Below the pieces are notes generated by a model. The model saw only the letters and a list, made by a program, of their open reading frames with translations. It was not told where the DNA came from and made no database searches. Of a stretch of 64,000 nt of DNA, positions 1 through 64,000 are shown one piece after another (position 1 is the first letter of the stretch; the number at the start of each line of letters is the position of its first letter). The position numbers and the translations under genes are program-made. The stretch spans positions 1 to 64,000 of the forward strand of contig NZ_BATR01000085.1 in assembly GCF_000739655.1 (NCBI RefSeq), given 5' to 3'. The stretch comes from Verrucomicrobium sp. BvORR106. Its GTDB lineage: Bacteria > Verrucomicrobiota > Verrucomicrobiia > Verrucomicrobiales > Verrucomicrobiaceae.

Positions 1-35
1 CAAGCCGGACCTTCGGCCCTCATGAGCCTGCACAA
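1..35. repeat. Partial copy of dispersed repeat family E (CCGGACCTTCGGCCCTCATG type)
   Basis: The first bases match the motif found several times at 32.64-32.87 kb (gccgg.ccttc.gccct). It is cut by the window edge. The following bases to about 285 hold no gene I can support. Confidence 0.5.
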
Positions 36-284
36 TCAGCCGACTGTGAAGTGGATGCGCCGCAGCTTCTCTCATTCGCGCTCGGGGCATATTCCTTTTC
101 CCTGATGGCATTGGCCTTTAGGCGGTCAGGACACCGTCGCCCAGCGCGTCGCACTCGCTGTCCGGGCGACACCAGACTGGAAGACACAAGACAGAAGACC
201 TGAGGCGATGGGTGAGTTGGGGTTGGAAGTGAGACAGGGGATTAAGGATCGGCGGAATGCTTCACACATTCCGGAGGCCGCGTC

Positions 285-345
285 GCCCACTGAACCGGCG
301 GGACGCCGGTACCACCCACCGGCTGGAAGCCGGTGTCACTTGCTG
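285..345. repeat. Palindromic repeat family A copy (two adjacent CCGG hairpins)
   Basis: It contains CCGGCGGGACGCCGG followed by CCGGCTGGAAGCCGG, two small palindromes, and ends in GTGTCACTTG. Related copies lie near 48.09, 55.74, 57.11, 58.11, 59.31 and 63.65 kb. It is intergenic, upstream of trpE. Confidence 0.75.
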
Positions 346-475
346 CCAGTCCCGGAGGGACGTCGGACAGTAGCCGGTGGTGGCAACCACCGGGTCCCTC
401 ATCCCCTCCATCCTCGCGTCCCGGAGGGACGCCGGACCGATCCGCCGCACCCCTGAGCAAACTAAAGTTTGTACT
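346..475. repeat. Repeat family D copy plus palindrome CAAACTAAAGTTTG
   Basis: TCCCGGAGGGACGTCGG, a short hairpin (GGTGG..CCACC) and a second TCCCGGAGGGACGCCGG lie within about 95 bp. The same arrangement recurs near 4.41-4.50 kb and 59.17-59.27 kb. The palindrome at 458-471 also accompanies the 4.3-kb copy. From 476 to 659 I see no gene, only CACTG-type short repeats at about 555-592. Confidence 0.7.
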
Positions 476-659
476 ACAAACAGCTTCACCCAACCTCCCA
501 CAAGCCCCCAGGCCGCTTCACCTCCATTTCGCTTCCAACACCCCCAACGCCTCACCCACTGACGCACTGCCAACTGCCTACTGCCCACTGAAACTTGCAC
601 GCCCCCCCAGCCGGGTGCACAATACCGGCCCTCTGCGTTCGCGCTCAAACCTCGCTCTT

Positions 660-2171
660 ATGCTCACCCCGTATCTCCAACCCGATCTCGCGACTTTCAA
701 GGCACGTGCCGCTCATGGCAATCTCGTGCCGGTCTGGGTGGAGCTGGCCGCCGACTATGAGACGCCGCTCTCGGCGTTCCAGCGCATTCATGACGGGCGT
801 CACGCCTTCCTGCTGGAGTCGGCCGAGCTGACGCAGCATTCCGGCCGCTACTCGCTGCTGGGCAGTGATCCGCGTCTGGTCTTCACCGCTCGCGGGCGGG
901 AGATCACCATCGAGGAAAAAGGCGCCACCCGCACCTACACCGCCGAGGGCGACCCCCTGAAGGAGCTGGAGGACATCATGGCTGTGTTCAAGCCCGCCAT
1001 GCCGCCGCCCTCCCCGGTGTTCCACGGCGGGGCCGTGGGGTACCTCAGCTACGACATGGTGCGTTTCTTCGAACCCACCCTGCCGCCGCCACCCAAGGAT
1101 GAGCTGGGCGTACCGGACATGGTGTTTATGATTGCGGACACCGTGATCATCTTCGATCACAAGCATCGCAAGCTCACCGTCGTGGCCAACGTGTTCATGC
1201 CCGACCACGAGACGCCCGAAGCCGCCTATGCGTGGGCCAACACCCGCATCCATGAGGTGGTGGCCAAGCTTGAGGCCCCGCTTCAGGTGCGCACCCTCCA
1301 GGCCTTTGCGCCGGAAGGAGGAAACAACGTGCCCGCTCCGAGCGGCAACACCACCCAGGCCGAGTATGAGGCCATGGTCCTGGCGGGCAAGGAGTACATC
1401 AAGGCCGGAGACATCTTCCAGTTCGTGCCTTCACAGCGGTTCGAGACCGAATACACCGGCAGTCCGGTGGATCTGTACCGGGCCCTGCGGCATGTGAACC
1501 CCTCGCCGTACATGTTCTGCCTCAACTTCCCGGACGGCTTCTCCCTCGTGGGCAGCTCTCCGGAGGTGCACGTGAAGTGCATCGGCGGCAAGATCGAGAT
1601 CCGTCCCATCGCCGGCACACGCTGGAGGGGTGCCACGCCCGCAGAGGATGACGCGCTGGCGGCAGAGCTGCTGGCCGACCCCAAGGAGCGTGCGGAGCAC
1701 ATCATGCTGGTGGACCTCGCCCGCAACGACGTGGGCCGTGTCTCCGAGTACGGCACGGTTCGAGTAAACGAACTGATGGTGATCGAGCGCTACTCCCACG
1801 TCATGCACATCGTGTCCAACGTGGAGGGCACGCTCTCCCCGGAGCGCAGTGCCTATGACGTCATGCGCGCCACCTTCCCGGCGGGCACTGTGAGTGGTTC
1901 GCCGAAAGTACGCGCCATGGAGATCATCAACGAGGTGGAGAAGAGCAAGCGCTGCGCGTATGCCGGTGCCGTGGGCTACTTCGGGTTCGATGGAACTCTG
2001 GACAGCTGCATTGCGCTGCGCACCTGTGTCTTGAAGGATGGCAAGGCCTATGTCCAGGCGGGTGCCGGTGTGGTGGCAGACTCTGATCCCACCTATGAAT
2101 ATCAAGAGACCTTGAATAAAGCGAGAGGCATGCTTCGCGGCCTGCAGAGAGCGAAAGAGCTGTCTGCGTAA
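660..2171 (+). CDS. trpE: Anthranilate synthase component I
   Basis: This 503-aa protein makes anthranilate from chorismate, using ammonia from a TrpG glutaminase, in the first committed step of tryptophan synthesis in the cytoplasm. The chorismate-binding domain is complete: PIAGTRWRG, DLARNDVGRV, HIVSNVEG and AGTVSGSPKVRAMEII appear in order in the C-terminal half. LLES at residues 51-54 matches the tryptophan feedback site of TrpE, which favours TrpE over PabB. The reading frame is open from 333, but the ATG at 660 gives the usual family length, and the upstream codons run through repeats A and D. No trpG, trpD or attenuator is visible nearby, so the gene seems to stand alone. Confidence 0.95.
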   Translation: MLTPYLQPDLATFKARAAHGNLVPVWVELAADYETPLSAFQRIHDGRHAFLLESAELTQHSGRYSLLGSDPRLVFTARGREITIEEKGATRTYTAEGDPLKELEDIMAVFKPAMPPPSPVFHGGAVGYLSYDMVRFFEPTLPPPPKDELGVPDMVFMIADTVIIFDHKHRKLTVVANVFMPDHETPEAAYAWANTRIHEVVAKLEAPLQVRTLQAFAPEGGNNVPAPSGNTTQAEYEAMVLAGKEYIKAGDIFQFVPSQRFETEYTGSPVDLYRALRHVNPSPYMFCLNFPDGFSLVGSSPEVHVKCIGGKIEIRPIAGTRWRGATPAEDDALAAELLADPKERAEHIMLVDLARNDVGRVSEYGTVRVNELMVIERYSHVMHIVSNVEGTLSPERSAYDVMRATFPAGTVSGSPKVRAMEIINEVEKSKRCAYAGAVGYFGFDGTLDSCIALRTCVLKDGKAYVQAGAGVVADSDPTYEYQETLNKARGMLRGLQRAKELSA

Positions 2172-2328
2172 AATAAATTACAACCAGCAGGGGGTGGTGG
2201 ACGTTTTATCCATTGCCCGGTCATTTGGGTGAGTTCTGGAAATTTTATAACAAATCTGGCTTCAGGGATTGCACCCTCAAGTCGGCTCATGGTAAAATCA
2301 CCTTTACGCCCGACCCCCTGCGGAAATC

Positions 2329-3261
2329 ATGATTAGCAAACAGTTGACCCAACCGTTGATTTGTTCGCTGGTGGCCCTAGCCGCGTCCTCCGTGTTTGCC
2401 CAAACGCAGACACTGACGCCGGTAGCCGCCAACATCACCAGTGAGAGTGCCTCCCTTGGCGCGCTTTCGGTGTCGCGTCAAACCCTTGAATCTCAGTCAG
2501 GCTCAGCCACTTTCGCCCCCTTGCCGCGGGTGTTCGCGCCCACGCTGCCCCGCACCACCTACACCCGTTATCCCTGGAAGACGGACATTGTGGCCACGGT
2601 GTTCTGGGTGGGGGAGCTTCCCACAGAGAACAACCCGACGCCCAATACGGCCAGCTCCTGGGACACCCAGTGGACCGCCAACTTCGGGGGGTATGACGAT
2701 CCCGATCCCGCCCGCCGGGCCCCGGACTACCGTCCCGCTGGATTCGTGCCCAAGCAGAACCCGTTCTACGTGGCGCTGCCCTATAACGACTGTATTGACT
2801 ACAAAACGACCAAGGCCACAGCCGCCAAGCTGATCCCCTGGTTCAAAGAGAAGTTCCGGGAGTCCGGAAAGTCCGTCTGCCGGGACCGCTGGATCGCCGT
2901 CCGTGCTGGCGACCGGGTCTGCTACGCTCAGTGGAGCGATTGCGGCCCCTTCCTGACGGATGACGTGGACTACGTCTTCGGTGATGGCCGCCCGACCAAT
3001 CCCAAGAACAACGGAGCCGGTATCGACGTCTCCCCGGCGGTCCGGGACTACCTCGGCTTCAAGACCAACACCAAGATCGACTGGCGTTTTGTGGAGGTGG
3101 ACGAGGTGCCCAACGGCCCCTGGCGCGCCTACGGCACCAACAATCACTTCGTGCAGCAGGCTGGCCGCGACAAAGACCTCGTGGCCTCCCGGCTGGAAGA
3201 ACTGCGCCGTCAGCGGGATGACTGGTTCCGCGGCAACGGCAGCGGGCGCCAGCTTCGCTGA
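2329..3261 (+). CDS. Secreted protein with probable double-psi beta-barrel (RlpA-like) domain
   Basis: The 310-aa protein has an N-terminal signal peptide (hydrophobic core from about residue 10, cleavage likely after VFAQ). About 130 residues of low-complexity Thr/Pro/Ala-rich sequence follow. The C-terminal half contains AQWSDCGPF and, after a gap, GAGIDVSPAVRDYLG. This is the spacing and chemistry of the RlpA/expansin-type double-psi barrel (WxDCGPF ... IDLSxAxxxxLG). The family acts on or binds peptidoglycan or polysaccharide outside the cytoplasm. The catalytic or binding role here is inferred from motif resemblance only. It is a lone gene with 157 bp to trpE and 170 bp to the next gene. 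Confidence 0.6.
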   Translation: MISKQLTQPLICSLVALAASSVFAQTQTLTPVAANITSESASLGALSVSRQTLESQSGSATFAPLPRVFAPTLPRTTYTRYPWKTDIVATVFWVGELPTENNPTPNTASSWDTQWTANFGGYDDPDPARRAPDYRPAGFVPKQNPFYVALPYNDCIDYKTTKATAAKLIPWFKEKFRESGKSVCRDRWIAVRAGDRVCYAQWSDCGPFLTDDVDYVFGDGRPTNPKNNGAGIDVSPAVRDYLGFKTNTKIDWRFVEVDEVPNGPWRAYGTNNHFVQQAGRDKDLVASRLEELRRQRDDWFRGNGSGRQLR

Positions 3262-3431
3262 CCCATTGGATTATTTCCTGATGAACTCCTGCCTGAGGAT
3301 GCTGGCTGCGACCACCCCTCCGGCAGGATTTTTTGTGTCTGTGGGGGGCCGCGTCCGTTGCTCCACACACCTCCCTTCCTTCTGCTTGACTGAAAAGAAG
3401 GCCGCCGTGACCATGTAGTGATTCATCGGTC

Positions 3432-4187
3432 ATGAGCAACTACGCCACCAGCCGCTCCCGGCGCTCTTCTCCCTCCTCGCAGTCCATGCCGGGCTGCCTC
3501 AAGGCGTTGTTGATCATCTTCATGACGATCGTGGTGACGGGCTTGATCCTCGTCTTCGTCGTCGGGGGCGCCGCGCGGGATCTGGTGGACAAGTGGTCGG
3601 GTGGTTTCGTGAGCCGCGTGACCACGGTGAAGGCCAGCAGCGTCCTGATCGACATCGGCCGCACCCATGGCGACGTTTTGGAAGTCGCCTCGCCGTTGAA
3701 GACGATGGAGCTTTTCAGCAAGAGCGACGCCCGCTTCGCCGCCTGGGGCAAGGTTTACCTCGGCACCTCCACAAGCGAGATCAAGGTGCCGGCCTCCTAC
3801 CGGTTCCACATCAAGCTTTCCGAGCTGAAGGGCACCCAAATCAAGGACAAGGTGCTGGTCGTGAGAGTGGCTGCCATCTATCCCAGCCTCCCCGTCGCGT
3901 TCGACACCGCCGGTGTGGAGAAGCGATCTGAAGACGGCTGGTTCCGTTTCGATGGAGCCCAGCTTCTCGCGGAACTGGAAAAGAACCTCACCCCTGAACT
4001 GGAGCGCCGTGCCAAGCAGCACGTCCCAGTGGTGAAGGAAACGGCCCGCAAAGACATCGAGCAGTTTGTGCAAAAGTGGATCGTGGAATCCCACCCCGAG
4101 TACCGCGAGAAAATCAGCAGCGTCCGCGTCGTGTTTGAAGGCGAGAACGAGGAAAAAATCCTCGAGCGTCCGCCGGTGGTGCCGTAG
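3432..4187 (+). CDS. Single-pass membrane protein of unknown function (possibly DUF4230-like)
   Basis: The 251-aa protein has a Ser/Arg-rich cytoplasmic N-terminus and one transmembrane segment at about residues 26-46 (LIIFMTIVVTGLILVFVV). A 200-residue extracytoplasmic part follows. This part has a stretch resembling DUF4230 proteins (LEVASPLKTMELF ... WGKVYLGTSTSEIKVPASYRFHIKLSEL ordering, then VVRVAAIYPSLPV), where a short beta region is followed by a charged helical C-terminus. The DUF assignment is tentative and no enzyme motif is visible. The start ATG comes 12 bp after an in-frame stop region and precedes the charged tail typical of inside-anchored proteins. Confidence 0.6.
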   Translation: MSNYATSRSRRSSPSSQSMPGCLKALLIIFMTIVVTGLILVFVVGGAARDLVDKWSGGFVSRVTTVKASSVLIDIGRTHGDVLEVASPLKTMELFSKSDARFAAWGKVYLGTSTSEIKVPASYRFHIKLSELKGTQIKDKVLVVRVAAIYPSLPVAFDTAGVEKRSEDGWFRFDGAQLLAELEKNLTPELERRAKQHVPVVKETARKDIEQFVQKWIVESHPEYREKISSVRVVFEGENEEKILERPPVVP

Positions 4188-4319
4188 CCCCGCGAAGCGG
4201 GGAGACACAAGACTTCAAGACACAAGACGTAAGACTTGAGTCAGGGGTGGCTTGGGGCTGGAAGCTCGGAGCTGCCTGCGAAGGAGCGTTCCCCGCTTCA
4301 GGCGACAAGGAAACAACTA

Positions 4320-4510
4320 GCTTGAGGCAAACTAAAGTTTGAACAAACAGTTTTCCCTGCCTCGCTCCTGCAAGCGCAACTCCACCCCAGGGAGGCCGCC
4401 TCGGCTTGCCTTCAGTCCCGGAGGGACGTCGGACAGTAGCCGGTGGTGACAACCACCGGATCTCTCGTTCTCTTCACCTTGCGTCCCGGAGGGACGCCGG
4501 ATCGTGGTTC
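4320..4510. repeat. Repeat family D copy with CAAACTAAAGTTTG palindrome
   Basis: The palindrome CAAACTAAAGTTTG is at 4327-4340. The paired TCCCGGAGGGACG units lie at about 4411 and 4484, with a GGTGG/CCACC hairpin between them, matching 346-475. The rest of 4188-4578 shows nothing recognisable. Confidence 0.7.
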
Positions 4511-4578
4511 CCCTGACGCAACCTCAAGCTTGAACCACCACCGATCTTCCGCTGGCCCCCCTTTGGGGTTCTGTGAAA

Positions 4579-5049
4579 CTACATCGAACCAACTCTCTGC
4601 TCAGTCCCCACTCGCTTGCGGATGCCGCTGCTGCTCCGCCTTGCCCGTCGATTCATGTGCGCCATCTCCGCGCCGCAGGACACCCAGATCAGGACCAGGA
4701 GCATCAGAATCACCGGGGCCGCACTGATGGCAGTCGCCTCCTTCCATTCTGATAGGGTGATCAAAAACACGGTGTAGGAGAAGCCGCCCAGCACGCTGAC
4801 GAACCGAACCCAGCGCTTGATTGCAAACGGCGCAAAGGCGCCTGCAAGCAGCACCAGTGCCGTGTAGGCATGCCCGCTCCAGAAGGGGGACAGCAAGGCA
4901 GCGGGACCATCGAGCAGAAACATGCCGAGGATGCCCATACCATGCCCTCCCGCGATGATGAGGCATTGTGACGAGGCGAAGATTGCCACCGCCATCAGCA
5001 CATCCACCCACCAGGCATCCCACTTTGACTGTCGCATCGAGTGGGGCAT
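4579..5049 (-). CDS. Small polytopic membrane protein, unknown function
   Basis: About 156 aa from the ATG at 5049; the frame stays open to an ATG at 5121. Four hydrophobic segments are visible (VLMAVAIFASSQCLIIAG, FLLDGPAALLSPFW, ALVLLAGAFAPFAI, FSYTVFLITL plus ILMLLVLIWVSCG), followed by a basic, Arg-rich cytoplasmic tail. No family is recognised. The upstream extension is poor in hydrophobic or conserved character, so I prefer the internal start, but no good ribosome-binding site distinguishes the candidates. It lies downstream of the trxB terminator, so it is probably transcribed separately. Confidence 0.5.
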   Translation of the reverse strand: MPHSMRQSKWDAWWVDVLMAVAIFASSQCLIIAGGHGMGILGMFLLDGPAALLSPFWSGHAYTALVLLAGAFAPFAIKRWVRFVSVLGGFSYTVFLITLSEWKEATAISAAPVILMLLVLIWVSCGAEMAHMNRRARRSSSGIRKRVGTEQRVGSM

Positions 5050-5226
5050 GAGGCAGAACGGGAGGGAAAGGGGGTAGGGGGCTGGAGAACGAAATAGGGA
5101 GGCATCGGTGACGATGCCCATCTTGATTCGCCCCTTGCCCAGGAGTTGGCGGCATGGAGCTGTGTATTTGCGCTCCTTGTGGCCAGGCGGATTGCATCAC
5201 ACGCAATTTTCCAATCAAGCGAGCCA

Positions 5227-5261
5227 TAAAAAAAGCGCAGGAGCCTTTCGCCCCTGCGCTT
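5227..5261 (-). terminator. Rho-independent terminator of trxB
   Basis: The perfect 9-bp arms 5233-5241 (AAGCGCAGG) and 5253-5261 (CCTGCGCTT) are followed, on the minus strand, by a run of seven or more U residues. They sit about 50 bp after the trxB stop codon. Confidence 0.85.
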
Positions 5262-5313
5262 CTCAAGTCTTTGGTCTTCCGCCTTCCAGGCTTTTGCCTG
5301 CGGCGCGGCCGGA

Positions 5314-6234
5314 TCAATGGGCCAGGTAGCGCTCCGCTTCGAGCGCTGCGGCGCAACCCTGGCCGGCGGCGGTGATGGCCTGGCGGTACACGTGGTCCGC
5401 CACGTCGCCCGCGGCGAAGAGGCCGGGGATGTTGGTGCGGGTGCCTTCCGTCTGGACGATGTAGCCGTTCTCGTCGGTGGTGACGCTGCCGTTGAGGAAC
5501 TGGGTGTTGGGCACGTGGCCGATCGCTACGAACACGCACTTCAGTTCCAGCTCGTTCTCCTCGCCGGTGACGAGGTTCTTCAGCGTCACGGCGCGCATTT
5601 CACCCTTTTCATCGGTGAGGTACTCGCTGACGGTGCTGTTCCAGATCGGCTTCACCTTCGGGTTGGCCAGTACGCGGTCGGCCATGATCTTGGAGGCACG
5701 CAGCTCCTCGCGGCGGTGAATGAGGTACACCGTGCTGGCGAAGCGGGTCAGGAAGTTGGCTTCCTCCGCGGCAGAGTCGCCGCCGCCGATCACGGCGACC
5801 GGGACGTTGCGGTAGAAGGCGCCGTCACAGGTGGCACAGCTCGTCAGACCGCGGCCGATGAGGGACTTCTCATTGGGCAGGCCCAAGTGACGCGGAGAGG
5901 CGCCGGTGGCCACGATCACCGTCTTGGATTGGATGACCTTGCCGTCCGCCATGGTGAGGTCGAAATGACCCTCAGGGGTCTTCTGCACGTTCTCCACCTG
6001 GGAGTACTCAATGCGGGCGCCGAACTTCTCAGCCTGGGCCTGCATCTTCATCATCAGATCCGGGCCCATGATGCCTTCTGGGAAGCCGGGGAAATTTTCC
6101 ACGTCAGTCGTGGTCGTGAGCTGGCCACCGGGCTGGCTGCCGGAGAGGAGCAGGGGGGTCAGGTTGGCGCGTGCGGTGTAGATGGCTGCGGTATAGCCAG
6201 CGCAGCCGGTGCCGATGATGATGACGTTTTCCAT
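5314..6234 (-). CDS. trxB: Thioredoxin-disulfide reductase
   Basis: This 306-aa flavoenzyme passes electrons from NADPH through FAD and a redox-active disulfide to thioredoxin in the cytoplasm. Visible hallmarks are the N-terminal FAD-binding [12 protein letters not shown] (Cys replaces the usual Pro of GxGPAG), the active-site CATC within SCATCDGAF, the NADPH-binding [10 protein letters not shown], and GLFAAGDV near the C-terminus. The length fits the low-molecular-weight bacterial type. The ATG at 6234 is preferred to the in-frame TTG at 6243 because residues from MENVIIIG align with the family start. It is divergently placed from the antiporter gene. It could feed the thioredoxin/DsbD-type relay encoded at 11.2-15.6 kb, but no link is shown by position. 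Confidence 0.96.
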
Positions 6235-6350
6235 GGTGGGCAATAGGATACGATTCTACCTAGCGCAGGGGTGAAGGGGTGCAACGGGTTTCGCACCCTT
6301 CCGGGCCGACTTTGGTTGACGGTGTGAGGGCGGGGCGCTCCTGTTATTCC

Positions 6351-7901
6351 ATGAGAAACCCATCCCTCTCTCTGGTGCGGAGGCTCGGACCCCTTGCCAG
6401 CGTCCTCCTGCTCTTTTTCACATTTCTGGCTACTGGATGGGGCGCGGAAGAGGGCGTGCCTGCTTATGAGGGGCACTCCCAGTTCTCCCACTTTCCCAAG
6501 CCGCTCCCCCTGTACGAACATGCGGAAGGAGCGGGTGCATGGCAGATGATCAAGGAGCGGGCGGCGCAGGAACCGTTCAACGTGGCCGCCACCATCATCT
6601 TCGTCCTGGCCGTCCTGCACACCTTCGTGGCGGGGATCTTCCGCGAGTGGGCTCACGATCTTGAAAAGCGCCATCTCGCCAAGCATGGCGACGACACGGA
6701 GCGGGTCTCCTTCTGGGCGGTGACGCTGCACTTCTTTGGCGAGGTGGAGGCGGTCTTTGGCCTCTGGATCGTCGCCCTCGCCGGGGCTGCCCTGTACTTT
6801 CACGGTTGGGCAGATCTGCGGAACTACCTCGGGCATGATGTGAACTTCACAGAGCCGCTCTTCGTCATCGTGATCATGGCCATCGCCGCCTCTCGACCGG
6901 TCGTGAAGTTCGCCGAGGCCTGCATCGGCCAGGTGGCAGCCTTTGGGAAAAGCACCCCTGCAGCCTGGTGGCTGGCGATTCTGACCGTCGCCCCGCTTAT
7001 GGGCTCCCTCATCACGGAGCCCGCCGCGATGACCCTGGCCGCGCTCCTGCTTTCCCGCCGTCTCTATGCGTTGGCACCGAGCCGCACACTCGCCTACGGC
7101 ACGCTGGGGCTGCTCTTCGTCAACATCAGCGTGGGCGGGACGCTCACCCATTTCGCCGCGCCTCCCATCCTCATGGTCGCGGCCCCATGGAAGTGGGACA
7201 CGGCCATCGTCTTCGGCAACATTGGCTGGAAGATGATCGTGGCCATCCTCATCAACAACGCCGCGTATTTCCTCGTGTTTCGCAAGGAGCTGCGGAGTCT
7301 CGCCGCGGCCAGTTCCCGGGCCCGGGCGGAGGACCGCGTGGAGGAGCCCGTGCCTCATGAGGTGACGGCCGTGCACTTGTTCTTCCTGGCCTGGACGGTT
7401 TTCACGAATCATTACCCTGCGCTCTTCATCGGCGGGTTCCTCTTCTTCCTCGGGTTCGTGGAAGCCACTCGGCATCATCAGAGCCCGGTGTCCCTGCGCT
7501 CCCCGTTGCTGGTGGGTTTCTTCCTCGGGGCGCTCATTGTCCACGGCCGGTGCCAGTCCTGGTGGATCGAGCCGCTGCTGACCAGCGCGAATCTCCCGGA
7601 ATGGGGCCTCCTCCTGGGGGCCGCGGTGTTGACCATGTTCAACGACAACGCCGCCATCACCTACCTGGCCGCACAGGCCCCGGGACTGGGAGACTTTGCC
7701 AAATACGCCGTGGTGGCCGGGGCGGTGGCCGCCGGGGGCATGACCGTGATTGCCAACGCACCCAATCCGGCCGGGCAGAGTCTTTTGGGCCATCACTTTG
7801 CGGGAAATGTCCAGCCGGGGAAGCTTGCTCTGGCTGCGCTTTTTCCTACGGTCGTATGCATCCTTGCGCTGTTGTTCCTGCGTAGTCCGCTCATGGGCTG
7901 A
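6351..7901 (+). CDS. Putative Na+/H+ antiporter (Na_H_antiport_3-type)
   Basis: The 516-aa inner-membrane protein has a probable signal or first hydrophobic segment and about 11 further hydrophobic helices. A charged periplasmic N-terminal region contains EGHSQFSHFPKPLPL and is followed by EPFNVAATIIFVLAVLHTF. The mix of conserved NFTEPLFVIVIMAIAASRPVV, LITEPAAMTLAA and MFNDNAAITYL resembles the putative Na+/H+ antiporter family PF07399, part of the ion-transporter superfamily. Acidic residues in the helices (TEP repeated twice, NDNA) are plausible ion ligands. Ion specificity is not known. The ATG at 6351 is chosen; the frame is open from 6279 but that extension is not hydrophobic. The gene precedes ribE by about 90 bp. 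Confidence 0.75.
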   Translation: MRNPSLSLVRRLGPLASVLLLFFTFLATGWGAEEGVPAYEGHSQFSHFPKPLPLYEHAEGAGAWQMIKERAAQEPFNVAATIIFVLAVLHTFVAGIFREWAHDLEKRHLAKHGDDTERVSFWAVTLHFFGEVEAVFGLWIVALAGAALYFHGWADLRNYLGHDVNFTEPLFVIVIMAIAASRPVVKFAEACIGQVAAFGKSTPAAWWLAILTVAPLMGSLITEPAAMTLAALLLSRRLYALAPSRTLAYGTLGLLFVNISVGGTLTHFAAPPILMVAAPWKWDTAIVFGNIGWKMIVAILINNAAYFLVFRKELRSLAAASSRARAEDRVEEPVPHEVTAVHLFFLAWTVFTNHYPALFIGGFLFFLGFVEATRHHQSPVSLRSPLLVGFFLGALIVHGRCQSWWIEPLLTSANLPEWGLLLGAAVLTMFNDNAAITYLAAQAPGLGDFAKYAVVAGAVAAGGMTVIANAPNPAGQSLLGHHFAGNVQPGKLALAALFPTVVCILALLFLRSPLMG

Positions 7902-7939
7902 AAAGGAAGTGGCATGCCAGAAAATTCCGCCATCACGCC

Positions 7940-7980
7940 CCCGTATCTCTCCTCCTCCTCCTCCTCTTCATCATCGTAGT
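7940..7980. repeat. Trinucleotide runs in the ribE leader
   Basis: The leader consists of consecutive TCC, then TCA/ATC and GTA-type triplets (ctcctcctcctcctcttcat core). They end about 15 bp before the ribE ATG, with no purine-rich ribosome-binding site in that span. Confidence 0.6.
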
Positions 7981-7994
7981 AGTCTCGTTTGTTT

Positions 7995-8606
7995 ATGTTT
8001 ACAGGCATTGTTGAAATCGTCGGCACCGTGCAGAGCATTGTCTTCCGGGAGGGCGGGGCGCGACTGGTGCTTCACGTGGGACCCATGGCCGCGGAGTTGA
8101 CCCTGGGTGAGAGCGTGGCTGTGAACGGTTGCTGCCTCACCGTGACAGAATTTGACGGCACGGCCCAGACGGCGGTGTTTGACCTGCTCATCGAGACGCT
8201 GAAGGTCACCAGCCTGGGTGAGCTCAAGCAGGGCAGCCTGGTGAACCTGGAGCGCGCCCTGCGCCTGGGGGATCGCCTCAGCGGCCACTTCGTGCAGGGG
8301 CATGTGGATACCACCGCCCCCATCCTGACCCTGAAGAAAGTGGGCATGGATCACCAGTTTACTGTGGGGCTGGCGCTGGAGTGGGCCCACCTCGTGGTCC
8401 ACAAGGGCTCTATCTGTGTGGACGGCATCAGCCTCACCATCGCAGACCTGCAGCCGGACCGCATGACCTTCTGGATCACTCCGCACACGCACGCGGTCAC
8501 GCACCTTCCGGACAAAGCGGAGGGTTCAAGGGTCAACCTGGAGTTCGACATGCTCGCGAAGCATCTGGAGCGGCTCGTGCATGTGAAGCCGGCGGTGGGG
8601 GCCTGA
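7995..8606 (+). CDS. ribE: Riboflavin synthase, alpha subunit
   Basis: The 203-aa protein dismutates two molecules of 6,7-dimethyl-8-ribityllumazine to riboflavin in the last step of riboflavin synthesis. It shows the two tandem lumazine-binding barrels. The first begins MFTGIVEIVGTV and contains LGESVAVNGCCLTV. The second has LSGHFVQGHVDTT at the barrel junction and KGSICVDGISLTI. A C-terminal helix (LEFDMLAKHLERL) mediates trimerisation in this family. The ATG at 7995 gives the canonical MFTGI start; the TTG two codons upstream is rejected. No other rib genes or FMN riboswitch is visible here. Confidence 0.95.
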   Translation: MFTGIVEIVGTVQSIVFREGGARLVLHVGPMAAELTLGESVAVNGCCLTVTEFDGTAQTAVFDLLIETLKVTSLGELKQGSLVNLERALRLGDRLSGHFVQGHVDTTAPILTLKKVGMDHQFTVGLALEWAHLVVHKGSICVDGISLTIADLQPDRMTFWITPHTHAVTHLPDKAEGSRVNLEFDMLAKHLERLVHVKPAVGA

Positions 8607-8652
8607 GTTGGGGCCCTGTTGAGTTGAATCGCATTGAGTAGAGCGCATCCCC

Positions 8653-9324
8653 ATGGCTGGTGAACCGCCTCCCCGCGATCCGCATCGCTCGCGCTTCTGG
8701 CTGCTGGCGGTGGTCGTGGTCGGCTTGATCATCCTGCCCTTCTGCATCTGGGGCCAGTGGTTTGAGGAAACCTTCTCCCTGGAAGGGGCGCGCCGCTGGA
8801 TGGAGTCCCTCGGCCCCGCCGCCTGGGTGGGGGGCGTCCTGCTTCTGGTGGGGGATCTGGTCCTGCCCGTGCCGGGCACCGTTGTCATGTCCGCCCTGGG
8901 GCTCGTCTATGGCTGGTTCTGGGGGGGCGTCGCCAGTGTCGTCGGCTCCGCCTTGTCGGGCGTCGTGGCCTACTGGCTCTGCCGTCTCTTTGGCCATCGC
9001 GCCGCCCTCTGGCTGGCAGGCGACAATGGGCTGAAGAAAGGGGAGCAGGTGTTTCAAGGAAACAACGGCGGCTGGATCGTCGCCCTCTCCCGCTGGATGC
9101 CCGTGCTGCCCGAGGCCGTGGCCTGCCTGGCTGGTCTGGCCCGCATGCCCTGGCGCACCTTCTGGATCAGCCTCCTGTGCGGCACGGTGCCCCTGGGCTT
9201 CACCTTCGCCGCCATCGGTGACTTGGGCCATGATCGACCGGGGCTCGCCATCGCCCTGAGTGCACTCGCGCCCGTGGCGTTGTATGGCCTGGCGGCGGGG
9301 AAGCTGAAGAAGCTGAGGTCTTAG
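8653..9324 (+). CDS. DedA/VTT-domain (TVP38/TMEM64-type) membrane protein
   Basis: The 223-aa inner-membrane protein has a first helix at about residues 14-35. The VTT (SNARE-associated) domain follows: GDLVLPVPGTVVMSALGLVYG resembles the re-entrant motif, then GSALSGVVAYWLCRLFG and SRWMPVLPEAVACLAGLARM. The last resembles the FxRxxP..E.....AG motif, with Trp-Met in place of Phe/Arg neighbours. Related proteins (DedA, YdjZ, TMEM64) act in lipid or proton-linked membrane homeostasis and some are lipid scramblases. The substrate here is unknown. It lies 46 bp after ribE, so co-transcription is possible. Confidence 0.8.
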   Translation: MAGEPPPRDPHRSRFWLLAVVVVGLIILPFCIWGQWFEETFSLEGARRWMESLGPAAWVGGVLLLVGDLVLPVPGTVVMSALGLVYGWFWGGVASVVGSALSGVVAYWLCRLFGHRAALWLAGDNGLKKGEQVFQGNNGGWIVALSRWMPVLPEAVACLAGLARMPWRTFWISLLCGTVPLGFTFAAIGDLGHDRPGLAIALSALAPVALYGLAAGKLKKLRS

Positions 9325-9409
9325 CCAGTGCGTCAGTGGGCAGTGCGTCAGTGGTCAAGGTGTTGCGGCTGGAACGGTGGTGGGAGCATCTTGGCGCTGG
9401 CCGGAGTCT

Positions 9410-9745
9410 TGGGAAGCTCGGGGAGCGCACGCATCCTGCGTGCCGTTTCCGGCATCCTGCCGGAAACGTCAGTCGGGCGTCACCCAGACATCGCTGGCCG
9501 ATGGTCGGTATTTGCTGCCTCCTGGCCCTCAACACCTGGCCCCGCTTGCGGGGCTATGGAGTGCGCGCGTGAAGCGCCGCTTTGTCCAGCCGGTGAAGCG
9601 TTCGTCAAACGATGATGCCCCGCCAGCCCATTCGCCCCATCGCTCTGCTCGACCCATGAGGTTCTACGAAGCACATCGGGTCCGCGAAAGCGGCGCTTCA
9701 CGCACGCACTCCACAGCGGCTTCGCCGCCAGGTGGAGTATCTCAC
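9410..9745. repeat. Composite repeat (family C) copy 1
   Basis: Three pieces follow each other: a GC-rich palindromic block with GTTTCCGGCATCCTGCCGGAAAC, a block with TGGCCCCGCTTGCGGGGC and GAAGCGCCGCTTT, and an inverted version of that block (AAAGCGGCGCTTC near 9693). The same pieces recur at 10.85-11.13 kb, on the other side of the single gene 9838-10836. Short CAGTGCGTCAGTGG units lie at 9326-9356, just after the DedA gene. Confidence 0.7.
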
Positions 9746-9837
9746 CAACAGCAGTCCATCTGTCGGCTTCCCATCTCCCATGCAGCGTGCGCTAGCAGGA
9801 TTGACTTCCCGCCTGCTTTTCGATTTACATCAACAAG

Positions 9838-10836
9838 ATGAAACCCCATGGCGCAAACTCCTGGCCGCTTCTTCTCTTGATCGCGGTCACCTTCGCGCTT
9901 CAGAGCGTCACGCCCACATTCGCCCAGAAGCCCGCGGTTCCGGATCCCGAAATCATCGCGGACAGCGTTGGGGGCGTTATGATCTTTCCCAGCATCCGGT
10001 TGTTCCGCGAGCAGCGTCGGCTCCAGCTGGAGACTCTAAAGGAGACTGCCTACCGCTCGAAACAGGGCGAGTACACGGCGTGGAAAAGCCAGCAGACGGT
10101 GGGGTGTGAACTGGCCTGCAAGCTGGCGATGCTGATTCGGCGGGATCTTGCTTCTCCCGGTGAGCGCGCCATCACCCACCTGATGGGATTCGAAGAACCC
10201 CAGCGTGAAGGCACGGATCGTACTTGGTATCTGGTGCCCGCCAAGGACAGCCTGGTGGGGGACTGGGTGGTGCAGATCGTCGCGGAGGCGCCTTTCCCAG
10301 ATCAGGTGGTGATTCGGTTTAAGGAAACGGGAGGTGCCGCCGCCATGAGGCTGGCAGAAGCCAAAGAACCGTTGCCCGAGAAATCCTCCGATGAATCCCG
10401 GCGCTGGCTGCTCCGGAGCTATGCGCGAACGGTGCAACAAGACCGGCAGCAGTATCTTGACCTCCTGGGAGAGTTGTCCCATTTCGAGGACAAGAAAGCG
10501 ATGACCTTCTTTGCCGGGCAGATCGCTGAGCTCTTTGAATCGCTGGAGACCAGCCAGGTGAGCAATCTGATCAAGCTGGTGAACGCCGGGATCCTGCTCA
10601 AGGGTGAGCGCTTCGAGCCCATCCGCGAGGCGTTCCACATCGAGCGTGGAAAGAATGGCTGGGGAATCTCGTCGTCGGGAGAAGGGCAGAAGAGGTATGT
10701 TTTGAAACTGGCGTGGGAGCCCGTTTTTCAGTTCACAGGCTGGCAGTTCGAGGTGGTAACGAGAGTGGCTGGAGATGGGAAGGAGGAAGTGGTGGAAAAC
10801 TGTCGGCTGTTTTATGAGTGGGGGCCTGCAAGGTAG
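9838..10836 (+). CDS. Secreted protein of unknown function
   Basis: The 332-aa protein has a signal peptide at residues 1-29 (hydrophobic LLLLIAVTFALQSV, cleavage likely after TFAQ). The mature part is soluble. It has an early helical region with many Gln/Lys/Arg residues, a beta-rich middle (TWYLVPAKDSLVGDWVVQIVAEAPFPDQVVIRF), a helical middle with DLLGELSHFEDKKAMTFFAGQIAELFESL, and a beta-rich C-terminus ending RLFYEWGPAR. No known family is recognised. Composite repeats flank it on both sides and nothing is co-transcribed with it, which suggests an isolated cassette. Confidence 0.65.
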   Translation: MKPHGANSWPLLLLIAVTFALQSVTPTFAQKPAVPDPEIIADSVGGVMIFPSIRLFREQRRLQLETLKETAYRSKQGEYTAWKSQQTVGCELACKLAMLIRRDLASPGERAITHLMGFEEPQREGTDRTWYLVPAKDSLVGDWVVQIVAEAPFPDQVVIRFKETGGAAAMRLAEAKEPLPEKSSDESRRWLLRSYARTVQQDRQQYLDLLGELSHFEDKKAMTFFAGQIAELFESLETSQVSNLIKLVNAGILLKGERFEPIREAFHIERGKNGWGISSSGEGQKRYVLKLAWEPVFQFTGWQFEVVTRVAGDGKEEVVENCRLFYEWGPAR

Positions 10837-10849
10837 TGGTTGCGCGGGA

Positions 10850-11130
10850 ACTTCAGTCGCACGTCCCCCAGGCATTTCAGGCCGACGGTCCGTACTTGCT
10901 ACTTCCCAATCCCCAACACTTGGCCCCGCTTGCGGGCTATGGAGTGCGGCGTGAAGCGCCGCTTTCGCGGACCCGATGTGTTTCTTAGAACCTCATGGGT
11001 CGAGCAGGGCGATGGGACTCATGGAGCTGGCGGGGTATCACCGTTTGGCGAACTCTCCACCCGCTGGCGAAAGCGGCGCTTCACGCCGCACTCCACAGCG
11101 GCTTCGCCGCCAGGCGCTGCCCCTCTATCG
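10850..11130. repeat. Composite repeat (family C) copy 2
   Basis: It shares ordered blocks with 9410-9745: TTGGCCCCGCTTGCGGGC, GAAGCGCCGCTTTCGCGGACC, then the inverted AAAGCGGCGCTTCACG and CCACAGCGGCTTCGCCGCCAGG. The two arms can fold back on each other. From 11131 to 11212 only CACTGAC/GAATTACTGA-type short units are seen. Confidence 0.7.
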
Positions 11131-11212
11131 CGAGCAGATCACCCATCAGCTTTCAACCTCTCCCACATCGCGATTCTGAATCACTGACCCACCGAATTAC
11201 TGAGTTGCTGAA

Positions 11213-14200
11213 TTATAGTCGCCCGCTCGTCGCCAGCACCACAAACAACAGCCCGAACAGCAGCGCCAGGGCGTACTTCACTTTGGCGGTATGCCGGTGC
11301 TGGAATCGGATGAGCGCATCACTGCGCAGGCCGCCCCAGGCGAGGCCGAACACGGTCGCCAGAGGGACGATGAAAGCGAGGTTGTACAGCAGGAGGAACC
11401 CGGTGGCATTGGAGGCTCCCGACTTCATCGCATAGACAATCGTAGGCAGATACACCTGGCCGGTGCAGGCCAGCTCCAGCACGCTGATGACCACGCCCGC
11501 CCCGAAGGCGGCGATGACAAACCGGTTTACGCGGGTGCCGGTGCGGATGACGCCGCGGATGCGTTCTTTCAAAAATCCGGGGAGCTGCAGGCTCATGTCC
11601 TGCAGTCGGCCCTGGCTGGCGAGGCGGGCATCCCGCCAGCTCAGCACGGCCACCACGAGACACCCGAGCGCGAGGATCCAGTTCACAATCGTGCCGATGG
11701 TCTGCAGGGCTGTCAGGCGGCTCACCACCTCCACCAGGCCCAGGCCGAGCACGAAATACGTGATGAACACCCCGCAGATGAAGGACATGCCCACCAGCAG
11801 AATCTCCCGGGAGGTGCGCTTGGCCACTTGCAAATAAGAGAGGAGGAAGATGATTGTGGCAAAGGCGCACGGGTTCACCCCATCCAGCAGCCCGGCAAAG
11901 AAGATCACGGCCGGCTGGAGGGTGTGCACACGTTGCTGCACCTCCTCTTTGGCCAGCGTCAGGTCCTGAGTCTGCGTCTGGTGCCACACGTCGGTCTCGC
12001 CCGTTTCCGCCACATCGCGGATGGCGCTGGCCAGGGTGGGGCGGTTGATCTGCTCGGTGATGAACACCCCGCTCTGCAGGAAGACGGCGGGCGTCTTCAG
12101 GCGGTCGGCCGGGGGCACGTTGAAGCGCTGGGAGAGCGCCTCATACAGAATGACGGCCTCCGGCTCGCGGATGTTGTGTTCTTGAACCTTCAGTCCGGTG
12201 TATTGCGTGCCCAGGGAGGAGAGCTCCTTGCGCACCTTCTCACATTCGTGACAGCCGGGATTGTGGAAGAACAGGACAGTGACCGGGGCCTTCTCAATAT
12301 CCACCGAGGACGATTCGTCCGCGGCGTCGCTGTTTTCCGGAGCGAACTGGGGCTGACCGGCATTCGCGAGGAGTGTGCCCGCCTTTCCAGCTTCGGCGAC
12401 GTACGCGGTGAACTCGGTGAGGGTGTCCTTGCCCAGGCTGCCGAAGTGCCTCTGGATGGCCTCCACCTGGCTTTCATTCACGTGTTTCCAGTCCATCCGC
12501 TCCAGCAGCGGGGCCAGGCCCTTGCCCAGCTTCGTGTAGTTCCTCTCCACGAAGTTGGTGAGCATCTTCGCGAGTTCTTTGCGGTTGGCCGCGCGGTCAA
12601 AGAGGTCCAGGTAGGTGGGCAGGTGCACCTCCTCCCGGCTCACCAGCAGGCTGGACATGGCGGCGAGGCGCACGCGCTCTTCCTTGTCCTTGGTCAGTTC
12701 CCGCAGGGCTGCCAGGCCGGGCTCAGACAGGCGGTTCCGGGTGGAGGAGGAGTCAGAGAAATAACTGTCGCCTTCGTCTTCCAGGACCGTGTTGTCGTCC
12801 AAGTGGTGCTCCCAGGGCCAGGATCCATCGGAAAGGGCGACGGCGGTCGCCTCCCGCACCCAGGCGGAGGGATCCTTGGTGAGGGTGGGGAGGCGCGCTT
12901 CCAGCGTGCGCTTGCCGCCCTGGCCCAGGCTGCGCACCGCAGCTCGGCGCACCCAGAAGTGAGGGGAGGAGGTGGCTCGCTCCAGCAGCTCGGTATCGGC
13001 AGCCTTGGTACGCTCCCTCAGCATGATGGCCGCCAGCACCTGGCGGTCCACGCGGGAGTCATTGACCAGCAATCGCGCCTGTTCGGAGATCATGCCGCGG
13101 GATTCGCGGTCTGAGACCATGCTCTCCAGCCGGGACTGGTAAACGTCCCCTGCCTCCAGCACGGCATCCCGCCGCATGAGTTCTAGGAAAACCAGTTTGA
13201 TGGGGACGGGCACCTTCTCTTCATAGAAGGCGCTTGCCACAGCCTTGCGGCGGATTTCCCGGGAGGGGTCGCGTAGGAGGCGCTGCCAGATGTCCAGCGA
13301 TCCCGGTTGGGGGTTGCGGCTGAGCAGATCCGCCAGGGCCGCCCGGTGCTGGACATTGAGATGAGGCCACCAGCGGAGGAAGTGCGCTGCGCCTTTCCCG
13401 CTGCCGCCTTCCACCAGCTTGTACGCTGCCATCAGGGGCAGGTCGGGCGTTTCACCTGAAGGTTTGTCTGCCGAGGCTGCCAGCCGGTCCATCGCCTCAG
13501 TGGTGGATTTGGGCGGCCCGGAAGGAGTCGCCGATGCCTCGGGCCCGGGCGCAGTTGCCTCCGCACCTGGAGGCGGCGCAGGGGCGGGAACGGGCGTGTT
13601 GGCTGGAGCTTGGGCCGGGGCGGTCGTTGCCGTGTCTGAGCCAGCACCCAGGAATGCCGCGTGCAGACGGTCCACCAGATTTTCCTGGCCTGGTCCGGGA
13701 GCCGGGGAAGCAGGGGCGGGTGCAGACGTGGTGGGGGCAGTCTCGGGAGAGGAGTTCGAGGCGTCACTGCCGGTGAAGGCCGCATGCAGACGGCTCACCG
13801 CGTCCAGTGCGACTGCTGGAGCAGGCGCAGAAGTGGCTGTTGCGCCGGTGGTGCCCGGGGCCGTCGATGAGGTGGGGGGCGCAACCGGAAGGATCACGTC
13901 GGCCGTGATTTCCTTGAGCCGTTTTTCCAGCACCTGGCGGGGTGCGGTGAGCGCCTTGTAGGGCGTGTTGAGCTGGTCCAGCACCGCCTCCTGACGAGCC
14001 CGGTCCGTGCCGCTGAGCACCTCGATGAGCAGCGGCTGCACGGTGGCGCTGTCATTCCCGTACTTGGCCAGCACGCGCAGGGCGGCGCAAGCGATGTCGG
14101 GGTTGGGATCGCGTCCGTAGCGCAGCAGGAGCTCCATCTCCTTGTCTCCACGCGGGTTCACGCTCGTGAGGCCGAAGGCGAGAAGCTCGGGAGAGAGTTT

Positions 14201-15631
14201 GGGAAACTGTTCCAAGATCTTGTCCGGCACCGGCTTTTGCATGGTGGCGAAGGCCTTGAGCACCACCCCCTTGAGCTCGTCATCCGCGGCAAAGGCTTCG
14301 CTCAACGCTGTGGTCGCATCCCGCTTGTCCCCGCCAGTGGCCTTGCGCACCATGCCCAGCAGCCCGCTGGAGCCAAAGGAATCACTGCCGCTTTCACGAG
14401 CGCTGGCGGCGATGGCGATGACGGCGGCCTGCCGCACGAAGCTGTCGCTGTCCTTGAGCAGATTGATGGCGTCGTCCCCCAGATTGCCAAGGCTGGCCTT
14501 CGTGGCGCATTGCAGCGCGGCAGCTCGGACCCGCCAGCTGGGGTGCTTGAGGCAGGCCACGATCTGAGCCTTGGCATTGCGCGCGGCCCCGCTCTGTAGA
14601 CTGAGGGAGAGCAGCGCGGCGGAGACGAGGTCCTCGTTCTCGTGGTTCAGGAAACCTACGAGCAGCCGGGTGGAGATGGCGGACTCCACCTTGCCAAAGC
14701 CGCGGATGGCGGCATGGATCACGTTGGCATCCTTCTCGGTCTTGAGATGCGTCTCGATGATGGCCAGGGCGGGCTTGTGATTTGTCTGGAACAGGAGATC
14801 CACGGCCCGCTCCCGCACCAGAGCTTCACGGTCGTTCAACATCTCCCGCACGATCGGTAGCACCCGTTTGCCAGCTCCAGAGATGCCCTCCATACCTTCC
14901 ACCCGTTCGTCCCGATTTCCAAAGATCAGCATGCGGGCCAGGCGCGGCGCATCAGGCACGGCGCTGCTTTCCAGCAACAGGCGGTACTGGGCCTCCTTCA
15001 AGCGGCCTCGAGCTCCCTCCTGAAGGGACTTCTGGGAGGTGAGGAAATTCTCAATAGCCCCGATGGCTTGCGGGGCATAGGGGTGGAGGCGGCTCATGGC
15101 GCGCTCCACCTTGGTCGCATCGCCACCCAGGATGTCCTGCAGATAGTCCTGCAACTGTTCCGGTTGGAGGTTGGCCGCGGCAGCCACATTTGTCCCTTTG
15201 CCCGCACCGGTGGCGGCCCAGGTGCGCCAACGCTGGAGGGACTCGGCTCGTTCCGCGGGATCGGTTTGCCAGGGATCGTAGCCTTGGTCACTGCCAGCCA
15301 GATCTTCCAATACTTCCAGGGCACCGAGTCTTACGGCGAGATCTGCATGGTCCAGCAGAGCGACCCAAGCGGCAGCAGGAAAGGGCTGCACGGTACGCAG
15401 TTCATCCAGCGTGGTCGTGCGGGTCTCCATCTTGCCCAGACCGCGGGCCATGGCGGCCCAGTCCAGATCCTCCGTGGGCTGGGGAGCGGGGGAGGTGGTC
15501 GCCGTTCCGGTGGCTCCAGCGGGAGGCGGCTTCACCGGCGCAGTCACGCCAGTGCCCGGCCACAGCAGCAACGCGGTGGCGAGCAGGAGAGGGGGCCACG
15601 AGGGGCGGACGCTGTCAGTGCAGCAGAGCAT
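11213..15631 (-). CDS. HEAT-repeat protein fused to thioredoxin-like and DsbD/CcdA-like membrane domains
   Basis: The 1472-aa envelope protein has a signal peptide (residues 1-31). Helical HEAT-like repeats span about 100-590 and 720-1060, separated by a Pro/Ala/Thr-rich linker at about 590-715. A thioredoxin-fold segment at about 1105-1215 has the active-site motif CHEC near 1127 (VLFFHNPGCHEC) and a later cis-Pro-like KTPAVFL. From about 1240 a polytopic domain begins with GLLDGVNPCAFATIIFLLSYL and has a second Cys in ELACTGQVYLPT. This is the paired-Cys arrangement of DsbD/CcdA electron carriers. In that family, electrons cross the membrane from cytoplasmic thioredoxin to periplasmic thiols. 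The start overlaps the end of the DUF4159 gene by 17 bp, indicating coupling. It is the last gene of the MoxR block. The fusion of a protein-interaction scaffold to a reductase is unusual; the reductase role is inferred. Confidence 0.85.
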   Translation of the reverse strand: MLCCTDSVRPSWPPLLLATALLLWPGTGVTAPVKPPPAGATGTATTSPAPQPTEDLDWAAMARGLGKMETRTTTLDELRTVQPFPAAAWVALLDHADLAVRLGALEVLEDLAGSDQGYDPWQTDPAERAESLQRWRTWAATGAGKGTNVAAAANLQPEQLQDYLQDILGGDATKVERAMSRLHPYAPQAIGAIENFLTSQKSLQEGARGRLKEAQYRLLLESSAVPDAPRLARMLIFGNRDERVEGMEGISGAGKRVLPIVREMLNDREALVRERAVDLLFQTNHKPALAIIETHLKTEKDANVIHAAIRGFGKVESAISTRLLVGFLNHENEDLVSAALLSLSLQSGAARNAKAQIVACLKHPSWRVRAAALQCATKASLGNLGDDAINLLKDSDSFVRQAAVIAIAASARESGSDSFGSSGLLGMVRKATGGDKRDATTALSEAFAADDELKGVVLKAFATMQKPVPDKILEQFPKLSPELLAFGLTSVNPRGDKEMELLLRYGRDPNPDIACAALRVLAKYGNDSATVQPLLIEVLSGTDRARQEAVLDQLNTPYKALTAPRQVLEKRLKEITADVILPVAPPTSSTAPGTTGATATSAPAPAVALDAVSRLHAAFTGSDASNSSPETAPTTSAPAPASPAPGPGQENLVDRLHAAFLGAGSDTATTAPAQAPANTPVPAPAPPPGAEATAPGPEASATPSGPPKSTTEAMDRLAASADKPSGETPDLPLMAAYKLVEGGSGKGAAHFLRWWPHLNVQHRAALADLLSRNPQPGSLDIWQRLLRDPSREIRRKAVASAFYEEKVPVPIKLVFLELMRRDAVLEAGDVYQSRLESMVSDRESRGMISEQARLLVNDSRVDRQVLAAIMLRERTKAADTELLERATSSPHFWVRRAAVRSLGQGGKRTLEARLPTLTKDPSAWVREATAVALSDGSWPWEHHLDDNTVLEDEGDSYFSDSSSTRNRLSEPGLAALRELTKDKEERVRLAAMSSLLVSREEVHLPTYLDLFDRAANRKELAKMLTNFVERNYTKLGKGLAPLLERMDWKHVNESQVEAIQRHFGSLGKDTLTEFTAYVAEAGKAGTLLANAGQPQFAPENSDAADESSSVDIEKAPVTVLFFHNPGCHECEKVRKELSSLGTQYTGLKVQEHNIREPEAVILYEALSQRFNVPPADRLKTPAVFLQSGVFITEQINRPTLASAIRDVAETGETDVWHQTQTQDLTLAKEEVQQRVHTLQPAVIFFAGLLDGVNPCAFATIIFLLSYLQVAKRTSREILLVGMSFICGVFITYFVLGLGLVEVVSRLTALQTIGTIVNWILALGCLVVAVLSWRDARLASQGRLQDMSLQLPGFLKERIRGVIRTGTRVNRFVIAAFGAGVVISVLELACTGQVYLPTIVYAMKSGASNATGFLLLYNLAFIVPLATVFGLAWGGLRSDALIRFQHRHTAKVKYALALLFGLLFVVLATSGRL

Positions 15632-16262
15632 AGGCGAGGATGTTCACATTGAGCTGAAGGCTGTTTGCGATCTCATTGCCGCCGCAGCAGCAGCAACCGG
15701 GCGCATTGGCCGTGTTGTTCAGACCATCGGGCGAGTACACCACCACGAGGCGGCCCTCGTGCTCAAAGCCCTCCAGCGCGGAGTGGCCGTCGCTCTTCTT
15801 CAGTCCCAGATCGTTTACAGGAAACACCGTGTTGAAGACCGGGTGCTTCATCTCCAGCTTCGTGAAGACCTCCTTGCCGAAGATGGTCTTCATCTCCCGC
15901 CGGAAGGAGGCGTTCCACTCCGCGTTCGAGCATCCGGCGGAGGCCAGCAAAAAGCCGCCGTTGGTGAGGAAGCGCTTCAGGTTTTCCCGCTCCTTCGGCG
16001 TCAGGCTGAAGTCGCCCTCACCCGTCATGACAACAAACGGGAACTCAAAGAGCTCATCCCCCGCCAGCTTCACCGGGCGGAACCGTCGGTCCGTGGCGAT
16101 GCTCGTCTCCTTCTGTACGGAGCTCAGGAATTCATCGCTGAAACACGTGGAGGTCTTCCCACCGCCGTAGATGAGATTGCCACACTGCACGATGCCTTCT
16201 TTGGCGGGACTGGAAACAGCCAGTGTCAGCGTGAGGGTTAGGATGGATAGGAGAGTTTTCAT
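15615..16262 (-). CDS. DUF4159 domain protein, secreted
   Basis: The 215-aa protein has a signal peptide (MKTLLSILTLTLTLAVSS) and one DUF4159 domain. The family signature is visible: FEFPFVVMTGEGDFSLTP, LKRFLTNGGFLLASAGC, FRREMKTIFG, then KHPVFNTVF. DUF4159 proteins have a class I glutamine-amidotransferase-like fold and accompany MoxR/VWA operons; their activity is unknown. Near the C-terminus four consecutive cysteines occur in PGCCCCGGNE, plus single Cys near residues 28, 40 and 107. The ATG at 16262 gives the signal peptide. The longer frame to 16469 reads through a repeat and is rejected. The 3' end overlaps the HEAT/thioredoxin gene, which suggests a thiol relationship (inference). Confidence 0.85.
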   Translation of the reverse strand: MKTLLSILTLTLTLAVSSPAKEGIVQCGNLIYGGGKTSTCFSDEFLSSVQKETSIATDRRFRPVKLAGDELFEFPFVVMTGEGDFSLTPKERENLKRFLTNGGFLLASAGCSNAEWNASFRREMKTIFGKEVFTKLEMKHPVFNTVFPVNDLGLKKSDGHSALEGFEHEGRLVVVYSPDGLNNTANAPGCCCCGGNEIANSLQLNVNILAYALLH

Positions 16263-16346
16263 GGGACCAGGGGATTGGGTTCTTAGTGCTTGGTGCTTAG
16301 TGCTTGGTTGGTCCTGGGAGAAAGGGTTGTGCTGGGTGATGTCGGA

Positions 16347-16423
16347 CTGAGCCGACTGAAGCAGGTACTCCAACGATGGAGTTGGAGCGGAGAGGGTTGG
16401 AGTACCGCCTTTAGGCGGCTCAG
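16347..16423. repeat. Paired palindromic repeat family B
   Basis: Facing copies of the GTTGGAGTACCGCC-TTTAGGCGG unit make a long hairpin (CTGAGCCG... with ...GGCGGCTCAG). It sits in the gap between the DUF4159 and DUF4175-like genes, which both read on the minus strand. Confidence 0.75.
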
Positions 16424-16493
16424 TGGATGTTTGAAGCTGAAGGTTCGAGGTGTCATGGCTGCATTCCACTTTTCACTTTTGACTCTTAACTTT

Positions 16494-19376
16494 TTACTTC
16501 CCTCCAGCCCCGCTCCCCCCTGACGCGCCGTCTGCCTTAGCTTCCCCTTCTCGCGAAAAATAATTCTTCACCGCCTCCCGGTATTTCATGGGCACTTCAT
16601 CCAGGCTGGGGCCGGAGCCTTTGGCGTTGGGGACGGTGGCACCGGGGAGGGTGTTGGAGGCGGTTTCTGGCTGGCTTGTGGCGCTGCCGCCTGCTCGGCC
16701 GTCGCCAGATTTGTCACCGGTGCTGCCGAGTGATTTGGGACCGTTGAGCTGGAGTCTAGGTGGGCCGATCAGGGGAACGGGAAGCTGGGTGCCCGCCATG
16801 CTGGAGCCGCTGCCACCTTTGGCACCGAAGCCCTGTCCGCCTTCGCCGGTGCCGCCTTTGGAGTCGGGCCCCTGGCCCTGACCCTGGCCTTGCGCACGGC
16901 GTTTCAGGGCCCCCATCATCTGAGCCAGCGCTTCCTGCTGGCCGGCACCGCCGCTGCCCATGCCGCCGGGCATGTTGCCCTGGCACATGTCGCAGAAGGG
17001 ATTGTCCGGCTGCCCCAGGATCTGGTCCAGATTGCCGCGGGCCAGCAGGGAGTCATTGCTGGCACCGAGCAGGTCCCCTTTGCCGATCTTGGTCACGGCG
17101 TCGCCCATCTGCTTGGCCACGTCAAAGTTCTTGAGCCCCTCCAGCACCTTCTCCGCGCCCTCCTTGAGCTTGGCGGCGGATTCCGGGAGCTGAGCCAGAC
17201 GCTCGGGAAGTTTTTCCTCGACCTCGCGCAGCCGCTCCTCATTGCGAAGTTGCCGCTGCCGCAGTTCGCCCACCTTGTGGCGGTTGTTGGTCATGCCCAC
17301 GGCCAGCTCTTCCGCGATGCGGGCCAGGGTTTCGGAAACTTCCCGCTGCTCCTGGTGGATGGCCTGGAGTTCCGCACCCATCTCCGCCACAGCGGCGATC
17401 TTGGCAAACTCGTCTGCCATCTCCTTCTGCTCATCGAGCTTGTCTGACCCGGCCCGGAGGCGCTCCCGCATTTGCTTGGCCAGCTCTTCGGCCTTGGCGG
17501 GATTCTCCCAGCCGGATTGCCCTTCCAGATCCTTGGCATTCTTCTCCAGCTCCTCCTGCAGATCGCCGGAGAGCTCGGACAATTCCTTGTCCGTGGCAAA
17601 GGCGGGGAAGTCATCGGCAAAGTCACCAAACCACTGTGCGGCCTGCTTCTGCTTGTTGAGCGCTCGTTGGCGGGCCGCCTCGATCTTCTGGCGGTCACCG
17701 GAGCGGGCAGCCTCAGCCAGTTCATCCAGTGCCTTGGCCGCGGCGTCCAGCGTATCACGCAGGACCTGGTAACGGGCGGCGAATTCCTCGATGCTGGTGC
17801 GCACGCGGATCTGCTCGGCGTACTCCTCCTCAGAGATGATCTTCACCTTCACCGGGGTCGAGGAGCTTACGCCCATGAGGCTGGGGTTGCGGTCGCGCGC
17901 CTCCAAGAGGAACTCCAGGGTCTGCCCGGGGCTCACTCCCAGGTTCGTGAGCTGGATCTCCCGCTGCACCTCCACTGAACGCTCCCCACCCACGCCAGGC
18001 AGGGCGGTGGCGCGGTCGCGGAAGCCATCTGCCGTGCGCACCCAGGAGGCGCGGTCCAGGCCGATGTCATCCGACACCTGCCATTGCAGCTTCACCGCGC
18101 TGGAGGGGGTGGCCATGGCAAAGGGACCGGGGGCGAGGAGATCGATGGCGGGCTTCTCGTCCGGCACCAGCCGCTGGAGAAAGCGTACGGGCTCCGCCAT
18201 GCGGGTGCCGCGGATGTCCCGCAGATCCACCGTCCAGCGGCAGTCGCGGCTGATGGTCCAGCGGAACTCGACCGTGCGGGGATCTCCCCGCAGCGGGGTG
18301 CCGTCCACCTTCTCCACCACTTCGTTGTTTCCTTCGACCCTGGCCTCCAGGAGGCCGCCGGAGAGCGGGCGGTTGCTGCTCAGGCGCAGGTGTACCTCAG
18401 AGCCGCGCAGGCCCTGGATCTCCCCGGTGAGCGTGCCGGGCACCGTCTTGCGGCCCGCGTAGCGTGGCGGGGTGACTGTCACTTCCGAGCGCTCCAGCTG
18501 CGGCTGCCACAGAATCTCCACCGGCACCCAGGCCGACCGGGCACGGCCGATGGCAAAGGCCACCTCCAGCGGAGTGGTCACGCCCTCCAGCTTCTGAGCA
18601 AATCGTTGCCCTGCCTCGCGGAAGACGGGCAGGCGGTCCACCTGGGCGTTTCTCGCACTGCGGGTGAGCAGGTGCACCTCCACGCCCTCCACCGGTGCTC
18701 CGGTGATCTCCGCGGCCAGGGTGAGCGCCTTGCCATAGATGACGCGGGGCTGCGAGGGATCGAGGTCAAACACATAGCGGCTGTAGGGCGGCAGCTCGCG
18801 ACCGGGCTGGAACAGGCGCTGCGCGATGAGCGAGGTCGCCCGGGGTTGCCAGATGGCCAGGCCGATGACGGCAGCCAGGGCCACGCCCAGCAGCATCCAC
18901 ACCGGACGCAGATGGATGCGGGAGGTGAGGGTGTCCTCCGGCAGGGCGCGCAGCCGGGCGAGGGATTCGGCCAGGGCCCGACGCGTCAGATAGGTCTCCA
19001 GCGTGGGCAGGGCGGGCGGTGCTGGAGGTGAGGGGGGCGCCTCTGGGCCTTCGACTGCCAGATCAGAGCCGATGCTGGCCAGGCCGCGGGGATCACCCGT
19101 CACGGCATCAAGACGTTGTGCTGCCTCACCGATCGTGAACCGGCGGCTGCGCCAGAAGACCACGCCCAGCCCCACCACGACCGCGCCTGCCAGCAGCAGG
19201 GCGAGCACCGTGCGGCCCTGGTTTTCAAAGCCGAGCCAGGCATCCAGCAGACCCAGGACGATGGCCAGGGCCACCCAGGCTGCCGCCAGGGCCAGAGTGC
19301 CGCGGAGACGCAGCCGGGCGCGCACCCGGTCCCGGAAGTGGGCCAGTGTCTCGCGAAGTTCCTGTGGGACATCCAT
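16494..19376 (-). CDS. DUF4175-like membrane protein with long coiled coil
   Basis: The 960-aa protein has two N-terminal transmembrane helices at about residues 25-45 and 57-75, then a further helix near 160-180. A beta-rich region with repeated Ig-like features (PVEILWQPQLERSEVTVTPPRY and similar) spans roughly 190-470. From about 480 a long charged helical or coiled-coil stretch follows (many Glu/Lys/Gln/Arg), then a Gly/Gln/Ser-rich tail with low-complexity GQGQGQG and a short Cys pair (CDMCQGN). This order matches the DUF4175-type proteins of VWA operons in Bacteroidetes and Verrucomicrobia. The function is unknown; a structural or scaffold role is likely. It starts 42 bp downstream of the VWA/GATase gene. 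Confidence 0.7.
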   Translation of the reverse strand: MDVPQELRETLAHFRDRVRARLRLRGTLALAAAWVALAIVLGLLDAWLGFENQGRTVLALLLAGAVVVGLGVVFWRSRRFTIGEAAQRLDAVTGDPRGLASIGSDLAVEGPEAPPSPPAPPALPTLETYLTRRALAESLARLRALPEDTLTSRIHLRPVWMLLGVALAAVIGLAIWQPRATSLIAQRLFQPGRELPPYSRYVFDLDPSQPRVIYGKALTLAAEITGAPVEGVEVHLLTRSARNAQVDRLPVFREAGQRFAQKLEGVTTPLEVAFAIGRARSAWVPVEILWQPQLERSEVTVTPPRYAGRKTVPGTLTGEIQGLRGSEVHLRLSSNRPLSGGLLEARVEGNNEVVEKVDGTPLRGDPRTVEFRWTISRDCRWTVDLRDIRGTRMAEPVRFLQRLVPDEKPAIDLLAPGPFAMATPSSAVKLQWQVSDDIGLDRASWVRTADGFRDRATALPGVGGERSVEVQREIQLTNLGVSPGQTLEFLLEARDRNPSLMGVSSSTPVKVKIISEEEYAEQIRVRTSIEEFAARYQVLRDTLDAAAKALDELAEAARSGDRQKIEAARQRALNKQKQAAQWFGDFADDFPAFATDKELSELSGDLQEELEKNAKDLEGQSGWENPAKAEELAKQMRERLRAGSDKLDEQKEMADEFAKIAAVAEMGAELQAIHQEQREVSETLARIAEELAVGMTNNRHKVGELRQRQLRNEERLREVEEKLPERLAQLPESAAKLKEGAEKVLEGLKNFDVAKQMGDAVTKIGKGDLLGASNDSLLARGNLDQILGQPDNPFCDMCQGNMPGGMGSGGAGQQEALAQMMGALKRRAQGQGQGQGPDSKGGTGEGGQGFGAKGGSGSSMAGTQLPVPLIGPPRLQLNGPKSLGSTGDKSGDGRAGGSATSQPETASNTLPGATVPNAKGSGPSLDEVPMKYREAVKNYFSREGEAKADGASGGSGAGGK

Positions 19377-19417
19377 GGAGTGAAAAAGAGAAAAGGTTCA
19401 AGGAGACAAAAGATTCA

Positions 19418-21655
19418 TCACGAAAGGCCCATCCGGCGGCGGAGGGCCCACTCCGTGCCCAGCAGGGCGACGGCGATGGCGAGGATCCACCAGCGGCTCC
19501 AGAGAGGATCCCAGCGGGCGTCCTCCAGTTGCAGGGGCACGTGATCGGGCTCCAGAGACTGCAACGCCGTGCGCCACTGCGGCAGGGGCAGGGCCTGGCC
19601 GCCGGTCTCTGACGAAAGCTTCTGAAGATAGGCGGGATCGGCACTGAGCTCGTCTGACTCCTGCGGCGGGGCCAGCACCGTGAGCGGCGCACTGGGGGCG
19701 GAAGCCCCGGCAGGCACCTGGATGCGGACCGTGTAGGCTCCTGGATCCCGCATGGCCACCAGGGCACCCCACTGGACGCCACCCGTCTCATCGCCGCCCA
19801 GATTGGTCGCCTGCACGCGGTGCTTCACCTCGTTGCCGGCCACCACCTCCAGCAGGGGCGGCGTGCCGCCTGCTGCACCGCGCTGGCCGATCCGGGCCCG
19901 CACTGTGGCCCCTGCAGCGACGGAGGAGGAGCTGAGTTTCAGGGAATAATCCTCGCCTGGCAGGAACTCCGAGTAGGTGGCGGCCCACTGGAGGAGCTGG
20001 AGCCAGAACTCCTTCTGACGCTCCGGCGCATCCGGCTTGCCGGGCTGGAAGGACCAGCGCCAGAGGCCATCGCCATTCAGCGTGGCTGCCATGCCGCGCC
20101 CGTAGCGGCGGGCCAGGAGCAGGGGCACCCCGTTCCCGCCCCCGCGGCGTTCGCCCATGGCCAGCACCCGGGTGAAGGGCTTCAGCTCGCTGAGGGAGCG
20201 CACATCATTGAGCGGCGGCAGCTTCTGCCAGAGCTCGTCCTTGGGCTGGGGCAGGCGCTCGCCGAAGAGGCCCACCTCCTCTCCCTCCAGGGTGGGCAGG
20301 AAGCCATACTCCGCCCCGGCCTCCTCACCCCAGCGTCCGGGTTCGAGGAAGGAAAGGTCCTGGTAGTCGCCCGCCCATGGCTTGCCACGGGAGAAGAGCA
20401 CCGCCCCACCCTGGTCCCGCACAAAGGCGCGTAGCATCTCCACCCGTTGCGGGGTGAGGAAGCACTCCGCGCTCTTGCCAAAGACCACCAGATCATACTG
20501 CCCCAGCTCGGCCTGGTTGGCGGGGAAGATCTTGCTCGTCTCCTCCAGCTTCCGGTCATCGGAGCTGACCACGCGGTAGAATCGATCCGGGCGCAGGCGG
20601 TACACGGCCTCGACCTCCATGAGGCCCTGGCCACGCAGGAGTTGCGCGAGGAACTTCGTGTCCCAGTAAGGCGCGCCCTCCACCAGGAAGACGCGGGAGC
20701 GGCTCGTGAGGCGGCGCAGGCGGCAGCGGTCGGTGTTGTTGGCGGGAACCTCATCGCCCTCCCACAGGTCCATCTTCACGGCGTACTCGCCTTCGGCCGC
20801 AGCTTCGGGCAGGGCCAGGGTGAGGGCGGCCGTGGCATTGGCTTTGAGCGTGGCAGTGGCGCGGGCCACTTCCGCCCCGGCGGCGTCCAACACTCGGACA
20901 ACGGGCTTCACCGCACCGAAACCACGGTTCGTGACATTGACCTGAACCGAAGCCACTTGACCCGGATAGGCCACGATCTGGCGACGCACCACCTGCAGGG
21001 CCAGATCCTTCCGGAAGACAGGGCCGCCCACCGCCAGCGTGTGTACCTTGATGCCCAGGGCCCGGGCCCGGCCCACGGCGTCCTGATAAGCGGTGTCCGC
21101 CGCTGCGGTTTCGCGCCCATCAGACAGCAGCACCACACCCTCCCAGCGTTGGTTTTCAGAAGCGGCGCGTTCCAGAAGCCGGGCCAGGGAGCGGGCAATC
21201 TCGCTACCTGCGCCGTCTGGCTTGGCCGCGTTGGGGCCAGCGAGGGTTTTGGAGTCAACGGCAGGCTCCAGATCCAGGGCAAAGGGGTGCAGCTCCACCC
21301 GCTCCGGATGTTTGGAGGCCTTGATCCACTCCTGCGCTGCCAAGGACGCCGCCTCCCAGCGGGTTTTGCCGCTGTTCGGCTCGGCCTGACCATCCGCCAC
21401 CGCCATGCTGGCGCTACGATCCAGCAACAAGGCATAGCCCGGCGTCTCCTGCTCGCCTTCAGTGAGCCATCGACCCGGATTGGCCGCCACCAGCAGCAGC
21501 ACCAGCAGCCCCAGCATTCGCAACGTGGTCAGCCCCAGCCGTACCCGTGGACCGCACGTGCCCGCGCCGCGCCACGCCAGCCAGGCCGCAGCCGCCAGCA
21601 GCAGCACGCCGCCCACGAGCAGCACAGGAAGAGGGAGTGTCGGAAGGAACGTCAT
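19418..21655 (-). CDS. VWA protein with glutamine-amidotransferase-like region, membrane anchored
   Basis: The 745-aa protein has two N-terminal transmembrane segments (residues 8-27, 42-60) and a VWA domain from about 72. Its MIDAS motif DRSASM lies near 80, with a later VVLLSDGRET. A CARDB/BatA-like beta region follows (about 220-320). A flavodoxin/GATase-like region then begins SRVFLVEGAPYWDTKFLAQLL, with YDLVVFGKS and an extended beta part. A C-terminal helix (SRWWILAIAVALLGTEWAL) acts as a second anchor. VWA proteins with this build accompany MoxR ATPases and bind divalent metal or protein ligands. The GATase-like part lacks an obvious catalytic triad, so enzymatic activity is doubtful. 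The leader directly abuts the start with a TTACCGAA-ATG array. Confidence 0.8.
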   Translation of the reverse strand: MTFLPTLPLPVLLVGGVLLLAAAAWLAWRGAGTCGPRVRLGLTTLRMLGLLVLLLVAANPGRWLTEGEQETPGYALLLDRSASMAVADGQAEPNSGKTRWEAASLAAQEWIKASKHPERVELHPFALDLEPAVDSKTLAGPNAAKPDGAGSEIARSLARLLERAASENQRWEGVVLLSDGRETAAADTAYQDAVGRARALGIKVHTLAVGGPVFRKDLALQVVRRQIVAYPGQVASVQVNVTNRGFGAVKPVVRVLDAAGAEVARATATLKANATAALTLALPEAAAEGEYAVKMDLWEGDEVPANNTDRCRLRRLTSRSRVFLVEGAPYWDTKFLAQLLRGQGLMEVEAVYRLRPDRFYRVVSSDDRKLEETSKIFPANQAELGQYDLVVFGKSAECFLTPQRVEMLRAFVRDQGGAVLFSRGKPWAGDYQDLSFLEPGRWGEEAGAEYGFLPTLEGEEVGLFGERLPQPKDELWQKLPPLNDVRSLSELKPFTRVLAMGERRGGGNGVPLLLARRYGRGMAATLNGDGLWRWSFQPGKPDAPERQKEFWLQLLQWAATYSEFLPGEDYSLKLSSSSVAAGATVRARIGQRGAAGGTPPLLEVVAGNEVKHRVQATNLGGDETGGVQWGALVAMRDPGAYTVRIQVPAGASAPSAPLTVLAPPQESDELSADPAYLQKLSSETGGQALPLPQWRTALQSLEPDHVPLQLEDARWDPLWSRWWILAIAVALLGTEWALRRRMGLS

Positions 21656-21659
21656 TTCG

Positions 21660-21752
21660 GTAAAACAGTAATTAAGTAATCCGGTAATTCAGTGAGACGG
21701 AAGGGCGGTAGGGCAGGGAAGCTGTTGGAGTTCCGCCTTTAGGCGGTGAAGC
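21660..21752. repeat. CAGTAATT-type short repeats and a single family B unit
   Basis: Units of the form (C)GGTAATTCAGT run from 21661 to 21694, abutting the start codon of the gene ending at 19418. A family B unit (GTTGGAGTTCCGCCTTTAGG) at 21724-21746 overlaps the stop codon of the BatA/VWA gene. The end of that reading frame (...Ser-Phe-Thr-Ala) is encoded by repeat sequence. Confidence 0.65.
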
Positions 21753-23856
21753 TCGAAGCTGTTGGATTTTGAAGTTTGTCGTTTGAAGTTTGGTCTTTCC
21801 GCCCACCCCTTCCCCACCAGGCGAGGAGCAAAGACTCCAGGAGAAACGCCGCCGTGGCTGTGAGCAGCAGCCAGGGCCAGAGGGGCACGCCATCGCGGAG
21901 CTGGGCGAAGCTGAGGGCCGCGGCATTCCCGGTGGCAAGGGTCTCGCCAAACGGCACCGCCTCGGGGGCCAGGGTGCGCAGGTCCATCTCCTCCTCCGGC
22001 ACGTTCACCGCCGTATGGGCCACTACATGGCCGGTGCCGCCCTGATTCTCCTGCACCACGAGCCAGCGGTAGAGGCCGGGCTCGAGCGGGCGGGCGGTGA
22101 AGTAACGCTGGCCACCGGTCTGCAGATCTTCCTGCACCGGCACCGCGGCATCGGTCTGGTCCATGAGTTGCACTTTGCCGCCCTCCAGCAGGCGGGCAGG
22201 GGACCATGCGGCGGACTGGCCGGGCTGGACCTCGGTGCCAGGCGGGAGGGCTGTGACGGGACGACTCTGAAGGATCACCTCGCCCAGGAAGGGGAGGAAG
22301 GCGGACTCGCCTGACCAAGTGGATGCGCCAGGGGCCATGGGAAGATTCCACCACCAGACGGCCCCCTGGTCCACCTTTTTGCGGGCCAGCGCCGGCATGC
22401 CGTCGCTGTAGGCCATGGTCAGGTCCCAGCCCTTGAGATCGTCTGCGCCTCCGGCAAGACGGGCGCGCTGATGAAAGAGACCACGGGCGGGATCACCGAA
22501 TTCCCCGGTGCTGAAGAGCTGGAAGACCTCGGCCTTCTCATTGGCAATGCGCAGATGCCAGGGAGCATCCGTCGGCGTCTTCTCAAGGGAGGCGGTGAGG
22601 GCGGGTTGACCGCTGCCGACCGGGCCCAGCTGCCAGGGAGCGGCGAGCGGGCGGTACAACACGGTGCCGCCGCGACGCAGCACCTCCTGCACAGCTTTGG
22701 TAGTTTCCTCTCCCGAATCTGCCGCCACCAGGATCTCACAGGTGCTGCCCAGCTCTGCGACCGCTCCCTGCTGAACATTGGCCCACGGCAGGGCGCCCAG
22801 GGCACGCTGCCAGACCTCGCGCTCCTCTGGAGCCAGGGCCGTGGGTAGGACGCCCACCTTGAGCCCCTCCCGGGCGCGCCGCACAATGGCGCGATGGTCA
22901 TCCATGGCGAAGCGGTCCTCCGAGCCCTGCAAGGTGGCCCTTACGACAAAACTGCCCACCTCAGTGATCGGGAGGTTCAGGCCCACCTGGGCCTCACCCC
23001 AGGGCTGCACCTCCACCTGGCGGGTGGAGCGGGCATCGCCCAGCGAGAACACCACGGTGGCAATCCGGGCCTCGGGGGAGAAGTTCTTCACCCGTGCCAG
23101 GGCCTGCACGTTCTCGCCCGGCAAGGGCTCCACCGGCTGCGTCTCCAGCCCGCTGAGGGCGAGGTTGGGCGCCTCGTTGCCCAGCTTCACTTTGAAAACT
23201 TGTACGTCCTTCGGCGCCGCGGGCAGGGTCTCCCGCCAGGCAGTCGCCTGGAGGTCGGAGAGCACATACATCTCCTTGGCTCCGGGGAGCTTCTCCAACC
23301 GTTCCAGCGCCAGCCGCAGAGCCCCCGGCACGTCCCCACGCTGACCGGACACGGTGGCGGCGCGCAGCACCTCCTCCAGCCGCTCCCGGCTGCGGCCCAT
23401 GTCGGGGAAGACGGCGTCCGGCTGGGCATCCAGCCACACGAGGTTCAAGGATTCAACGCGACCTGCGGAACGGAGGATCTCCACCGCGCGGGCCACGGCC
23501 AGGGCAAAGCGGGACTGCCCGTCGCCGCTCGCGGCCATGGAGGCAGAGCGGTCCACCACCAGCATGAGGTGTTTGCCCTCGCTGCTCTGGGTCAGGTTCC
23601 GCCCGCCCACCAGCACGGGTTGAGGAAAGCACAACGCCAGGGCTGCTACGGCCAGGGTGCGCAGGGCCAGCAGCAGCCAGTCCTGCGGACGCCGCCAGCG
23701 GAAGGTGCGGCTCATGGCCCGGCGGAGGAACTCCACCGTGGGGAAGCGCCGCTCCGGCGGACGGATGCGGGAGACGAGATGGACGATGACCGGCGCTGCC
23801 GCAAAGGCGGCGAGCCAGAGCAGTCCGGGTTGCAACCAGCCGATGCTGAAGTTCAT
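21739..23856 (-). CDS. BatA-like/VWA domain membrane protein
   Basis: The 705-aa protein opens with the BatA N-terminal domain: PGLLWLAAFAAAPVIVHLVSR and RRFPTVEFLRRA, typical of PF07584. A second helix near 60-78 and a VWA domain with MIDAS DRSASM near residue 102 follow. The long periplasmic part contains a beta-sandwich that resembles CARDB/FlhB-type folds (PNLALSGLETQPVEPL...). The last transmembrane helix (GVPLWPWLLLTATAAFLLESLLLAWW) lies close to the C-terminus. It overlaps the DUF58 gene by 4 bp (ATGA), so they are translationally coupled. The stop codon lies in a family B repeat. The protein probably interacts with MoxR and DUF58 partners (family-level knowledge). Confidence 0.85.
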   Translation of the reverse strand: MNFSIGWLQPGLLWLAAFAAAPVIVHLVSRIRPPERRFPTVEFLRRAMSRTFRWRRPQDWLLLALRTLAVAALALCFPQPVLVGGRNLTQSSEGKHLMLVVDRSASMAASGDGQSRFALAVARAVEILRSAGRVESLNLVWLDAQPDAVFPDMGRSRERLEEVLRAATVSGQRGDVPGALRLALERLEKLPGAKEMYVLSDLQATAWRETLPAAPKDVQVFKVKLGNEAPNLALSGLETQPVEPLPGENVQALARVKNFSPEARIATVVFSLGDARSTRQVEVQPWGEAQVGLNLPITEVGSFVVRATLQGSEDRFAMDDHRAIVRRAREGLKVGVLPTALAPEEREVWQRALGALPWANVQQGAVAELGSTCEILVAADSGEETTKAVQEVLRRGGTVLYRPLAAPWQLGPVGSGQPALTASLEKTPTDAPWHLRIANEKAEVFQLFSTGEFGDPARGLFHQRARLAGGADDLKGWDLTMAYSDGMPALARKKVDQGAVWWWNLPMAPGASTWSGESAFLPFLGEVILQSRPVTALPPGTEVQPGQSAAWSPARLLEGGKVQLMDQTDAAVPVQEDLQTGGQRYFTARPLEPGLYRWLVVQENQGGTGHVVAHTAVNVPEEEMDLRTLAPEAVPFGETLATGNAAALSFAQLRDGVPLWPWLLLTATAAFLLESLLLAWWGRGGRKDQTSNDKLQNPTASSFTA

Positions 23857-24740
23857 CGTGTGAGCCTCCTCAGGTGGTCCAGCCAGGGCTGGTCAGTGCG
23901 GGCCTGCACGAACTCCACACCCCGGCGGGCGCTGAGCTGGGACAGGCGGCGATGGTGCTCCTCCAGCTCGCGCTGGTAGGCGGCACGAACCGCCGAGGGA
24001 TGCACGGGAAGGGCGGTGGCGGTCTCCATGTCCACGTAACGACGGTAAGCGGTGTCCGGCAGGAGGAGTTCCTGCGGGGTGAGCACCTGAAAGAGGAAGA
24101 CGCGGAAGCCCCGGTGCAAGTAGGCACCCAAGGCGCGAAAGATGGCCGCTGGGTCATCGAGGAAATCACTCACCACCACCAGCGTGGCCTTGTGTTTCAG
24201 CAGGGGCAGGGCCCGTTCCAGCGCGACCGAGAGGGAGGTCTTCTGTCCCGGGGCATTCTGTTCCAGCGCGTGCAGGATCTGCTGCAGGTGGCCCCGCGTG
24301 GCCCCCGGCGGCAGGTGCTGGCGGATGGCGGCATCAAACAGCGTCAGGGACACGCGATCCTGCCGCAGGGTCACCAGATACGCCAGGCACGCTGCGAGGT
24401 GCGAGGCCCAGTCCAGCTTCGTCACCGCCCCCGGCTCCTCCGGGAAGCCCATGGACGCGCTGCTGTCCACAAAGAGGTGGCACTCCAGTCGCGTCTCCTG
24501 CTCAAACGTCTTCAGGTAAAACCGGTCCGTGCGTGCGAACACCCGCCAGTCCACCAGATGCGGCGCATCCCCCGGAGTGTAAGGACGGAACTCATGAAAC
24601 TCCATCGAAGCCCCACGCCAGCGCGAGCGGTGCTTCCCGGAATGATGCCCCTCCACCAGCATGCGCGGCGCAAAGGCCATCGCACGCAAAGCACGGGCGT
24701 CTTCGGCACTCAGGTATTTGGATGAGGAGGAAAGTTTCAA
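23853..24740 (-). CDS. DUF58 domain protein
   Basis: The 295-aa protein carries the DUF58 signature: HRSRWRGASMEFHEFRPYTPGD, then DWRVFARTDRFYLKTFEQE, followed by a VWA-like LFVDSSASM with MIDAS residues and later VVVSDFLDD. No transmembrane helix is visible, so it is cytoplasmic or peripheral. DUF58 proteins are standard partners of MoxR ATPases and are thought to help assemble VWA complexes. It sits between moxR, 268 bp upstream, and the BatA/VWA gene, which it overlaps by 4 bp. Confidence 0.9.
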   Translation of the reverse strand: MKLSSSSKYLSAEDARALRAMAFAPRMLVEGHHSGKHRSRWRGASMEFHEFRPYTPGDAPHLVDWRVFARTDRFYLKTFEQETRLECHLFVDSSASMGFPEEPGAVTKLDWASHLAACLAYLVTLRQDRVSLTLFDAAIRQHLPPGATRGHLQQILHALEQNAPGQKTSLSVALERALPLLKHKATLVVVSDFLDDPAAIFRALGAYLHRGFRVFLFQVLTPQELLLPDTAYRRYVDMETATALPVHPSAVRAAYQRELEEHHRRLSQLSARRGVEFVQARTDQPWLDHLRRLTR

Positions 24741-24772
24741 GGAATGGATCGCTTAAGGATGATCAGACTGAG

Positions 24773-24839
24773 CCGCCTAAAGGCGGAACTCCAACCATGA
24801 AGTCGGAGCGGAGAGGGTTGGAGTTCCGCCTTTAGGCGG
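24773..24839. repeat. Family B paired palindrome between moxR and the DUF58 gene
   Basis: The arms 24773-24796 and 24816-24839 are perfect 24-nt reverse complements (CCGCCTAAAGGCGG core). A 19-nt loop separates them. Confidence 0.85.
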
Positions 24840-24853
24840 TGAAGCTTGAGATT

Positions 24854-24930
24854 GGATTTTGGATTTTGGATTTTGGATTTTGGATTTTGGATTTTGGATT
24901 TTGGATTTTGGATTTTGGATTTTGGATTTT
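24854..24930. repeat. Heptanucleotide tandem repeat (GGATTTT), 11 perfect units
   Basis: Eleven exact 7-bp units without variation lie in the gap between the moxR stop and the DUF58 start. This is a candidate phase-variable tract outside coding sequence. On the minus (transcribed) strand it reads AAAATCC. Confidence 0.95.
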
Positions 24931-25008
24931 CAAGGTTCGAGGAATCGTGAATGGCAGGAATTCCACTTATCACTTTTTACTCTCAACTTTTCACTGCATC
25001 CTTCCCCC

Positions 25009-26001
25009 TCAAATCTTCCCCAACAGAGTCTTAACAATCTCCTCCGTGCTCACCCCATCTCCCGTGGCCTGGTAGTTCGGGATGATGCGATGCCGCAGCA
25101 CGGGCAGGGCAACCTCGCGTACTTCCTCGATGGAGGCCGTGGCTTGGCCGCGCAATAGGGCCAGGGCGCGGGCCGCGCGGGCGAGGTTCTGGGAGGCACG
25201 TGGACCGGCGCCCCATTCGACGTAGCGCTTCACATATTCATCGGCCAGAGGGGATTCAGGGCGGGTGCTATGCGTGAGTTTCAGGATGGCTTGGAGCACG
25301 GAGTCGGGCAGCGGTACTTCCACGGCCACCTTCTGCAGCTCCAACACCCCGGCAGCGTCCAGCACCTTCTCGGCGACGTCCTGGTTGCGGCCCGTGGTGC
25401 GGCGCACCACATCCGCCTCCTGCTCCAGAGTGGGGTAGCCAATCTTGAGGTTGAAGAAAAAGCGGTCCAACTGCGCCTCCGGCAGCGGGTAGGTGCCCTC
25501 ATGCTCCACCGGGTTCTGCGTGGCGAACACGAGGAAGGGTTCCTCCAGCCGGCGGGTCACGCCTGCTACGGTGACCTGCTTCTCCTGCATGGCCTCCAGC
25601 AGCGCGGCCTGCGTCTTGGGCGGGGTGCGGTTGATCTCATCTGCCAGCAGCAGATTGGCAAACACGGGGCCGGGGGTGAACTCGAACTTGCGCACCCCGC
25701 CGGCATCGCTCTGCAGCACCTCACTGCCCACGATGTCGGTGGGCATGAGATCCGGGGTGAACTGGATTCGATGAAACTTCAGCCCCAGTGCCTGCGCCAG
25801 CGTGCTGACCAGCAGCGTCTTGGCCAGGCCCGGCACGCCCACGATCAGACAGTGTCCCCGGCAGAGCAGGGAGACCAGCATCTGCTCCTGGATCTCCTCC
25901 TGGCCCACGATGACACGGGCTAGTTCACGGCGCACCCGTGCAGCGGCGTCTTTGGCGCGTTCCCATTGTGCGGCAAAGGCCGCGTCGGTTGTTTCGCTCA
26001 T
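25009..26001 (-). CDS. moxR: MoxR-family AAA+ ATPase
   Basis: The 330-aa ATPase has Walker A GVPGLAKTLL (about residue 54), Walker B LLLADEINRTPPKTQAALLEAM, sensor FATQNPVEHEGTYPLPEAQLDRF, and the arginine-finger region that follows. MoxR proteins act as chaperone-like ATPases, often with VWA partners. The downstream DUF58 and VWA genes are the usual partners. It starts right after a short CAGT-type array (TTACCGATACG ATG) without a clear ribosome-binding site. The gene before it on the same strand is the 994-aa paralog, 160 bp away. Confidence 0.96.
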   Translation of the reverse strand: MSETTDAAFAAQWERAKDAAARVRRELARVIVGQEEIQEQMLVSLLCRGHCLIVGVPGLAKTLLVSTLAQALGLKFHRIQFTPDLMPTDIVGSEVLQSDAGGVRKFEFTPGPVFANLLLADEINRTPPKTQAALLEAMQEKQVTVAGVTRRLEEPFLVFATQNPVEHEGTYPLPEAQLDRFFFNLKIGYPTLEQEADVVRRTTGRNQDVAEKVLDAAGVLELQKVAVEVPLPDSVLQAILKLTHSTRPESPLADEYVKRYVEWGAGPRASQNLARAARALALLRGQATASIEEVREVALPVLRHRIIPNYQATGDGVSTEEIVKTLLGKI

Positions 26002-26019
26002 CGTATCGGTAAGAGGTTG

Positions 26020-26137
26020 ATCGGTAATTCAGTGATTCAGTGATTCAGCGGGCAGATGTCCTGAGCCGCCTAAAGGCGGTACTCCAACCAAGAAGTAGAA
26101 GCGGAGAGGGTTGGAGTTCCGCCTTTAGGCGGCTCAG
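26020..26137. repeat. CAGTGATT short repeats followed by a family B paired palindrome
   Basis: Units TCGGTAATTCAGTGATTCAG lie at 26021-26048. A paired palindrome with 29-nt arms (26061-26089 and 26109-26137, one mismatch) follows. Both lie in the gap upstream of moxR. Confidence 0.75.
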
Positions 26138-26161
26138 TGAGGCTGGACGCGGTGTTCATGG

Positions 26162-29146
26162 TCAGGGCTGTTCCTCAGATTTGGTGTCTTTCGGCTCCCG
26201 CGCAGCGGGCTTGAAAGCACTGGCTTCCATCCAAAAATTCAATTCCGTGGGGTTCCAGTTACGCAGCCGTTCGTCGAGAGCGGCACTCATTTGAGTTTCA
26301 GGAATTACGTTGCCATCCTGCGCCGGGCCACCCAGACCGGGATATTCTGCCGAGGTCCAGTTCTGCCATCGGCGGTCAGCATCCAGATGCCAGTGGAAGA
26401 GGGTTTGATCCCGATGGTTTTGAGGCCAACGAAGCCAGGCGCAGCCCTGGATGCCCGGAGGAGAACCAAACTGGCCCTCGAATTTCTGAATCCACTCCAT
26501 TGTACGGGGGAGATTCAAGTTCGGTCTATCCAGATCAGTTGGGGAATAGGTCTCAACCTCGATCTGCCAGCCCTGCAGCAGTGGCAGTGGGCTGAGGTGA
26601 AGGGTGACGCCGATTTCCTGTCCCTCTTGTTGAAGGGTGCGAGTGCGAGTGACCTCTGCCAGGGAGGCCATGAGGGCTCCGTCAAGAGGCTTGCCCAAGG
26701 CGGACTGAAGTGGCGCCCACTTCTCCAACTCGGGTGACGAGCCAGTCACCTTGGTGACGCGGAGCGCCAAGGGTCGCCACTCTGGGGGGACTCCTGACTG
26801 GCGAAGCTCCTTTTGCAGAGCCAGTTTCTCCGCCAGCGAAAGCGTGCGCAGGTACTCAGGCCATCCACGCTCTGTCAGGCCTGGGATGGCCTGGAGGATT
26901 TCCTGGAGACGAGGGGCGGGCACGTCCCCGGCAGAAGGGAGAGGGGGCAGGGGCCTGCCTTCGAGAGAGGCCTTGCCGTGCTCAATCCACAAGGGCCAGA
27001 GATCTTCGGGATCGAAGCGATAGACCTCCGCGACAAAATTTCTCCGCCCATAGTCTTCGAAGAGATTCGCCAGCCAGTAGATTTGATCCGCGAGCGGACG
27101 TGAGCCTCCATTTTCATGGATCACCGGGGCGTTGCCGTCCTCCTGGATGATTTGGAGAAGAGCCTGACGTCGGGCATCGGTGAGTTCAAGCGGATACTTG
27201 ATCGTAGTCTGAATCAGATTCCACTTACGTGTGCCATCGCCTTTCTGGAGACGGGTGACTGCCTCCAGACCCAGGTCCGGGAGCAACTCCTTATCTTTCA
27301 CTGAGACGACCGCGGTGCGCAGCTCTTGCGAGAGTTTTAGGTCGGGTATTTTGCGATTGACATAGTCTTCGATCACCGAACCTATCGTCCGTCCTGCGGC
27401 CAGGGCCTCCAAGTTCTTCAGTCGATGCTGGAAGGGCTCAGGCAACTCTCCTGGTTTGACGTTGGGGTCTTTGTCCAGGGCGGGTGCAAGCTGTTCAAGC
27501 AGGGTATTGCGGAACTGCGCCAGCGCCGGTTGGGCGGCTGACTTTTGTCGCTGCACGAGCTCTGTGAAATGTTCAAAGTACTGGAGGGGATTTTCCAGCA
27601 TGAGATTGGCGACAGAATCAAGATCCGCATTGTTCCCATTCCGGATGATGCCTGACAAGGCGTGAGACTTTTGTTCGTCGTTGACAACCTTCAGATAGTA
27701 CTTGGCAACCTCCACTGGAGACTTGCCGTGGACATCTTTGGCAGTCTTCAGTGCCAAGTCACGCAGTTCCGCCAGATCCGTTGGTAGTTCCCCGCCTTCC
27801 TCTTCACGGAAGGGCACGATCGATTCGATGAAATCACGTGCCAGTTCGCCTCTCGTCTGCGGACGATAAAAGTGCGGCCATTTTTCATCGATTTCCTCTT
27901 CGGTCAGCTCCGGAGGATCGGTACTGAAGTCAAAGCCGGCCTCATACGGATCGTAAGAGGGAAGGCGCTGTCCCACCAAGACGTCATCCCCCAGGCCGGC
28001 GGCAATCACGCTGATCCAGTCCCAGTCTTTATCCAGGACGGCGCGCTGCCAGGTGGGCAGGGACTCCTTTTGAGTTTCGAGATCGCTGAAACCCTCGGGA
28101 TTGGCCGCCATTCGCACTCCGGCCAGCCATTGCTTACCCAGGTAGTCCATACCTTGCGGGTACTCTTCAAGTTCCTGCTCCGTGGCGCCTTGCTTCTTTG
28201 GAGGCTGGCCCTCTGTCACGGATGCCCACCACGCCTGTTGTTCAGGTGTGAGGAATGAAGCTTGAGCGAGGGCAGGCACCTGTGGCGAGGACAGGCGTTT
28301 TTGGACGGACTGTTGCAGTTTCTCTATGAGGGGGCGGACGGCCCACCCCCGGCTGTAGGTTTGCAAAAGTCGCTGGAGATCCGTATTCAGTGCCTGCCAG
28401 TCCCGGGTTCCGGAGAACTTGTCCAATGCCTTCTGGTACTGCTGACCCGCGAGAGTCTGAACGGCCAGATCAAGGAGCCGGTCTTGACGGGGCACGATGG
28501 CAAACAAGGCCTGTGCGGCCGCTTCTGCCTCGGCCCTGTATCCCCGTCGGTGATATTGGGCGGCCCGGAAGAAGAAGGAAACAATCGTATCCGAACTGTA
28601 CAGGAGGTTCTCTCTGACCGGCTTGGAGGTCGCGATGGCTTGCAGCCCTTTCGCCAGAGCTTGGGCGTCGGCTCTCTCATCTGCTGGCAGCAGGCTGATC
28701 CGCTTGGGTTCACCCCAGGAGTGCACCAGTTGGGTGCTGTTATGGATCTGCCAGCCATCCCACACCAGCAGCTCTGGTTTGCCGGGCTCTCCGGTTGTCT
28801 TGTCTGCCCAGCCCCGGGTGTAAGTCTTCTCCAACTCCGTGACGACGGCCCGAATCTTATCCTCGCCCGAATTGGGGAGGATCTGTCGGCTACCCACCCC
28901 CTCAATCTCCCGATACTCCCAACGGTCCACAGGCAGCTCCTGAAGCCCCAGCTCAAACAAGAGGTCAAACCCCTTCCCAAAATCCGGTGCCGCGGCGCAG
29001 GCCGTGCCGCCCATGTCAGGGATAAAGGGAACAATCCCCGGAACACAGAGGCAGGCAGAGACAGAGAACCATGCGATCATCATCATCCGCCGCGCAGGCC
29101 CATGGGCCTGCCTCAAGCGGCTGATGCTGTGATCGACAGAATTCAT
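26162..29146 (-). CDS. Giant secreted protein, paralog 1 of a three-member family
   Basis: This 994-aa protein has no recognised family. It has an N-terminal hydrophobic signal (MMMIAWFSVSACLCV) and a short shared opening: DFGKGFDLLFELGL, then a region of helical segments. Motifs shared with the paralogs at 29269 and 39346 are FFRAAQYHRRG near residue 195, DWDWISVIAAGLGDD near 376, DLWPLWIEHG near 715, EKLALQKEL, and a C-terminal block WQNWTSAEYPGLG then WNPTELNFWMEA. Most of the length is predicted helical, with many Leu/Glu/Lys residues. It sits 160 bp upstream of moxR on the same strand. It may be a secreted scaffold or structural protein; no function is supported. Confidence 0.8.
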   Translation of the reverse strand: MNSVDHSISRLRQAHGPARRMMMIAWFSVSACLCVPGIVPFIPDMGGTACAAAPDFGKGFDLLFELGLQELPVDRWEYREIEGVGSRQILPNSGEDKIRAVVTELEKTYTRGWADKTTGEPGKPELLVWDGWQIHNSTQLVHSWGEPKRISLLPADERADAQALAKGLQAIATSKPVRENLLYSSDTIVSFFFRAAQYHRRGYRAEAEAAAQALFAIVPRQDRLLDLAVQTLAGQQYQKALDKFSGTRDWQALNTDLQRLLQTYSRGWAVRPLIEKLQQSVQKRLSSPQVPALAQASFLTPEQQAWWASVTEGQPPKKQGATEQELEEYPQGMDYLGKQWLAGVRMAANPEGFSDLETQKESLPTWQRAVLDKDWDWISVIAAGLGDDVLVGQRLPSYDPYEAGFDFSTDPPELTEEEIDEKWPHFYRPQTRGELARDFIESIVPFREEEGGELPTDLAELRDLALKTAKDVHGKSPVEVAKYYLKVVNDEQKSHALSGIIRNGNNADLDSVANLMLENPLQYFEHFTELVQRQKSAAQPALAQFRNTLLEQLAPALDKDPNVKPGELPEPFQHRLKNLEALAAGRTIGSVIEDYVNRKIPDLKLSQELRTAVVSVKDKELLPDLGLEAVTRLQKGDGTRKWNLIQTTIKYPLELTDARRQALLQIIQEDGNAPVIHENGGSRPLADQIYWLANLFEDYGRRNFVAEVYRFDPEDLWPLWIEHGKASLEGRPLPPLPSAGDVPAPRLQEILQAIPGLTERGWPEYLRTLSLAEKLALQKELRQSGVPPEWRPLALRVTKVTGSSPELEKWAPLQSALGKPLDGALMASLAEVTRTRTLQQEGQEIGVTLHLSPLPLLQGWQIEVETYSPTDLDRPNLNLPRTMEWIQKFEGQFGSPPGIQGCAWLRWPQNHRDQTLFHWHLDADRRWQNWTSAEYPGLGGPAQDGNVIPETQMSAALDERLRNWNPTELNFWMEASAFKPAAREPKDTKSEEQP

Positions 29147-29177
29147 GGCAGTGGGTGACTTTCCCCAAGCGGGGCAG

Positions 29178-29215
29178 CGGAGAGGGTTGGAGTGCCGACC
29201 TTAGTCGGTATCAGT
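29178..29215. repeat. Family B single unit between two giant paralogs
   Basis: A diverged single copy (AGGGTTGGAGTGCCGACC-TTAGTCGG) lies in the 122-bp gap. Confidence 0.5.
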
Positions 29216-29268
29216 TCATCAAGAGGTTCAAAGGCTCGATGACTTACATGCCATCTGCCGCGGCGAGG

Positions 29269-32200
29269 TTATTCAGGTCTGACGTCTGGCGTTTTCTTCT
29301 CTGAAGTCTCCGCCGGAGGCGGATTCACCGCCCCGGCCTCGACCCAGAAGTACTCGGTGGCGGGGTTCCAGGTGTTGATGCGTTGTTCCAGGACCTTGGT
29401 GATTTCTGCTTCGGGTATGGTGTTGCCGTAGCCGGGGGCTCGGCCCAGTTGTTCATGCTCTTCTGAGGCCCAGTTCTGCCACTTGGAGTCCTTGTCCAGA
29501 TGCCAGGTAGCCATGGCTGCCTCACGCGGACCCTGCATCCAGCGCAGGGAAGCGTAGCCATTCACCACGACAGGCTCTGGACTGGCAGAGCGGAGTCCCT
29601 TCAGCCATTTGGCACCTTGGGAGACCAGGGAGCGGTCGTAGGCGTTTTCCTCGCCGTCTTCCACCGCATCGCTCAACTCCAGATTGAGGGCCAGCCCTTG
29701 GTAGAAGGGTTTCTGCTGAATGAAGCAACGAATGCCCTTGCCCTCGCCCAGCTTGCCCAGCTCTTTGCGGCAGGCCTCCGCCAGTTTCACGATGGAGTCT
29801 GGCGTGATCTTTTGCCCGGTGAAGGTCTTCACCGCGTCCAGTTCAGAGAGGGCATCTTGCTTGCCCGCCACTTCCACCACCACCAGCGCACGCTCGCGCC
29901 AGGCGGGCTTGAACTCCGCCTTCCGTATCTCCTCGCCCAGAGCGAGTTTTTCATCCAGGGTAAGGGACTGCAAGTACTTCGCCCAGTCGTTGTCTGGAGG
30001 GGCGTCCAGAGCCTGGAGCATGGCCTGACGGCGCTCAGAGGTCACACTGGCTGAAGATGGAGTGGGGGGCATGGCCGTGCCCTCCAGCGTGGCCCGACCC
30101 CGCGCAATCCACAGCGGCCAGAGCGCCTCAGCATCCACGACTCCCATGACCTTGCGCCGGATGGATTCCAGGTCGTCGTTGGCCAGATAGTCGGCCGTCC
30201 AGTACACATAGCGGGAGAGAGGATCCGTCGCACCGAAGTTGGACTTCACTGGCGCATCCGGGTCGTCCTGCAGGATCTTACGTAGGGCCTCCTTCCGGCC
30301 GTCGGTGATGCCCTGGCCAAAGTTCATACACTGGGCAAGCAGCCGCCATTTGCGGTCGCCATCGCCTTTGGGAAGGCGGGGCACGGCCGCGAGGATGGCA
30401 TCCACCGTCTGGTCACGGTTTTCCGCGGCGTTGCCCAGGGCACTGAGTTGCCGCGTGAGCTGGGGCGCACTGAGCTTGCCGGCCACATAGTCTTCCAGCA
30501 GCTCCACAGGGCCCCGACCAGAGGTCAGGCCTTCGAGCATCGTCACCTGTTCTTTGAGATAGGCTGGCAGTTCACCCTTGGCCACTTCCGGATCGCTGCC
30601 GCCCTGGCGCACCTGTTCATCCAGCAGGGCCTTGCGGTATTTCTCCAAGAAAGGCTTGGCGGCGCCCTTTTGCTTCCGAATCAGGGTGGTTGCCTGCTCG
30701 AAGCGCTGGCCTGGCTCTTCCAGAATGAGGGATTCCACCTGCTTGAGGTCAGCCTCTCCGCCCGCATGGATGAGGGCAGTCATGGCCTGGCTCTTCTGTT
30801 CTCCGCTGCCGCCCTTCAGGTAGAACTTGGCGATCTCCAGTGAGGATTTGCCCTTCAGCGCCTTGGCAAGATCCAGCGCCACCTGCCGGAGTTCATCCGG
30901 GTCCGTGGGGAGTTCATCGCCCTCCGCATCGTTCACGGGCAGCACCACCTGCAGGAACTCACGGGCCAGATCGTTGCGAGCAGGTGGGCGTTGCAGGTTT
31001 TCCCACAGTTCCGCGAGCTCTTCCTCGGTTAGCTCTGGCGAGTCCGATTCGAAATCGAAGCTTCTGGAGGAACGGTCGTACCCACGCCCCGGCATCGCGG
31101 TCAGCGTCTCATCGCCCAGCCCGGCGGCCATGACGGTGATCCAGTCCCAGTCATTCTCCAGCGGCGCGCGCATCCAGGCAGGGGCGGATGCGGTCTGCTC
31201 CTTCCACATCGCCAGGCTGTCCGGATCCGCCTGCATCTTCATGCCGTACAGCCAGATCTGGGCGAAGCTGGACAGCTCCAGGTTGCCCATGCTTTCATCG
31301 ACGCCCAGCTCTTCCTCTGCGTCTTCCGGTTCGCTCTCTTCCTTGTCCTCCTCGGTGGCGGCGTTTTGTGCCGTTGCCTGCGGGGCACCCTGGGTGGCCG
31401 CACCGGCGGCTCCCTTGCGCTTGGGCGGGACGTCTAGCTGCTGCCACCATGCCTGCTGTTCCGGAGAAAGGTTGGCGGCATGGATCAGCGGTGGAGCCTG
31501 ACCCTGCGGCACGGCAAGCCGTTGCTGCACGAGCTTGTGCAGGCGCTCCACGACAGGGCGCTCCGTCCAGCCACGCGTGTAGGTGACGAGGAGCTTGGCC
31601 AGTGCAGCTTCGAGTTCCTTCCAGTCGCGGTTGCGTCGGAAGCTCTGCATGGCCTCCGCGTAGCGGTTGCCCGCCAGTTTTTCGACCGCCAGGTCTACTA
31701 AGCGGTCTTTGCGCTCCACGAGGCTGAACAGCGCCTGCGCCGCCGCCGCCGCTTCCTCCTTGTGTCCGCGCCGATGGTATTGCGCAGCGCGGAAGAGATA
31801 GGTGACGATGAGATCCGGAGAGTAGAAGAGCGTACGCTTGGTGTTGGCGTCTCCATTGGCCAGCTCCTGGATGCCCAGCGCCAACGCTTTGGCGTCTGCC
31901 TTCTCGTCCGCCGCCTTCTCTTCCTTGGTCGGCGCGAATTGGCTCCACTGCACCCCCGCCTGACGCATGAGACGGGAGGCGGCTTGGTCGTTGGTCGTGC
32001 CCTGAATCCGCCATCCGTCGGTGAGGATGCGTCGATACGTGAGATTTGGCTGGGCTGAATCCGGGACGGTCGGCTTTTCCACCCAGCCGTGGGTCAGCGT
32101 CTTCTGAAGTGCCTCAATCTCCGCTGAGGATTTGCCGCTGCGGGATCTCCCGCCGAACGGGTTCTCCATTTCAGAACCTCGGAGGCTTTCAAGCGCGAGA

Positions 32201-32424
32201 TACTGCCAGTCGGGTCCAGAGACATCTGGCAGGCCCAGGTCAAAGAGGATCTCCAGTCCCTTTCCGTAGTCCACGTCCGCCGCCTGCACCCGGGGGGCAG
32301 GCAGAGTCACGGTGAAAAACAGCGGCAGCACCACAGGTGCCGGCCCCACCAGCGCAGCGGTGAAAGCAAGATTTCGCCACAAGGGCATGGTGCGTCCGTA
32401 GGACGAGGGGTGGGCCGAACTCAT
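29269..32424 (-). CDS. Giant secreted protein, paralog 2
   Basis: The 1051-aa protein has an N-terminal signal (LAFTAALVGPAPVVLPLFFTV), then VDYGKGLEILFDLGLPDVSGPDW, which matches paralogs 1 and 3. Shared motifs recur in the same order: FRAAQYHRRG near 213, DWDWITVMAAGLGDETL near 425, ALWPLWIARGRATLEG near 771, LDEKLALGEEI, DSKWQNWASEEHEQLG and WNPATEYFWVEA near the C-terminus. A Glu/Asp/Ala-rich low-complexity region lies at about 330-380. It is the first gene of the minus-strand block ending at 11213. No domain, catalytic motif or known function is recognised. Confidence 0.8.
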   Translation of the reverse strand: MSSAHPSSYGRTMPLWRNLAFTAALVGPAPVVLPLFFTVTLPAPRVQAADVDYGKGLEILFDLGLPDVSGPDWQYLALESLRGSEMENPFGGRSRSGKSSAEIEALQKTLTHGWVEKPTVPDSAQPNLTYRRILTDGWRIQGTTNDQAASRLMRQAGVQWSQFAPTKEEKAADEKADAKALALGIQELANGDANTKRTLFYSPDLIVTYLFRAAQYHRRGHKEEAAAAAQALFSLVERKDRLVDLAVEKLAGNRYAEAMQSFRRNRDWKELEAALAKLLVTYTRGWTERPVVERLHKLVQQRLAVPQGQAPPLIHAANLSPEQQAWWQQLDVPPKRKGAAGAATQGAPQATAQNAATEEDKEESEPEDAEEELGVDESMGNLELSSFAQIWLYGMKMQADPDSLAMWKEQTASAPAWMRAPLENDWDWITVMAAGLGDETLTAMPGRGYDRSSRSFDFESDSPELTEEELAELWENLQRPPARNDLAREFLQVVLPVNDAEGDELPTDPDELRQVALDLAKALKGKSSLEIAKFYLKGGSGEQKSQAMTALIHAGGEADLKQVESLILEEPGQRFEQATTLIRKQKGAAKPFLEKYRKALLDEQVRQGGSDPEVAKGELPAYLKEQVTMLEGLTSGRGPVELLEDYVAGKLSAPQLTRQLSALGNAAENRDQTVDAILAAVPRLPKGDGDRKWRLLAQCMNFGQGITDGRKEALRKILQDDPDAPVKSNFGATDPLSRYVYWTADYLANDDLESIRRKVMGVVDAEALWPLWIARGRATLEGTAMPPTPSSASVTSERRQAMLQALDAPPDNDWAKYLQSLTLDEKLALGEEIRKAEFKPAWRERALVVVEVAGKQDALSELDAVKTFTGQKITPDSIVKLAEACRKELGKLGEGKGIRCFIQQKPFYQGLALNLELSDAVEDGEENAYDRSLVSQGAKWLKGLRSASPEPVVVNGYASLRWMQGPREAAMATWHLDKDSKWQNWASEEHEQLGRAPGYGNTIPEAEITKVLEQRINTWNPATEYFWVEAGAVNPPPAETSEKKTPDVRPE

Positions 32425-32635
32425 TGGGGGTGATGAAGATTCGTTTTTCCGCTGACTGGTTTAACCCAGATGCCGTTCAAAAGGGAAGGGAAAATATTCC
32501 CGGTTGGTGCTTATTGGTGATGAAAAGTTTATCCATGAGGGTGAGGGTGATGGACCAGGGGGCACGAAAGGAGTGCTGGCTTTGTTGCAATGTCGTCAGG
32601 GAAATAGCGGCGAGGCCGATGACCTCCCTTCTGCG

Positions 32636-32880
32636 AACGAACTGAGGGCTGAAAGCCCGGTGTGATGGCAGCCTTGGGCAACGCCCAAGGTTCGTTAGGC
32701 ATTTAAGAGATTGAGGGCTGTAGGCCCGACGTCATTCAGGGATGCTCGTCGTGGGCAGGCTTGATGAGGCCGGGCCTTCAGCCCTCATGGGTTGTTTGGT
32801 CATCTATTCCTTGGGCCGTTGCCCAAGGCTGCTATTAAGCCGGACCTTCGGCCCTTCTGAAGCGGCATTCCTGCCACCGG
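32636..32880. repeat. Dispersed repeat family E cluster
   Basis: Several units of the type GAGGGCTGAAAGCCCGG/CCGGGCCTTCAGCCCTC alternate with TTGGGCAACGCCCAAGG palindromes. The intergenic span 32425-33061 holds no gene I can support. Confidence 0.65.
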
Positions 32881-33061
32881 GATGGCGGATGCGCCATCGC
32901 TACTCCGGGGCTTGCCAAGGCAAAACGGCACACTATCCTTTTCACTGAAGGCATTGGGTTTGATTGAACATCCCCGCCCGCCTGTGGGGATCATGCCGCG
33001 GAGAAAGGTGAGCCCAGCCTAATGGCGAAGGTGTCATGTATGGAACAGCTTGGAGCAGGCA

Positions 33062-33376
33062 ATGAATGCTGATATATTGGACGCAGCGACGAATAACCAG
33101 AAAATGGAAATGAATCACCACGACCGGGCCAATGCCATCATCGAGGAGGTTCTCAGTCTCGCGCTCAATCGTCACCTGCATCTCTTGGAAGATGCCGGAT
33201 ACCTCAATCAGCGGGCAATTGCCAAAGGACTGCAGGGGGGAATTCAGGGGAAACCTGAAGGACCGCTGCATTTGAAGAACGCCTTGATTGATGAAATCTG
33301 CCTGAGATTGGGGCCAGCGGTTGCTGACTATTTGGCGTATCCCCGTGAAGACCTCTGGCCGATGTCCGGTGAATGA
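33062..33376 (+). CDS. Small soluble protein of unknown function
   Basis: About 104 aa from the ATG at 33062; the TTG at 33050 is in frame. The sequence is helical and includes NHHDRANAIIEEVLSLALNRHLHLLEDAGYL, then LHLKNALIDEICLRLGPAVADYLAYP. It has no signal or membrane segment and no recognised family. The composition is plausible for a real protein, and it stands alone in a repeat-rich region. Expression is not supported by any motif. Confidence 0.45.
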   Translation: MNADILDAATNNQKMEMNHHDRANAIIEEVLSLALNRHLHLLEDAGYLNQRAIAKGLQGGIQGKPEGPLHLKNALIDEICLRLGPAVADYLAYPREDLWPMSGE

Positions 33377-33680
33377 TCTTGTGTGCACTCGTTAAGGAGC
33401 CCGGGTACGATGCTGAAGAACGTGATGAGTGGCCAGAGCGTCCGCCACTTCTTCCGCCAAACCCTCCGCTCCTGAGCCGACGGGGACCGTCGAACTACTC
33501 CGCAGTGTCGCTTCGGGCGTAGTCCGGACGTGCGGTCCGGCTCAGTCGCCGCAGGGACGTACGTTCTATCCACCGATCCGATCCCCATCTTCCGCAGCCA
33601 GCACTCCCGCACTTCCTGGCTCCGCGGATGTAGCTACCAAGAAACCAAGTCAGTCTGGCCGGATTCAGTCCGTCCGAAGT

Positions 33681-33725
33681 TGATCCCTGTAGGGGATCTA
33701 TGGCACAGTCCAACGTTGACGAATT
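33681..33725. repeat. Mosaic repeat family H unit
   Basis: GATCCCTGTAGGGGATC followed by CCAACGTTG matches the module found at about 34.29-34.36, 34.49-34.54, 38.19 and 42.69-42.75 kb. It ends immediately before the gene remnant. Confidence 0.6.
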
Positions 33726-33838
33726 TCCAGCTCTCGTTTTTGGTCATGGTGTGTACCGCCATGTTGATATCTTGGATGGCTAGCCTATTCGGGGTGAAAT
33801 CGCCCGTGGAGGAAACACTCAAAGCACTGCCCCTATGA
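33720..33838 (+). pseudogene. 5'-truncated remnant of the 35667-36119 membrane protein family
   Basis: The last ~37 codons in this frame encode a helix, LSFLVMVCTAMLISWMASLFG. It matches VWFLVMSCMALLVSVMGSLFG near the C-terminus of the intact protein at 35667-36119. The upstream part of that protein is missing. A family H repeat sits exactly at the break. The remnant ends with a TGA overlapping the ATG of the next small gene. Confidence 0.55.
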
Positions 33839-34017
33839 TTGCGCCGCTCAGTCTTGTAGAGCTTTCTCTCGTGACGGCCGCACTTGGCCTCGCTGCCGTA
33901 GTCGTGACGATTCTCCTGAAACTCGCCGACTCGCGGCGTGTGGGATTCCAGCTTCCGATCACGGCATTGGTTCTTCTAGGGATGATTGTTATGGGTGTTT
34001 GGATTGGATTTCGATGA
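33835..34017 (+). CDS. 60-aa membrane mini-protein
   Basis: Two hydrophobic segments (LVTAALGLAAVVVTILLKLA and ITALVLLGMIVMGVWIGF) are separated by a short basic turn (DSRRV). No family is recognised. Its ATG overlaps the TGA of the upstream remnant (ATGA), typical of translational coupling. This suggests that it was co-transcribed with the intact form of the remnant before truncation. It is short, so it may be spurious. Confidence 0.5.
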   Translation: MIAPLSLVELSLVTAALGLAAVVVTILLKLADSRRVGFQLPITALVLLGMIVMGVWIGFR

Positions 34018-34019
34018 AG

Positions 34020-34560
34020 TTGGCGCTCCACGGAGAAACTTCACCTACCGGGAAGTTATTGGCTGCCAAGGAACCTGGGGTGGTGAAATGCGGTCTGACA
34101 GTTCTTAAAGCAGTCTGTGCCTGGGAAGCTGGGGAGCGCACGCATCCCTGCGTGCTGTTCGCGGCATCTTGCCGCGAACGTCGGGCAGACATGACATCGC
34201 ATCCGCCGGACTTGGAGGCGTTGACGGCGGTGGGGAGAAAGTGGGTGCTGTCGGCCTTACCACCTGATCAATCCTCTGCGAAGGCCCCCAACGTTGACTC
34301 GCTCAGGGCTCGTCCAACGTTGGGCTGTGCTAGATATCCCCTTCAGGGATAAACTGCGAACTGATACGGCACCTCAAGGCGGTTCCTTGGCGGCCACCCC
34401 GACCACGCGCATCTGGGGAGGCTGCCGAAGGAAACGACGCTTCTTCCCTGCTCAGGCGAAGTTCTTCCTCGAAGAGGATGGGGCTACAAGCCCAACGTTG
34501 ACGAGCTTCCAGCGAGTCTACGTTGGGTATCACCCCGCCTCGCGGTCAGGTGTGGAGGCC
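34020..34560. repeat. Mosaic composite repeat (families C, H and linked blocks)
   Basis: In order: CCGGGAAGTTATTGGCTGCC, a TGAAATGCGGTCTGAC block, a block with GGGAGCGCACGCATCCCTGCG, GTGCTGTCGGCCTTACCACC, a CCCAACGTTGACTCG palindrome, GGGATATC/GATCCC-type elements, and AAGTTCTTCCTCGAAGAGG near 34458. Each block recurs at 37.7-38.4 and 42.5-43.1 kb. No coding sequence is supported within it. Confidence 0.7.
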
Positions 34561-34682
34561 AATCTCATTTTCTTTCAAAGCATGTCTTTCTAAGATACCC
34601 ATCACGTCCACTTCCATCGCCACACACTCAGCCTCGCTTGCCTTTCGCGATTTTTGGGCATCCTTTCCACACCGGCCCCCCA

Positions 34683-35372
34683 ATGACTCCCGCCTGTTAC
34701 AAGCTCTTTGCTTATGCTGTCGACAAGGTGACTCCCCGTGACGTGTGGGATTTCAGTCCGAATGATCCAGGGTTTCCGGGATACGTCCGAGAGTTCACCG
34801 CGATACTCAAATCTCGAAAACTGCCCAAGGACGCAGATTTCGACATCACGGAGACGATTGGATTGACCATGTGGGGCGACGCGGAAACCGAAAAGGATCC
34901 TGATCGCTTCCGCCGGTTCCGCGTGTTCACAAACTCCGTGGCAGTCGCGCTGTGTGCCGGACCAGATGGTGTCCCTCTCACGATGGCCGCCAACTATCCA
35001 TGTATCCGTCTCCTGGAAGATGCCCATGCCTTGGGGGACGAGCAGTTGCTAAGATTGCTCTATCCCGTCTTCGGAGATTTGTTCGCCCGCCTTGAGACGG
35101 ATGGGTGGTCCAACCGTGAGGCTCCGCTCCTTTTATTGGGGCAGCTCATACTGGCATTAATGGGATATGGCAGCCCCAACGATGTGCCCACATTGGCGGC
35201 CACGCTGGTGAAGCTGGGCTCCGTTGCGAACGATCACGTGCCAGCCGACTTCCTCTGGAACTGCACCAACTTCGACCAACTCCACGCTGAGTGGAAACGA
35301 TTCGTTGGAATCGCGTTTCCGGAGAACTCTCCCATCGAAGATGTCGCCTTGCTGCGCGATACGCTATTGTAG
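34683..35372 (+). CDS. Soluble protein of unknown function
   Basis: The 229-aa protein (ATG at 34683; frame open from 34638) begins MTPACYKLFAYAVDKVTPRDVWDF. It has no signal and no transmembrane segment. A mix of helices and strands includes GLTMWGDAETEKDPDRFRRFRVFTNS, ALGDEQLLRLLYPVFGDLF, and ILALMGYGSPNDVPTLAATLVKLGS. No family is recognised. It could be an immunity-type or lineage-specific protein, but there is no supporting neighbour. The tract to 35666 shows no gene. Confidence 0.5.
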   Translation: MTPACYKLFAYAVDKVTPRDVWDFSPNDPGFPGYVREFTAILKSRKLPKDADFDITETIGLTMWGDAETEKDPDRFRRFRVFTNSVAVALCAGPDGVPLTMAANYPCIRLLEDAHALGDEQLLRLLYPVFGDLFARLETDGWSNREAPLLLLGQLILALMGYGSPNDVPTLAATLVKLGSVANDHVPADFLWNCTNFDQLHAEWKRFVGIAFPENSPIEDVALLRDTLL

Positions 35373-35666
35373 TAGCCTCATCTTTCAAATACGCCGCCAT
35401 GGAAGAAGAGCTAAACAAGAATCCGCCGCTCGGTCGCAGCCTGATGCCGAATGGCAACTTCGTGTTCAAGGTCTCTCCTCGATAGGCGATTGCGATACGA
35501 CAGGGCGAGCGCAGCTCGCAACGGTGGCCAACGACCCGGCGGGCGCTCGCGCAAGCCTTCCTTTCCTGTGTACATTTTTCACTGGCTTTTGGCCCGCCGA
35601 CCTTTGTAAGGTAGGTTCATCGCGAAAATTGAGGAAACTCAATTCACTTCCCTAACCCTTCTGCCC
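35373..35666. other. Non-coding gap without recognised features
   Basis: Nothing I can support lies in this stretch: no RNA gene, terminator, or repeat of the other families is visible. Confidence 0.4.
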
Positions 35667-36119
35667 ATGAAGCACACGCGGTTCGCCCTTTCTGACTGGC
35701 CCATGTGGGGGGGATTGATCATGATGATTCTCCTATTCTCCGTGCAGATCATTGGGATGGCTGCGGGGATGATCGCTCTCGACCCCCGGGAGGATTACTT
35801 GGATCCGCCTAGGATGAAAGAAGCGGCGGCGGAGTACCAGCAGTACCTTCTCGCGCTGAGGGATGCGGAGGGGAACTTGCGCCGAATCGGCGAACTGCCT
35901 ACCTATGAAGACCTGGCCCGGAAATATGAGGAGCTTCAAGGCTACTCTTGGCAGGTGAATGGTGCCCGGCTTGTTGTCGTGAAACACGTGGTCGGTGAGG
36001 CGCCAGAGGTCTGGTTTCTGGTCATGTCTTGCATGGCGCTTCTTGTATCCGTAATGGGAAGTCTGTTCGGGGCACAGCTTCTCCATTCATTTTCTCCCAA
36101 GGCCGTGTTTCGCCGGTGA
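35667..36119 (+). CDS. Two-helix membrane protein of unknown function
   Basis: The 150-aa protein has a first hydrophobic segment, LIMMILLFSVQIIGMAAGMI (residues about 18-38). A charged extracytoplasmic middle contains KEAAAEYQQYLLALRDAEGNLRRI. A second helix (VWFLVMSCMALLVSVMGSLFG) ends near the C-terminus. The last helix resembles the remnant at 33720-33838, suggesting a small family at this locus. No known domain is recognised. Confidence 0.6.
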   Translation: MKHTRFALSDWPMWGGLIMMILLFSVQIIGMAAGMIALDPREDYLDPPRMKEAAAEYQQYLLALRDAEGNLRRIGELPTYEDLARKYEELQGYSWQVNGARLVVVKHVVGEAPEVWFLVMSCMALLVSVMGSLFGAQLLHSFSPKAVFRR

Positions 36120-36165
36120 TCTGGGCGCAGCAGGGCACGATGATCGCAGGGGGCGAGGTGAGATG

Positions 36166-36197
36166 GGCCCGGAGGATTCTTGAAGCCTCTCCGGGCC
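36166..36197. terminator. Hairpin between convergent genes, possible bidirectional terminator
   Basis: The 9-bp arms 36166-36174 (GGCCCGGAG) and 36189-36197 (CTCCGGGCC) lie between convergent stops at 36119 and 36214. No clear U-tract follows on either strand, so this is low confidence. Confidence 0.4.
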
Positions 36198-36213
36198 ATC
36201 CTATTGGGATCGG

Positions 36214-36672
36214 TCACGCCTTGCCCGGAGGCTGCACAATCGGCTCCACAAAGAAGTACTGCTTGTGTCCGCCGGAGGCGAGCTCCTTGGCGCGTTCCTC
36301 CGCCGCGCGGCGGGTCTCGAAATCGCCCACATGGAAGCGTCCTCCGTTGTCGTCCTCGCGATAGAGAGAGTGAGGGCTTTTCGCCACAGCAGGATCCGTG
36401 GCGGCCTTGTACAGAGCCGCAGCAAAGGCGCTGATCGGCTTCTCCGGCACTGCCGCCCACCAGCCGAAGTCGTCGTTGCCCCACTTCACGCCCAGACCTT
36501 TCACGATGGTGCGCAGCAACTCGACCTCAGAGGCTTCCTTGCCCGCATCCAGCAGGGCGAAGTTCGCGGTCGTTCCCTGGGCCGTCGGGCCCTGTACAGG
36601 GAGGAGGTTGACCCGGCATCCGGGGCCGCCCGGTGTTCCTTTGCGATGATATGGACTCTGTTGCGTGCTCAT
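36214..36672 (-). CDS. Small soluble protein of unknown function
   Basis: The 152-aa protein begins MSTQQSPYHRKGTPGG, with no signal peptide. The middle part contains GWWAAVPEKPISAFAAALYKA. The C-terminal half contains GGRFHVGDFETRRAAEERAKELASGG. This loosely resembles a SPOR-like phasing of strand-helix (F.VGDF.TR.AAEE.A..L), but the family is not established. The neighbouring gene at 36766 is on the same strand, 93 bp away. Confidence 0.5.
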   Translation of the reverse strand: MSTQQSPYHRKGTPGGPGCRVNLLPVQGPTAQGTTANFALLDAGKEASEVELLRTIVKGLGVKWGNDDFGWWAAVPEKPISAFAAALYKAATDPAVAKSPHSLYREDDNGGRFHVGDFETRRAAEERAKELASGGHKQYFFVEPIVQPPGKA

Positions 36673-36765
36673 GTACGAGGGGAAGAAGTAGGCAGGAGCC
36701 GGGGGAAGTAAAGGGGGGAGGTGCTAAGTGCCTAGTGACTGGAGCTTGGTCTGGGCGGCGCGGGG

Positions 36766-37443
36766 CTACCTGAAGATCTTGGCTGCGGTGAGCAAGGTGA
36801 AGACCAGCAGCATCAAGCCTGAAATGACCGTTAGCAGCAGGAACACAGGCCGGACTTCCTCGAAACTGCGGCCTGGTTTCAGCAACTGTGCCTGAAATCC
36901 CGGGAACCGGAGCGCTGCTGCCGAGATGCCAAAGAGGAAGGCCACCGCAGCAAGCATGAGCGGACCAGGAAATGCGGTGATGGCGTCCGCTTGCAAAAAC
37001 TGAAAAATGAAAAGCGCGTTCCAGATGGCCACCGCGACCAGGATAGGAACGATGCGCAACGGAAATCCCCGCGATTTGCCGACGGAGGACAATTCGCTGG
37101 CTTTTCCAGCAGGAATGAAGCCCGCATTGGCGATGGCCTTGAGCGTGGAGGCCGGGTTGCACCAGAAGATGATTTTCTCGGGAGCCTCGGTGGAGGTATG
37201 TCGGATGCGAATCCCGTCACCGAGAACCGGAATGCCTCCGTAGGGTTCAATGGCAACAACCTGCTCCGGGGAGAATCGATGTCGGCCCGTCTCAAGCAGA
37301 CCGAACATCGTGGTGGCCACGCTGAGGTGTGCCGCATCGCATTCCAGCGTGGCAAGTGGCCAGGTGTAGTTGACGAATCCAATGCGTGCGCCGCCCCGCA
37401 CGTGACAGGGGGTGGTGGGAGATGGAGTTGAACTCGTGTTCAT
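36766..37443 (-). CDS. Membrane protein with cytoplasmic N-terminal domain, unknown function
   Basis: The 225-aa protein has a soluble N-terminal half with a beta-rich pattern (ARIGFVNYTWPLATLECDAAHLSVATTMFGLLE; IPVLGDGIRIRHT). Three to four hydrophobic segments follow (IVPILVAVAIWNALFIFQFL, GPLMLAAVAFLFGISAAAL, VFLLLTVISGLMLLVFTLL). No family is recognised. It is the first of a two-gene same-strand pair with 36214-36672. Confidence 0.5.
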   Translation of the reverse strand: MNTSSTPSPTTPCHVRGGARIGFVNYTWPLATLECDAAHLSVATTMFGLLETGRHRFSPEQVVAIEPYGGIPVLGDGIRIRHTSTEAPEKIIFWCNPASTLKAIANAGFIPAGKASELSSVGKSRGFPLRIVPILVAVAIWNALFIFQFLQADAITAFPGPLMLAAVAFLFGISAAALRFPGFQAQLLKPGRSFEEVRPVFLLLTVISGLMLLVFTLLTAAKIFR

Positions 37444-37529
37444 CTAGGGTGTCCTATTTTGCGGTAGGTTGTGGAAAAAGGCCAGTAACAAGGTCGCCCC
37501 TTATCGCGGTGAGTGGCGCCCTCCCACGA

Positions 37530-37640
37530 AGAGCCTTCCGTCCGCTCCAGCGTTTCCAAAGTCGCGAAGCGTCTTGGAGTGCTGGTGACTCGACACCGCT
37601 TTGGCGGCCCTTGTGACAATCTCGAACCGTAGCAGTTCAG
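37530..37640. repeat. Repeat family I, copy 1
   Basis: GTCGCGAAGCGTCTTGGAGTGCTGGTG-type sequence, then CGACACCGCTTTGGCGG and a CGTAGCA..TCAGCA end. It matches 39060-39165 almost base for base over about 100 bp. Confidence 0.75.
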
Positions 37641-37714
37641 CAACGTTGATTCTCAGCGCGATTTGGATGTCCCTCCGGCAGCGTGGATCGCGGGGCCGGA
37701 GTGGTGGGGCATCA

Positions 37715-38090
37715 CGGGAAAACCTCGCATGCCGGGAAGTTAGTGCCTGCCAAGGAACTTGGGTAGAGAGGCACAGACTCACAGGCCTTAAATGGCCTGT
37801 GCCCGGGAAGCTTGGGGAGCGCACGCATCCTGCGTGCTGTTTGCGGCATCTTGCCGCGAATGTCAGTCAGCGCATGACAACTGGTCCAACCGACGTGGAG
37901 GTGTTGATGGCAGTGGGGAGGAAGCCGATGCTGTCGGCCTTCCCACCTGATCATCCTCTGCGGAGATACCCAGGGTCTCCGTCCACTTCGTGGCCTATGC
38001 CCCTGGGCTGGGCTCGGTGGGCCTTTCAGGCCCAAATCCTATGAGGGGACTTACAGAGAGGGCTGAGCCAGAGTCGGTTCCTTGCCGCCT
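37715..38090. repeat. Mosaic composite repeat, left copy of an inverted pair
   Basis: It includes the CCGGGAAGTTAGTGCCTGCC block, GGGAGCGCACGCATCCTGCG and GCTGTTTGCGGCATC. From about 37873 a tract (GTCCAACCGACGTGG, GGTCTCCGTCCACTTCGTGG, GTCGGTTCCTTG) recurs in inverted orientation at about 42898-43118. Confidence 0.75.
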
Positions 38091-38109
38091 ATTCCAATCG
38101 CGTGCGATT

Positions 38110-38430
38110 TGGGATCGCCGCCAAGGAATCAACACCGTCCACACACTCAGTCGAAGTTCTTCCTCGAAGAGGATGCGGCCACAAGCCCAATGTTGGCGAG
38201 CTTCCAGCGAGTCTGCGTTGGGTGCCGTCCAACGATGATGCTCAGGTGGGAAGGCCGACAGCATCCGCTTTTCCTCCCACCACCTTCAACGCCTCCATGT
38301 CACTCGAATGCGATGTCGCACAAATGTTTGGTTGCGCCTCACGAGGCCACACGCTGCCTGACGTTCCCGGCAAGATGCCGGAAACAGCACGCAAGATGCG
38401 TGCGCTCCCCGAGCGCCCCACTTGCCGCGT
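38110..38430. repeat. Mosaic composite repeat, reversed fragments
   Basis: AAGTTCTTCCTCGAAGAGG (38153) and GAGCTTCCAGCGAGTCTGCG match 34458-34535. From about 38240 the sequence is the reverse complement of blocks at 34.2 and 37.9 kb (GGAAGGCCGACAGCA). GCAAGATGCCGGAAACAGC is a reversed family C unit. It runs up to the 3' end of the DUF2199 gene. Confidence 0.65.
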
Positions 38431-38431
38431 C

Positions 38432-38929
38432 CTATTCCGCATGCAAAAGCTGGTGAGCGAGCTCATGCCAGCGTGCAATCGTGATGCCCTGATGCTGGTC
38501 GATCGCAAGCGGATGATCCATGGGCTCCACCGTAAAGAGCGGCGTCTGTCCCGGTGGTCGTGATTGGACCGAGAGCTTGAGATGAAGCGTGCTGGGATAC
38601 ACGTGAATAGGGCTGCACAACCAGCCAAAGTACGGCGGGTCAAGCCCCCGATCCGGCTCCTCCCAGCGATCACCCATGTGTAGAAAGCTCTTCTCACTGA
38701 GGGACGACCAGACCGAGAAAGACAGGGGCTCATCGTGCCCATGTATAGTAACCTCGATGTGCCCTCGAACAAAGAACTGAGATTCATCCACCACGCACTG
38801 GTCTGGTGTCAGTTCCACCCGCGACTCGAACTCGTCCTCCGGCACCAGGGCTCGCCAGGGGGCTTCAATGCCAAAGCAGACGGGCAGATCGTCGTGAGTC
38901 CTTCCACAGTCCGGGCATTGCCAAGTCAT
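38432..38929 (-). CDS. DUF2199 domain protein
   Basis: The 165-aa protein begins MTWQCPDCGRTHDDLPVCFG, an N-terminal zinc-ribbon-like CPDCG with a His/Asp context. The conserved DUF2199 order follows: FFVRGHIEVTIHG, VWSSLSEKSFLHMG, GWLCSPIHVYPSTLHLKL and MDHPLAIDQHQGITIARWHEL. The family is widespread and of unknown function. It has no signal peptide. Only about 13 bp separate the family C repeat end from its stop codon. No operon partner is visible. Confidence 0.8.
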   Translation of the reverse strand: MTWQCPDCGRTHDDLPVCFGIEAPWRALVPEDEFESRVELTPDQCVVDESQFFVRGHIEVTIHGHDEPLSFSVWSSLSEKSFLHMGDRWEEPDRGLDPPYFGWLCSPIHVYPSTLHLKLSVQSRPPGQTPLFTVEPMDHPLAIDQHQGITIARWHELAHQLLHAE

Positions 38930-39059
38930 GGATCACAAACGGTGCTCGCGCTCTTATCGGCAAGTGAATTTGGGGTGCCAAGAGTCTTTCACCACAGAGC
39001 GTAGCAGAGACGCACCGCGCTGCGCCAGCGTTTCGTGCGCCGACTGCCAATCGAGACCT

Positions 39060-39165
39060 GACCTCCAACAGCTCCAGCGCATCCAATGTCGCGAAGCGTC
39101 TTGGAGTGCTGGTGGCTCGACACCGCTTTGGCGGCTTTGATGACAAACTCGAGCCGTAGCACCTC
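39060..39165. repeat. Repeat family I, copy 2
   Basis: It shares with 37530-37640 the TGTCGCGAAGCGTCTTGGAG stretch and the CGACACCGCTTTGGCGG/CGTAGCACCTCAGCA end. No gene is supported between 38930 and 39345. Confidence 0.75.
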
Positions 39166-39345
39166 AGCAGGGGTTGTGCACGAATGCTCTCATGCCGACG
39201 CGCCGCCTTTGCCAGACGCAGGTAATCCGTTGAATGACCTTGTAGTCCTCTGCACGAGTGCACCACGCCTGGTGATCATCCGTCAAAACGCTGCCTCGAA
39301 GGCTCTTTTGGAGCCCCAAAGGTGAAAGTTTGCTGGGTGAGGAAA

Positions 39346-42300
39346 CTAATCTTCAACCTCTCGAACAACACCTCCGGGTCTCCTGGCTCCCGTCTCAAAC
39401 CAGATCATATCAGACGGCTTTTCCCAGGTGAGGCTCCGGACTTCGAGTGCGGGAAGGAGATTATCCGCTGGGACGTTGGTGTCTCCAATGGGGGAGGTGC
39501 CGAAAGTGGGGTGCTCCTCTTGGGGCCAGCGTTGCCAGGGCTGGCCTCTTTCCTGATACCAGTCGGCACTTTGATACGATTCAGAAGCGATCTTCCACAC
39601 CATCCATCCATAACCAAGGAGTTCAGGTGAAAGAGCCGGTGTCTGAGGAAGTTGTTTCATCCAATGGCCCGCGTAGGTGAAGGTGGTCCTGCCGTAGTCC
39701 GTGCTGTGGCTGGTAGAGCCGGTGGTGATGAAGATGCGCAGGCCCTGGCGCAGGGGCATGGGCTTCACAGTGATCCAGAGGCCGTCGCCCTCGCCTTCCC
39801 TCAGCTCAGGCAACTGGGTGCGGCAGATCTCTCCGAGCTTGGCTAAGCTGGAGGCGCTGGCGCTCTGGCCAATGAAGGCGGGCAATCCCACGCGTGCGGC
39901 CAGATCTGGGGGATAGGAGTCGATCCTCCTAAAGCGCAAGGAGGCTTCAATCCCGATCGGAGTGAACGGTACCGTGGCGAGATCCTCGCCCAGTGCGAGT
40001 TTCTCATCGAGCGAGAGGGCCTGCACGAACTCAGACCATTCGCCCTTTTCCAGGCGCTGTGGAATCGTCTCCATCATCTCGCGACGACGGTCGGTGGTGA
40101 CGTTGGTCACGGAGGGGAGCGGTGGCAGTGGCGTGCCCTCCAGAATGGCGCGTCCAAAAGCGACCCAAACAGGCCAGATATCAGAGGTATCCAGATCGCG
40201 GAAAAGGGGATGGATCTTTTTGGGCACTCCTTCTTTGTCGTCGGGGAGTTGCAAAGTCAGCCAGGACACGACGTGCGAGAGCGGCACGACGGTGTAGTCA
40301 TGGGTGACGACCAGCGTATCAGGATCTTCCCTCAGGATCTGCCGCAGCTTGTCTTTGCGCGATGGAGTCAGTTTCCTCCCGAACCTTGTGCATAGCGTAA
40401 GCAGGCCCATTTTGATTTCGCCCTGCCCCTTGGGCATGCGGAGGATGGCATCCAGAATGGGGTCCATGAAACCTTCACGATGAGAATCATCGGTCAACAG
40501 CGCTTGAGTCTGTGCAGAGAGCGTATCAAACGCGAGCTCTCCCCTGACGTAGGCGGCAAGAACGTCTGTGGGGCCGCGACCGGCGGCAAGATGCTCCAGA
40601 GTCGCGAGGTTCAGAGCCCAAGGGGAAGGCAGTTTGTGATCTTCCGATGGGGAATCCCCGGAAGCCTCAATCTCAAAGGCCGTGAAGATCGCCCTCCGAT
40701 ACCGCTGAATGAAGGGGCGACTGGCCTTTCCACGAGTGCGGACGAGGTGGGAGGCTTCGTCAAAGCGGATGCTGGATTGTTCGATGAGGAAGTCTTCCGC
40801 AAGTTTTAGGTCCTCGGCGGCACCGGTGTTGATCAGGGCCATGAGGGCCTTGCCTTTTTGAAACTCACTGCCGGATGTTAGGTAATAACGGGCTGCTGCC
40901 GAGGGGGTGCTGTTCTTTAGCGCGCGACCGGCTTTCAAGGCCAGCTCACGCAGTTCCGCGGGATCAGCGGGCAAATCCTTCTCACTCCAGGGCAGCGTGT
41001 GTGAAAGAAAATCCCGGGCAATCTCTCCCCGCGTGCGTGGCCGGTACATGTATCGCCAGCTTCTCTCCAGATCCTGCAAATCCATGCCCGGCGGGGTTTG
41101 GTCAAAGTCGAAGGCGGTGGGGCTCATCACATGGCTGTTTGCGCTGATGACAGGGATGAGTGTCTCATCGTCCACCGCGGCAGCAGCAATGGTCATCCAG
41201 TCCCAGTCTTGGTGAAGGATAGTCTGCGCCCAGACCGGCCCCATGGCGCTGAATTTCCGCCAGAGCTCGAGGTTCGCTGGATCAACTCGCATTTTGAAGT
41301 CGAAGAGCCATGTCGGGCCGACTTGGTCGAGTCTGGCCTTGGTGAAGATGGCGGCGATGTCGGGATCATTTCCTTTGGTGGTCCCGGATGATGGCGCAGA
41401 GGCGTTCTCTCCGAGAGGGACATCCGCCACCTGCTGCCACCAGGCCCGTTGTTCTGGAGTGAGCAGGTCGGCGTGGGCCAGTGGAGGAGCGTTCGGGGTG
41501 GTGACGCGTTGTGTGACCATAGCGTAGAGCTTTTCCACCAGAGGACGTTGCTCCCAGCCTCGAGTGTAGGTGCGCAGGGCATGAGCGAGGCTTGCGTGCA
41601 GAGCCCGCCAGTCCCCTGTGGCACCGAACTGATTCATGGTGTGGTCATAGTGAGTCTCGGCCAATCGCTGCACAGCGATATCCATCAGGCGCTCCTGGAG
41701 CGGGACGATTTTCAGCAGCGCCTGGACTGCGGCGGTCGCTTCGTCTCGAAAGCCCCGTCGATGATGCTGGGCGGCGCGGAAGAAGCAGGTGGCGATGAAA
41801 TCCCTGTCCCCCGCGGCACCCATCCAGAGGGTGTTGTCGTTTTCATCTTTGCTCTTGGCCACGCGCCGCAGGCACTGGACGAGGAGCAGGGCGTCCGTCT
41901 TCTCGTCCGCAGCACCTTCGCCTGGACGGATATCTTTAGGGGGCGGGACGGACCATGGCTGGGGAGTTGAGATGTCGTTGGGCGGGGCGGTGGATTGGAG
42001 CTGCCAGCCGTCGATCAACACCCTGGTGCCGGTTGGAAAGTGAGGTTCCGGAAGCGGAGCTGAACCGGCGGTGCCTGTGGGAGTCGCAACCGTGTTGGAA
42101 GGGGACGTTTGCACCCACCCGTGTTTGAAAACGTCACCGAGCCCGATGCGAACGTCGAACGGATCGTTCTCGGAAAAGAGATCAAGGTATTGGGGTCTCT
42201 GCAATGCGGGCCCGCTCAACGGGACATACCGCCAGTCCGGGCCAGAGACGTCTGGCAGTCCGAGTTCGAAGAGAATATCGAATCCCTTGGCAAAGTCCGG

Positions 42301-42513
42301 TGACTCGGCATGGGCGGAGTTGAGGGAACTGCTCACCAGCCACAACGGTGTGATGCACCAGAGGAAGGACAGGATGTTGATGGGGTAGCCGAAGAGCGAC
42401 CTCAATGCCCGGCATCGCACGATCCAGGAAAAGACGAAGGCGAGGCAAAGCAGCAAGAGCTGGATGCCTCCATTGAGCAGGTCGAGAACGGTCGCTTGCC
42501 AGTTGGGGTCCAT
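39346..42513 (-). CDS. Giant secreted or membrane-anchored protein, paralog 3
   Basis: The 1055-aa protein has one or two N-terminal hydrophobic segments (GIQLLLLCLAFVFSWIV, INILSFLWCITPLWLVSSS). The shared opening SPDFAKGFDILFELGLPDVSGPDWRYV follows. It then repeats the family order: FFRAAQHHRRG, DWDWMTIAAAAVDDETLIP, DIWPVWVAFGRAILEG, LDEKLALGEDL, and a Trp-rich C-terminal block with WQRWPQEEHPTFG, then WEKPSDMIWFETGA. It is separated from the other two copies by 7 kb of accessory DNA and flanked by inverted repeat tracts, so it may have moved. Function unknown. Confidence 0.75.
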   Translation of the reverse strand: MDPNWQATVLDLLNGGIQLLLLCLAFVFSWIVRCRALRSLFGYPINILSFLWCITPLWLVSSSLNSAHAESPDFAKGFDILFELGLPDVSGPDWRYVPLSGPALQRPQYLDLFSENDPFDVRIGLGDVFKHGWVQTSPSNTVATPTGTAGSAPLPEPHFPTGTRVLIDGWQLQSTAPPNDISTPQPWSVPPPKDIRPGEGAADEKTDALLLVQCLRRVAKSKDENDNTLWMGAAGDRDFIATCFFRAAQHHRRGFRDEATAAVQALLKIVPLQERLMDIAVQRLAETHYDHTMNQFGATGDWRALHASLAHALRTYTRGWEQRPLVEKLYAMVTQRVTTPNAPPLAHADLLTPEQRAWWQQVADVPLGENASAPSSGTTKGNDPDIAAIFTKARLDQVGPTWLFDFKMRVDPANLELWRKFSAMGPVWAQTILHQDWDWMTIAAAAVDDETLIPVISANSHVMSPTAFDFDQTPPGMDLQDLERSWRYMYRPRTRGEIARDFLSHTLPWSEKDLPADPAELRELALKAGRALKNSTPSAAARYYLTSGSEFQKGKALMALINTGAAEDLKLAEDFLIEQSSIRFDEASHLVRTRGKASRPFIQRYRRAIFTAFEIEASGDSPSEDHKLPSPWALNLATLEHLAAGRGPTDVLAAYVRGELAFDTLSAQTQALLTDDSHREGFMDPILDAILRMPKGQGEIKMGLLTLCTRFGRKLTPSRKDKLRQILREDPDTLVVTHDYTVVPLSHVVSWLTLQLPDDKEGVPKKIHPLFRDLDTSDIWPVWVAFGRAILEGTPLPPLPSVTNVTTDRRREMMETIPQRLEKGEWSEFVQALSLDEKLALGEDLATVPFTPIGIEASLRFRRIDSYPPDLAARVGLPAFIGQSASASSLAKLGEICRTQLPELREGEGDGLWITVKPMPLRQGLRIFITTGSTSHSTDYGRTTFTYAGHWMKQLPQTPALSPELLGYGWMVWKIASESYQSADWYQERGQPWQRWPQEEHPTFGTSPIGDTNVPADNLLPALEVRSLTWEKPSDMIWFETGARRPGGVVREVED

Positions 42514-42559
42514 GATGCAAAGCCCGAGTCCTGGAGCTGCAGGCGGAGGCCAGTCTAGA

Positions 42560-42800
42560 CGATTCAGTCAGCGCCTGGCAAGGAACCTGGGGTGGCGAAA
42601 TGCGGTCTGACGTGGAGGTGTTGATGGTGGTGGGGGAGAAAGCAGATGCTGTCGGCCTTCCCACCTGATCCTCCTCTGCGGAGGTACCCAACGTTGACTC
42701 GCTTAGAGCTCGTCAACATTGGGCTGTGGTAGAGATCCCATTCTGGGATCTGCTTCGAACTGAGGAGGGGCTTCAGCCGCCTTCAGTGTGCCTTCGGACC
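42560..42800. repeat. Mosaic composite repeat fragments
   Basis: CTGGCAAGGAACCTGGGGTGG and AAATGCGGTCTGACGTGGAGG, then GCTGTCGGCCTTCCCACCTG, ACCCAACGTTGACTCGC and a GGGATC palindrome. All match blocks at 34.0-34.4 and 37.7-38.0 kb. Confidence 0.7.
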
Positions 42801-42897
42801 CATGGGATGATCGATCATTTCCTCTGCCTGAGCGCTCACATCACCGGTGGTAGCTGTCGACGTGAGAAGAAAACCAACCGCGCGCGTTTTGGGGTGG

Positions 42898-43118
42898 TCA
42901 CCAAGGAACCGACTCTGACTCAGCCCTCGGTAAGTCTCCTCAGAGGATTGGGGCCTGAAAGGCCCACAGAGCCCAGCCCATATAAGGGGCATAGGCCACG
43001 AAGTGGACGGAGACCCTGGGTACCTCCGCAGAGGATAAATCAGGTGAAAAGGCTAACAGCACCCGCTATCGGCCCATTTTTATCAACACCTCCACGTCGG
43101 TTGGACCTGATGTCATGC
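42898..43118. repeat. Inverted copy of the 37873-38085 repeat tract
   Basis: Read on the minus strand, the order and most bases match 37873-38085 (CCAAGGAACCGACTCTGACT; GGCCACGAAGTGGACGGAGA; CCACGTCGGTTGGACC). The pair faces inward around the DUF2199 gene and the third giant paralog. CACTGACGCACTG short units follow at 43231-43262. Confidence 0.75.
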
Positions 43119-43273
43119 TACAGGGTCATCCACGAATCCGACATCCAATCGCCCAAGGTCCTACTCCCATCCCCCGGACCTACGCCGGCTCATAGCATGC
43201 CCTCCCAGAACCTCCTGGCCCAAACCTTGAAGCACTGACGCACTGCCCACTGACGCACTGACCTACTGGCGCC

Positions 43274-43771
43274 TTACGGATACTCCTGCTTCTCAAAGCG
43301 GAGCAGGCGCTTGCCGTCAGACTTCTCCTTCGGGTGGAAGAGCCAGCCACCGGAGGGGGAGATCAGCTCATAGTTCGTGAGCTGGAATTCGGGCAGGAAG
43401 AGGTCGCTGTTGGGATCGTAGATGGTCTGTCCGGTGAAGCGGCCCCACATGCGGTATTCGCGGTTGTGGTCGTACCCGTGGGCGTTGCCGCCGTCAGCAG
43501 GCATTTCCGGCAGGCGGTCCGGGGCGCTCTTCTGGTTCTCGTTGATCACGACCAGGCGGGAGCTGTCCCAGCTCTGGCCGGGACGGCGGATGTAGCCCCA
43601 GAACTGGGTGCGCTCGATGTAAAAGCGACGTCCGATGAAATAGTCTCCCCGGGGCTCGTTGTTGATCTGCAGCTTCCGCGCGTCCATCTGCTGCTGGATC
43701 ATGGGGTCCGCACAACTGGCCAGGGTGAGAAGCAGGGTGGCGGCGAGCAGGAGGGAGGAAAGCCGGGACAT
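43274..43771 (-). CDS. Lipoprotein of unknown function
   Basis: The 165-aa protein (ATG at 43771) has a lipobox signal peptide, SRLSSLLLAATLLLTLASCAD, with Cys near residue 20, so it is likely a lipid-anchored envelope protein. The mature part is beta-rich: RGDYFIGRRFYIERTQFWGYIRRPGQSWDSS, then RMWGRFTGQTIYDPNSDLFLPEF. No known family is recognised. The gene stands alone on this strand; its transcription may end upstream of the repeat at 43.1 kb. Confidence 0.65.
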   Translation of the reverse strand: MSRLSSLLLAATLLLTLASCADPMIQQQMDARKLQINNEPRGDYFIGRRFYIERTQFWGYIRRPGQSWDSSRLVVINENQKSAPDRLPEMPADGGNAHGYDHNREYRMWGRFTGQTIYDPNSDLFLPEFQLTNYELISPSGGWLFHPKEKSDGKRLLRFEKQEYP

Positions 43772-43865
43772 GGAAAAGAGTGAGCTGGGAGAGGAAAACG
43801 GCGGCACACCTAGGCACAGGCTGGCCGGAATGGAACGACAAAATCAGGCCAGACCTACAAAAAAA

Positions 43866-43908
43866 GAAAAGGGCCGGTTGCGTCCCTGACCCAGGACGCA
43901 ACCGGCCA
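43866..43908 (-). terminator. Strong terminator downstream of the TonB-dependent receptor
   Basis: The perfect 14-bp arms 43872-43885 (GGCCGGTTGCGTCC) and 43894-43907 (GGACGCAACCGGCC) have an 8-nt loop. On the minus strand a run of T residues, mostly uninterrupted, follows. It is about 250 bp from the receptor stop codon. Confidence 0.85.
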
Positions 43909-44152
43909 CAGTGCCCAACCCAAGGGCAATTCAACTAACGGACCAACCAACCAACCGACCAACGAACTGAATGGCTCACAGACTGAAAGATGACTCAACT
44001 CACTGGCAGACTGGCGGAGGATAGGCCGAGGCCCGCCTCCGCATTTGGAACTCTGACCAGAAGCAACGGCTGGTTACAACGATTTCCAAAATCAAGTGAA
44101 GGCACCGGGGGAGGGGCTCGAACCGCCGTCTCCCCAGGCCACCCGTCGCGAG

Positions 44153-46495
44153 CTAGAACCGCACGCCCACCCGTACGCCGAACTCCCGCGGCGCCCCCGG
44201 TGCCCCGGTGCGGACGTCCGTGTTCATGGTGGTGTAGTACTCCTCCCCGGCCAGATTCGTGCCGTAGAGGCTGATGCTCCAGTTCCGGGCGCGCCAGCCT
44301 ACGGCGGCGTTCAGCAGGCCAAAGCTGTCCTGCTGGAACTCCTCCCGGTTGAAGTCGTCGTACTTCGTATTCCCCAGGGCGAGGTACTCCACCCGGGCGA
44401 AGAGCCCGGCCTCCAGATGGAAGTCCAGCGCCACCGCGGCGTCGAACTCCGGCACAAACGGAGGCGTGTTCCCATCTAGCGAGCGGCCTGTGACCGGGTC
44501 CTTGTAGCTGGTGAGCCGGGCATGCGTCCAGCCAACGGACCCGCTCAGGTCCAGGATGGGCAGCAGGGCCACGCGGGACTCGAATTCCACCCCGTACGTC
44601 TCCGCCTCATCAGCGTTGAACACGGCGTAGTCCGTCACATTGATGCTGCGCTCCACCTGATAGTTTTCGATCGAGTTGTAGAAGGCCGCAAAGTTCGCGG
44701 TTGCCTTCCCGTCCAGCCACTGGGTCTTGAGACCTGCCTCCGTGGACCAGGCCCGCTCTTCCTCGAAGGCGGCGTACTGCGGATCATCCACATAGGCGCT
44801 GAAGCCGCCGGGCTTGAAGGCGTAGGTCGTCTTGGCATAGAGCAGAGCGTGGTCACCCAGCTTCACATCGATGCCCACCGTGGGCGTGACGTGCGCCCAG
44901 GTGTCGTCGAAGTTCTGGTGCGCGGAGCGTTCCTTGATCTTCGTCTTGGTCAACAGCGGCTCCGGGGTGGGAATGTCCATCGGGAAGAAGATGCCCGGGT
45001 ACGGCGTCGGGATCTGAATGGTGGGGATGGGCTGGAAGGTCGTGATCGTCCTCGCGTTGATCTCGCTGTCCTTGTCGCGGTCCAGCTCACGGTGCACCCA
45101 GTCGAAGCGCACGCCGGCGTGCAACGTCACCGGATCCCATCCGGACCAGCTGCTGCCTGCGTAGAAGGCGAAGGCGTTTTCCTGGATGGTGTGCCGCGTG
45201 ATCTGCTGGATGGCGATGTCTGAGTTCGACAGGGAAGTGAGGTTCACCGGTGTCGGCAGGGGCACCGGGATCTCGCTGCTGATGTCCGTCACCGTCAGCG
45301 TCTGCTGCTGGGTGAAGATGTTCCGCAGGCCGTAGCCGTGGATCGTGCCGGTGGAGCCGTACAGGCCCACGTTCCATTGGAAGGGGTCCTTGGGATCATT
45401 GCTGGTGAAGCGGAACTCCTGGCTCCAGATCTCCTGGTCCTGCTTGATGACGCTGGAGCCAAAGGGGTCAGGAGTGAAGTCCAGGTCCGTGATGTACGGG
45501 GCCAGATCCCAGTTGCGACGGGAGGTCACGCTGAGGAACTTCCAGTCCTCGTTTTCATAAGCGACCCGCAGAGCCTGATTGTCCACCACGCGATGCTGCT
45601 CACCCACCACATCGGAGCGTACTTCGTAGAAGTTCTTCCGGTCCAGGGAGGTCAGGCGCGGGGCTCCATCGTGGTACTCATCATATCCCGCCGTCAGGCT
45701 GATCTCCCAGCCCTCCGCCGGCTTCCAGAAGAGGCCCGCATTCACGCCCCAGTGTTCCTGGTCGTCCACATGATCCTTCGTATCCGGGTTCCAGAGATAA
45801 CCTTCCCGTGAGTCGAACTGCCCGCCCACGCGGAAGAAGAGCGTGTCCTTCACCAGCGGGCCCATGAGCCAACCGTCGAAGTCGTGCGATTCATAGGACC
45901 CGTACGCGTAGCTGAAGTCCCCTTGAAACTCGTTGGTGGGCTTCAGGCTGCGGATGTTGATGAGTCCGCCGTACGTGTTGCGCCCCACCACCGTGGGCTG
46001 GGGGCCGCGGAGCACCTCCACGCTGTTCACCGCAGAGAGCGGCTGGGCGTAGGTGAAGGTCTCGCCAAACGGCACGTCATCCACATAGATGGTGGTGGCC
46101 GGGGCACCGAAGAAGACCGTGTTCGTCAGACCGCGTACGGAGTACACATCGCCAAACGATCGGGAGCCCGAATCGGTGGCAGAGGAGTTTGGCGTCAGTC
46201 GCACGATGTCCTGCAGCTCACGCACGCGGAAGTTCGCCACATCATCCATGGAGAGGAAGCTGGCGCTCACCGGCTTGCTCTGAGGATCCGCCAGCGCCTC
46301 GCCCACCACGGTGACTTCCGGCACCGCCGTGATGGTGCTGACTGTAGCGGGGGTTTGGGCAGCGCTGGGTGCTGGGGCCGGGATCGAGGCTGGGGCGACA
46401 GTCGTCTGGGCGGCCAGCGGCAGGCTCAGAGCGCTCGCCGTGGTGAGCAGCCCGGCAGCGGCCAGCAATCTTGGGAGAGGTTGTTGGTTGGACAT
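44153..46495 (-). CDS. TonB-dependent outer-membrane receptor
   Basis: The 780-aa outer-membrane beta-barrel has a signal peptide (LLAAAGLLTTASALSLPLAAQ) and a Ser/Thr/Ala-rich spacer. A plug follows, with VRGLTNTVFFGAPATTIYVDDVPFGE and SVEVLRGPQPTVVGRNTYGGLINI. The rest is a barrel with alternating hydrophobic strands that ends in a C-terminal Phe (REFGVRVGVRF), as BAM substrates do. It resembles TonB-dependent iron/siderophore-type receptors. Ligand identity is unknown, and no TonB, ExbB or regulator is adjacent. The stretch EVTVVGEALADPQ after the signal could be the TonB box region. Confidence 0.85.
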   Translation of the reverse strand: MSNQQPLPRLLAAAGLLTTASALSLPLAAQTTVAPASIPAPAPSAAQTPATVSTITAVPEVTVVGEALADPQSKPVSASFLSMDDVANFRVRELQDIVRLTPNSSATDSGSRSFGDVYSVRGLTNTVFFGAPATTIYVDDVPFGETFTYAQPLSAVNSVEVLRGPQPTVVGRNTYGGLINIRSLKPTNEFQGDFSYAYGSYESHDFDGWLMGPLVKDTLFFRVGGQFDSREGYLWNPDTKDHVDDQEHWGVNAGLFWKPAEGWEISLTAGYDEYHDGAPRLTSLDRKNFYEVRSDVVGEQHRVVDNQALRVAYENEDWKFLSVTSRRNWDLAPYITDLDFTPDPFGSSVIKQDQEIWSQEFRFTSNDPKDPFQWNVGLYGSTGTIHGYGLRNIFTQQQTLTVTDISSEIPVPLPTPVNLTSLSNSDIAIQQITRHTIQENAFAFYAGSSWSGWDPVTLHAGVRFDWVHRELDRDKDSEINARTITTFQPIPTIQIPTPYPGIFFPMDIPTPEPLLTKTKIKERSAHQNFDDTWAHVTPTVGIDVKLGDHALLYAKTTYAFKPGGFSAYVDDPQYAAFEEERAWSTEAGLKTQWLDGKATANFAAFYNSIENYQVERSINVTDYAVFNADEAETYGVEFESRVALLPILDLSGSVGWTHARLTSYKDPVTGRSLDGNTPPFVPEFDAAVALDFHLEAGLFARVEYLALGNTKYDDFNREEFQQDSFGLLNAAVGWRARNWSISLYGTNLAGEEYYTTMNTDVRTGAPGAPREFGVRVGVRF

Positions 46496-46724
46496 GGATG
46501 GTTTTGAGTTGAATTGAATATGCTAAACTGCGCATATAAGCCCGTTGTTGCACAAGAAAACTTTTACGTGGAAAAAAATTGAGGCACCCATCGAGCGTCG
46601 TGACGGGAAAGGGAGGGGAGTTGAGCGGCCCTGAGGCGCACGCCAAGACGGCCGCGCTGGGCGCCTTGGCCGAATCGGGGACAGAGGAACCAAAAAAATC
46701 CCTCGCCTGCATCCCCCTTCTCCG

Positions 46725-47252
46725 ATGAAAACCTCCACGTTCTTGATTGGCAGCCTTGGGCTGCTGGCCGCCCTGGCCGCCTGCGCCACCAACTCCAAGT
46801 CTTCAGCCCCGCCCACCGTGTCGGGCGTGGATCTGAAGCGCTACACCGGCACTTGGTACGAGATCGCCCGGTTCCCGCACTCTTTTGAGAAAGGGGCCAG
46901 CCATGTGACTGCAAACTACCTCTCCCAGCCTGATGGCACCATTAAGGTGGTGAACCGCTCCATGAAGGACGGCAAGCCCGACAGCATCGAAGGCGTGGCC
47001 ACCCCGGTTGCAGGAAGCAACGGCGCGAAGCTGAAGGTCAAGTTCTTCACCCTCCTGCCGTCAGGAAACTACTGGGTGCTCGCCCTGGACGACAAGAATT
47101 ACCAGTGGGCCATGGTGGGGGAGGGCAGCCGGAAATACCTCTGGATCCTCAGTCGCAAACCTGAGCTGGATCCGGTGATTTATGAGCAGCTCGTGAACCG
47201 CGCCCGGGAGCTTGGGTATGACGTGGGCAAGATTGAGAGGGTTGAGCAGTGA
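46725..47252 (+). CDS. blc: Bacterial lipocalin (Blc-type lipoprotein)
   Basis: The 175-aa protein has a lipoprotein signal (LGLLAALAACATN, Cys near residue 20) and the lipocalin signature GTWYEIARFPHSFEKG. VKFFTLLPSGNYWVLALDDKNYQWAMVGEG then follows in Blc order. Blc proteins are outer-membrane lipoproteins that bind fatty acids or lysophospholipids and respond to envelope stress. The length is standard. It is divergently placed from the TonB-dependent receptor. Confidence 0.9.
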   Translation: MKTSTFLIGSLGLLAALAACATNSKSSAPPTVSGVDLKRYTGTWYEIARFPHSFEKGASHVTANYLSQPDGTIKVVNRSMKDGKPDSIEGVATPVAGSNGAKLKVKFFTLLPSGNYWVLALDDKNYQWAMVGEGSRKYLWILSRKPELDPVIYEQLVNRARELGYDVGKIERVEQ

Positions 47253-47350
47253 AGGGTGAGAGGGAAAAGGGAAGAGGGGTAAGGGATAAGGGGATCTAGG
47301 AAATAGGGTGTGCTGAAGGTGGAGGGATCGCTCCCGCGATGGACCTCAGT

Positions 47351-47422
47351 GTTGGAGTACCGACTTCAGTCGGCCGAAGCTCCTCCATCGCGTCCTGAGC
47401 CGACTGAAGTCGGTACTCCAAC
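47351..47422. repeat. Family B paired palindrome with perfect 24-nt arms
   Basis: The arms 47351-47374 and 47399-47422 are exact reverse complements (GTTGGAGTACCGACTTCAGT core), with a 24-nt loop. It lies between convergent genes and may also act in transcription ending. Confidence 0.85.
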
Positions 47423-47522
47423 CCCGAGGCGGGAGCGGCGATCGCCGTCCGGCTGTCCCCAGCCGGGTTGGGAGCGGAGGGACACAACATCCAACTTCCC
47501 CGTCACCTACTCACCTGCCCCT

Positions 47523-47978
47523 CTACTTCCACAACAAATGCCCCTTCCCGCCCTTCTCATACCGGATGACGAGGCCAGTACTCGTGCCATCACCCTTGCC
47601 GTCCCAGAGGTGCATCTCGCCACCGTCATCAAGCACAAAGCGCAGGGTGTACGCGGTCTTTGAAGCCTCGGCAGATCCCTTGGTAAGGGAGTTCATGAAC
47701 TGACCACTCACGCCTTCGGGTGGGCCGAAGTGGGCTATCAGCTTCTGGATGTCTGGCGCGCCCCGGTTCGCTTTGAAATACGCCTCCACTTCCGCCACGG
47801 TCCGATGGGCACGCGCAGAAGGTTTGGCCGTGTAAGCGGCAGGGACCTGAGGGCTCCAGTTCCACTTGGCGGTCTCAACCGCCATCAACTCGGCGGTGAG
47901 CGACAGGAGAAGAACCGCCAAAGCCAACGGGCGAAACCAATTCAAAACCGATGTCAGAGGAAAGGGGAGAAGTGGCAT
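47523..47978 (-). CDS. Secreted protein of unknown function
   Basis: The 151-aa protein has an N-terminal signal (ALAVLLLSLTAELMAVE). The mature part includes TVAEVEAYFKANRGAPDIQKLIAHFGPPEGVSG and a beta-rich end TLRFVLDDGGEMHLWDGKGDG. No recognised family. It has no partner gene. Confidence 0.55.
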   Translation of the reverse strand: MPLLPFPLTSVLNWFRPLALAVLLLSLTAELMAVETAKWNWSPQVPAAYTAKPSARAHRTVAEVEAYFKANRGAPDIQKLIAHFGPPEGVSGQFMNSLTKGSAEASKTAYTLRFVLDDGGEMHLWDGKGDGTSTGLVIRYEKGGKGHLLWK

Positions 47979-48084
47979 AAGACTGCCCTCCTCAGATTCA
48001 CAGAACGGATGTGGCGTTCAATGATGGGGTGTGGATCAAATCAAGGCAGCCAGACTGCCCGCCTGACGGCACTTAGATGAACTG

Positions 48085-48138
48085 AACTGAACCGGCGGGA
48101 CGCCGGTAGCACGCGCAGCCGGGACGGCTGTGCCACAC
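48085..48138. repeat. Family A repeat copy
   Basis: CCGGCGGGACGCCGG and GCAGCCGGGACGGCTG hairpins, as in the copies at 55.74 and 57.11 kb. Confidence 0.7.
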
Positions 48139-48139
48139 A

Positions 48140-48178
48140 ACAAAAAACCCTGCGTGGCAGAAGCGCACGCAGGGTTCA
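48140..48178 (-). terminator. Rho-independent terminator of rplU-rpmA
   Basis: The arms 48146-48156 (AACCCTGCGTG) and 48166-48176 are perfect reverse complements. On the minus strand a U-run follows. It lies about 30 bp after the rpmA stop. Confidence 0.85.
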
Positions 48179-48205
48179 AACTTTTCTTCGGGAAGCGAAG
48201 GTCGC

Positions 48206-48463
48206 TTAGGCGGAAACCACAACGGTGTCCACGTTCACGCGGCGGCCATCCTGGTCAAAACGCACCGTACCGTCCACGAGGGAGAAGATGGTGAAGTCTT
48301 TGCCAAGGCCGACGCCCAAGCCGGGCTTCCACTTGGTGCCGCGCTGGCGGCAGATGATGTTGCCGGCAATGACGGCTTCACCACCAAATTTCTTGATGCC
48401 GAGACGCTTGCTCTGGCTGTCGCGTCCGTTCTTAACACTACCTTGACCTTTTTTATGAGCCAT
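48206..48463 (-). CDS. rpmA: Ribosomal protein L27
   Basis: This 85-aa protein of the large ribosomal subunit supports peptidyl-transfer and tRNA positioning. The start [20 protein letters not shown] matches L27, followed by [20 protein letters not shown] and [14 protein letters not shown]. It begins directly with AHKKG, without the cleavable extension of Firmicutes. A ribosome-binding-like AAAGGAA precedes the ATG at 48463. It follows rplU by 48 bp in one operon. Confidence 0.98.
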
Positions 48464-48511
48464 ATCGGTTCCTTTCTCTCGTAAACTGGGGTGGGGTGAG
48501 CTCGGTCGCGA

Positions 48512-48826
48512 TTAGGCGTTGATCGAGGTGATCTGCACGCGGGTGATCAGCTGGCGATGACCCTTGGTGCGGTGATAGCCCTTGCGGCGGCGGAACTTGA
48601 ACGCAGTCACTTTGTCGGCGCGGTGCTGCTTGAGCACTTTGGCTTCGACGGTAGCGCCGCTGATGAAGGGAGCACCGAAGCTGATCGCTTCGCCTTCGCC
48701 GGCTGCGAGCACTTCCGTGAAGGTGACCACGTCGCCTTCACCGGCCACGAGCTTTTCGACGTCGAACTTGTCGCCGACGTTGACGCGGTACTGTTTGCCG
48801 CCGGTTTTGATGACTGCGTATGACAT
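48512..48826 (-). CDS. rplU: Ribosomal protein L21
   Basis: This 104-aa large-subunit protein binds 23S rRNA together with L20. It begins MSYAVIKTGGKQYRVNVGD, with FKFRRRKGYHRTKGHRQLIT near the end, exactly the L21 pattern. The ATG at 48826 gives the standard length; the further upstream start is rejected. It is the first gene of rplU-rpmA. Confidence 0.98.
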   Translation of the reverse strand: MSYAVIKTGGKQYRVNVGDKFDVEKLVAGEGDVVTFTEVLAAGEGEAISFGAPFISGATVEAKVLKQHRADKVTAFKFRRRKGYHRTKGHRQLITRVQITSINA

Positions 48827-48927
48827 AAGCCTGGGAAACACTAATTAGAACCTCCAAAGGGTACGCGGAGGGCCGGGAGATTGGCACAGGGTGGGGTAGA
48901 GGGCAAGGAATTTTTGCAATTCACTGC

Positions 48928-51468
48928 TCATGCCCCGGGGAAAACAAAGCCCATATCGTCCAGTTTGGCACCGGGAAGCACCACGTGGGTCTCGGAGGCG
49001 TTGCCGGGGAGGATGGCTCCGAAGACGAGGTCGCCTCCCTCCGCACGCATGGCCAGGCTGGGCAGGAAGTGGCCGGCGCTGCCGGTTTTGTGCCCGACCT
49101 GGAGGCCTTCCTCTCCCGCGGGCATCTCGGGGTGGGGGGTGCTCAGAGTCAGCAAGGCCCCGGTGGCAGCATCGTAGAGCGCCTTGGGCACCTCAGGGAG
49201 GTTGTTCACTCCGGCAGGGAAGTCCGCCGTCTCCAGTACGTGCACCACAAAGGCGCCCTGTGGCGGCGTGAAGGCGGTGAGTCTGGCGGTATCGCCAATG
49301 ACCACGAGCTTTTTCCCTTCCTGCACTTGCACGTCCTCGGCCCGGGTGAAGATGGTCACGTCCTGGTGGTCGGGCAGGCCGGTGGTGAAGGTGGCGTGGA
49401 GCGGGTGGGTGGCTGGCAGCAGGCACAGGAGGCTGTCATCCTTCCAGATCAGGGCAGTATGCAGCACCCGCAGGGTATTGAGCTGGGTGATGCGGGCCTC
49501 CTGCTCCGTCAGCTTCCGGCCTTCCGGCGTGGTGTAGCCCGGTCGCTTTTGCACGATCGCCCGCGCGGCAAAGGCCTCCGCCGCCAGCGCCAGAATTTCC
49601 TGCCGCATGCGCTCCACCGTGGCCTCCCGGGCCGGGATGGGGTGCCCGTACCAGGTGCTCACCGCGTAGCGGAAGGTGCGGGGGCGCTTGGTGAAGAAGC
49701 GGCCCTGGTCAAAGCTGAAGACGCTGCCCCACAGTCCATCGATCCAGACCGGTTGCACTTTCACATCGCCGCCCATGCGGGCCATGAGCTCGTAGCCCTT
49801 GTTGATCTGGTTCAGGTAGCCGTTGCGGGTGAGCTGGCCTTCGGGGAAGAGCACCACCGCCTGCTCCGCCTTCAGGGCATCCGCCACCGTGCGGATGGCA
49901 TCCTTCGCCCGCACCGGGGAGATCGGCACAGTGCCGAAGACCTTGAGCGCCCACTGGATGGCCTTGATCTCATAGAGTGACTCCAGAATGACGAACCGGA
50001 ACTTCCGCTCACACGTCGCGCCGATCATGAGGGCGTCTGTGTAGCTGGTGTGGTTGGGCAGGAGGAGCAGGGAGCCCTTCTCTGGCGTGCGCTCCTCATG
50101 ATGGGAGCGCAGCCGATACATGGCGATCACGATGGCGCGGCCGATGATCATGAGCAGGCTGCGGGGGAGCAGCTTGGTGATAAAGATGGCGGCCCCCAAG
50201 GCCAGCGGCACCAGCACCAGGATCTGTGCTCCGGCCTTCAGCCCCAGGTGGATCATGATGTTCACCACCACGAGGTTCGCCACCACGCCGCCGATGCTGT
50301 CCATCAGGTTCATGGCGGAGAGGATGCGGGCGCGCTCCTCGGGCTTGGCCCGATCCTGGACGAAGGCGTAGAGAGGGGACATGAAGGCACCACCGGCCAT
50401 GCCCACGCCCACCATGGCGAGGTGAAGCCACGGGCTGAACGGCATCATGCCGCCCCAGAAGAGGCTGAGGGCCATGGCAAATCCTGCCAGGGGCACCAGC
50501 CCCAGTTCAAGTCGGCGCCGGCAGATGATGGAGGCCAGGAAGCTGCCGGGAATGACGCCAGCACCCAGCATGAGGGAGAGGGTGGAAAGCGCACGGCTCG
50601 CATCCGCCTTGTCCGGAAAGCTCTCATGGCACCAGATCACGAGGATGGCGCTGATGGTGTAGGTGATGAACCAGAAGTAGGTGACCCCGATGGCCGCCAG
50701 CATGAGGGGGCGCTGAGACCAGAGCAGCTTCAAGTGGCTGAAGTGTTCCAGCCAGATCCTCCGGTGGAAGCTTATCTCTGCATGCACCGGCGTGCGCATG
50801 ATCAGCATGGAGCCGAAGACCTGCGCCACAGCGAGCGCGGAGACACAGACCATCGGCGTCCAGACCGCCTGCCAGGGATCCAGCCCAGCATCCAGCCGCT
50901 GGCCAAACCACCAGCCCGCGAGGGCCATGCCGCTGAGGATGCCGGCGAAGTTCGTGAGCTGGAGAATCCCGCTCGCGGAGCCCAGTCGTTTGGAGCCCAC
51001 CAGTTCTTTGGCAATGCCGAGTTTGGCCGGGCTGAAGAACGCCGCCTGCGTGGCCAGCAAGAAAAAGCAGACCAGAGAGAGCACGAGGCTCAGGTGAGGC
51101 TGCTGCAGGGCCAGGGAGCCGAGGAACAGGCCAAAGACGCCCACCTGCATTATCTGCATCCAGAAGATGACCTGTTGTTTGGAGTACCGGTCACTCAGCC
51201 AGCCGGCGACCGGCGCAAAGAAAATGTAGGGGAAGGAAAAGATGGCACCCAGGAGGAGCTGCATGTTGTCCCCGATGTAGGTGCCCTGAGCCACCGACAG
51301 CGCAAAGGCGATCAGCAGGATCTTGACGAAGTTGTCATTAAACGCGTTGAGCGCCTGCACCGCGATCATGGCGGCAAAGGAGCGGCTGTTGGCTGCAGGC
51401 AGCCTGGCAGCCCCGTCCAGCTCCGGGGTGGCAGCGGCATCTAGGGCGGTAACCGGAGAAGAAGACAT
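48928..51468 (-). CDS. MFS transporter-acyltransferase fusion (Aas/LplT-like)
   Basis: The 846-aa protein has an N-terminal major-facilitator domain with about 12 helices (residues about 25-425). A PlsC-type acyltransferase domain follows, with NHTSYTDAL near 472 and FPEGQLTRNG near 540. The last ~230 residues resemble a shortened or degenerate AMP-binding region (PTHPEMPAGEEGLQVGHKTG, then DDMGFVFPGA). It resembles the lysophospholipid flippase-acyltransferase (LplT and Aas) arrangement in one polypeptide, acting in lysophosphatidylethanolamine recycling. The full AMP-ligase motif seen in Aas (YTSGTTG) is not visible, so acyl activation is doubtful. It lies just downstream (minus strand) of an independent leader array. 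Confidence 0.8.
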   Translation of the reverse strand: MSSSPVTALDAAATPELDGAARLPAANSRSFAAMIAVQALNAFNDNFVKILLIAFALSVAQGTYIGDNMQLLLGAIFSFPYIFFAPVAGWLSDRYSKQQVIFWMQIMQVGVFGLFLGSLALQQPHLSLVLSLVCFFLLATQAAFFSPAKLGIAKELVGSKRLGSASGILQLTNFAGILSGMALAGWWFGQRLDAGLDPWQAVWTPMVCVSALAVAQVFGSMLIMRTPVHAEISFHRRIWLEHFSHLKLLWSQRPLMLAAIGVTYFWFITYTISAILVIWCHESFPDKADASRALSTLSLMLGAGVIPGSFLASIICRRRLELGLVPLAGFAMALSLFWGGMMPFSPWLHLAMVGVGMAGGAFMSPLYAFVQDRAKPEERARILSAMNLMDSIGGVVANLVVVNIMIHLGLKAGAQILVLVPLALGAAIFITKLLPRSLLMIIGRAIVIAMYRLRSHHEERTPEKGSLLLLPNHTSYTDALMIGATCERKFRFVILESLYEIKAIQWALKVFGTVPISPVRAKDAIRTVADALKAEQAVVLFPEGQLTRNGYLNQINKGYELMARMGGDVKVQPVWIDGLWGSVFSFDQGRFFTKRPRTFRYAVSTWYGHPIPAREATVERMRQEILALAAEAFAARAIVQKRPGYTTPEGRKLTEQEARITQLNTLRVLHTALIWKDDSLLCLLPATHPLHATFTTGLPDHQDVTIFTRAEDVQVQEGKKLVVIGDTARLTAFTPPQGAFVVHVLETADFPAGVNNLPEVPKALYDAATGALLTLSTPHPEMPAGEEGLQVGHKTGSAGHFLPSLAMRAEGGDLVFGAILPGNASETHVVLPGAKLDDMGFVFPGA

Positions 51469-51470
51469 GT

Positions 51471-51513
51471 TCGGTAGAGCGGTGATTCAGTAATTCAGTA
51501 GCCCGGTAAATCA
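51471..51513. repeat. CAGTAATT-type array abutting the MFS-fusion start codon
   Basis: The units GGTGATTCAGTAATTCAGTA lie directly upstream of the ATG at 51468 (minus strand leader ...TACCGAAC ATG). Confidence 0.65.
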
Positions 51514-51574
51514 GTGGGGCTGGGGTGGGCTAGGAGGAGAGAGTGCGGCAGGCGGGAAGAACACTTTTTACTTT

Positions 51575-52297
51575 TCACTTACCACTTTTCACTTGGGCGC
51601 TCAGCAATTGCCCAGCCAGCGCCAAGTCCGCCGGGTAGGTGATTTTCAGATTTGGCGTGGGATTGTCCTGCACCTGCACGGGCACGCCCAGATGCTGCAC
51701 GGCGGAGACTTCATCCGTGACCAGCAGGCCGTCCAGGATGACCCGCTCATAGGCGGTACAGAGCAGTTCGCGGTCGAACACCTGGGGCGTTTCCATGATC
51801 CAGGCTCCCTCGCGGGGGATGCTGCCCTCGATGACACCCTGGGCGTTCACGCGTTTGAGCGTCTCCACCACCGGGCGGGCGCAGGCCACGGCCCGCACCT
51901 CGCGGGCCCGGACGATGCAGGCGGAGATCTGGGTGGGGCTGATGAGCGGCCGGGCGCCGTCATGCACGGCTACGATCGCAGTGTCCTCGCGTAGTTTCCT
52001 GAGGCCCTCATGCACGCTTAGGTGTCGCTCTGCGCCGCCTTCGCTCAGGGTCACCGGCTTGGTGAATGCCCCCTCCGCCACCCAGGCGGTAACCAAGGGG
52101 CGGGTGGCGTCACCCACCACCACCAGCAGATCGTCCACGTCCGGGCAGGCATCAAACGCCGCCAGCGTCCACCGCAGCACCGGCTGCCCCAGCAGCTCCG
52201 CCGTCAGTTTGTTGAACCCCATGCGTCGGCTGCTCCCCGCCGCCACGATGATGGCGGTGGTTCTGGGCTGCGCAGTGGGAAGGGGGCTGCTGGGCAT
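51575..52297 (-). CDS. ispD: 2-C-methyl-D-erythritol 4-phosphate cytidylyltransferase
   Basis: This 240-aa enzyme joins CTP and MEP in the non-mevalonate (MEP) isoprenoid pathway. Visible motifs are AIIVAAGSSRRMGFNK (nucleotide-binding), VHDGARPLIS, TLKRVN, and the C-terminal TDEVSAVQHLG followed by DNPTPNLKITYPADLALA. The ATG at 52297 gives the family length; the upstream extension is poor. It is not fused to IspF. The leader abuts the start with CAGT-type units. Confidence 0.93.
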   Translation of the reverse strand: MPSSPLPTAQPRTTAIIVAAGSSRRMGFNKLTAELLGQPVLRWTLAAFDACPDVDDLLVVVGDATRPLVTAWVAEGAFTKPVTLSEGGAERHLSVHEGLRKLREDTAIVAVHDGARPLISPTQISACIVRAREVRAVACARPVVETLKRVNAQGVIEGSIPREGAWIMETPQVFDRELLCTAYERVILDGLLVTDEVSAVQHLGVPVQVQDNPTPNLKITYPADLALAGQLLSAQVKSGK

Positions 52298-52388
52298 TTC
52301 AGTGGACAGTGGGCAGTTTGAGGTTCGAGGAGTCCTTGGTTGCGACCCGCGTTGCAACCAAGAACTGAGAACCACGAACCAAGAACTC

Positions 52389-52844
52389 TTAATTCAGCCT
52401 CTTCGACACCTCGGTGCTGATCAGCTTGTTGTCGGCACGGCCCTCGCTGCGCTCCTGCACGAGCTTCATGACCTTGCCCATGTCCTTCTTGGAGGCGGCA
52501 CCCGTTTCGGCGATTGCGTCTTCCACCAGCTTGATCAGGTCGGCCTCGCTCATGGCGGCAGGCAGGTATTTTTCCAGCACCGCCACTTCGGCCTTCTCGT
52601 TGTCGGCCAGGTCGGTGCGGCCAGCGGTTTCAAACTGGGAGATGGAGTCCTGGCGTTTTTTGATCTCGCGGCGGACCACCACCAGGGCCTCGGCGTCGTC
52701 CAGATCGCCATCGGCACCGTGTTTTTCAATGGCGGCGTACTTGATCGCGGACTTCAGGGCGCGGACCACGTTCAGGGCTACGGTGTCCTTGGCCTTCATG
52801 GCGGCCTTCATGTCTTCGGTGATGCTTGCAGAGATCTGGCTCAT
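52389..52844 (-). CDS. GatB/YqeY domain protein
   Basis: The 151-aa protein matches the YqeY family (related to the tail of GatB). It begins with a helical N-terminus MKAAMKAKDTVALNVVRALKSAIKYAAIE, then IKKRQDSISQFETAGRTDLADNE and ILEKYLP-type LEKYLPAAMSEADL. The role of free-standing YqeY is not firm; it may influence tRNA-dependent amidotransferase function. The ATG at 52844 is chosen over the longer frame because the domain begins there. Confidence 0.9.
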   Translation of the reverse strand: MSQISASITEDMKAAMKAKDTVALNVVRALKSAIKYAAIEKHGADGDLDDAEALVVVRREIKKRQDSISQFETAGRTDLADNEKAEVAVLEKYLPAAMSEADLIKLVEDAIAETGAASKKDMGKVMKLVQERSEGRADNKLISTEVSKRLN

Positions 52845-52968
52845 AGAGGGGGATGTGTTCGACCGGAATGGGGAAGGAGGCAAATGGGAAGAGAAGTTCT
52901 TGGTTCTTGGTTGGAGCGGGCGCAGGTGCAATGTAGAAGAGCCGTCCCGGCTCTTGGTCCGGGGGGCG

Positions 52969-53220
52969 CTAGACCGGGGCACCCAGGAAACTAAGGTAGA
53001 GATCGTACAGGCGGCTCACGAAGGGGAACTCCTGGCAGGCCCAGGCAATGGGGATTATGGCGTAGTTCACCCAAGCAGGAGGGGTTGCGCCGAAGTGGTG
53101 AAACAGGACGAAGAGGCCCGGGCTCAGGAGGTAAAGGATGAACAAACCGCCAATGCCCAGCAGCCAGGCCGTTCCCGAACTGGAGGACGCAGATGAGGTG
53201 GGAGCGTCTGAATCGGACAT
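52969..53220 (-). CDS. Mini-membrane protein, tandem paralog 3
   Basis: The 83-aa protein has a Ser/Asp-rich N-terminus and one transmembrane helix with YLLSPGLFVLF. PPAWVNYAIIPIAWACQEF and YDLYLSFLG follow. It shares the YxLSPGxxV, P-x-x-W and YDxY core with the two upstream neighbours. No family is recognised. Confidence 0.65.
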   Translation of the reverse strand: MSDSDAPTSSASSSSGTAWLLGIGGLFILYLLSPGLFVLFHHFGATPPAWVNYAIIPIAWACQEFPFVSRLYDLYLSFLGAPV

Positions 53221-53232
53221 GAGAGAAGGAGG

Positions 53233-53514
53233 CTAGGGATGCCCTGACAGGGCTCTGAAATAGGCATCGTAGGCGACCTTCACGGGCCCGATATTTTCGT
53301 AACACCACTCCAGGGGATACAGTGCCGTGCGCACCCATTGGGGAGGTGCCGGGCTGCCGGAACGCTGGTAATACACCAGGACCCCCGGACTGAGGATATA
53401 CAGCATCAAGGCCGCCAGGATGCCGCACACCCAGAACGTGGCCGTAGAGGACTCGGAATCGCGGGCCAAGTCTGGGCCGTGGCCTTCTGGGGAGTCTTCA
53501 GGTGAGGAATTCAT
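53233..53514 (-). CDS. Mini-membrane protein, tandem paralog 2
   Basis: The 93-aa protein has the same plan as 52969-53220 and 53555-53806: an acidic N-terminus, a helix with YILSPGVLVYY, PPQWVRTALYPLEWCYENI and YDAYFRAL. It lies 40 bp from the upstream gene and 12 bp from the downstream one. Confidence 0.65.
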   Translation of the reverse strand: MNSSPEDSPEGHGPDLARDSESSTATFWVCGILAALMLYILSPGVLVYYQRSGSPAPPQWVRTALYPLEWCYENIGPVKVAYDAYFRALSGHP

Positions 53515-53554
53515 GGCGGTGCTGGGTGGGGCCGCGGTGGCGGAGGAGGGACCT

Positions 53555-53806
53555 TCAGCGGGGCCGCCATAGGTCCAGGTACTTGTCGTAGAACTTCTCC
53601 AGCGGCTTGAAATGACTGCACCCCCATTCTAGCGGAGCGACATACACGAGAGCCCATGAGGGCGGCATGGATCTGCCGTACACGGCCACCAGCGGGCCGG
53701 GACTGAGGATGTAGAGAATCGGTAGGGCGATCACGATCAGCAGCCAACCGGAACCTCCCGCGTCAGACCGGGAGTTGGATTTGGCATCAGAGTCGTGTTC
53801 ACTCAT
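53555..53806 (-). CDS. Mini-membrane protein, tandem paralog 1
   Basis: The 83-aa protein (ATG at 53806) has an acidic N-terminus with MSEHDSDAKSNSRSD, a helix with YILSPGPLVAVYG, PPSWALVYVAPLEWGCSHF and YDKYLDLW. It follows the hydrolase gene by 38 bp and is probably co-transcribed with it. The frame extends upstream to 53908, overlapping the hydrolase end, but the paralogs support the internal start. Confidence 0.65.
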   Translation of the reverse strand: MSEHDSDAKSNSRSDAGGSGWLLIVIALPILYILSPGPLVAVYGRSMPPSWALVYVAPLEWGCSHFKPLEKFYDKYLDLWRPR

Positions 53807-53844
53807 GGCGAAGACCTCCACATTTTGTGCTTCACGTCTTACTA

Positions 53845-54729
53845 TCACTCTTCGACGCCCACTCCCACCTTTTTTCCAACCAGTTCCGCCACGATCTGGC
53901 CGCCGCATAGCATGGGCAGGGAGTAGTGCCCCTCCTCAGGCAGGATGGTGAGCGTGGCCTGGGGAAGACGTTTCACAAACCGTTCCACCAGGGCGGGCGG
54001 GATGTTGTTGTCCCGGGCCCCGTGCCAGTAGCGCACGGGGAATTGCACGGTCTCCAGGTCGATGCCCCAGTCGGAGGAGTAGATGTTGCCGTCCGTGCTT
54101 ACGGCCTTGGCACCAGAAAGCAGGGACTCCCGGCCGGCGCTGGTCATGATGCGGAAGAGCTCGGCATCACTCATGGCCTCGCGGTCCCGCTCGCACTGCT
54201 GCTTCATGTACAACCGGGTGGCACGGTGGTCCCGCGGCAGCCCCAGAAAACGGGCCGCCACCGCCAGCCCGGGTCCCAGCAGCAGCGGCATGTGCCGCTG
54301 ACCCCAGAGCGCCAGCTTGTAGGTCCACATCAGCTCCTGGGTCCCCACCAGTTTGAGCGGCGGCGCTCCGCAGATGACTCCCGCACTCAGCAGGCGCTCG
54401 GGCATCGCATGGGCCATGGCCAGCACATATGGGCCGCCGCCGGACACCCCCAGTACATGAAACTGGTCCGCCTGCAGGTGTGCCGCCAGTTCCCGCATCA
54501 CCGGCGGCCAGTCCAGCAGCTGCCGTCCCGGCTGAAAGTCCGACTTGCCCAGCCCCGGCCGGTCACACGCGATGATGCGCAGCCCGTGTTCCACGCCGGA
54601 AGGATGAAACAACTCCCCCTGGAGCCGAGAGCCCGGCCAGCCGTGAAAGTAGAGCAGCGGTGTTCCCGCCGGGTCCCCGTATTCTTCATAGGCAAGCTTC
54701 CGTCCGGACTGGAGTGTGAGAAAAGGCAT
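53845..54729 (-). CDS. Alpha/beta-hydrolase fold protein
   Basis: The 294-aa cytoplasmic hydrolase has an oxyanion strand YFHGWPGSR and the nucleophile elbow GVSGGGPYVLAMAHAM (Ser near 97). RYWHGARDNNIPPALVERF supplies the acid and EGHYSLPM the His. The substrate is unknown; esterase, lipase or epoxide-hydrolase-like roles are all possible. It heads the group with the tandem mini-membrane genes. A CAGT-type array abuts its ATG. Confidence 0.85.
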   Translation of the reverse strand: MPFLTLQSGRKLAYEEYGDPAGTPLLYFHGWPGSRLQGELFHPSGVEHGLRIIACDRPGLGKSDFQPGRQLLDWPPVMRELAAHLQADQFHVLGVSGGGPYVLAMAHAMPERLLSAGVICGAPPLKLVGTQELMWTYKLALWGQRHMPLLLGPGLAVAARFLGLPRDHRATRLYMKQQCERDREAMSDAELFRIMTSAGRESLLSGAKAVSTDGNIYSSDWGIDLETVQFPVRYWHGARDNNIPPALVERFVKRLPQATLTILPEEGHYSLPMLCGGQIVAELVGKKVGVGVEE

Positions 54730-54770
54730 TTCGGTAATTCAGTAATTCAGTAGTCCAGTAAACCAGTGGG
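54728..54770. repeat. CAGTAATT-type array abutting the hydrolase start codon
   Basis: TCGGTAATTCAGTAATTCAG follows the start codon complement. On the minus strand the leader reads ...ATTACCGAA ATG. Confidence 0.65.
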
Positions 54771-54923
54771 CGATAGGCGTGAAGTTGTACGGAGTACAGT
54801 CTTCAGCCTGCGGAAGCTGTATCCAGGTTCGATGTAAGCAGAGGTCCTTTTTCAATCAGTTCATCCAGCAAAGGCTAGAACATTGAAGTTTGAAGTTTGG
54901 CTTTTGAAGTTTTCCCTCACGTC

Positions 54924-55631
54924 TTAAACTCTTGTGTCTTTCCCGTAGCGAGCCCTGAGCCACGCATGCGTGGGCAGGTAGCAAACCACAAGAAGCGTGA
55001 CCATCCAGGCGATGAGATAGAGCCCCGGGGCCATCCAGGTCTGCGCCTTGGTTTCAGAGATGCCATACACGTAGTTCACATTCACCGCATCGTTGCTTCC
55101 GGCTGGCACTTCGCCCGGGGCGGGCAGGAGGAAGAAGCCCACCAGGCAGAGGACCACGGCTGCTGCCGTCCAGGCCTTGAGCGCCCGTCGATCATACCCC
55201 AGCCGGGCCACGATGAAAAGCAACATAAACGGCAGCCAGCCGTGGAAGAGGGACAGGAGGCGCAGGTAGAGGGGCTTGTTCGCGTCGAACATGTAGTTCG
55301 TCATCCCCGTGTACTCGAAGCCCACCAGATGCAGCACCAGATCCACGCACCACAACAGTTGCGGCACCAGCACTCCCACCGCCGCCGCAGAGGCGTAGAT
55401 CGGCTTCTCCGTCCACACCGCCGCCAGGGCCAGGAACAGCGCCACATCACAGAAGTAGAGAAAGTTCGCCGGCCCGTAGTGCACCCAGTAGATGGGCACC
55501 AGCACCGCCATGAAGGCGGTGAAACCCCAGCGGAGCCACGCGGGAAGTTTCCAGAGGGCGGACGCAGACGCGAGGTCGGAGACCTGAGGCCGGGACGGGG
55601 GCGGGGAGGTGTCGATGGATCTGGCTTTCAT
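54924..55631 (-). CDS. Polytopic membrane protein of unknown function
   Basis: The 235-aa protein (ATG at 55631) has seven to eight hydrophobic helices, including WLRWGFTAFMAVLVPIYWV, VALFLALAAVWTEKP, FHGWLPFMLLFIVARLGYD and GLYLIAWMVTLLVVCYLPT. His and Asp residues appear inside the helices (DLVLHLVGFEY, SLFHGWLP), which might bind a metal or haem. This is a guess. The frame runs upstream to 55787 through a family A repeat and is rejected. No known family is recognised. Confidence 0.6.
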   Translation of the reverse strand: MKARSIDTSPPPSRPQVSDLASASALWKLPAWLRWGFTAFMAVLVPIYWVHYGPANFLYFCDVALFLALAAVWTEKPIYASAAAVGVLVPQLLWCVDLVLHLVGFEYTGMTNYMFDANKPLYLRLLSLFHGWLPFMLLFIVARLGYDRRALKAWTAAAVVLCLVGFFLLPAPGEVPAGSNDAVNVNYVYGISETKAQTWMAPGLYLIAWMVTLLVVCYLPTHAWLRARYGKDTRV

Positions 55632-55735
55632 GAGGCGCAAGTAGCTTCCAGACCCGTTCACTGGCGAATTGATAAAACCCCGGGCTGTATTGATCGCGTC
55701 AATGATGCCCGCTGCGCGGGGGAGACAGGAGACAT

Positions 55736-55848
55736 CACTGAACCGTCGGGACGCCGGTAGCACGCACAGCCGGGACGGCTGTGTCACTTGCTGTCCTTTA
55801 GCGGGAACGAAGCGGGTTGGAGTTCCGCTTTAAAGCGGTCAGAGTGCA
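55736..55848. repeat. Family A and family B repeats
   Basis: The family A unit CCGTCGGGACGCCGG then GCAGCCGGGACGGCTG lies at about 55740-55790. A family B-like GTTGGAGTTCCGCTTTAAAG unit lies at 55809-55833. Confidence 0.65.
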
Positions 55849-55960
55849 TGACGACTGACGCCGTCACGAGTTTGGACTCTGCGCTCCGCCCAAAGCCACG
55901 CAGTCCAAGCTGGTGTCAAAGTTGGAAATGTGCAAGGATGGCGAAAACAAACCCCTCCCC

Positions 55961-56326
55961 ATGAGTGCCTCACCATCGCCGTCGCCAGCCAAAGAACCCC
56001 GGGACGTGATCAATGAAATTCGGAGGCAGAATGGGTGGATGTTGGTGGGGGCGATGGCAGTGATTGGCCCGCTTTTCTGCTGGCTGGCCGTCAGCGACAA
56101 GATAGCAGCCGCCTCAATGTTTCCGTGGCTGGCCATAGGTGCGATCCCATTGGCTGCGATCTTGCGCCGCCGTGAATCCTGCCCGTCCTGCGATCAGGAT
56201 CTCTCGTGCCTTCCCGGGCAAGCAAGGCATTTCGGGCTTCCAGAGCTTTCACGGAAAGTCCACTGCTGCCCTTTCTGCGGGGCCGAACTGGCCTGGAAGG
56301 GGAAGTCCGGTGTCACAGGTGAATGA
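55961..56326 (+). CDS. Membrane protein with C-terminal zinc-ribbon-like domain, paralog 1
   Basis: The 121-aa protein (ATG at 55961) has one or two helices at residues 25-65. A C-terminal zinc ribbon follows, with CPSCDQDLSCLPGQ, LPELSRKVHCCPFCGAEL. The spacing of the two CxxC pairs is about 35 residues. The same order, CPVC...LPELSR...CPYCGA, is found at 57735-58109. It overlaps the next gene (56323) by 4 bp, suggesting coupling. Function unknown. Confidence 0.65.
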   Translation: MSASPSPSPAKEPRDVINEIRRQNGWMLVGAMAVIGPLFCWLAVSDKIAAASMFPWLAIGAIPLAAILRRRESCPSCDQDLSCLPGQARHFGLPELSRKVHCCPFCGAELAWKGKSGVTGE

Positions 56327-57057
56327 ATGAAGTAAGGAGGGGCTGTCGTCAGCCTGCAGGCATTTTTACCATGTTCCTGGTCCTGCGTTATTACCTTTGT
56401 ACTGTGATGGGTGCTGCCACAGTCATGTTGGCGGTGCTGGCCCCCCAGTCATATGGCACCACTGTTGTCACACCGGAACAGAGTGCTGCGATGGCCATCG
56501 CATCCTTGGTGGAGTCTTACAGCCGGAGTCACGATGGGACGCCGCCCAGATCTTGGGAAGACCTGCAACCGATGCTCACCGTGCCGGTTCATGAGTGGAT
56601 GCCATATGCGGCTCCGGCAAAACGATACGCGTTTGTCTCATCCCCCTTGCGTCTGGCGGCACCCTTGCGCGGAGAGTTGATTGCCATCCATCGAAGCGAC
56701 ATCTTTGACACCACCCTCGAAATGACCCTCGTTGGATTCTACACAGGACTGAAAGGGCCGGGGCGCAACGTGATCTACCGGAACGAGGAAGGCAGGTACT
56801 TGAAGGATTGGGTGACGTCCAGCTACGTTCAGGACCTGTTCTCCAGGGCGGGCGTGGCGTTGCCTGAGCCAGACCGTGAGCCAGAGCGGATCTGGGTGAC
56901 CAGAGCGCGCCGGGCTGGAATGTGTTGGAAGGCGGTCTTAGTGACCGCGGCCGGAGTGCTGGGGTGGTGGCTGTGGCGCTACTTCAGGCGGGAAACATCC
57001 TGGGGCATGATGGTGGGCTTCTGGCTTGATGACCTGAGGAAGAGGAAACACGGATAG
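56323..57057 (+). CDS. Secreted or membrane-anchored protein of unknown function
   Basis: The protein is 244 aa from 56323 or 228 aa from the ATG at 56371. An N-terminal hydrophobic segment (LRYYLCTVMGAATVMLAVLAP) precedes a soluble domain with SLVESYSRSHDGTPPRSWEDLQPML. A C-terminal helix (WKAVLVTAAGVLGWWLWRYF) follows and then a basic tail. The first start overlaps the zinc-ribbon gene's TGA, so translational coupling favours it. An AAGGAGG sits at 56334, inside the frame. No family is recognised. Confidence 0.55.
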   Translation: MNEVRRGCRQPAGIFTMFLVLRYYLCTVMGAATVMLAVLAPQSYGTTVVTPEQSAAMAIASLVESYSRSHDGTPPRSWEDLQPMLTVPVHEWMPYAAPAKRYAFVSSPLRLAAPLRGELIAIHRSDIFDTTLEMTLVGFYTGLKGPGRNVIYRNEEGRYLKDWVTSSYVQDLFSRAGVALPEPDREPERIWVTRARRAGMCWKAVLVTAAGVLGWWLWRYFRRETSWGMMVGFWLDDLRKRKHG

Positions 57058-57104
57058 GCGTTCCGGTGGCGCTGGCGTGTTGTGAGTGGGGTGGTGGCAG
57101 TTCT

Positions 57105-57160
57105 TGCTGAACCAGCGGGACGCCGGTAACACGCACAGCCGGGACGGCTGTGTCACCACC
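57105..57160. repeat. Family A repeat copy
   Basis: AACCAGCGGGACGCCGGTAA and GCAGCCGGGACGGCTGTGTC, as at 55.74 kb. Confidence 0.7.
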
Positions 57161-57227
57161 TGCTTCACGAGCTCCTTCGTCATTGACGATTCGGTGAACC
57201 TCATGAGAAACTCTTTTCACCCCCTCA

Positions 57228-57692
57228 ATGAAAGCCCTAGGCCCTCTCATGCTCGCCTTGTGTCTGGTCGCTTCGATTTGTCTGGCGACCGGCGCATATG
57301 CGGCCCGGTACGGCCCGGTCACGACCATTCCAATGTTCACCCATGATCCGCCAGAGGGCTGGGATTACTGGCTCCGGCGCGAGTACTGGCACGACATGCG
57401 TGGTTTGTCGCTGTGTGTTTTGGGAGGGGTTCTTTGCCTCATTCTTCCCTTGGCAGGATACTTGCGAGACGGCAAAACCTCCGATGCTTCGTCACGCATA
57501 GTAGATCTCGCCTTGTTGGTCCTCACCAGCGTTTATGTCACCGGGTGGGCAGCGCTGGCAGCGTGGTGCTTTCGTCAGGGAGGTTATGCATTCGTGATCC
57601 CGCTGGCGCTAATGCTGATGTCTGGTGGCGTCTATGCGTTGTCGGTTTTTATGAACCGGCTGCAACCGGCGGCCCTCTCCAAAAAAGCGTGA
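57228..57692 (+). CDS. Four-helix membrane protein of unknown function
   Basis: The 154-aa protein has an N-terminal hydrophobic helix (LMLALCLVASICLATGAYA), a Trp-rich loop (EGWDYWLRREYWHDM) and three more helices (GLSLCVLGGVLCLILPLAGY, LLVLTSVYVTGWAALAAW, FVIPLALMLMSGGVYALSVF). It sits between two zinc-ribbon paralogs. No family is recognised. Confidence 0.55.
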   Translation: MKALGPLMLALCLVASICLATGAYAARYGPVTTIPMFTHDPPEGWDYWLRREYWHDMRGLSLCVLGGVLCLILPLAGYLRDGKTSDASSRIVDLALLVLTSVYVTGWAALAAWCFRQGGYAFVIPLALMLMSGGVYALSVFMNRLQPAALSKKA

Positions 57693-57734
57693 CTGGCGCG
57701 CCGTTCTCATGCAGCCTGTTGACGGAGCCGCGTC

Positions 57735-58109
57735 ATGAGTATCGAAAAACCAACGCCGCACCGATCCAATCGGGATCAGGTGAATGCCATCCGGAAGAGG
57801 AATGCCCTCATGCAAGGAGGGATCTTGCTCTTGTTTGGAGCGGTTTTGGTAGGAATGGCTTTGGCTGGAGTGAGATCGGTGGTTTTCCTGTTGGTGCTGT
57901 TTGTCATGATCCACGCTTTGCGGTTGGTGGGGTATCAGGAGAAGTGTCCTGTCTGTCAGGAGGATCTTTCGGCGTTGCCCAACGAAGGACGCCTTCGGAT
58001 GCCCGAGCTATCTCGTGCCATTCACGAGTGCCCTTATTGTGGAGCGGATTTTTCGTATCGGGAGGATGGAGATGGCGCCCGCGGCGGTCCGAACTCGCGC
58101 GAAACCTGA
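57735..58109 (+). CDS. Membrane protein with C-terminal zinc-ribbon-like domain, paralog 2
   Basis: The 124-aa protein begins MSIEKPTPHRSNRDQVNAIR, two helices follow (ILLLFGAVLVGMALAGV, VVFLLVLFVMIHALRLVG), then CPVCQEDLSALP, LPELSR and CPYCGADF. It aligns along its length with 55961-56326, including the start, so they are tandem paralogs separated by two other genes. Function unknown. Confidence 0.65.
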   Translation: MSIEKPTPHRSNRDQVNAIRKRNALMQGGILLLFGAVLVGMALAGVRSVVFLLVLFVMIHALRLVGYQEKCPVCQEDLSALPNEGRLRMPELSRAIHECPYCGADFSYREDGDGARGGPNSRET

Positions 58110-58111
58110 AC

Positions 58112-58260
58112 GGAGTCGGCCGGACGCCGGTACCACACACCGGCTGGAAGCCGGTGTCACTTGGGTTCGCAGCAGCCGATTGCATCTCGACGCCATCCTG
58201 GGTGTTTGGGCAGTAGGACCGGAACTCCGAAGCGAGTTCTACAGACCGTGGCGACAGCCC
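58112..58260. repeat. Family A repeat with extended flank
   Basis: CGGACGCCGGTACCACACACC and CCGGCTGGAAGCCGG, then TTGCATCTCGACGCCATCC. The flank is shared with the copy at 63.65 kb. From 58261 to 58424 I see no gene. Confidence 0.7.
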
Positions 58261-58424
58261 TGATCTGCCGCCCCATCTGGCAGCAAGGTGCGAGTGGAGA
58301 TCCGTTGGTTGAAACCCTCCTCCACCCGGCCCAAGACACAGGTCCAATGGTGAATCGAATATTCAACCGTCATCGCGAACTGAACGCTTGGCGAGTGAGG
58401 GGTTGGGCACTCCGCTTTGTTCTG

Positions 58425-58973
58425 TCATTCTTTTGCGGGTTTGAGGAGTCTTTCAGCCAGTGAATCAAGGCCAGATCCAAGCACTGTCCGACTCGCGGTC
58501 AGATGTGGCTGGATCTCGGACTGCTCCCACCTCTGCTCAACATACCGGGGATCCTTGATGGAGAGCGCATGGGTCCAGAAGCGAGGAATCACAATCTTGC
58601 CTGCGTGGTCAGTTCGTTCATGCTGGTCGCCGTCGCGCGTATGAATGATCATGGCAGCGAAGGGGAGACTGTGGCCGTCCTTCGCCACCAGGGTCACCTC
58701 TCGATTCATCACTCTGGGGGTTGCCCAAAATCCGCCGATCAGACCCAGAACGACGACCAGGATGACGATGCCTCCAGCGGCTGATCCTTTCGTCGCCCCA
58801 TCTCGTTTCTTGCGTTGGATCCGCCCCAGGCTGAATCCGGTCACAAACAATCCCACCACCGCTTCGATCCCGGCGGCAATCAAGTTGAGAAGTGGGACGA
58901 AAGTAGCCGCGATGCCATCGACGAGCATCCCGAAGATCGATCCCAATAGCGCGATGATGGCGTCGAGTATCAT
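58425..58973 (-). CDS. Membrane protein of unknown function
   Basis: About 182 aa from the ATG at 58973 (an in-frame TTG lies at 58994). N-terminal hydrophobic helices (MILDAIIALLGSIFGMLV, AATFVPLLNLIAAGIEAVVGLF) are followed by a basic loop (IQRKKRDG) and a second helix (AGGIVILVVVLGLIGGFW). A soluble C-terminal domain with a beta pattern follows (REVTLVAKDGHSLPFAAMIIHTRDG). No family is recognised. Confidence 0.55.
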   Translation of the reverse strand: MILDAIIALLGSIFGMLVDGIAATFVPLLNLIAAGIEAVVGLFVTGFSLGRIQRKKRDGATKGSAAGGIVILVVVLGLIGGFWATPRVMNREVTLVAKDGHSLPFAAMIIHTRDGDQHERTDHAGKIVIPRFWTHALSIKDPRYVEQRWEQSEIQPHLTASRTVLGSGLDSLAERLLKPAKE

Positions 58974-59169
58974 TTTTGGGGATGGCTTGTCCAAATTAAG
59001 TCGAGCGCCGAGGTGGGGTCAAGAGTCGAATCGGCAGGCGGCGGGAATCGTACGGGCCTCTCCGGCATGGTGCCCCGGAGGTGGTGGCTGCCACCCAATT
59101 CGCCCCTGACCGCGTTTTTACAAACGCAGCTACAAGCTACAAGCTCCCATCCGCGCCGCTCCACCTCAG

Positions 59170-59370
59170 TCGAGGTCAAGTCCCGGAGGGACTCCGGATG
59201 GTAGCCGGTGGTGCCAACCACCGGACTTAGTGTCCCCAACGTTCTTGCGTCCCGGAGGGACGCCGGAAGGAGTGTGCGAAGAGATGTCTTTCCGCCCAGC
59301 CGCTACTGAACCGGCGGTACGCCGATACCACGCACCGGCTGGAAGCCGATGTCACTTTGGCCCCAAACTC
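59170..59370. repeat. Family D and family A repeat copies
   Basis: Two TCCCGGAGGGAC units at about 59182 and 59252, and a family A unit at about 59310-59360 with ACCGGCGGTACGCCG. The remaining sequence to 59475 shows no gene. Confidence 0.7.
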
Positions 59371-59475
59371 GCATGGATCAAAGATCCTCCCGATCTCCCA
59401 GGGAACTGGACCTGATGCAAAATAGCGAGTCATTCGCCCGCTTCGTTCTGCCACACCCCCTTCCGCGATGGTGGA

Positions 59476-60084
59476 TCACGGTGCGGGATCCTCACCTCTG
59501 ATGCCTAGTCGTTCCTCGAGCTTCCGTTCCCACTCCTGATTCTCGCGGAGCATCTCGCTGTAGGATGCCTCATCGTGGATCACCCACTCGCCACCATACA
59601 GCCCGTGCATCCAACTCAAGTACGGGTAAAAACTATCGCTCCAGTCCTTATTGCCGTGAAGCGCAAAGAATCCGGGATCCTCTGTGAACTTCACCAAATG
59701 AACTCTCTCGGGTGGCGGTACGAGGCAGTCCCTGTTGGTACAAGAGTTGGGGCCGATGATCTCTGCGACAACCCGGGGCACGCGGTGGGCATGCTCCTCC
59801 AGCAGCTCAAAGAAGCGGTCAAAGGCATCCTCTTCAGATTTGGTGGTGGTGACAATCATGTTGCACCAGCCTGTCGTCGACTCTTGAAAGTGCGTGCGAT
59901 AGGCAACCCAATCGTGGAAGTCAGGTGGAATCCTGAGCCCAAGGCGATCGTCCTCAATCTGATGAAGACCGCAGGCCATTTGATAGCCATTGAGGAATTG
60001 GTAGAGTGCCGTCAGTGACTTCACGCCCAGGTACATCCCGGGCCGCCATTTAATGGCATCGATCACTGTGGTGGCTTCGCTCAT
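59476..60084 (-). CDS. Soluble protein of unknown function, immunity-like
   Basis: The 202-aa protein (ATG at 60084) begins MSEATTVIDAIKWRPGMYLG. The KWRPGMYLG stretch recalls the RKRPGMYIG motif of GyrB-type GHKL ATPases, but the rest (FHDWVAYRTHFQESTTGWCNMIV, FFALHGNKDWSDSFYPYLSWMHGLY) shows no gyrase hallmarks. No signal peptide. It is the last gene of a same-strand run starting at 62374. The immunity-like role is inferred only from size and arrangement. Confidence 0.5.
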   Translation of the reverse strand: MSEATTVIDAIKWRPGMYLGVKSLTALYQFLNGYQMACGLHQIEDDRLGLRIPPDFHDWVAYRTHFQESTTGWCNMIVTTTKSEEDAFDRFFELLEEHAHRVPRVVAEIIGPNSCTNRDCLVPPPERVHLVKFTEDPGFFALHGNKDWSDSFYPYLSWMHGLYGGEWVIHDEASYSEMLRENQEWERKLEERLGIRGEDPAP

Positions 60085-60145
60085 CGTGTTTGTTTCAGAG
60101 AACTTCAAGTGGGGCGGTTGGGAGTGGCACCCGGTTGGCACTTCG

Positions 60146-60559
60146 CTACGGCTCATACGCCGTCTCGTCTTCACCGACCAATTCCGCCCGCAGAAGCCGG
60201 GCCAGCGCTTGCGCGGCAGCCCACACTGGGTGGGACTCGCCTGACAGTGCCTCGGGGTCACTCTCAAAAGTGACGACGCCAAGATCCGGTTCTGGTCGTT
60301 GGTGCCAGTAAAAGGCGCGTCTCCAACAGCCTTCATCAGGGAGATACACTTCGGCGTCTTCCACGCGATCCGGCAGGTCGTGGAACTGCTGCCCGGGCCC
60401 GCCGGCGGGATTTACCCAATAACCCATCCAGTCCCCCGAGTCGTGTTGCGCTGCTGGAGCCAACCGCACTCCCGGCACCGCCGCGACCGCGGCCCGCCAC
60501 TCTGCCAAGGTCAGGTGGGAGCGTGCGCCATCGCGCTCAAAGTAGCAGGCATGGATCAT
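60146..60559 (-). CDS. Small soluble protein of unknown function
   Basis: The 137-aa protein begins MIHACYFERDGARSHLTLAEWRAAV. The rest includes GDWMGYWVNPAGGPGQQF, AEVYLPDEGCWRRAFYWHQRPEPDLGVVTFE. It overlaps the upstream gene by 4 bp (ATGA), so they are coupled. No family is recognised. Confidence 0.55.
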   Translation of the reverse strand: MIHACYFERDGARSHLTLAEWRAAVAAVPGVRLAPAAQHDSGDWMGYWVNPAGGPGQQFHDLPDRVEDAEVYLPDEGCWRRAFYWHQRPEPDLGVVTFESDPEALSGESHPVWAAAQALARLLRAELVGEDETAYEP

Positions 60560-61521
60560 AGTGCAAATTCACCTGCCAGCTTGTCTAAAGTTCGGAGCTT
60601 CTCCTCTTCGGTCCCAACCGATCCGCGGGCTTCATCCGTCATCGGGTTTAACTCGGTGGCATTCAACCTGCTGGCCAGTTCACGTGCCGGGTTTTGGCCT
60701 TCCCGGTGACAACGGTGTCGGACTTGCTCGATGATTGCTCGACGGAGGCTGGCAGTGTCACGCACAGGAAGCTGGATATCGATCATGGCAGCCTCCAGTT
60801 GGCGTTCGAAGGCATCCCGAAGCCAGACCACCTCCCAATCAGGCCACGCACTGGCCACGCGCTCTTCAGCGGCGGTAGTGGGACGGGCAGACCAGAATTC
60901 GAGCTTCTTCTCGTCGGCGTCTACGTGCACACCGAAAGTGGGCATCTCGCCTGTCCAGGTGAGCGCCGGTGTCATCTCGAACTCGAAGATTCTATGCAAT
61001 TGGGAACTTCCCATCTGCAGCGCCTCCTCGTCTCCGCACATCCGACTCACCAGGGTGATGCCATTCCGCCGGACGGTGATGAGCGCGTTGTTGTCATCCG
61101 GGAAAGCGTCGTTCCACTCAAACCAAGCTTCAGGGGTTTTTGCCACCAGGAACATGGATGCCGGGGCGCCTACCTTCGTCCCCAGCTCCAATATGCCACC
61201 ATGAGCCCACTCGATCTGCCAGTCACCCCACTGAGTTCGCATCAGTTCGAGGTGCATTCGACGAAGCGGGATATCGTACCAGAGATCCTCGCCACCAAAC
61301 CAAGTCAGCGTGCGAGTGTTCGCGTCCAGTATCGCACCTCCCTCACACCAAACCTCGTCAAGCCAGCCCTCTGGCCCCACTGGCCTGAGCTGTTGAATGA
61401 AAGCCTCTGCCTTGTTTGGACCCCAGAACAACTCCACGTCGAGCCGGTTTGCGCACCAGTGGTCGTAGTAGACGCGTGCATCCGAACCTCTGATGATGAT
61501 CAAGTTTGCCCGCTGTCCCAT
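60556..61521 (-). CDS. Soluble protein of unknown function, MGQRANL-type
   Basis: The 321-aa protein begins MGQRANLIIIRGSDARVYYD and continues HWCANRLDVELFWGPNKAEAFI, WLDEVWCEGGAILD and LTWFGGEDLWYDIPLRRMHLEL. I recall similar opening sequences in uncharacterised proteins of Actinobacteria and other phyla, without a known function. It has no signal peptide or membrane segment, is beta-rich in the first 170 residues and helical after 240. Its stop overlaps the start of the 137-aa gene. Confidence 0.6.
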   Translation of the reverse strand: MGQRANLIIIRGSDARVYYDHWCANRLDVELFWGPNKAEAFIQQLRPVGPEGWLDEVWCEGGAILDANTRTLTWFGGEDLWYDIPLRRMHLELMRTQWGDWQIEWAHGGILELGTKVGAPASMFLVAKTPEAWFEWNDAFPDDNNALITVRRNGITLVSRMCGDEEALQMGSSQLHRIFEFEMTPALTWTGEMPTFGVHVDADEKKLEFWSARPTTAAEERVASAWPDWEVVWLRDAFERQLEAAMIDIQLPVRDTASLRRAIIEQVRHRCHREGQNPARELASRLNATELNPMTDEARGSVGTEEEKLRTLDKLAGEFAL

Positions 61522-61699
61522 GGCTTCGCTGAAGCTGTTCGTTTAACGATTGATGTAACGTAATCCTACTGGTCGAGACGCGGGTTGCAAGCAGGGTGTT
61601 TCGCCGCCAAGAGCGTCACCCATGATAGTCCCGCGACTGCGCCCACGCGCCAGGCTGAGAGCCCAACGCGCCCAGGTGCCGATTCAACATTGTGACACC

Positions 61700-61755
61700 C
61701 CAAGATCCAAGGAGCGGCGGTTGTGCAAGCACAAACCGCCGCTCCTTGAGAGCAC
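61700..61755 (-). terminator. Strong hairpin downstream of the 61768 gene
   Basis: The arms 61709-61722 and 61734-61747 are perfect 14-bp reverse complements (AAGGAGCGGCGGTT/AACCGCCGCTCCTT), with an 11-nt loop. No U-run follows, so it could be a terminator or an mRNA-stabilising structure. The gap 61522-61708 otherwise holds nothing I can support. Confidence 0.55.
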
Positions 61756-61767
61756 TCGCTCCGCTGT

Positions 61768-62082
61768 TCACCATTCGGCCTCATCCACGGGAATAAGCCG
61801 GAAGTTTGCGAGGAGAGGACGAAGCGCCTCGGTAGCCGCACCCATCTCCACGACCATCTCAATAAGATCTTCCCCCTCGTAGTGAACCATCACGATGCTG
61901 CCGTCTTCTCGAGATTCCCACGCGGAACTGCCGGCGGTGAGGTTGAGGTAGTGCCAATCGGATGCCGGGAACTGCTGCCAGAGGGCTGTTGTGAGAGCTG
62001 GACTGCTTCTGAACGCAGCCCAACCACCAACGGGTGCAAAATGCCGCCACTCTGGATCAGGTAACTTCAACTCCATATTCAT
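61768..62082 (-). CDS. Small soluble protein of unknown function
   Basis: About 104 aa from the ATG at 62082 (or 62076). The sequence begins MNMELKLPDPEWRHFAPVGG and includes PASDWHYLNLTAGSSAWES and EGEDLIEMVVEMGAATEALRPLL. No family is recognised. The start overlaps the end of the upstream 105-aa gene, so coupling is likely. The frame is open to 62307 but overlaps that gene extensively, so the internal start is preferred. Confidence 0.55.
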   Translation of the reverse strand: MNMELKLPDPEWRHFAPVGGWAAFRSSPALTTALWQQFPASDWHYLNLTAGSSAWESREDGSIVMVHYEGEDLIEMVVEMGAATEALRPLLANFRLIPVDEAEW

Positions 62083-62374
62083 GTTTGAGATTAAGCAGAC
62101 GGTGGCCAAACACAGATGGCTCCCGCAGATCGAGAACGATGACCATGAAGACGTTCTTGTTGTCGGTGTCGACGAGAACGTGCTGGAAGCGTGCTGTGGC
62201 GTCGGTCCATGCATGGTTGACGCTGCCCACAGAGCTATCGTGCCCAGCAAACTGATCCGTAGGAATGGCATCGAAGTAGTCCCAAAACGGAACAGGCGGT
62301 TCAGCATCCAGCGCGACCTTCTGCATCGGGCCCGCGAAGGTCGCGCGGAATTCAGATTCGGTGAGATGCTTCAT
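62057..62374 (-). CDS. Small soluble protein, immunity-like
   Basis: The 105-aa protein begins MKHLTESEFRATFAGPMQKV. Its core is VPFWDYFDAIPTDQFAGHDS, then FQHVLVDTDNKNVFMVIVLDL and GHRLLNLKHEYG. This pattern resembles small uncharacterised proteins often found beside contact-dependent toxin systems; I recall it but have not checked. No toxin, Rhs or effector is visible here. It overlaps the 104-aa gene. Confidence 0.6.
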   Translation of the reverse strand: MKHLTESEFRATFAGPMQKVALDAEPPVPFWDYFDAIPTDQFAGHDSSVGSVNHAWTDATARFQHVLVDTDNKNVFMVIVLDLREPSVFGHRLLNLKHEYGVEVT

Positions 62375-62463
62375 TCAATGGGCGAGGCCTGAAGTTGGAG
62401 AGTTGGATGCCATGCTCCCCATGAAGAGCAGGGCGCATGCTAGCGGCATTTCAGTTGGTTTTG

Positions 62464-62871
62464 CTAGTCGAAGATGGCCCCCGGATTCAATTCAGTCGGT
62501 GAGTACCAAGTGATGCCCTTCGCAGCAAGCCGGTCCTTCATGTGCCGCCACATCAGATGACAGGTTCCAAGTGGCCAGTCTCTCAGGTGCGTATCCTGTC
62601 CGGCTGCCCTGCGCTCTTCGTTCTCGAGAGCGAACTCTTCTCTCACTTCTTTCTCGATCGTCTCCCGAAGTGCTTCGATCATCTCTTTGTAGTCGGGATG
62701 ATCCTCGATTGGGTCATGAAGCGTGTCCGCTCCGGGTTGCTTTTCACCTGCTTCCAAGATGCGCTCGCACAGTTCAGGACTCTCGGTCATGAGAAAGTGC
62801 TTCGATGCCATCCAGCCCATTCTTGTGGCCTTCCGGAACCGCTTCACGACGTCTGCTTTGGGTGCGGGCAT
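62464..62871 (-). CDS. Small soluble protein of unknown function
   Basis: The 135-aa protein begins MPAPKADVVKRFRKATRMGWMA and is helical, Glu/Lys/Arg-rich. It includes KEMIEALRETIEKEVREEFALENE, HLRDWPLGTCHLMWRHMKDRL and a short C-terminal TWYSPTELNPGAIFD. No family is recognised. It is on the same strand as the cluster from 62374 to 59476, 90 bp upstream of it. Confidence 0.55.
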   Translation of the reverse strand: MPAPKADVVKRFRKATRMGWMASKHFLMTESPELCERILEAGEKQPGADTLHDPIEDHPDYKEMIEALRETIEKEVREEFALENEERRAAGQDTHLRDWPLGTCHLMWRHMKDRLAAKGITWYSPTELNPGAIFD

Positions 62872-62920
62872 GGTTTGTTGGCCAGTTTAGTGTTTCAAGC
62901 TCATCGACCCTGCCTAGCCG

Positions 62921-63577
62921 TTATTGGTTTGTGGTCGAAGCTGGCCCCACATGAGGGACTCGAGAAGGATACAAATAGCCTGATTCTAGCAAGCGGATCC
63001 TGCTATGGGGGGGCTCATCGTGCTTAACGGCGTTGGCGTACGAAAATCCAGGGGTCCCGGCCAGGACGACATGTCGCTTCATCTTCTTGGCCCGCTCGAC
63101 GGTCATTTGGAGAAGCCAGAAGAAATGACGGGCGTGGATGTTCTCAAATTCAATGTCACTCGCTGTGATTCGCCGGTTGAAGGATGCTAGCACTTTACCG
63201 GTGTCATCCATCAGGTTATTCTCGCCGACCGAGGCAAGCTCGGGGTGCCAAATCGCAAAGGCCGAGTTGTGAAATTCACCTTCCAGCCGTTTGTGCTGCA
63301 CACATCGGGGCAAAACAGAAAACGCTATAGGAAAGGGTGCCCATGCAGGTGCCATCGTGAGAGGCGCGGAAGGCAGAATGTAGCGTTTGATCAGCGGGCA
63401 TCGCTTTTGCGTCTGCCTGACGGTGTCAGATTGTTCCTCCACGTTCAGGAGCCACTCAAACTCGTCAGTGAAGAAGTCCGGGCGAAGGTCGGATTCCTTT
63501 GGCACCTTTTTCAGGACTCCAAGCAGGTAGCAAAATGAGTAACCTGTTTCATTACAAAGCTCGTGGAAAGCATACAT
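62921..63577 (-). CDS. Soluble protein of unknown function, possibly 5'-truncated by a repeat
   Basis: The protein is 218 aa from the ATG at 63577; the frame is open to a TTG at 63625. It includes FCYLLGVLKKVPKESDLRPDF, CPLIKRYILPSAPLTM, FHNSAFAIWHPELASVGENN, FFWLLQMTVERAKKMKRHVVLAGTP. No family is recognised. A family A repeat begins about 20 bp upstream of the possible TTG. The gene could therefore have lost its original start region to that element, but the ATG gives a plausible intact protein. Confidence 0.5.
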   Translation of the reverse strand: MYAFHELCNETGYSFCYLLGVLKKVPKESDLRPDFFTDEFEWLLNVEEQSDTVRQTQKRCPLIKRYILPSAPLTMAPAWAPFPIAFSVLPRCVQHKRLEGEFHNSAFAIWHPELASVGENNLMDDTGKVLASFNRRITASDIEFENIHARHFFWLLQMTVERAKKMKRHVVLAGTPGFSYANAVKHDEPPHSRIRLLESGYLYPSRVPHVGPASTTNQ

Positions 63578-63645
63578 GGCGGCTATCGGACGAACATACA
63601 GGTTGTTTGCAAAAGTGCAGTACAAAACGCCCGCAGGGGCTGCGC

Positions 63646-63724
63646 CGGAACCGGCGGTACGCCGATACCACGCACCGGCTGGAAGCCGATGTCACTTGGA
63701 TTCGGAGCTGCCGCTTGCATCTCG
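63646..63724. repeat. Family A repeat copy with extended flank
   Basis: ACCGGCGGTACGCCGATACC and CACCGGCTGGAAGCCGATGT, then TGCCGCTTGCATCTCGACGCC. The flank matches 58112-58200. Confidence 0.7.
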
Positions 63725-63910
63725 ACGCCAACGGCGTCATACAAAAAAGCCCTGGGTCAGGCGAGGCACGAGCCGCCACCCTGGGTACACGGGCATTCGG
63801 ACCAGAACTCCCTTGGAGTTCCAGCGCGTTCCCATCGATACCCGGGGTGGCGACCGCTTCGCGGTCTGATCCCGCTACTGCGGGACTGTTTTGTATCACG
63901 CCGTTGGCGT
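63725..63910. mobile_element. MITE-like structure with 22-bp inverted repeats
   Basis: The arms 63725-63746 (ACGCCAACGGCGTCATACAA and two more A) and 63889-63910 are reverse complements with one mismatch. The 142-bp interior carries two further small palindromes (GACCGCTTCGCGGTC; CCCGCTACTGCGGG). No transposase is encoded. No target-site duplication can be distinguished because the arms merge with surrounding sequence. The remaining 90 bases to the window end show no gene. Confidence 0.5.
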
Positions 63911-64000
63911 GGGGGACGCAATCGTGAACGTGGAGGTGAGCACGTAGTGTCTCCCAGTGGCAACATCCCAGCCGCCCCCAAATCTAATAAAACTCTCTCT

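Follow-up and report, generated by a model that had tools for sequence, protein, structure and literature searches.

Three paralogous giants of Verrucomicrobium sp. BvORR106 belong to an unnamed, predicted exported protein family typically encoded directly upstream of moxR across Verrucomicrobiota

Three very large proteins are encoded within 16 kb of the window, the 64,000-nucleotide stretch of Verrucomicrobium sp. BvORR106 analyzed here, and they raise the question of what family they form and what such proteins do beside a gene for a MoxR ATPase. The three genes are:

Giant 1 (G1), 26162..29146, minus strand: 994 aa, predicted exported; the copy at the conserved site directly upstream of moxR
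Giant 2 (G2), 29269..32424, minus strand: 1051 aa, predicted exported; a paralogue in tandem with G1, same strand and 122 nt upstream
Giant 3 (G3), 39346..42513, minus strand: 1055 aa, predicted exported; a paralogue set apart from the other two, where repeats are abundant

The coordinates, minus-strand orientation and lengths first claimed for these open reading frames were confirmed, and the ordered motifs that had been noticed in them extend into a full-length alignment (A1) at 32-40% identity (40% and 32% to G1), with invariant columns at both ends and in between. When G2 is used as the query against its own genome, the other two giants are recovered at E values of 3.4e-177 and 3.3e-141, far past the level of short chance motifs, and these three are the only copies found by the search of this 8.69 Mb Verrucomicrobium-like genome. 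Verrucomicrobium sp. BvORR034 carries orthologues of G1, G2 and G3 in an identical arrangement, with 83, 76 and 77% identity, respectively. Against this species, dN/dS is 0.26, 0.20 and 0.41 for the giants, compared with 0.03-0.06 for the MoxR, DUF58 and BatA proteins of the neighboring operon (MoxR 0.04, DUF58 0.03). The orthologues and ratios together indicate that the giants are real genes under selection, constrained but fast evolving. An in-frame TAG in the BvORR034 copy of G3 was considered as a possible interruption and rejected, as it is that gene's own stop codon.

By hydropathy, each giant has a single N-terminal hydrophobic segment followed by an AXA-like site (ACA-A, VQA-A and AHA-E in the three proteins), which lies directly before the D(F/Y)xKG(F/L) opening. 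Because a putative signal peptide precedes it, the opening that was first noticed in these proteins would be the start of the mature protein. The giants are thus predicted to carry an N-terminal signal peptide, placing the mature protein outside the cytoplasm. Of the earlier suggestion that they are exported or membrane anchored, the first half agrees with this prediction, while anchoring after cleavage does not, since no other membrane-like segment is present.

The proteins had been described as having no nameable family, and this description stands for the libraries searched: the giants gave only chance-level matches in Pfam, NCBIfam, PHROGs, PADLOC and PDB sequences, and a scan of 48 family members with family libraries returned no credible match. 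HEAT/ARM or TPR helical-repeat models in Pfam matched 0/48 members at E 0.01. A VbhA match to one giant copy (0.019) was dismissed as below the cut-off. Even a profile built from the three giants finds only weak matches in relatives, located beside their best MoxR orthologues. Typical between-species identity is 19% for the giant, against 65% for MoxR, 55% for DUF58, 33% for BatA and 35% for VWA; at this identity the family is hidden from ordinary searches by its fast change, and is recoverable only through its conserved neighbor MoxR. Conservation is highest in the first 250 residues of the mature protein, which carry the signatures A..H..G...EAN and DW.AY..L..L...PRGW.

The AlphaFold2 model of G2 has a pLDDT of 60.7 and a pTM of 0.43, built from an alignment of five sequences from the window and BvORR034 only, which yields weaker models than the 48-sequence family could give; residues 480-860 form confident helix pairs, with the remainder less so. 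ARM/HEAT-type chains rank first among the structural neighbors of this core; their Z reaches at most 9.4, a value within chance for helical repeats. Modeled alone, the C-terminal 199 residues reach a pTM of 0.68 and adopt an alpha/beta arrangement, for which no match above Z 3.2 was found in the PDB, although such an absence is no proof of a new fold. The giant is predicted to combine a helical-repeat core with an alpha/beta domain at its C-terminus.

The genes that follow G1, all on the same strand, are:

25009..26001, minus strand: MoxR AAA+ ATPase (AAA_3 5.8e-63, AAA_lid_2 1.5e-18)
23853..24740, minus strand: DUF58 protein with a VWA-type MIDAS motif DSSAS (VWA_2 3.9e-11) and no membrane segment
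21739..23856, minus strand: BatA-like membrane protein with a VWA domain (BatA PF07584 5.3e-14, VWA_2 8.7e-9, MIDAS DRSAS)
19418..21655, minus strand: second VWA-type membrane protein, with two membrane-like segments at the N-terminus (MIDAS DRSAS; weak VWA_2 match)
16494..19376, minus strand: DUF4175-like membrane protein
15615..16469, minus strand: DUF4159 protein (2.1e-27)
11213..15631, minus strand: 1472-aa protein that combines HEAT repeats and a glutaredoxin-like region (CxxC) with six membrane-like segments at the C-terminus

Two of the giants had been placed next to moxR; only the 994-aa gene adjoins it, and the neighbor of the 1051-aa gene is the 994-aa one. The membrane-like segments of the BatA-like protein are two at the N-terminus and one at the C-terminus. 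The ATPase is of the AAA_3 type, and a VWA partner with a DxSxS motif occurs three times (DUF58, BatA-like and second VWA), so that by its MoxR and VWA features the locus is, as judged from sequence, a MoxR-VWA system. The DUF58/BatA neighborhood is what suggests that this MoxR belongs to the MoxR Proper (MRP) subfamily. The MoxR ATPase domain is matched 15 times across the genome, indicating many MoxR clusters, and giants occur at this one only. On the opposite strand beside the operon, at 9838-10836, lies a gene for an exported-looking 332-aa protein with no Pfam match.

Among the systems closest to this locus, the Rhizobium leguminosarum operon RL3499-RL3502 encodes partners of DUF58 and VWA type. 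MoxR proteins act as chaperone-like ATPases with VWA cofactors, and this MRP operon is stated to matter for membrane integrity and cell morphology (PMC3893208). The likeness lies in a MoxR with DUF58- and VWA-type partners here and an MRP-type MoxR operon there, while the difference lies in the exported operon-head protein of ~1000 aa, of which the available text on RL3499-RL3502 reports none. With the Bat (Bacteroides aerotolerance) operon, the locus shares the grouping of MoxR, DUF58 and a BatA-domain VWA membrane protein, but here the partners are DUF4175 and DUF4159 proteins, and the operon opens with the repeat-like protein, which is giant and predicted to be exported. Pfam matched neither BatD nor TPR in the ten window genes scanned, and thus the locus is not a strict Bat operon. 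In the Bat clusters of Bacteroides, Leptospira and Borrelia, helical-repeat TPR proteins have been proposed as scaffolds of the Bat complex (PMC3557215, PMC5700661); Borrelia BB0173 was shown to reside in the inner membrane and to have a periplasmic VWA domain (PMC5700661), and bat deletion in Leptospira produced no oxidative phenotype (PMC3557215). The Bifidobacterium PFNA cluster (pkb2-fn3-aaa-atp-duf58-tgm) also places a large secreted, fast-diverging protein directly upstream of a MoxR-family ATPase (PMC8430577, PMC6803598). However, PFNA has FN3 domains and kinase and transglutaminase partners, whereas the giants show no sign of homology to FN3 in Pfam scans, and Pfam detects no FN3 protein, Pkb2 kinase or transglutaminase in the operon genes scanned. 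We regard the resemblance as a parallel in layout that implies no kinship. Among the matches listed in a literature search, DUF4175 or DUF4159 was not found together with MoxR.

How general the position of the giant is was assessed by searching 387 order-level and 387 phylum-level genomes with MoxR as the only query; 49 loci were chosen in this way and their surrounding genes read. Outside an Akkermansia-like genus (g12), a giant homologue of 925-1145 aa, in some cases complete and in others cut by a contig end, lies directly upstream of moxR and on the same strand at 42/42 readable loci; in three loci (L041, L071, L083) the upstream sequence ends at moxR. Four more loci (L029-L032), found via the giant, show the same arrangement. 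The operon order is giant-moxR-DUF58-BatA/VWA-VWA-DUF4175-DUF4159, followed in many relatives by the HEAT/CxxC/multi-membrane protein, the gene for which ends the operon in many, not all, of those whose contig extends there. The gap between giant and MoxR has a median of 24 nt (quartiles -4 and 39, n=45), and the gaps of 160 nt (G1-moxR) and 122 nt (G2-G1) in the window are wider than usual for relatives. Most species with the family have a single copy, which heads the moxR-VWA operon. The giants are, on this sequence evidence, one paralogous, unnamed family, phylum-wide and with a fixed operon address. In the g12 loci (L066-L069), from genomes of 2-3 Mb, the giant is upstream of moxR in 0/4. 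These loci keep moxR-DUF58-BatA-VWA-DUF4175-DUF4159, with an FKBP-type protein upstream in one, and the giant is therefore dispensable for the operon core.

In the 387 phylum genomes, 18 have both the MoxR orthologue and a giant, six have MoxR only, 13 a giant only and 350 neither (Fisher p 5.7e-18, with genomes not independent and phylogeny uncorrected). Four of the six MoxR-only genomes are g12 and the other two are cut by contig ends. The giant-only cases are orphan homologues away from any moxR and without a consistent context; neighbors read by eye revealed no second conserved context around them. Their existence implies that some members act either independently of the operon or together with one located elsewhere. 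In two distant genomes, orphan giants form tandem pairs away from moxR (L095 4045-11000, L096 4131-11400), a second and third case of local giant duplication.

A tree of the family, made by a quick method and with some long branches, joins G1, G2 and G3 and their BvORR034 orthologues in one clade, next to the single operon copies of the genomes G014 and G074, which points to a local triplication predating the split of BvORR106 and BvORR034. Distances among the giants parallel those among the operon proteins (Spearman 0.42-0.71, exceeding 500 permutations), and species relatedness alone accounts for part of this correlation. After control for the other proteins, only the link between BatA and the giant remains (partial 0.41, 5-95% 0.11-0.55, n=25), weak evidence for BatA as a physical partner. 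The CxxC multi-membrane protein of the operon had also prompted the idea of a disulfide client; mature giants have a median of three cysteines, and some lack cysteine altogether, so the idea was rejected as a general role.

The complete genome G003, of the same genus, is colinear with the window at its flanks (~84% DNA identity) and lacks 9.5-35.2 kb of it, about 26 kb that hold the operon, G1, G2 and one more gene; the 332-aa protein is absent there too. The G3 stretch (39.3-43.2 kb) is separately gone, with ~0.7 kb in its place, and genes at 36.2-37.6 kb, between the two missing stretches, are retained. As the sister genus G014 has the operon and one giant, operon loss in G003 is favored over gain elsewhere. 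Whether by loss or gain, the detached G3 goes together with the operon, and G3 could have arisen later.

What, then, does the giant do? As a first reading, the operon context argues for a periplasmic or envelope partner of the MoxR-VWA proteins. MoxR and the cytosolic DUF58 protein would act from the cell interior on the membrane-anchored BatA-like and second VWA proteins, whose MIDAS domains would face the periplasm. The giant would be a periplasmic or outer scaffold or client, held or matured by the VWA domains, in a system that would maintain envelope integrity, as RL3499 does in Rhizobium. In this lineage it would have been triplicated to give G1 at the home position, G2 in tandem and G3 detached. 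We consider it probable that the giants are an unnamed family of large, exported proteins that belong at the head of the Verrucomicrobiota MoxR-VWA operon and serve there as scaffold or client for envelope upkeep. Most likely, we infer, the giant is an exported helical-repeat scaffold or client that periplasmic VWA proteins would bind. Its conserved place before moxR suggests that a functional component of a bacterial cell-envelope machine has been overlooked. More tentatively, Verrucomicrobiota may carry a distinct type of MoxR-VWA machine with a dedicated ~1000-residue exported subunit of a new family (helical-repeat core, unmatched C-terminal alpha/beta domain), held by VWA proteins across the periplasm, a subunit that lineages swap, lose or triplicate to retune the machine. 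The role of MoxR-VWA operons of the DUF58/BatA/DUF4175/DUF4159 type is a long-standing question, and a giant in the same place across a phylum offers a way to approach the machine from its substrate or scaffold side.

The earlier note took the expansion as a pointer to a surface structure, which we do not favor over the alternatives, the three copies being a local lineage event where most species have one. A related account makes the giants surface-exposed or released adhesin-like recognition proteins, matured by the MoxR system in the way proposed for the secreted FN3 protein of PFNA, and diversifying against hosts, prey or competitors. Their predicted export, fast evolution and local expansion would suit it, as would the PFNA parallel, in which a fast-diverging large secreted fn3 immediately precedes duf58 and the MoxR-family ATPase (PMC8430577, PMC6803598). 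We nonetheless judge it unlikely: Pfam finds an adhesion, FN3, Ig, lectin or sorting domain in 0/48 family members, the giants lack an outer-membrane anchor, their average dN/dS (<0.5) indicates purifying selection, and a loosely constrained helical repeat would also explain the fast change.

It is less probable still that the giants are ordinary helical-repeat proteins that vertical descent has left beside the operon with no joint function. Against this stand a position conserved in many families of the phylum at spacings of a few nt, the joint absence of G3 and the operon in G003, and the co-occurrence given above, uncorrected for phylogeny as it is; orphan copies elsewhere, the persistence of the g12 operon without a giant and the low sequence conservation of the giants weigh on its side. 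MoxR-vWA pairs are also found in predicted conflict systems (PMC7159879), and the giant might then be the sensor or effector of a defense locus, for which its rapid evolution and patchy presence, and a Pfam bpMoxR match to the window MoxR at 1.7e-10, could be cited. This seems to us very improbable, given that AAA_3 is a far better match, that the giants have no PADLOC match, and that a signal peptide and BatA/DUF4175/DUF4159 membrane partners suit the envelope role better.

The repeat-rich setting described for the third giant was borne out, with interspersed repeats around G3. Intergenic copies lie at window positions 34021-34534, 37537-38419, 39064-39169, 42566-42725 and 42889-43118, and also near 9411-9498; they are about 40-106 nt long, 80-93% alike and in both orientations, with related copies at the matching place in G003. 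The G003 junction falls at 12800-12920 of locus L100, corresponding to window positions 35196 and 9498, and one window edge is beside a repeat copy. At 44153-46495, the window also carries a TonB-dependent receptor-like gene that is absent from the otherwise colinear G003 region.
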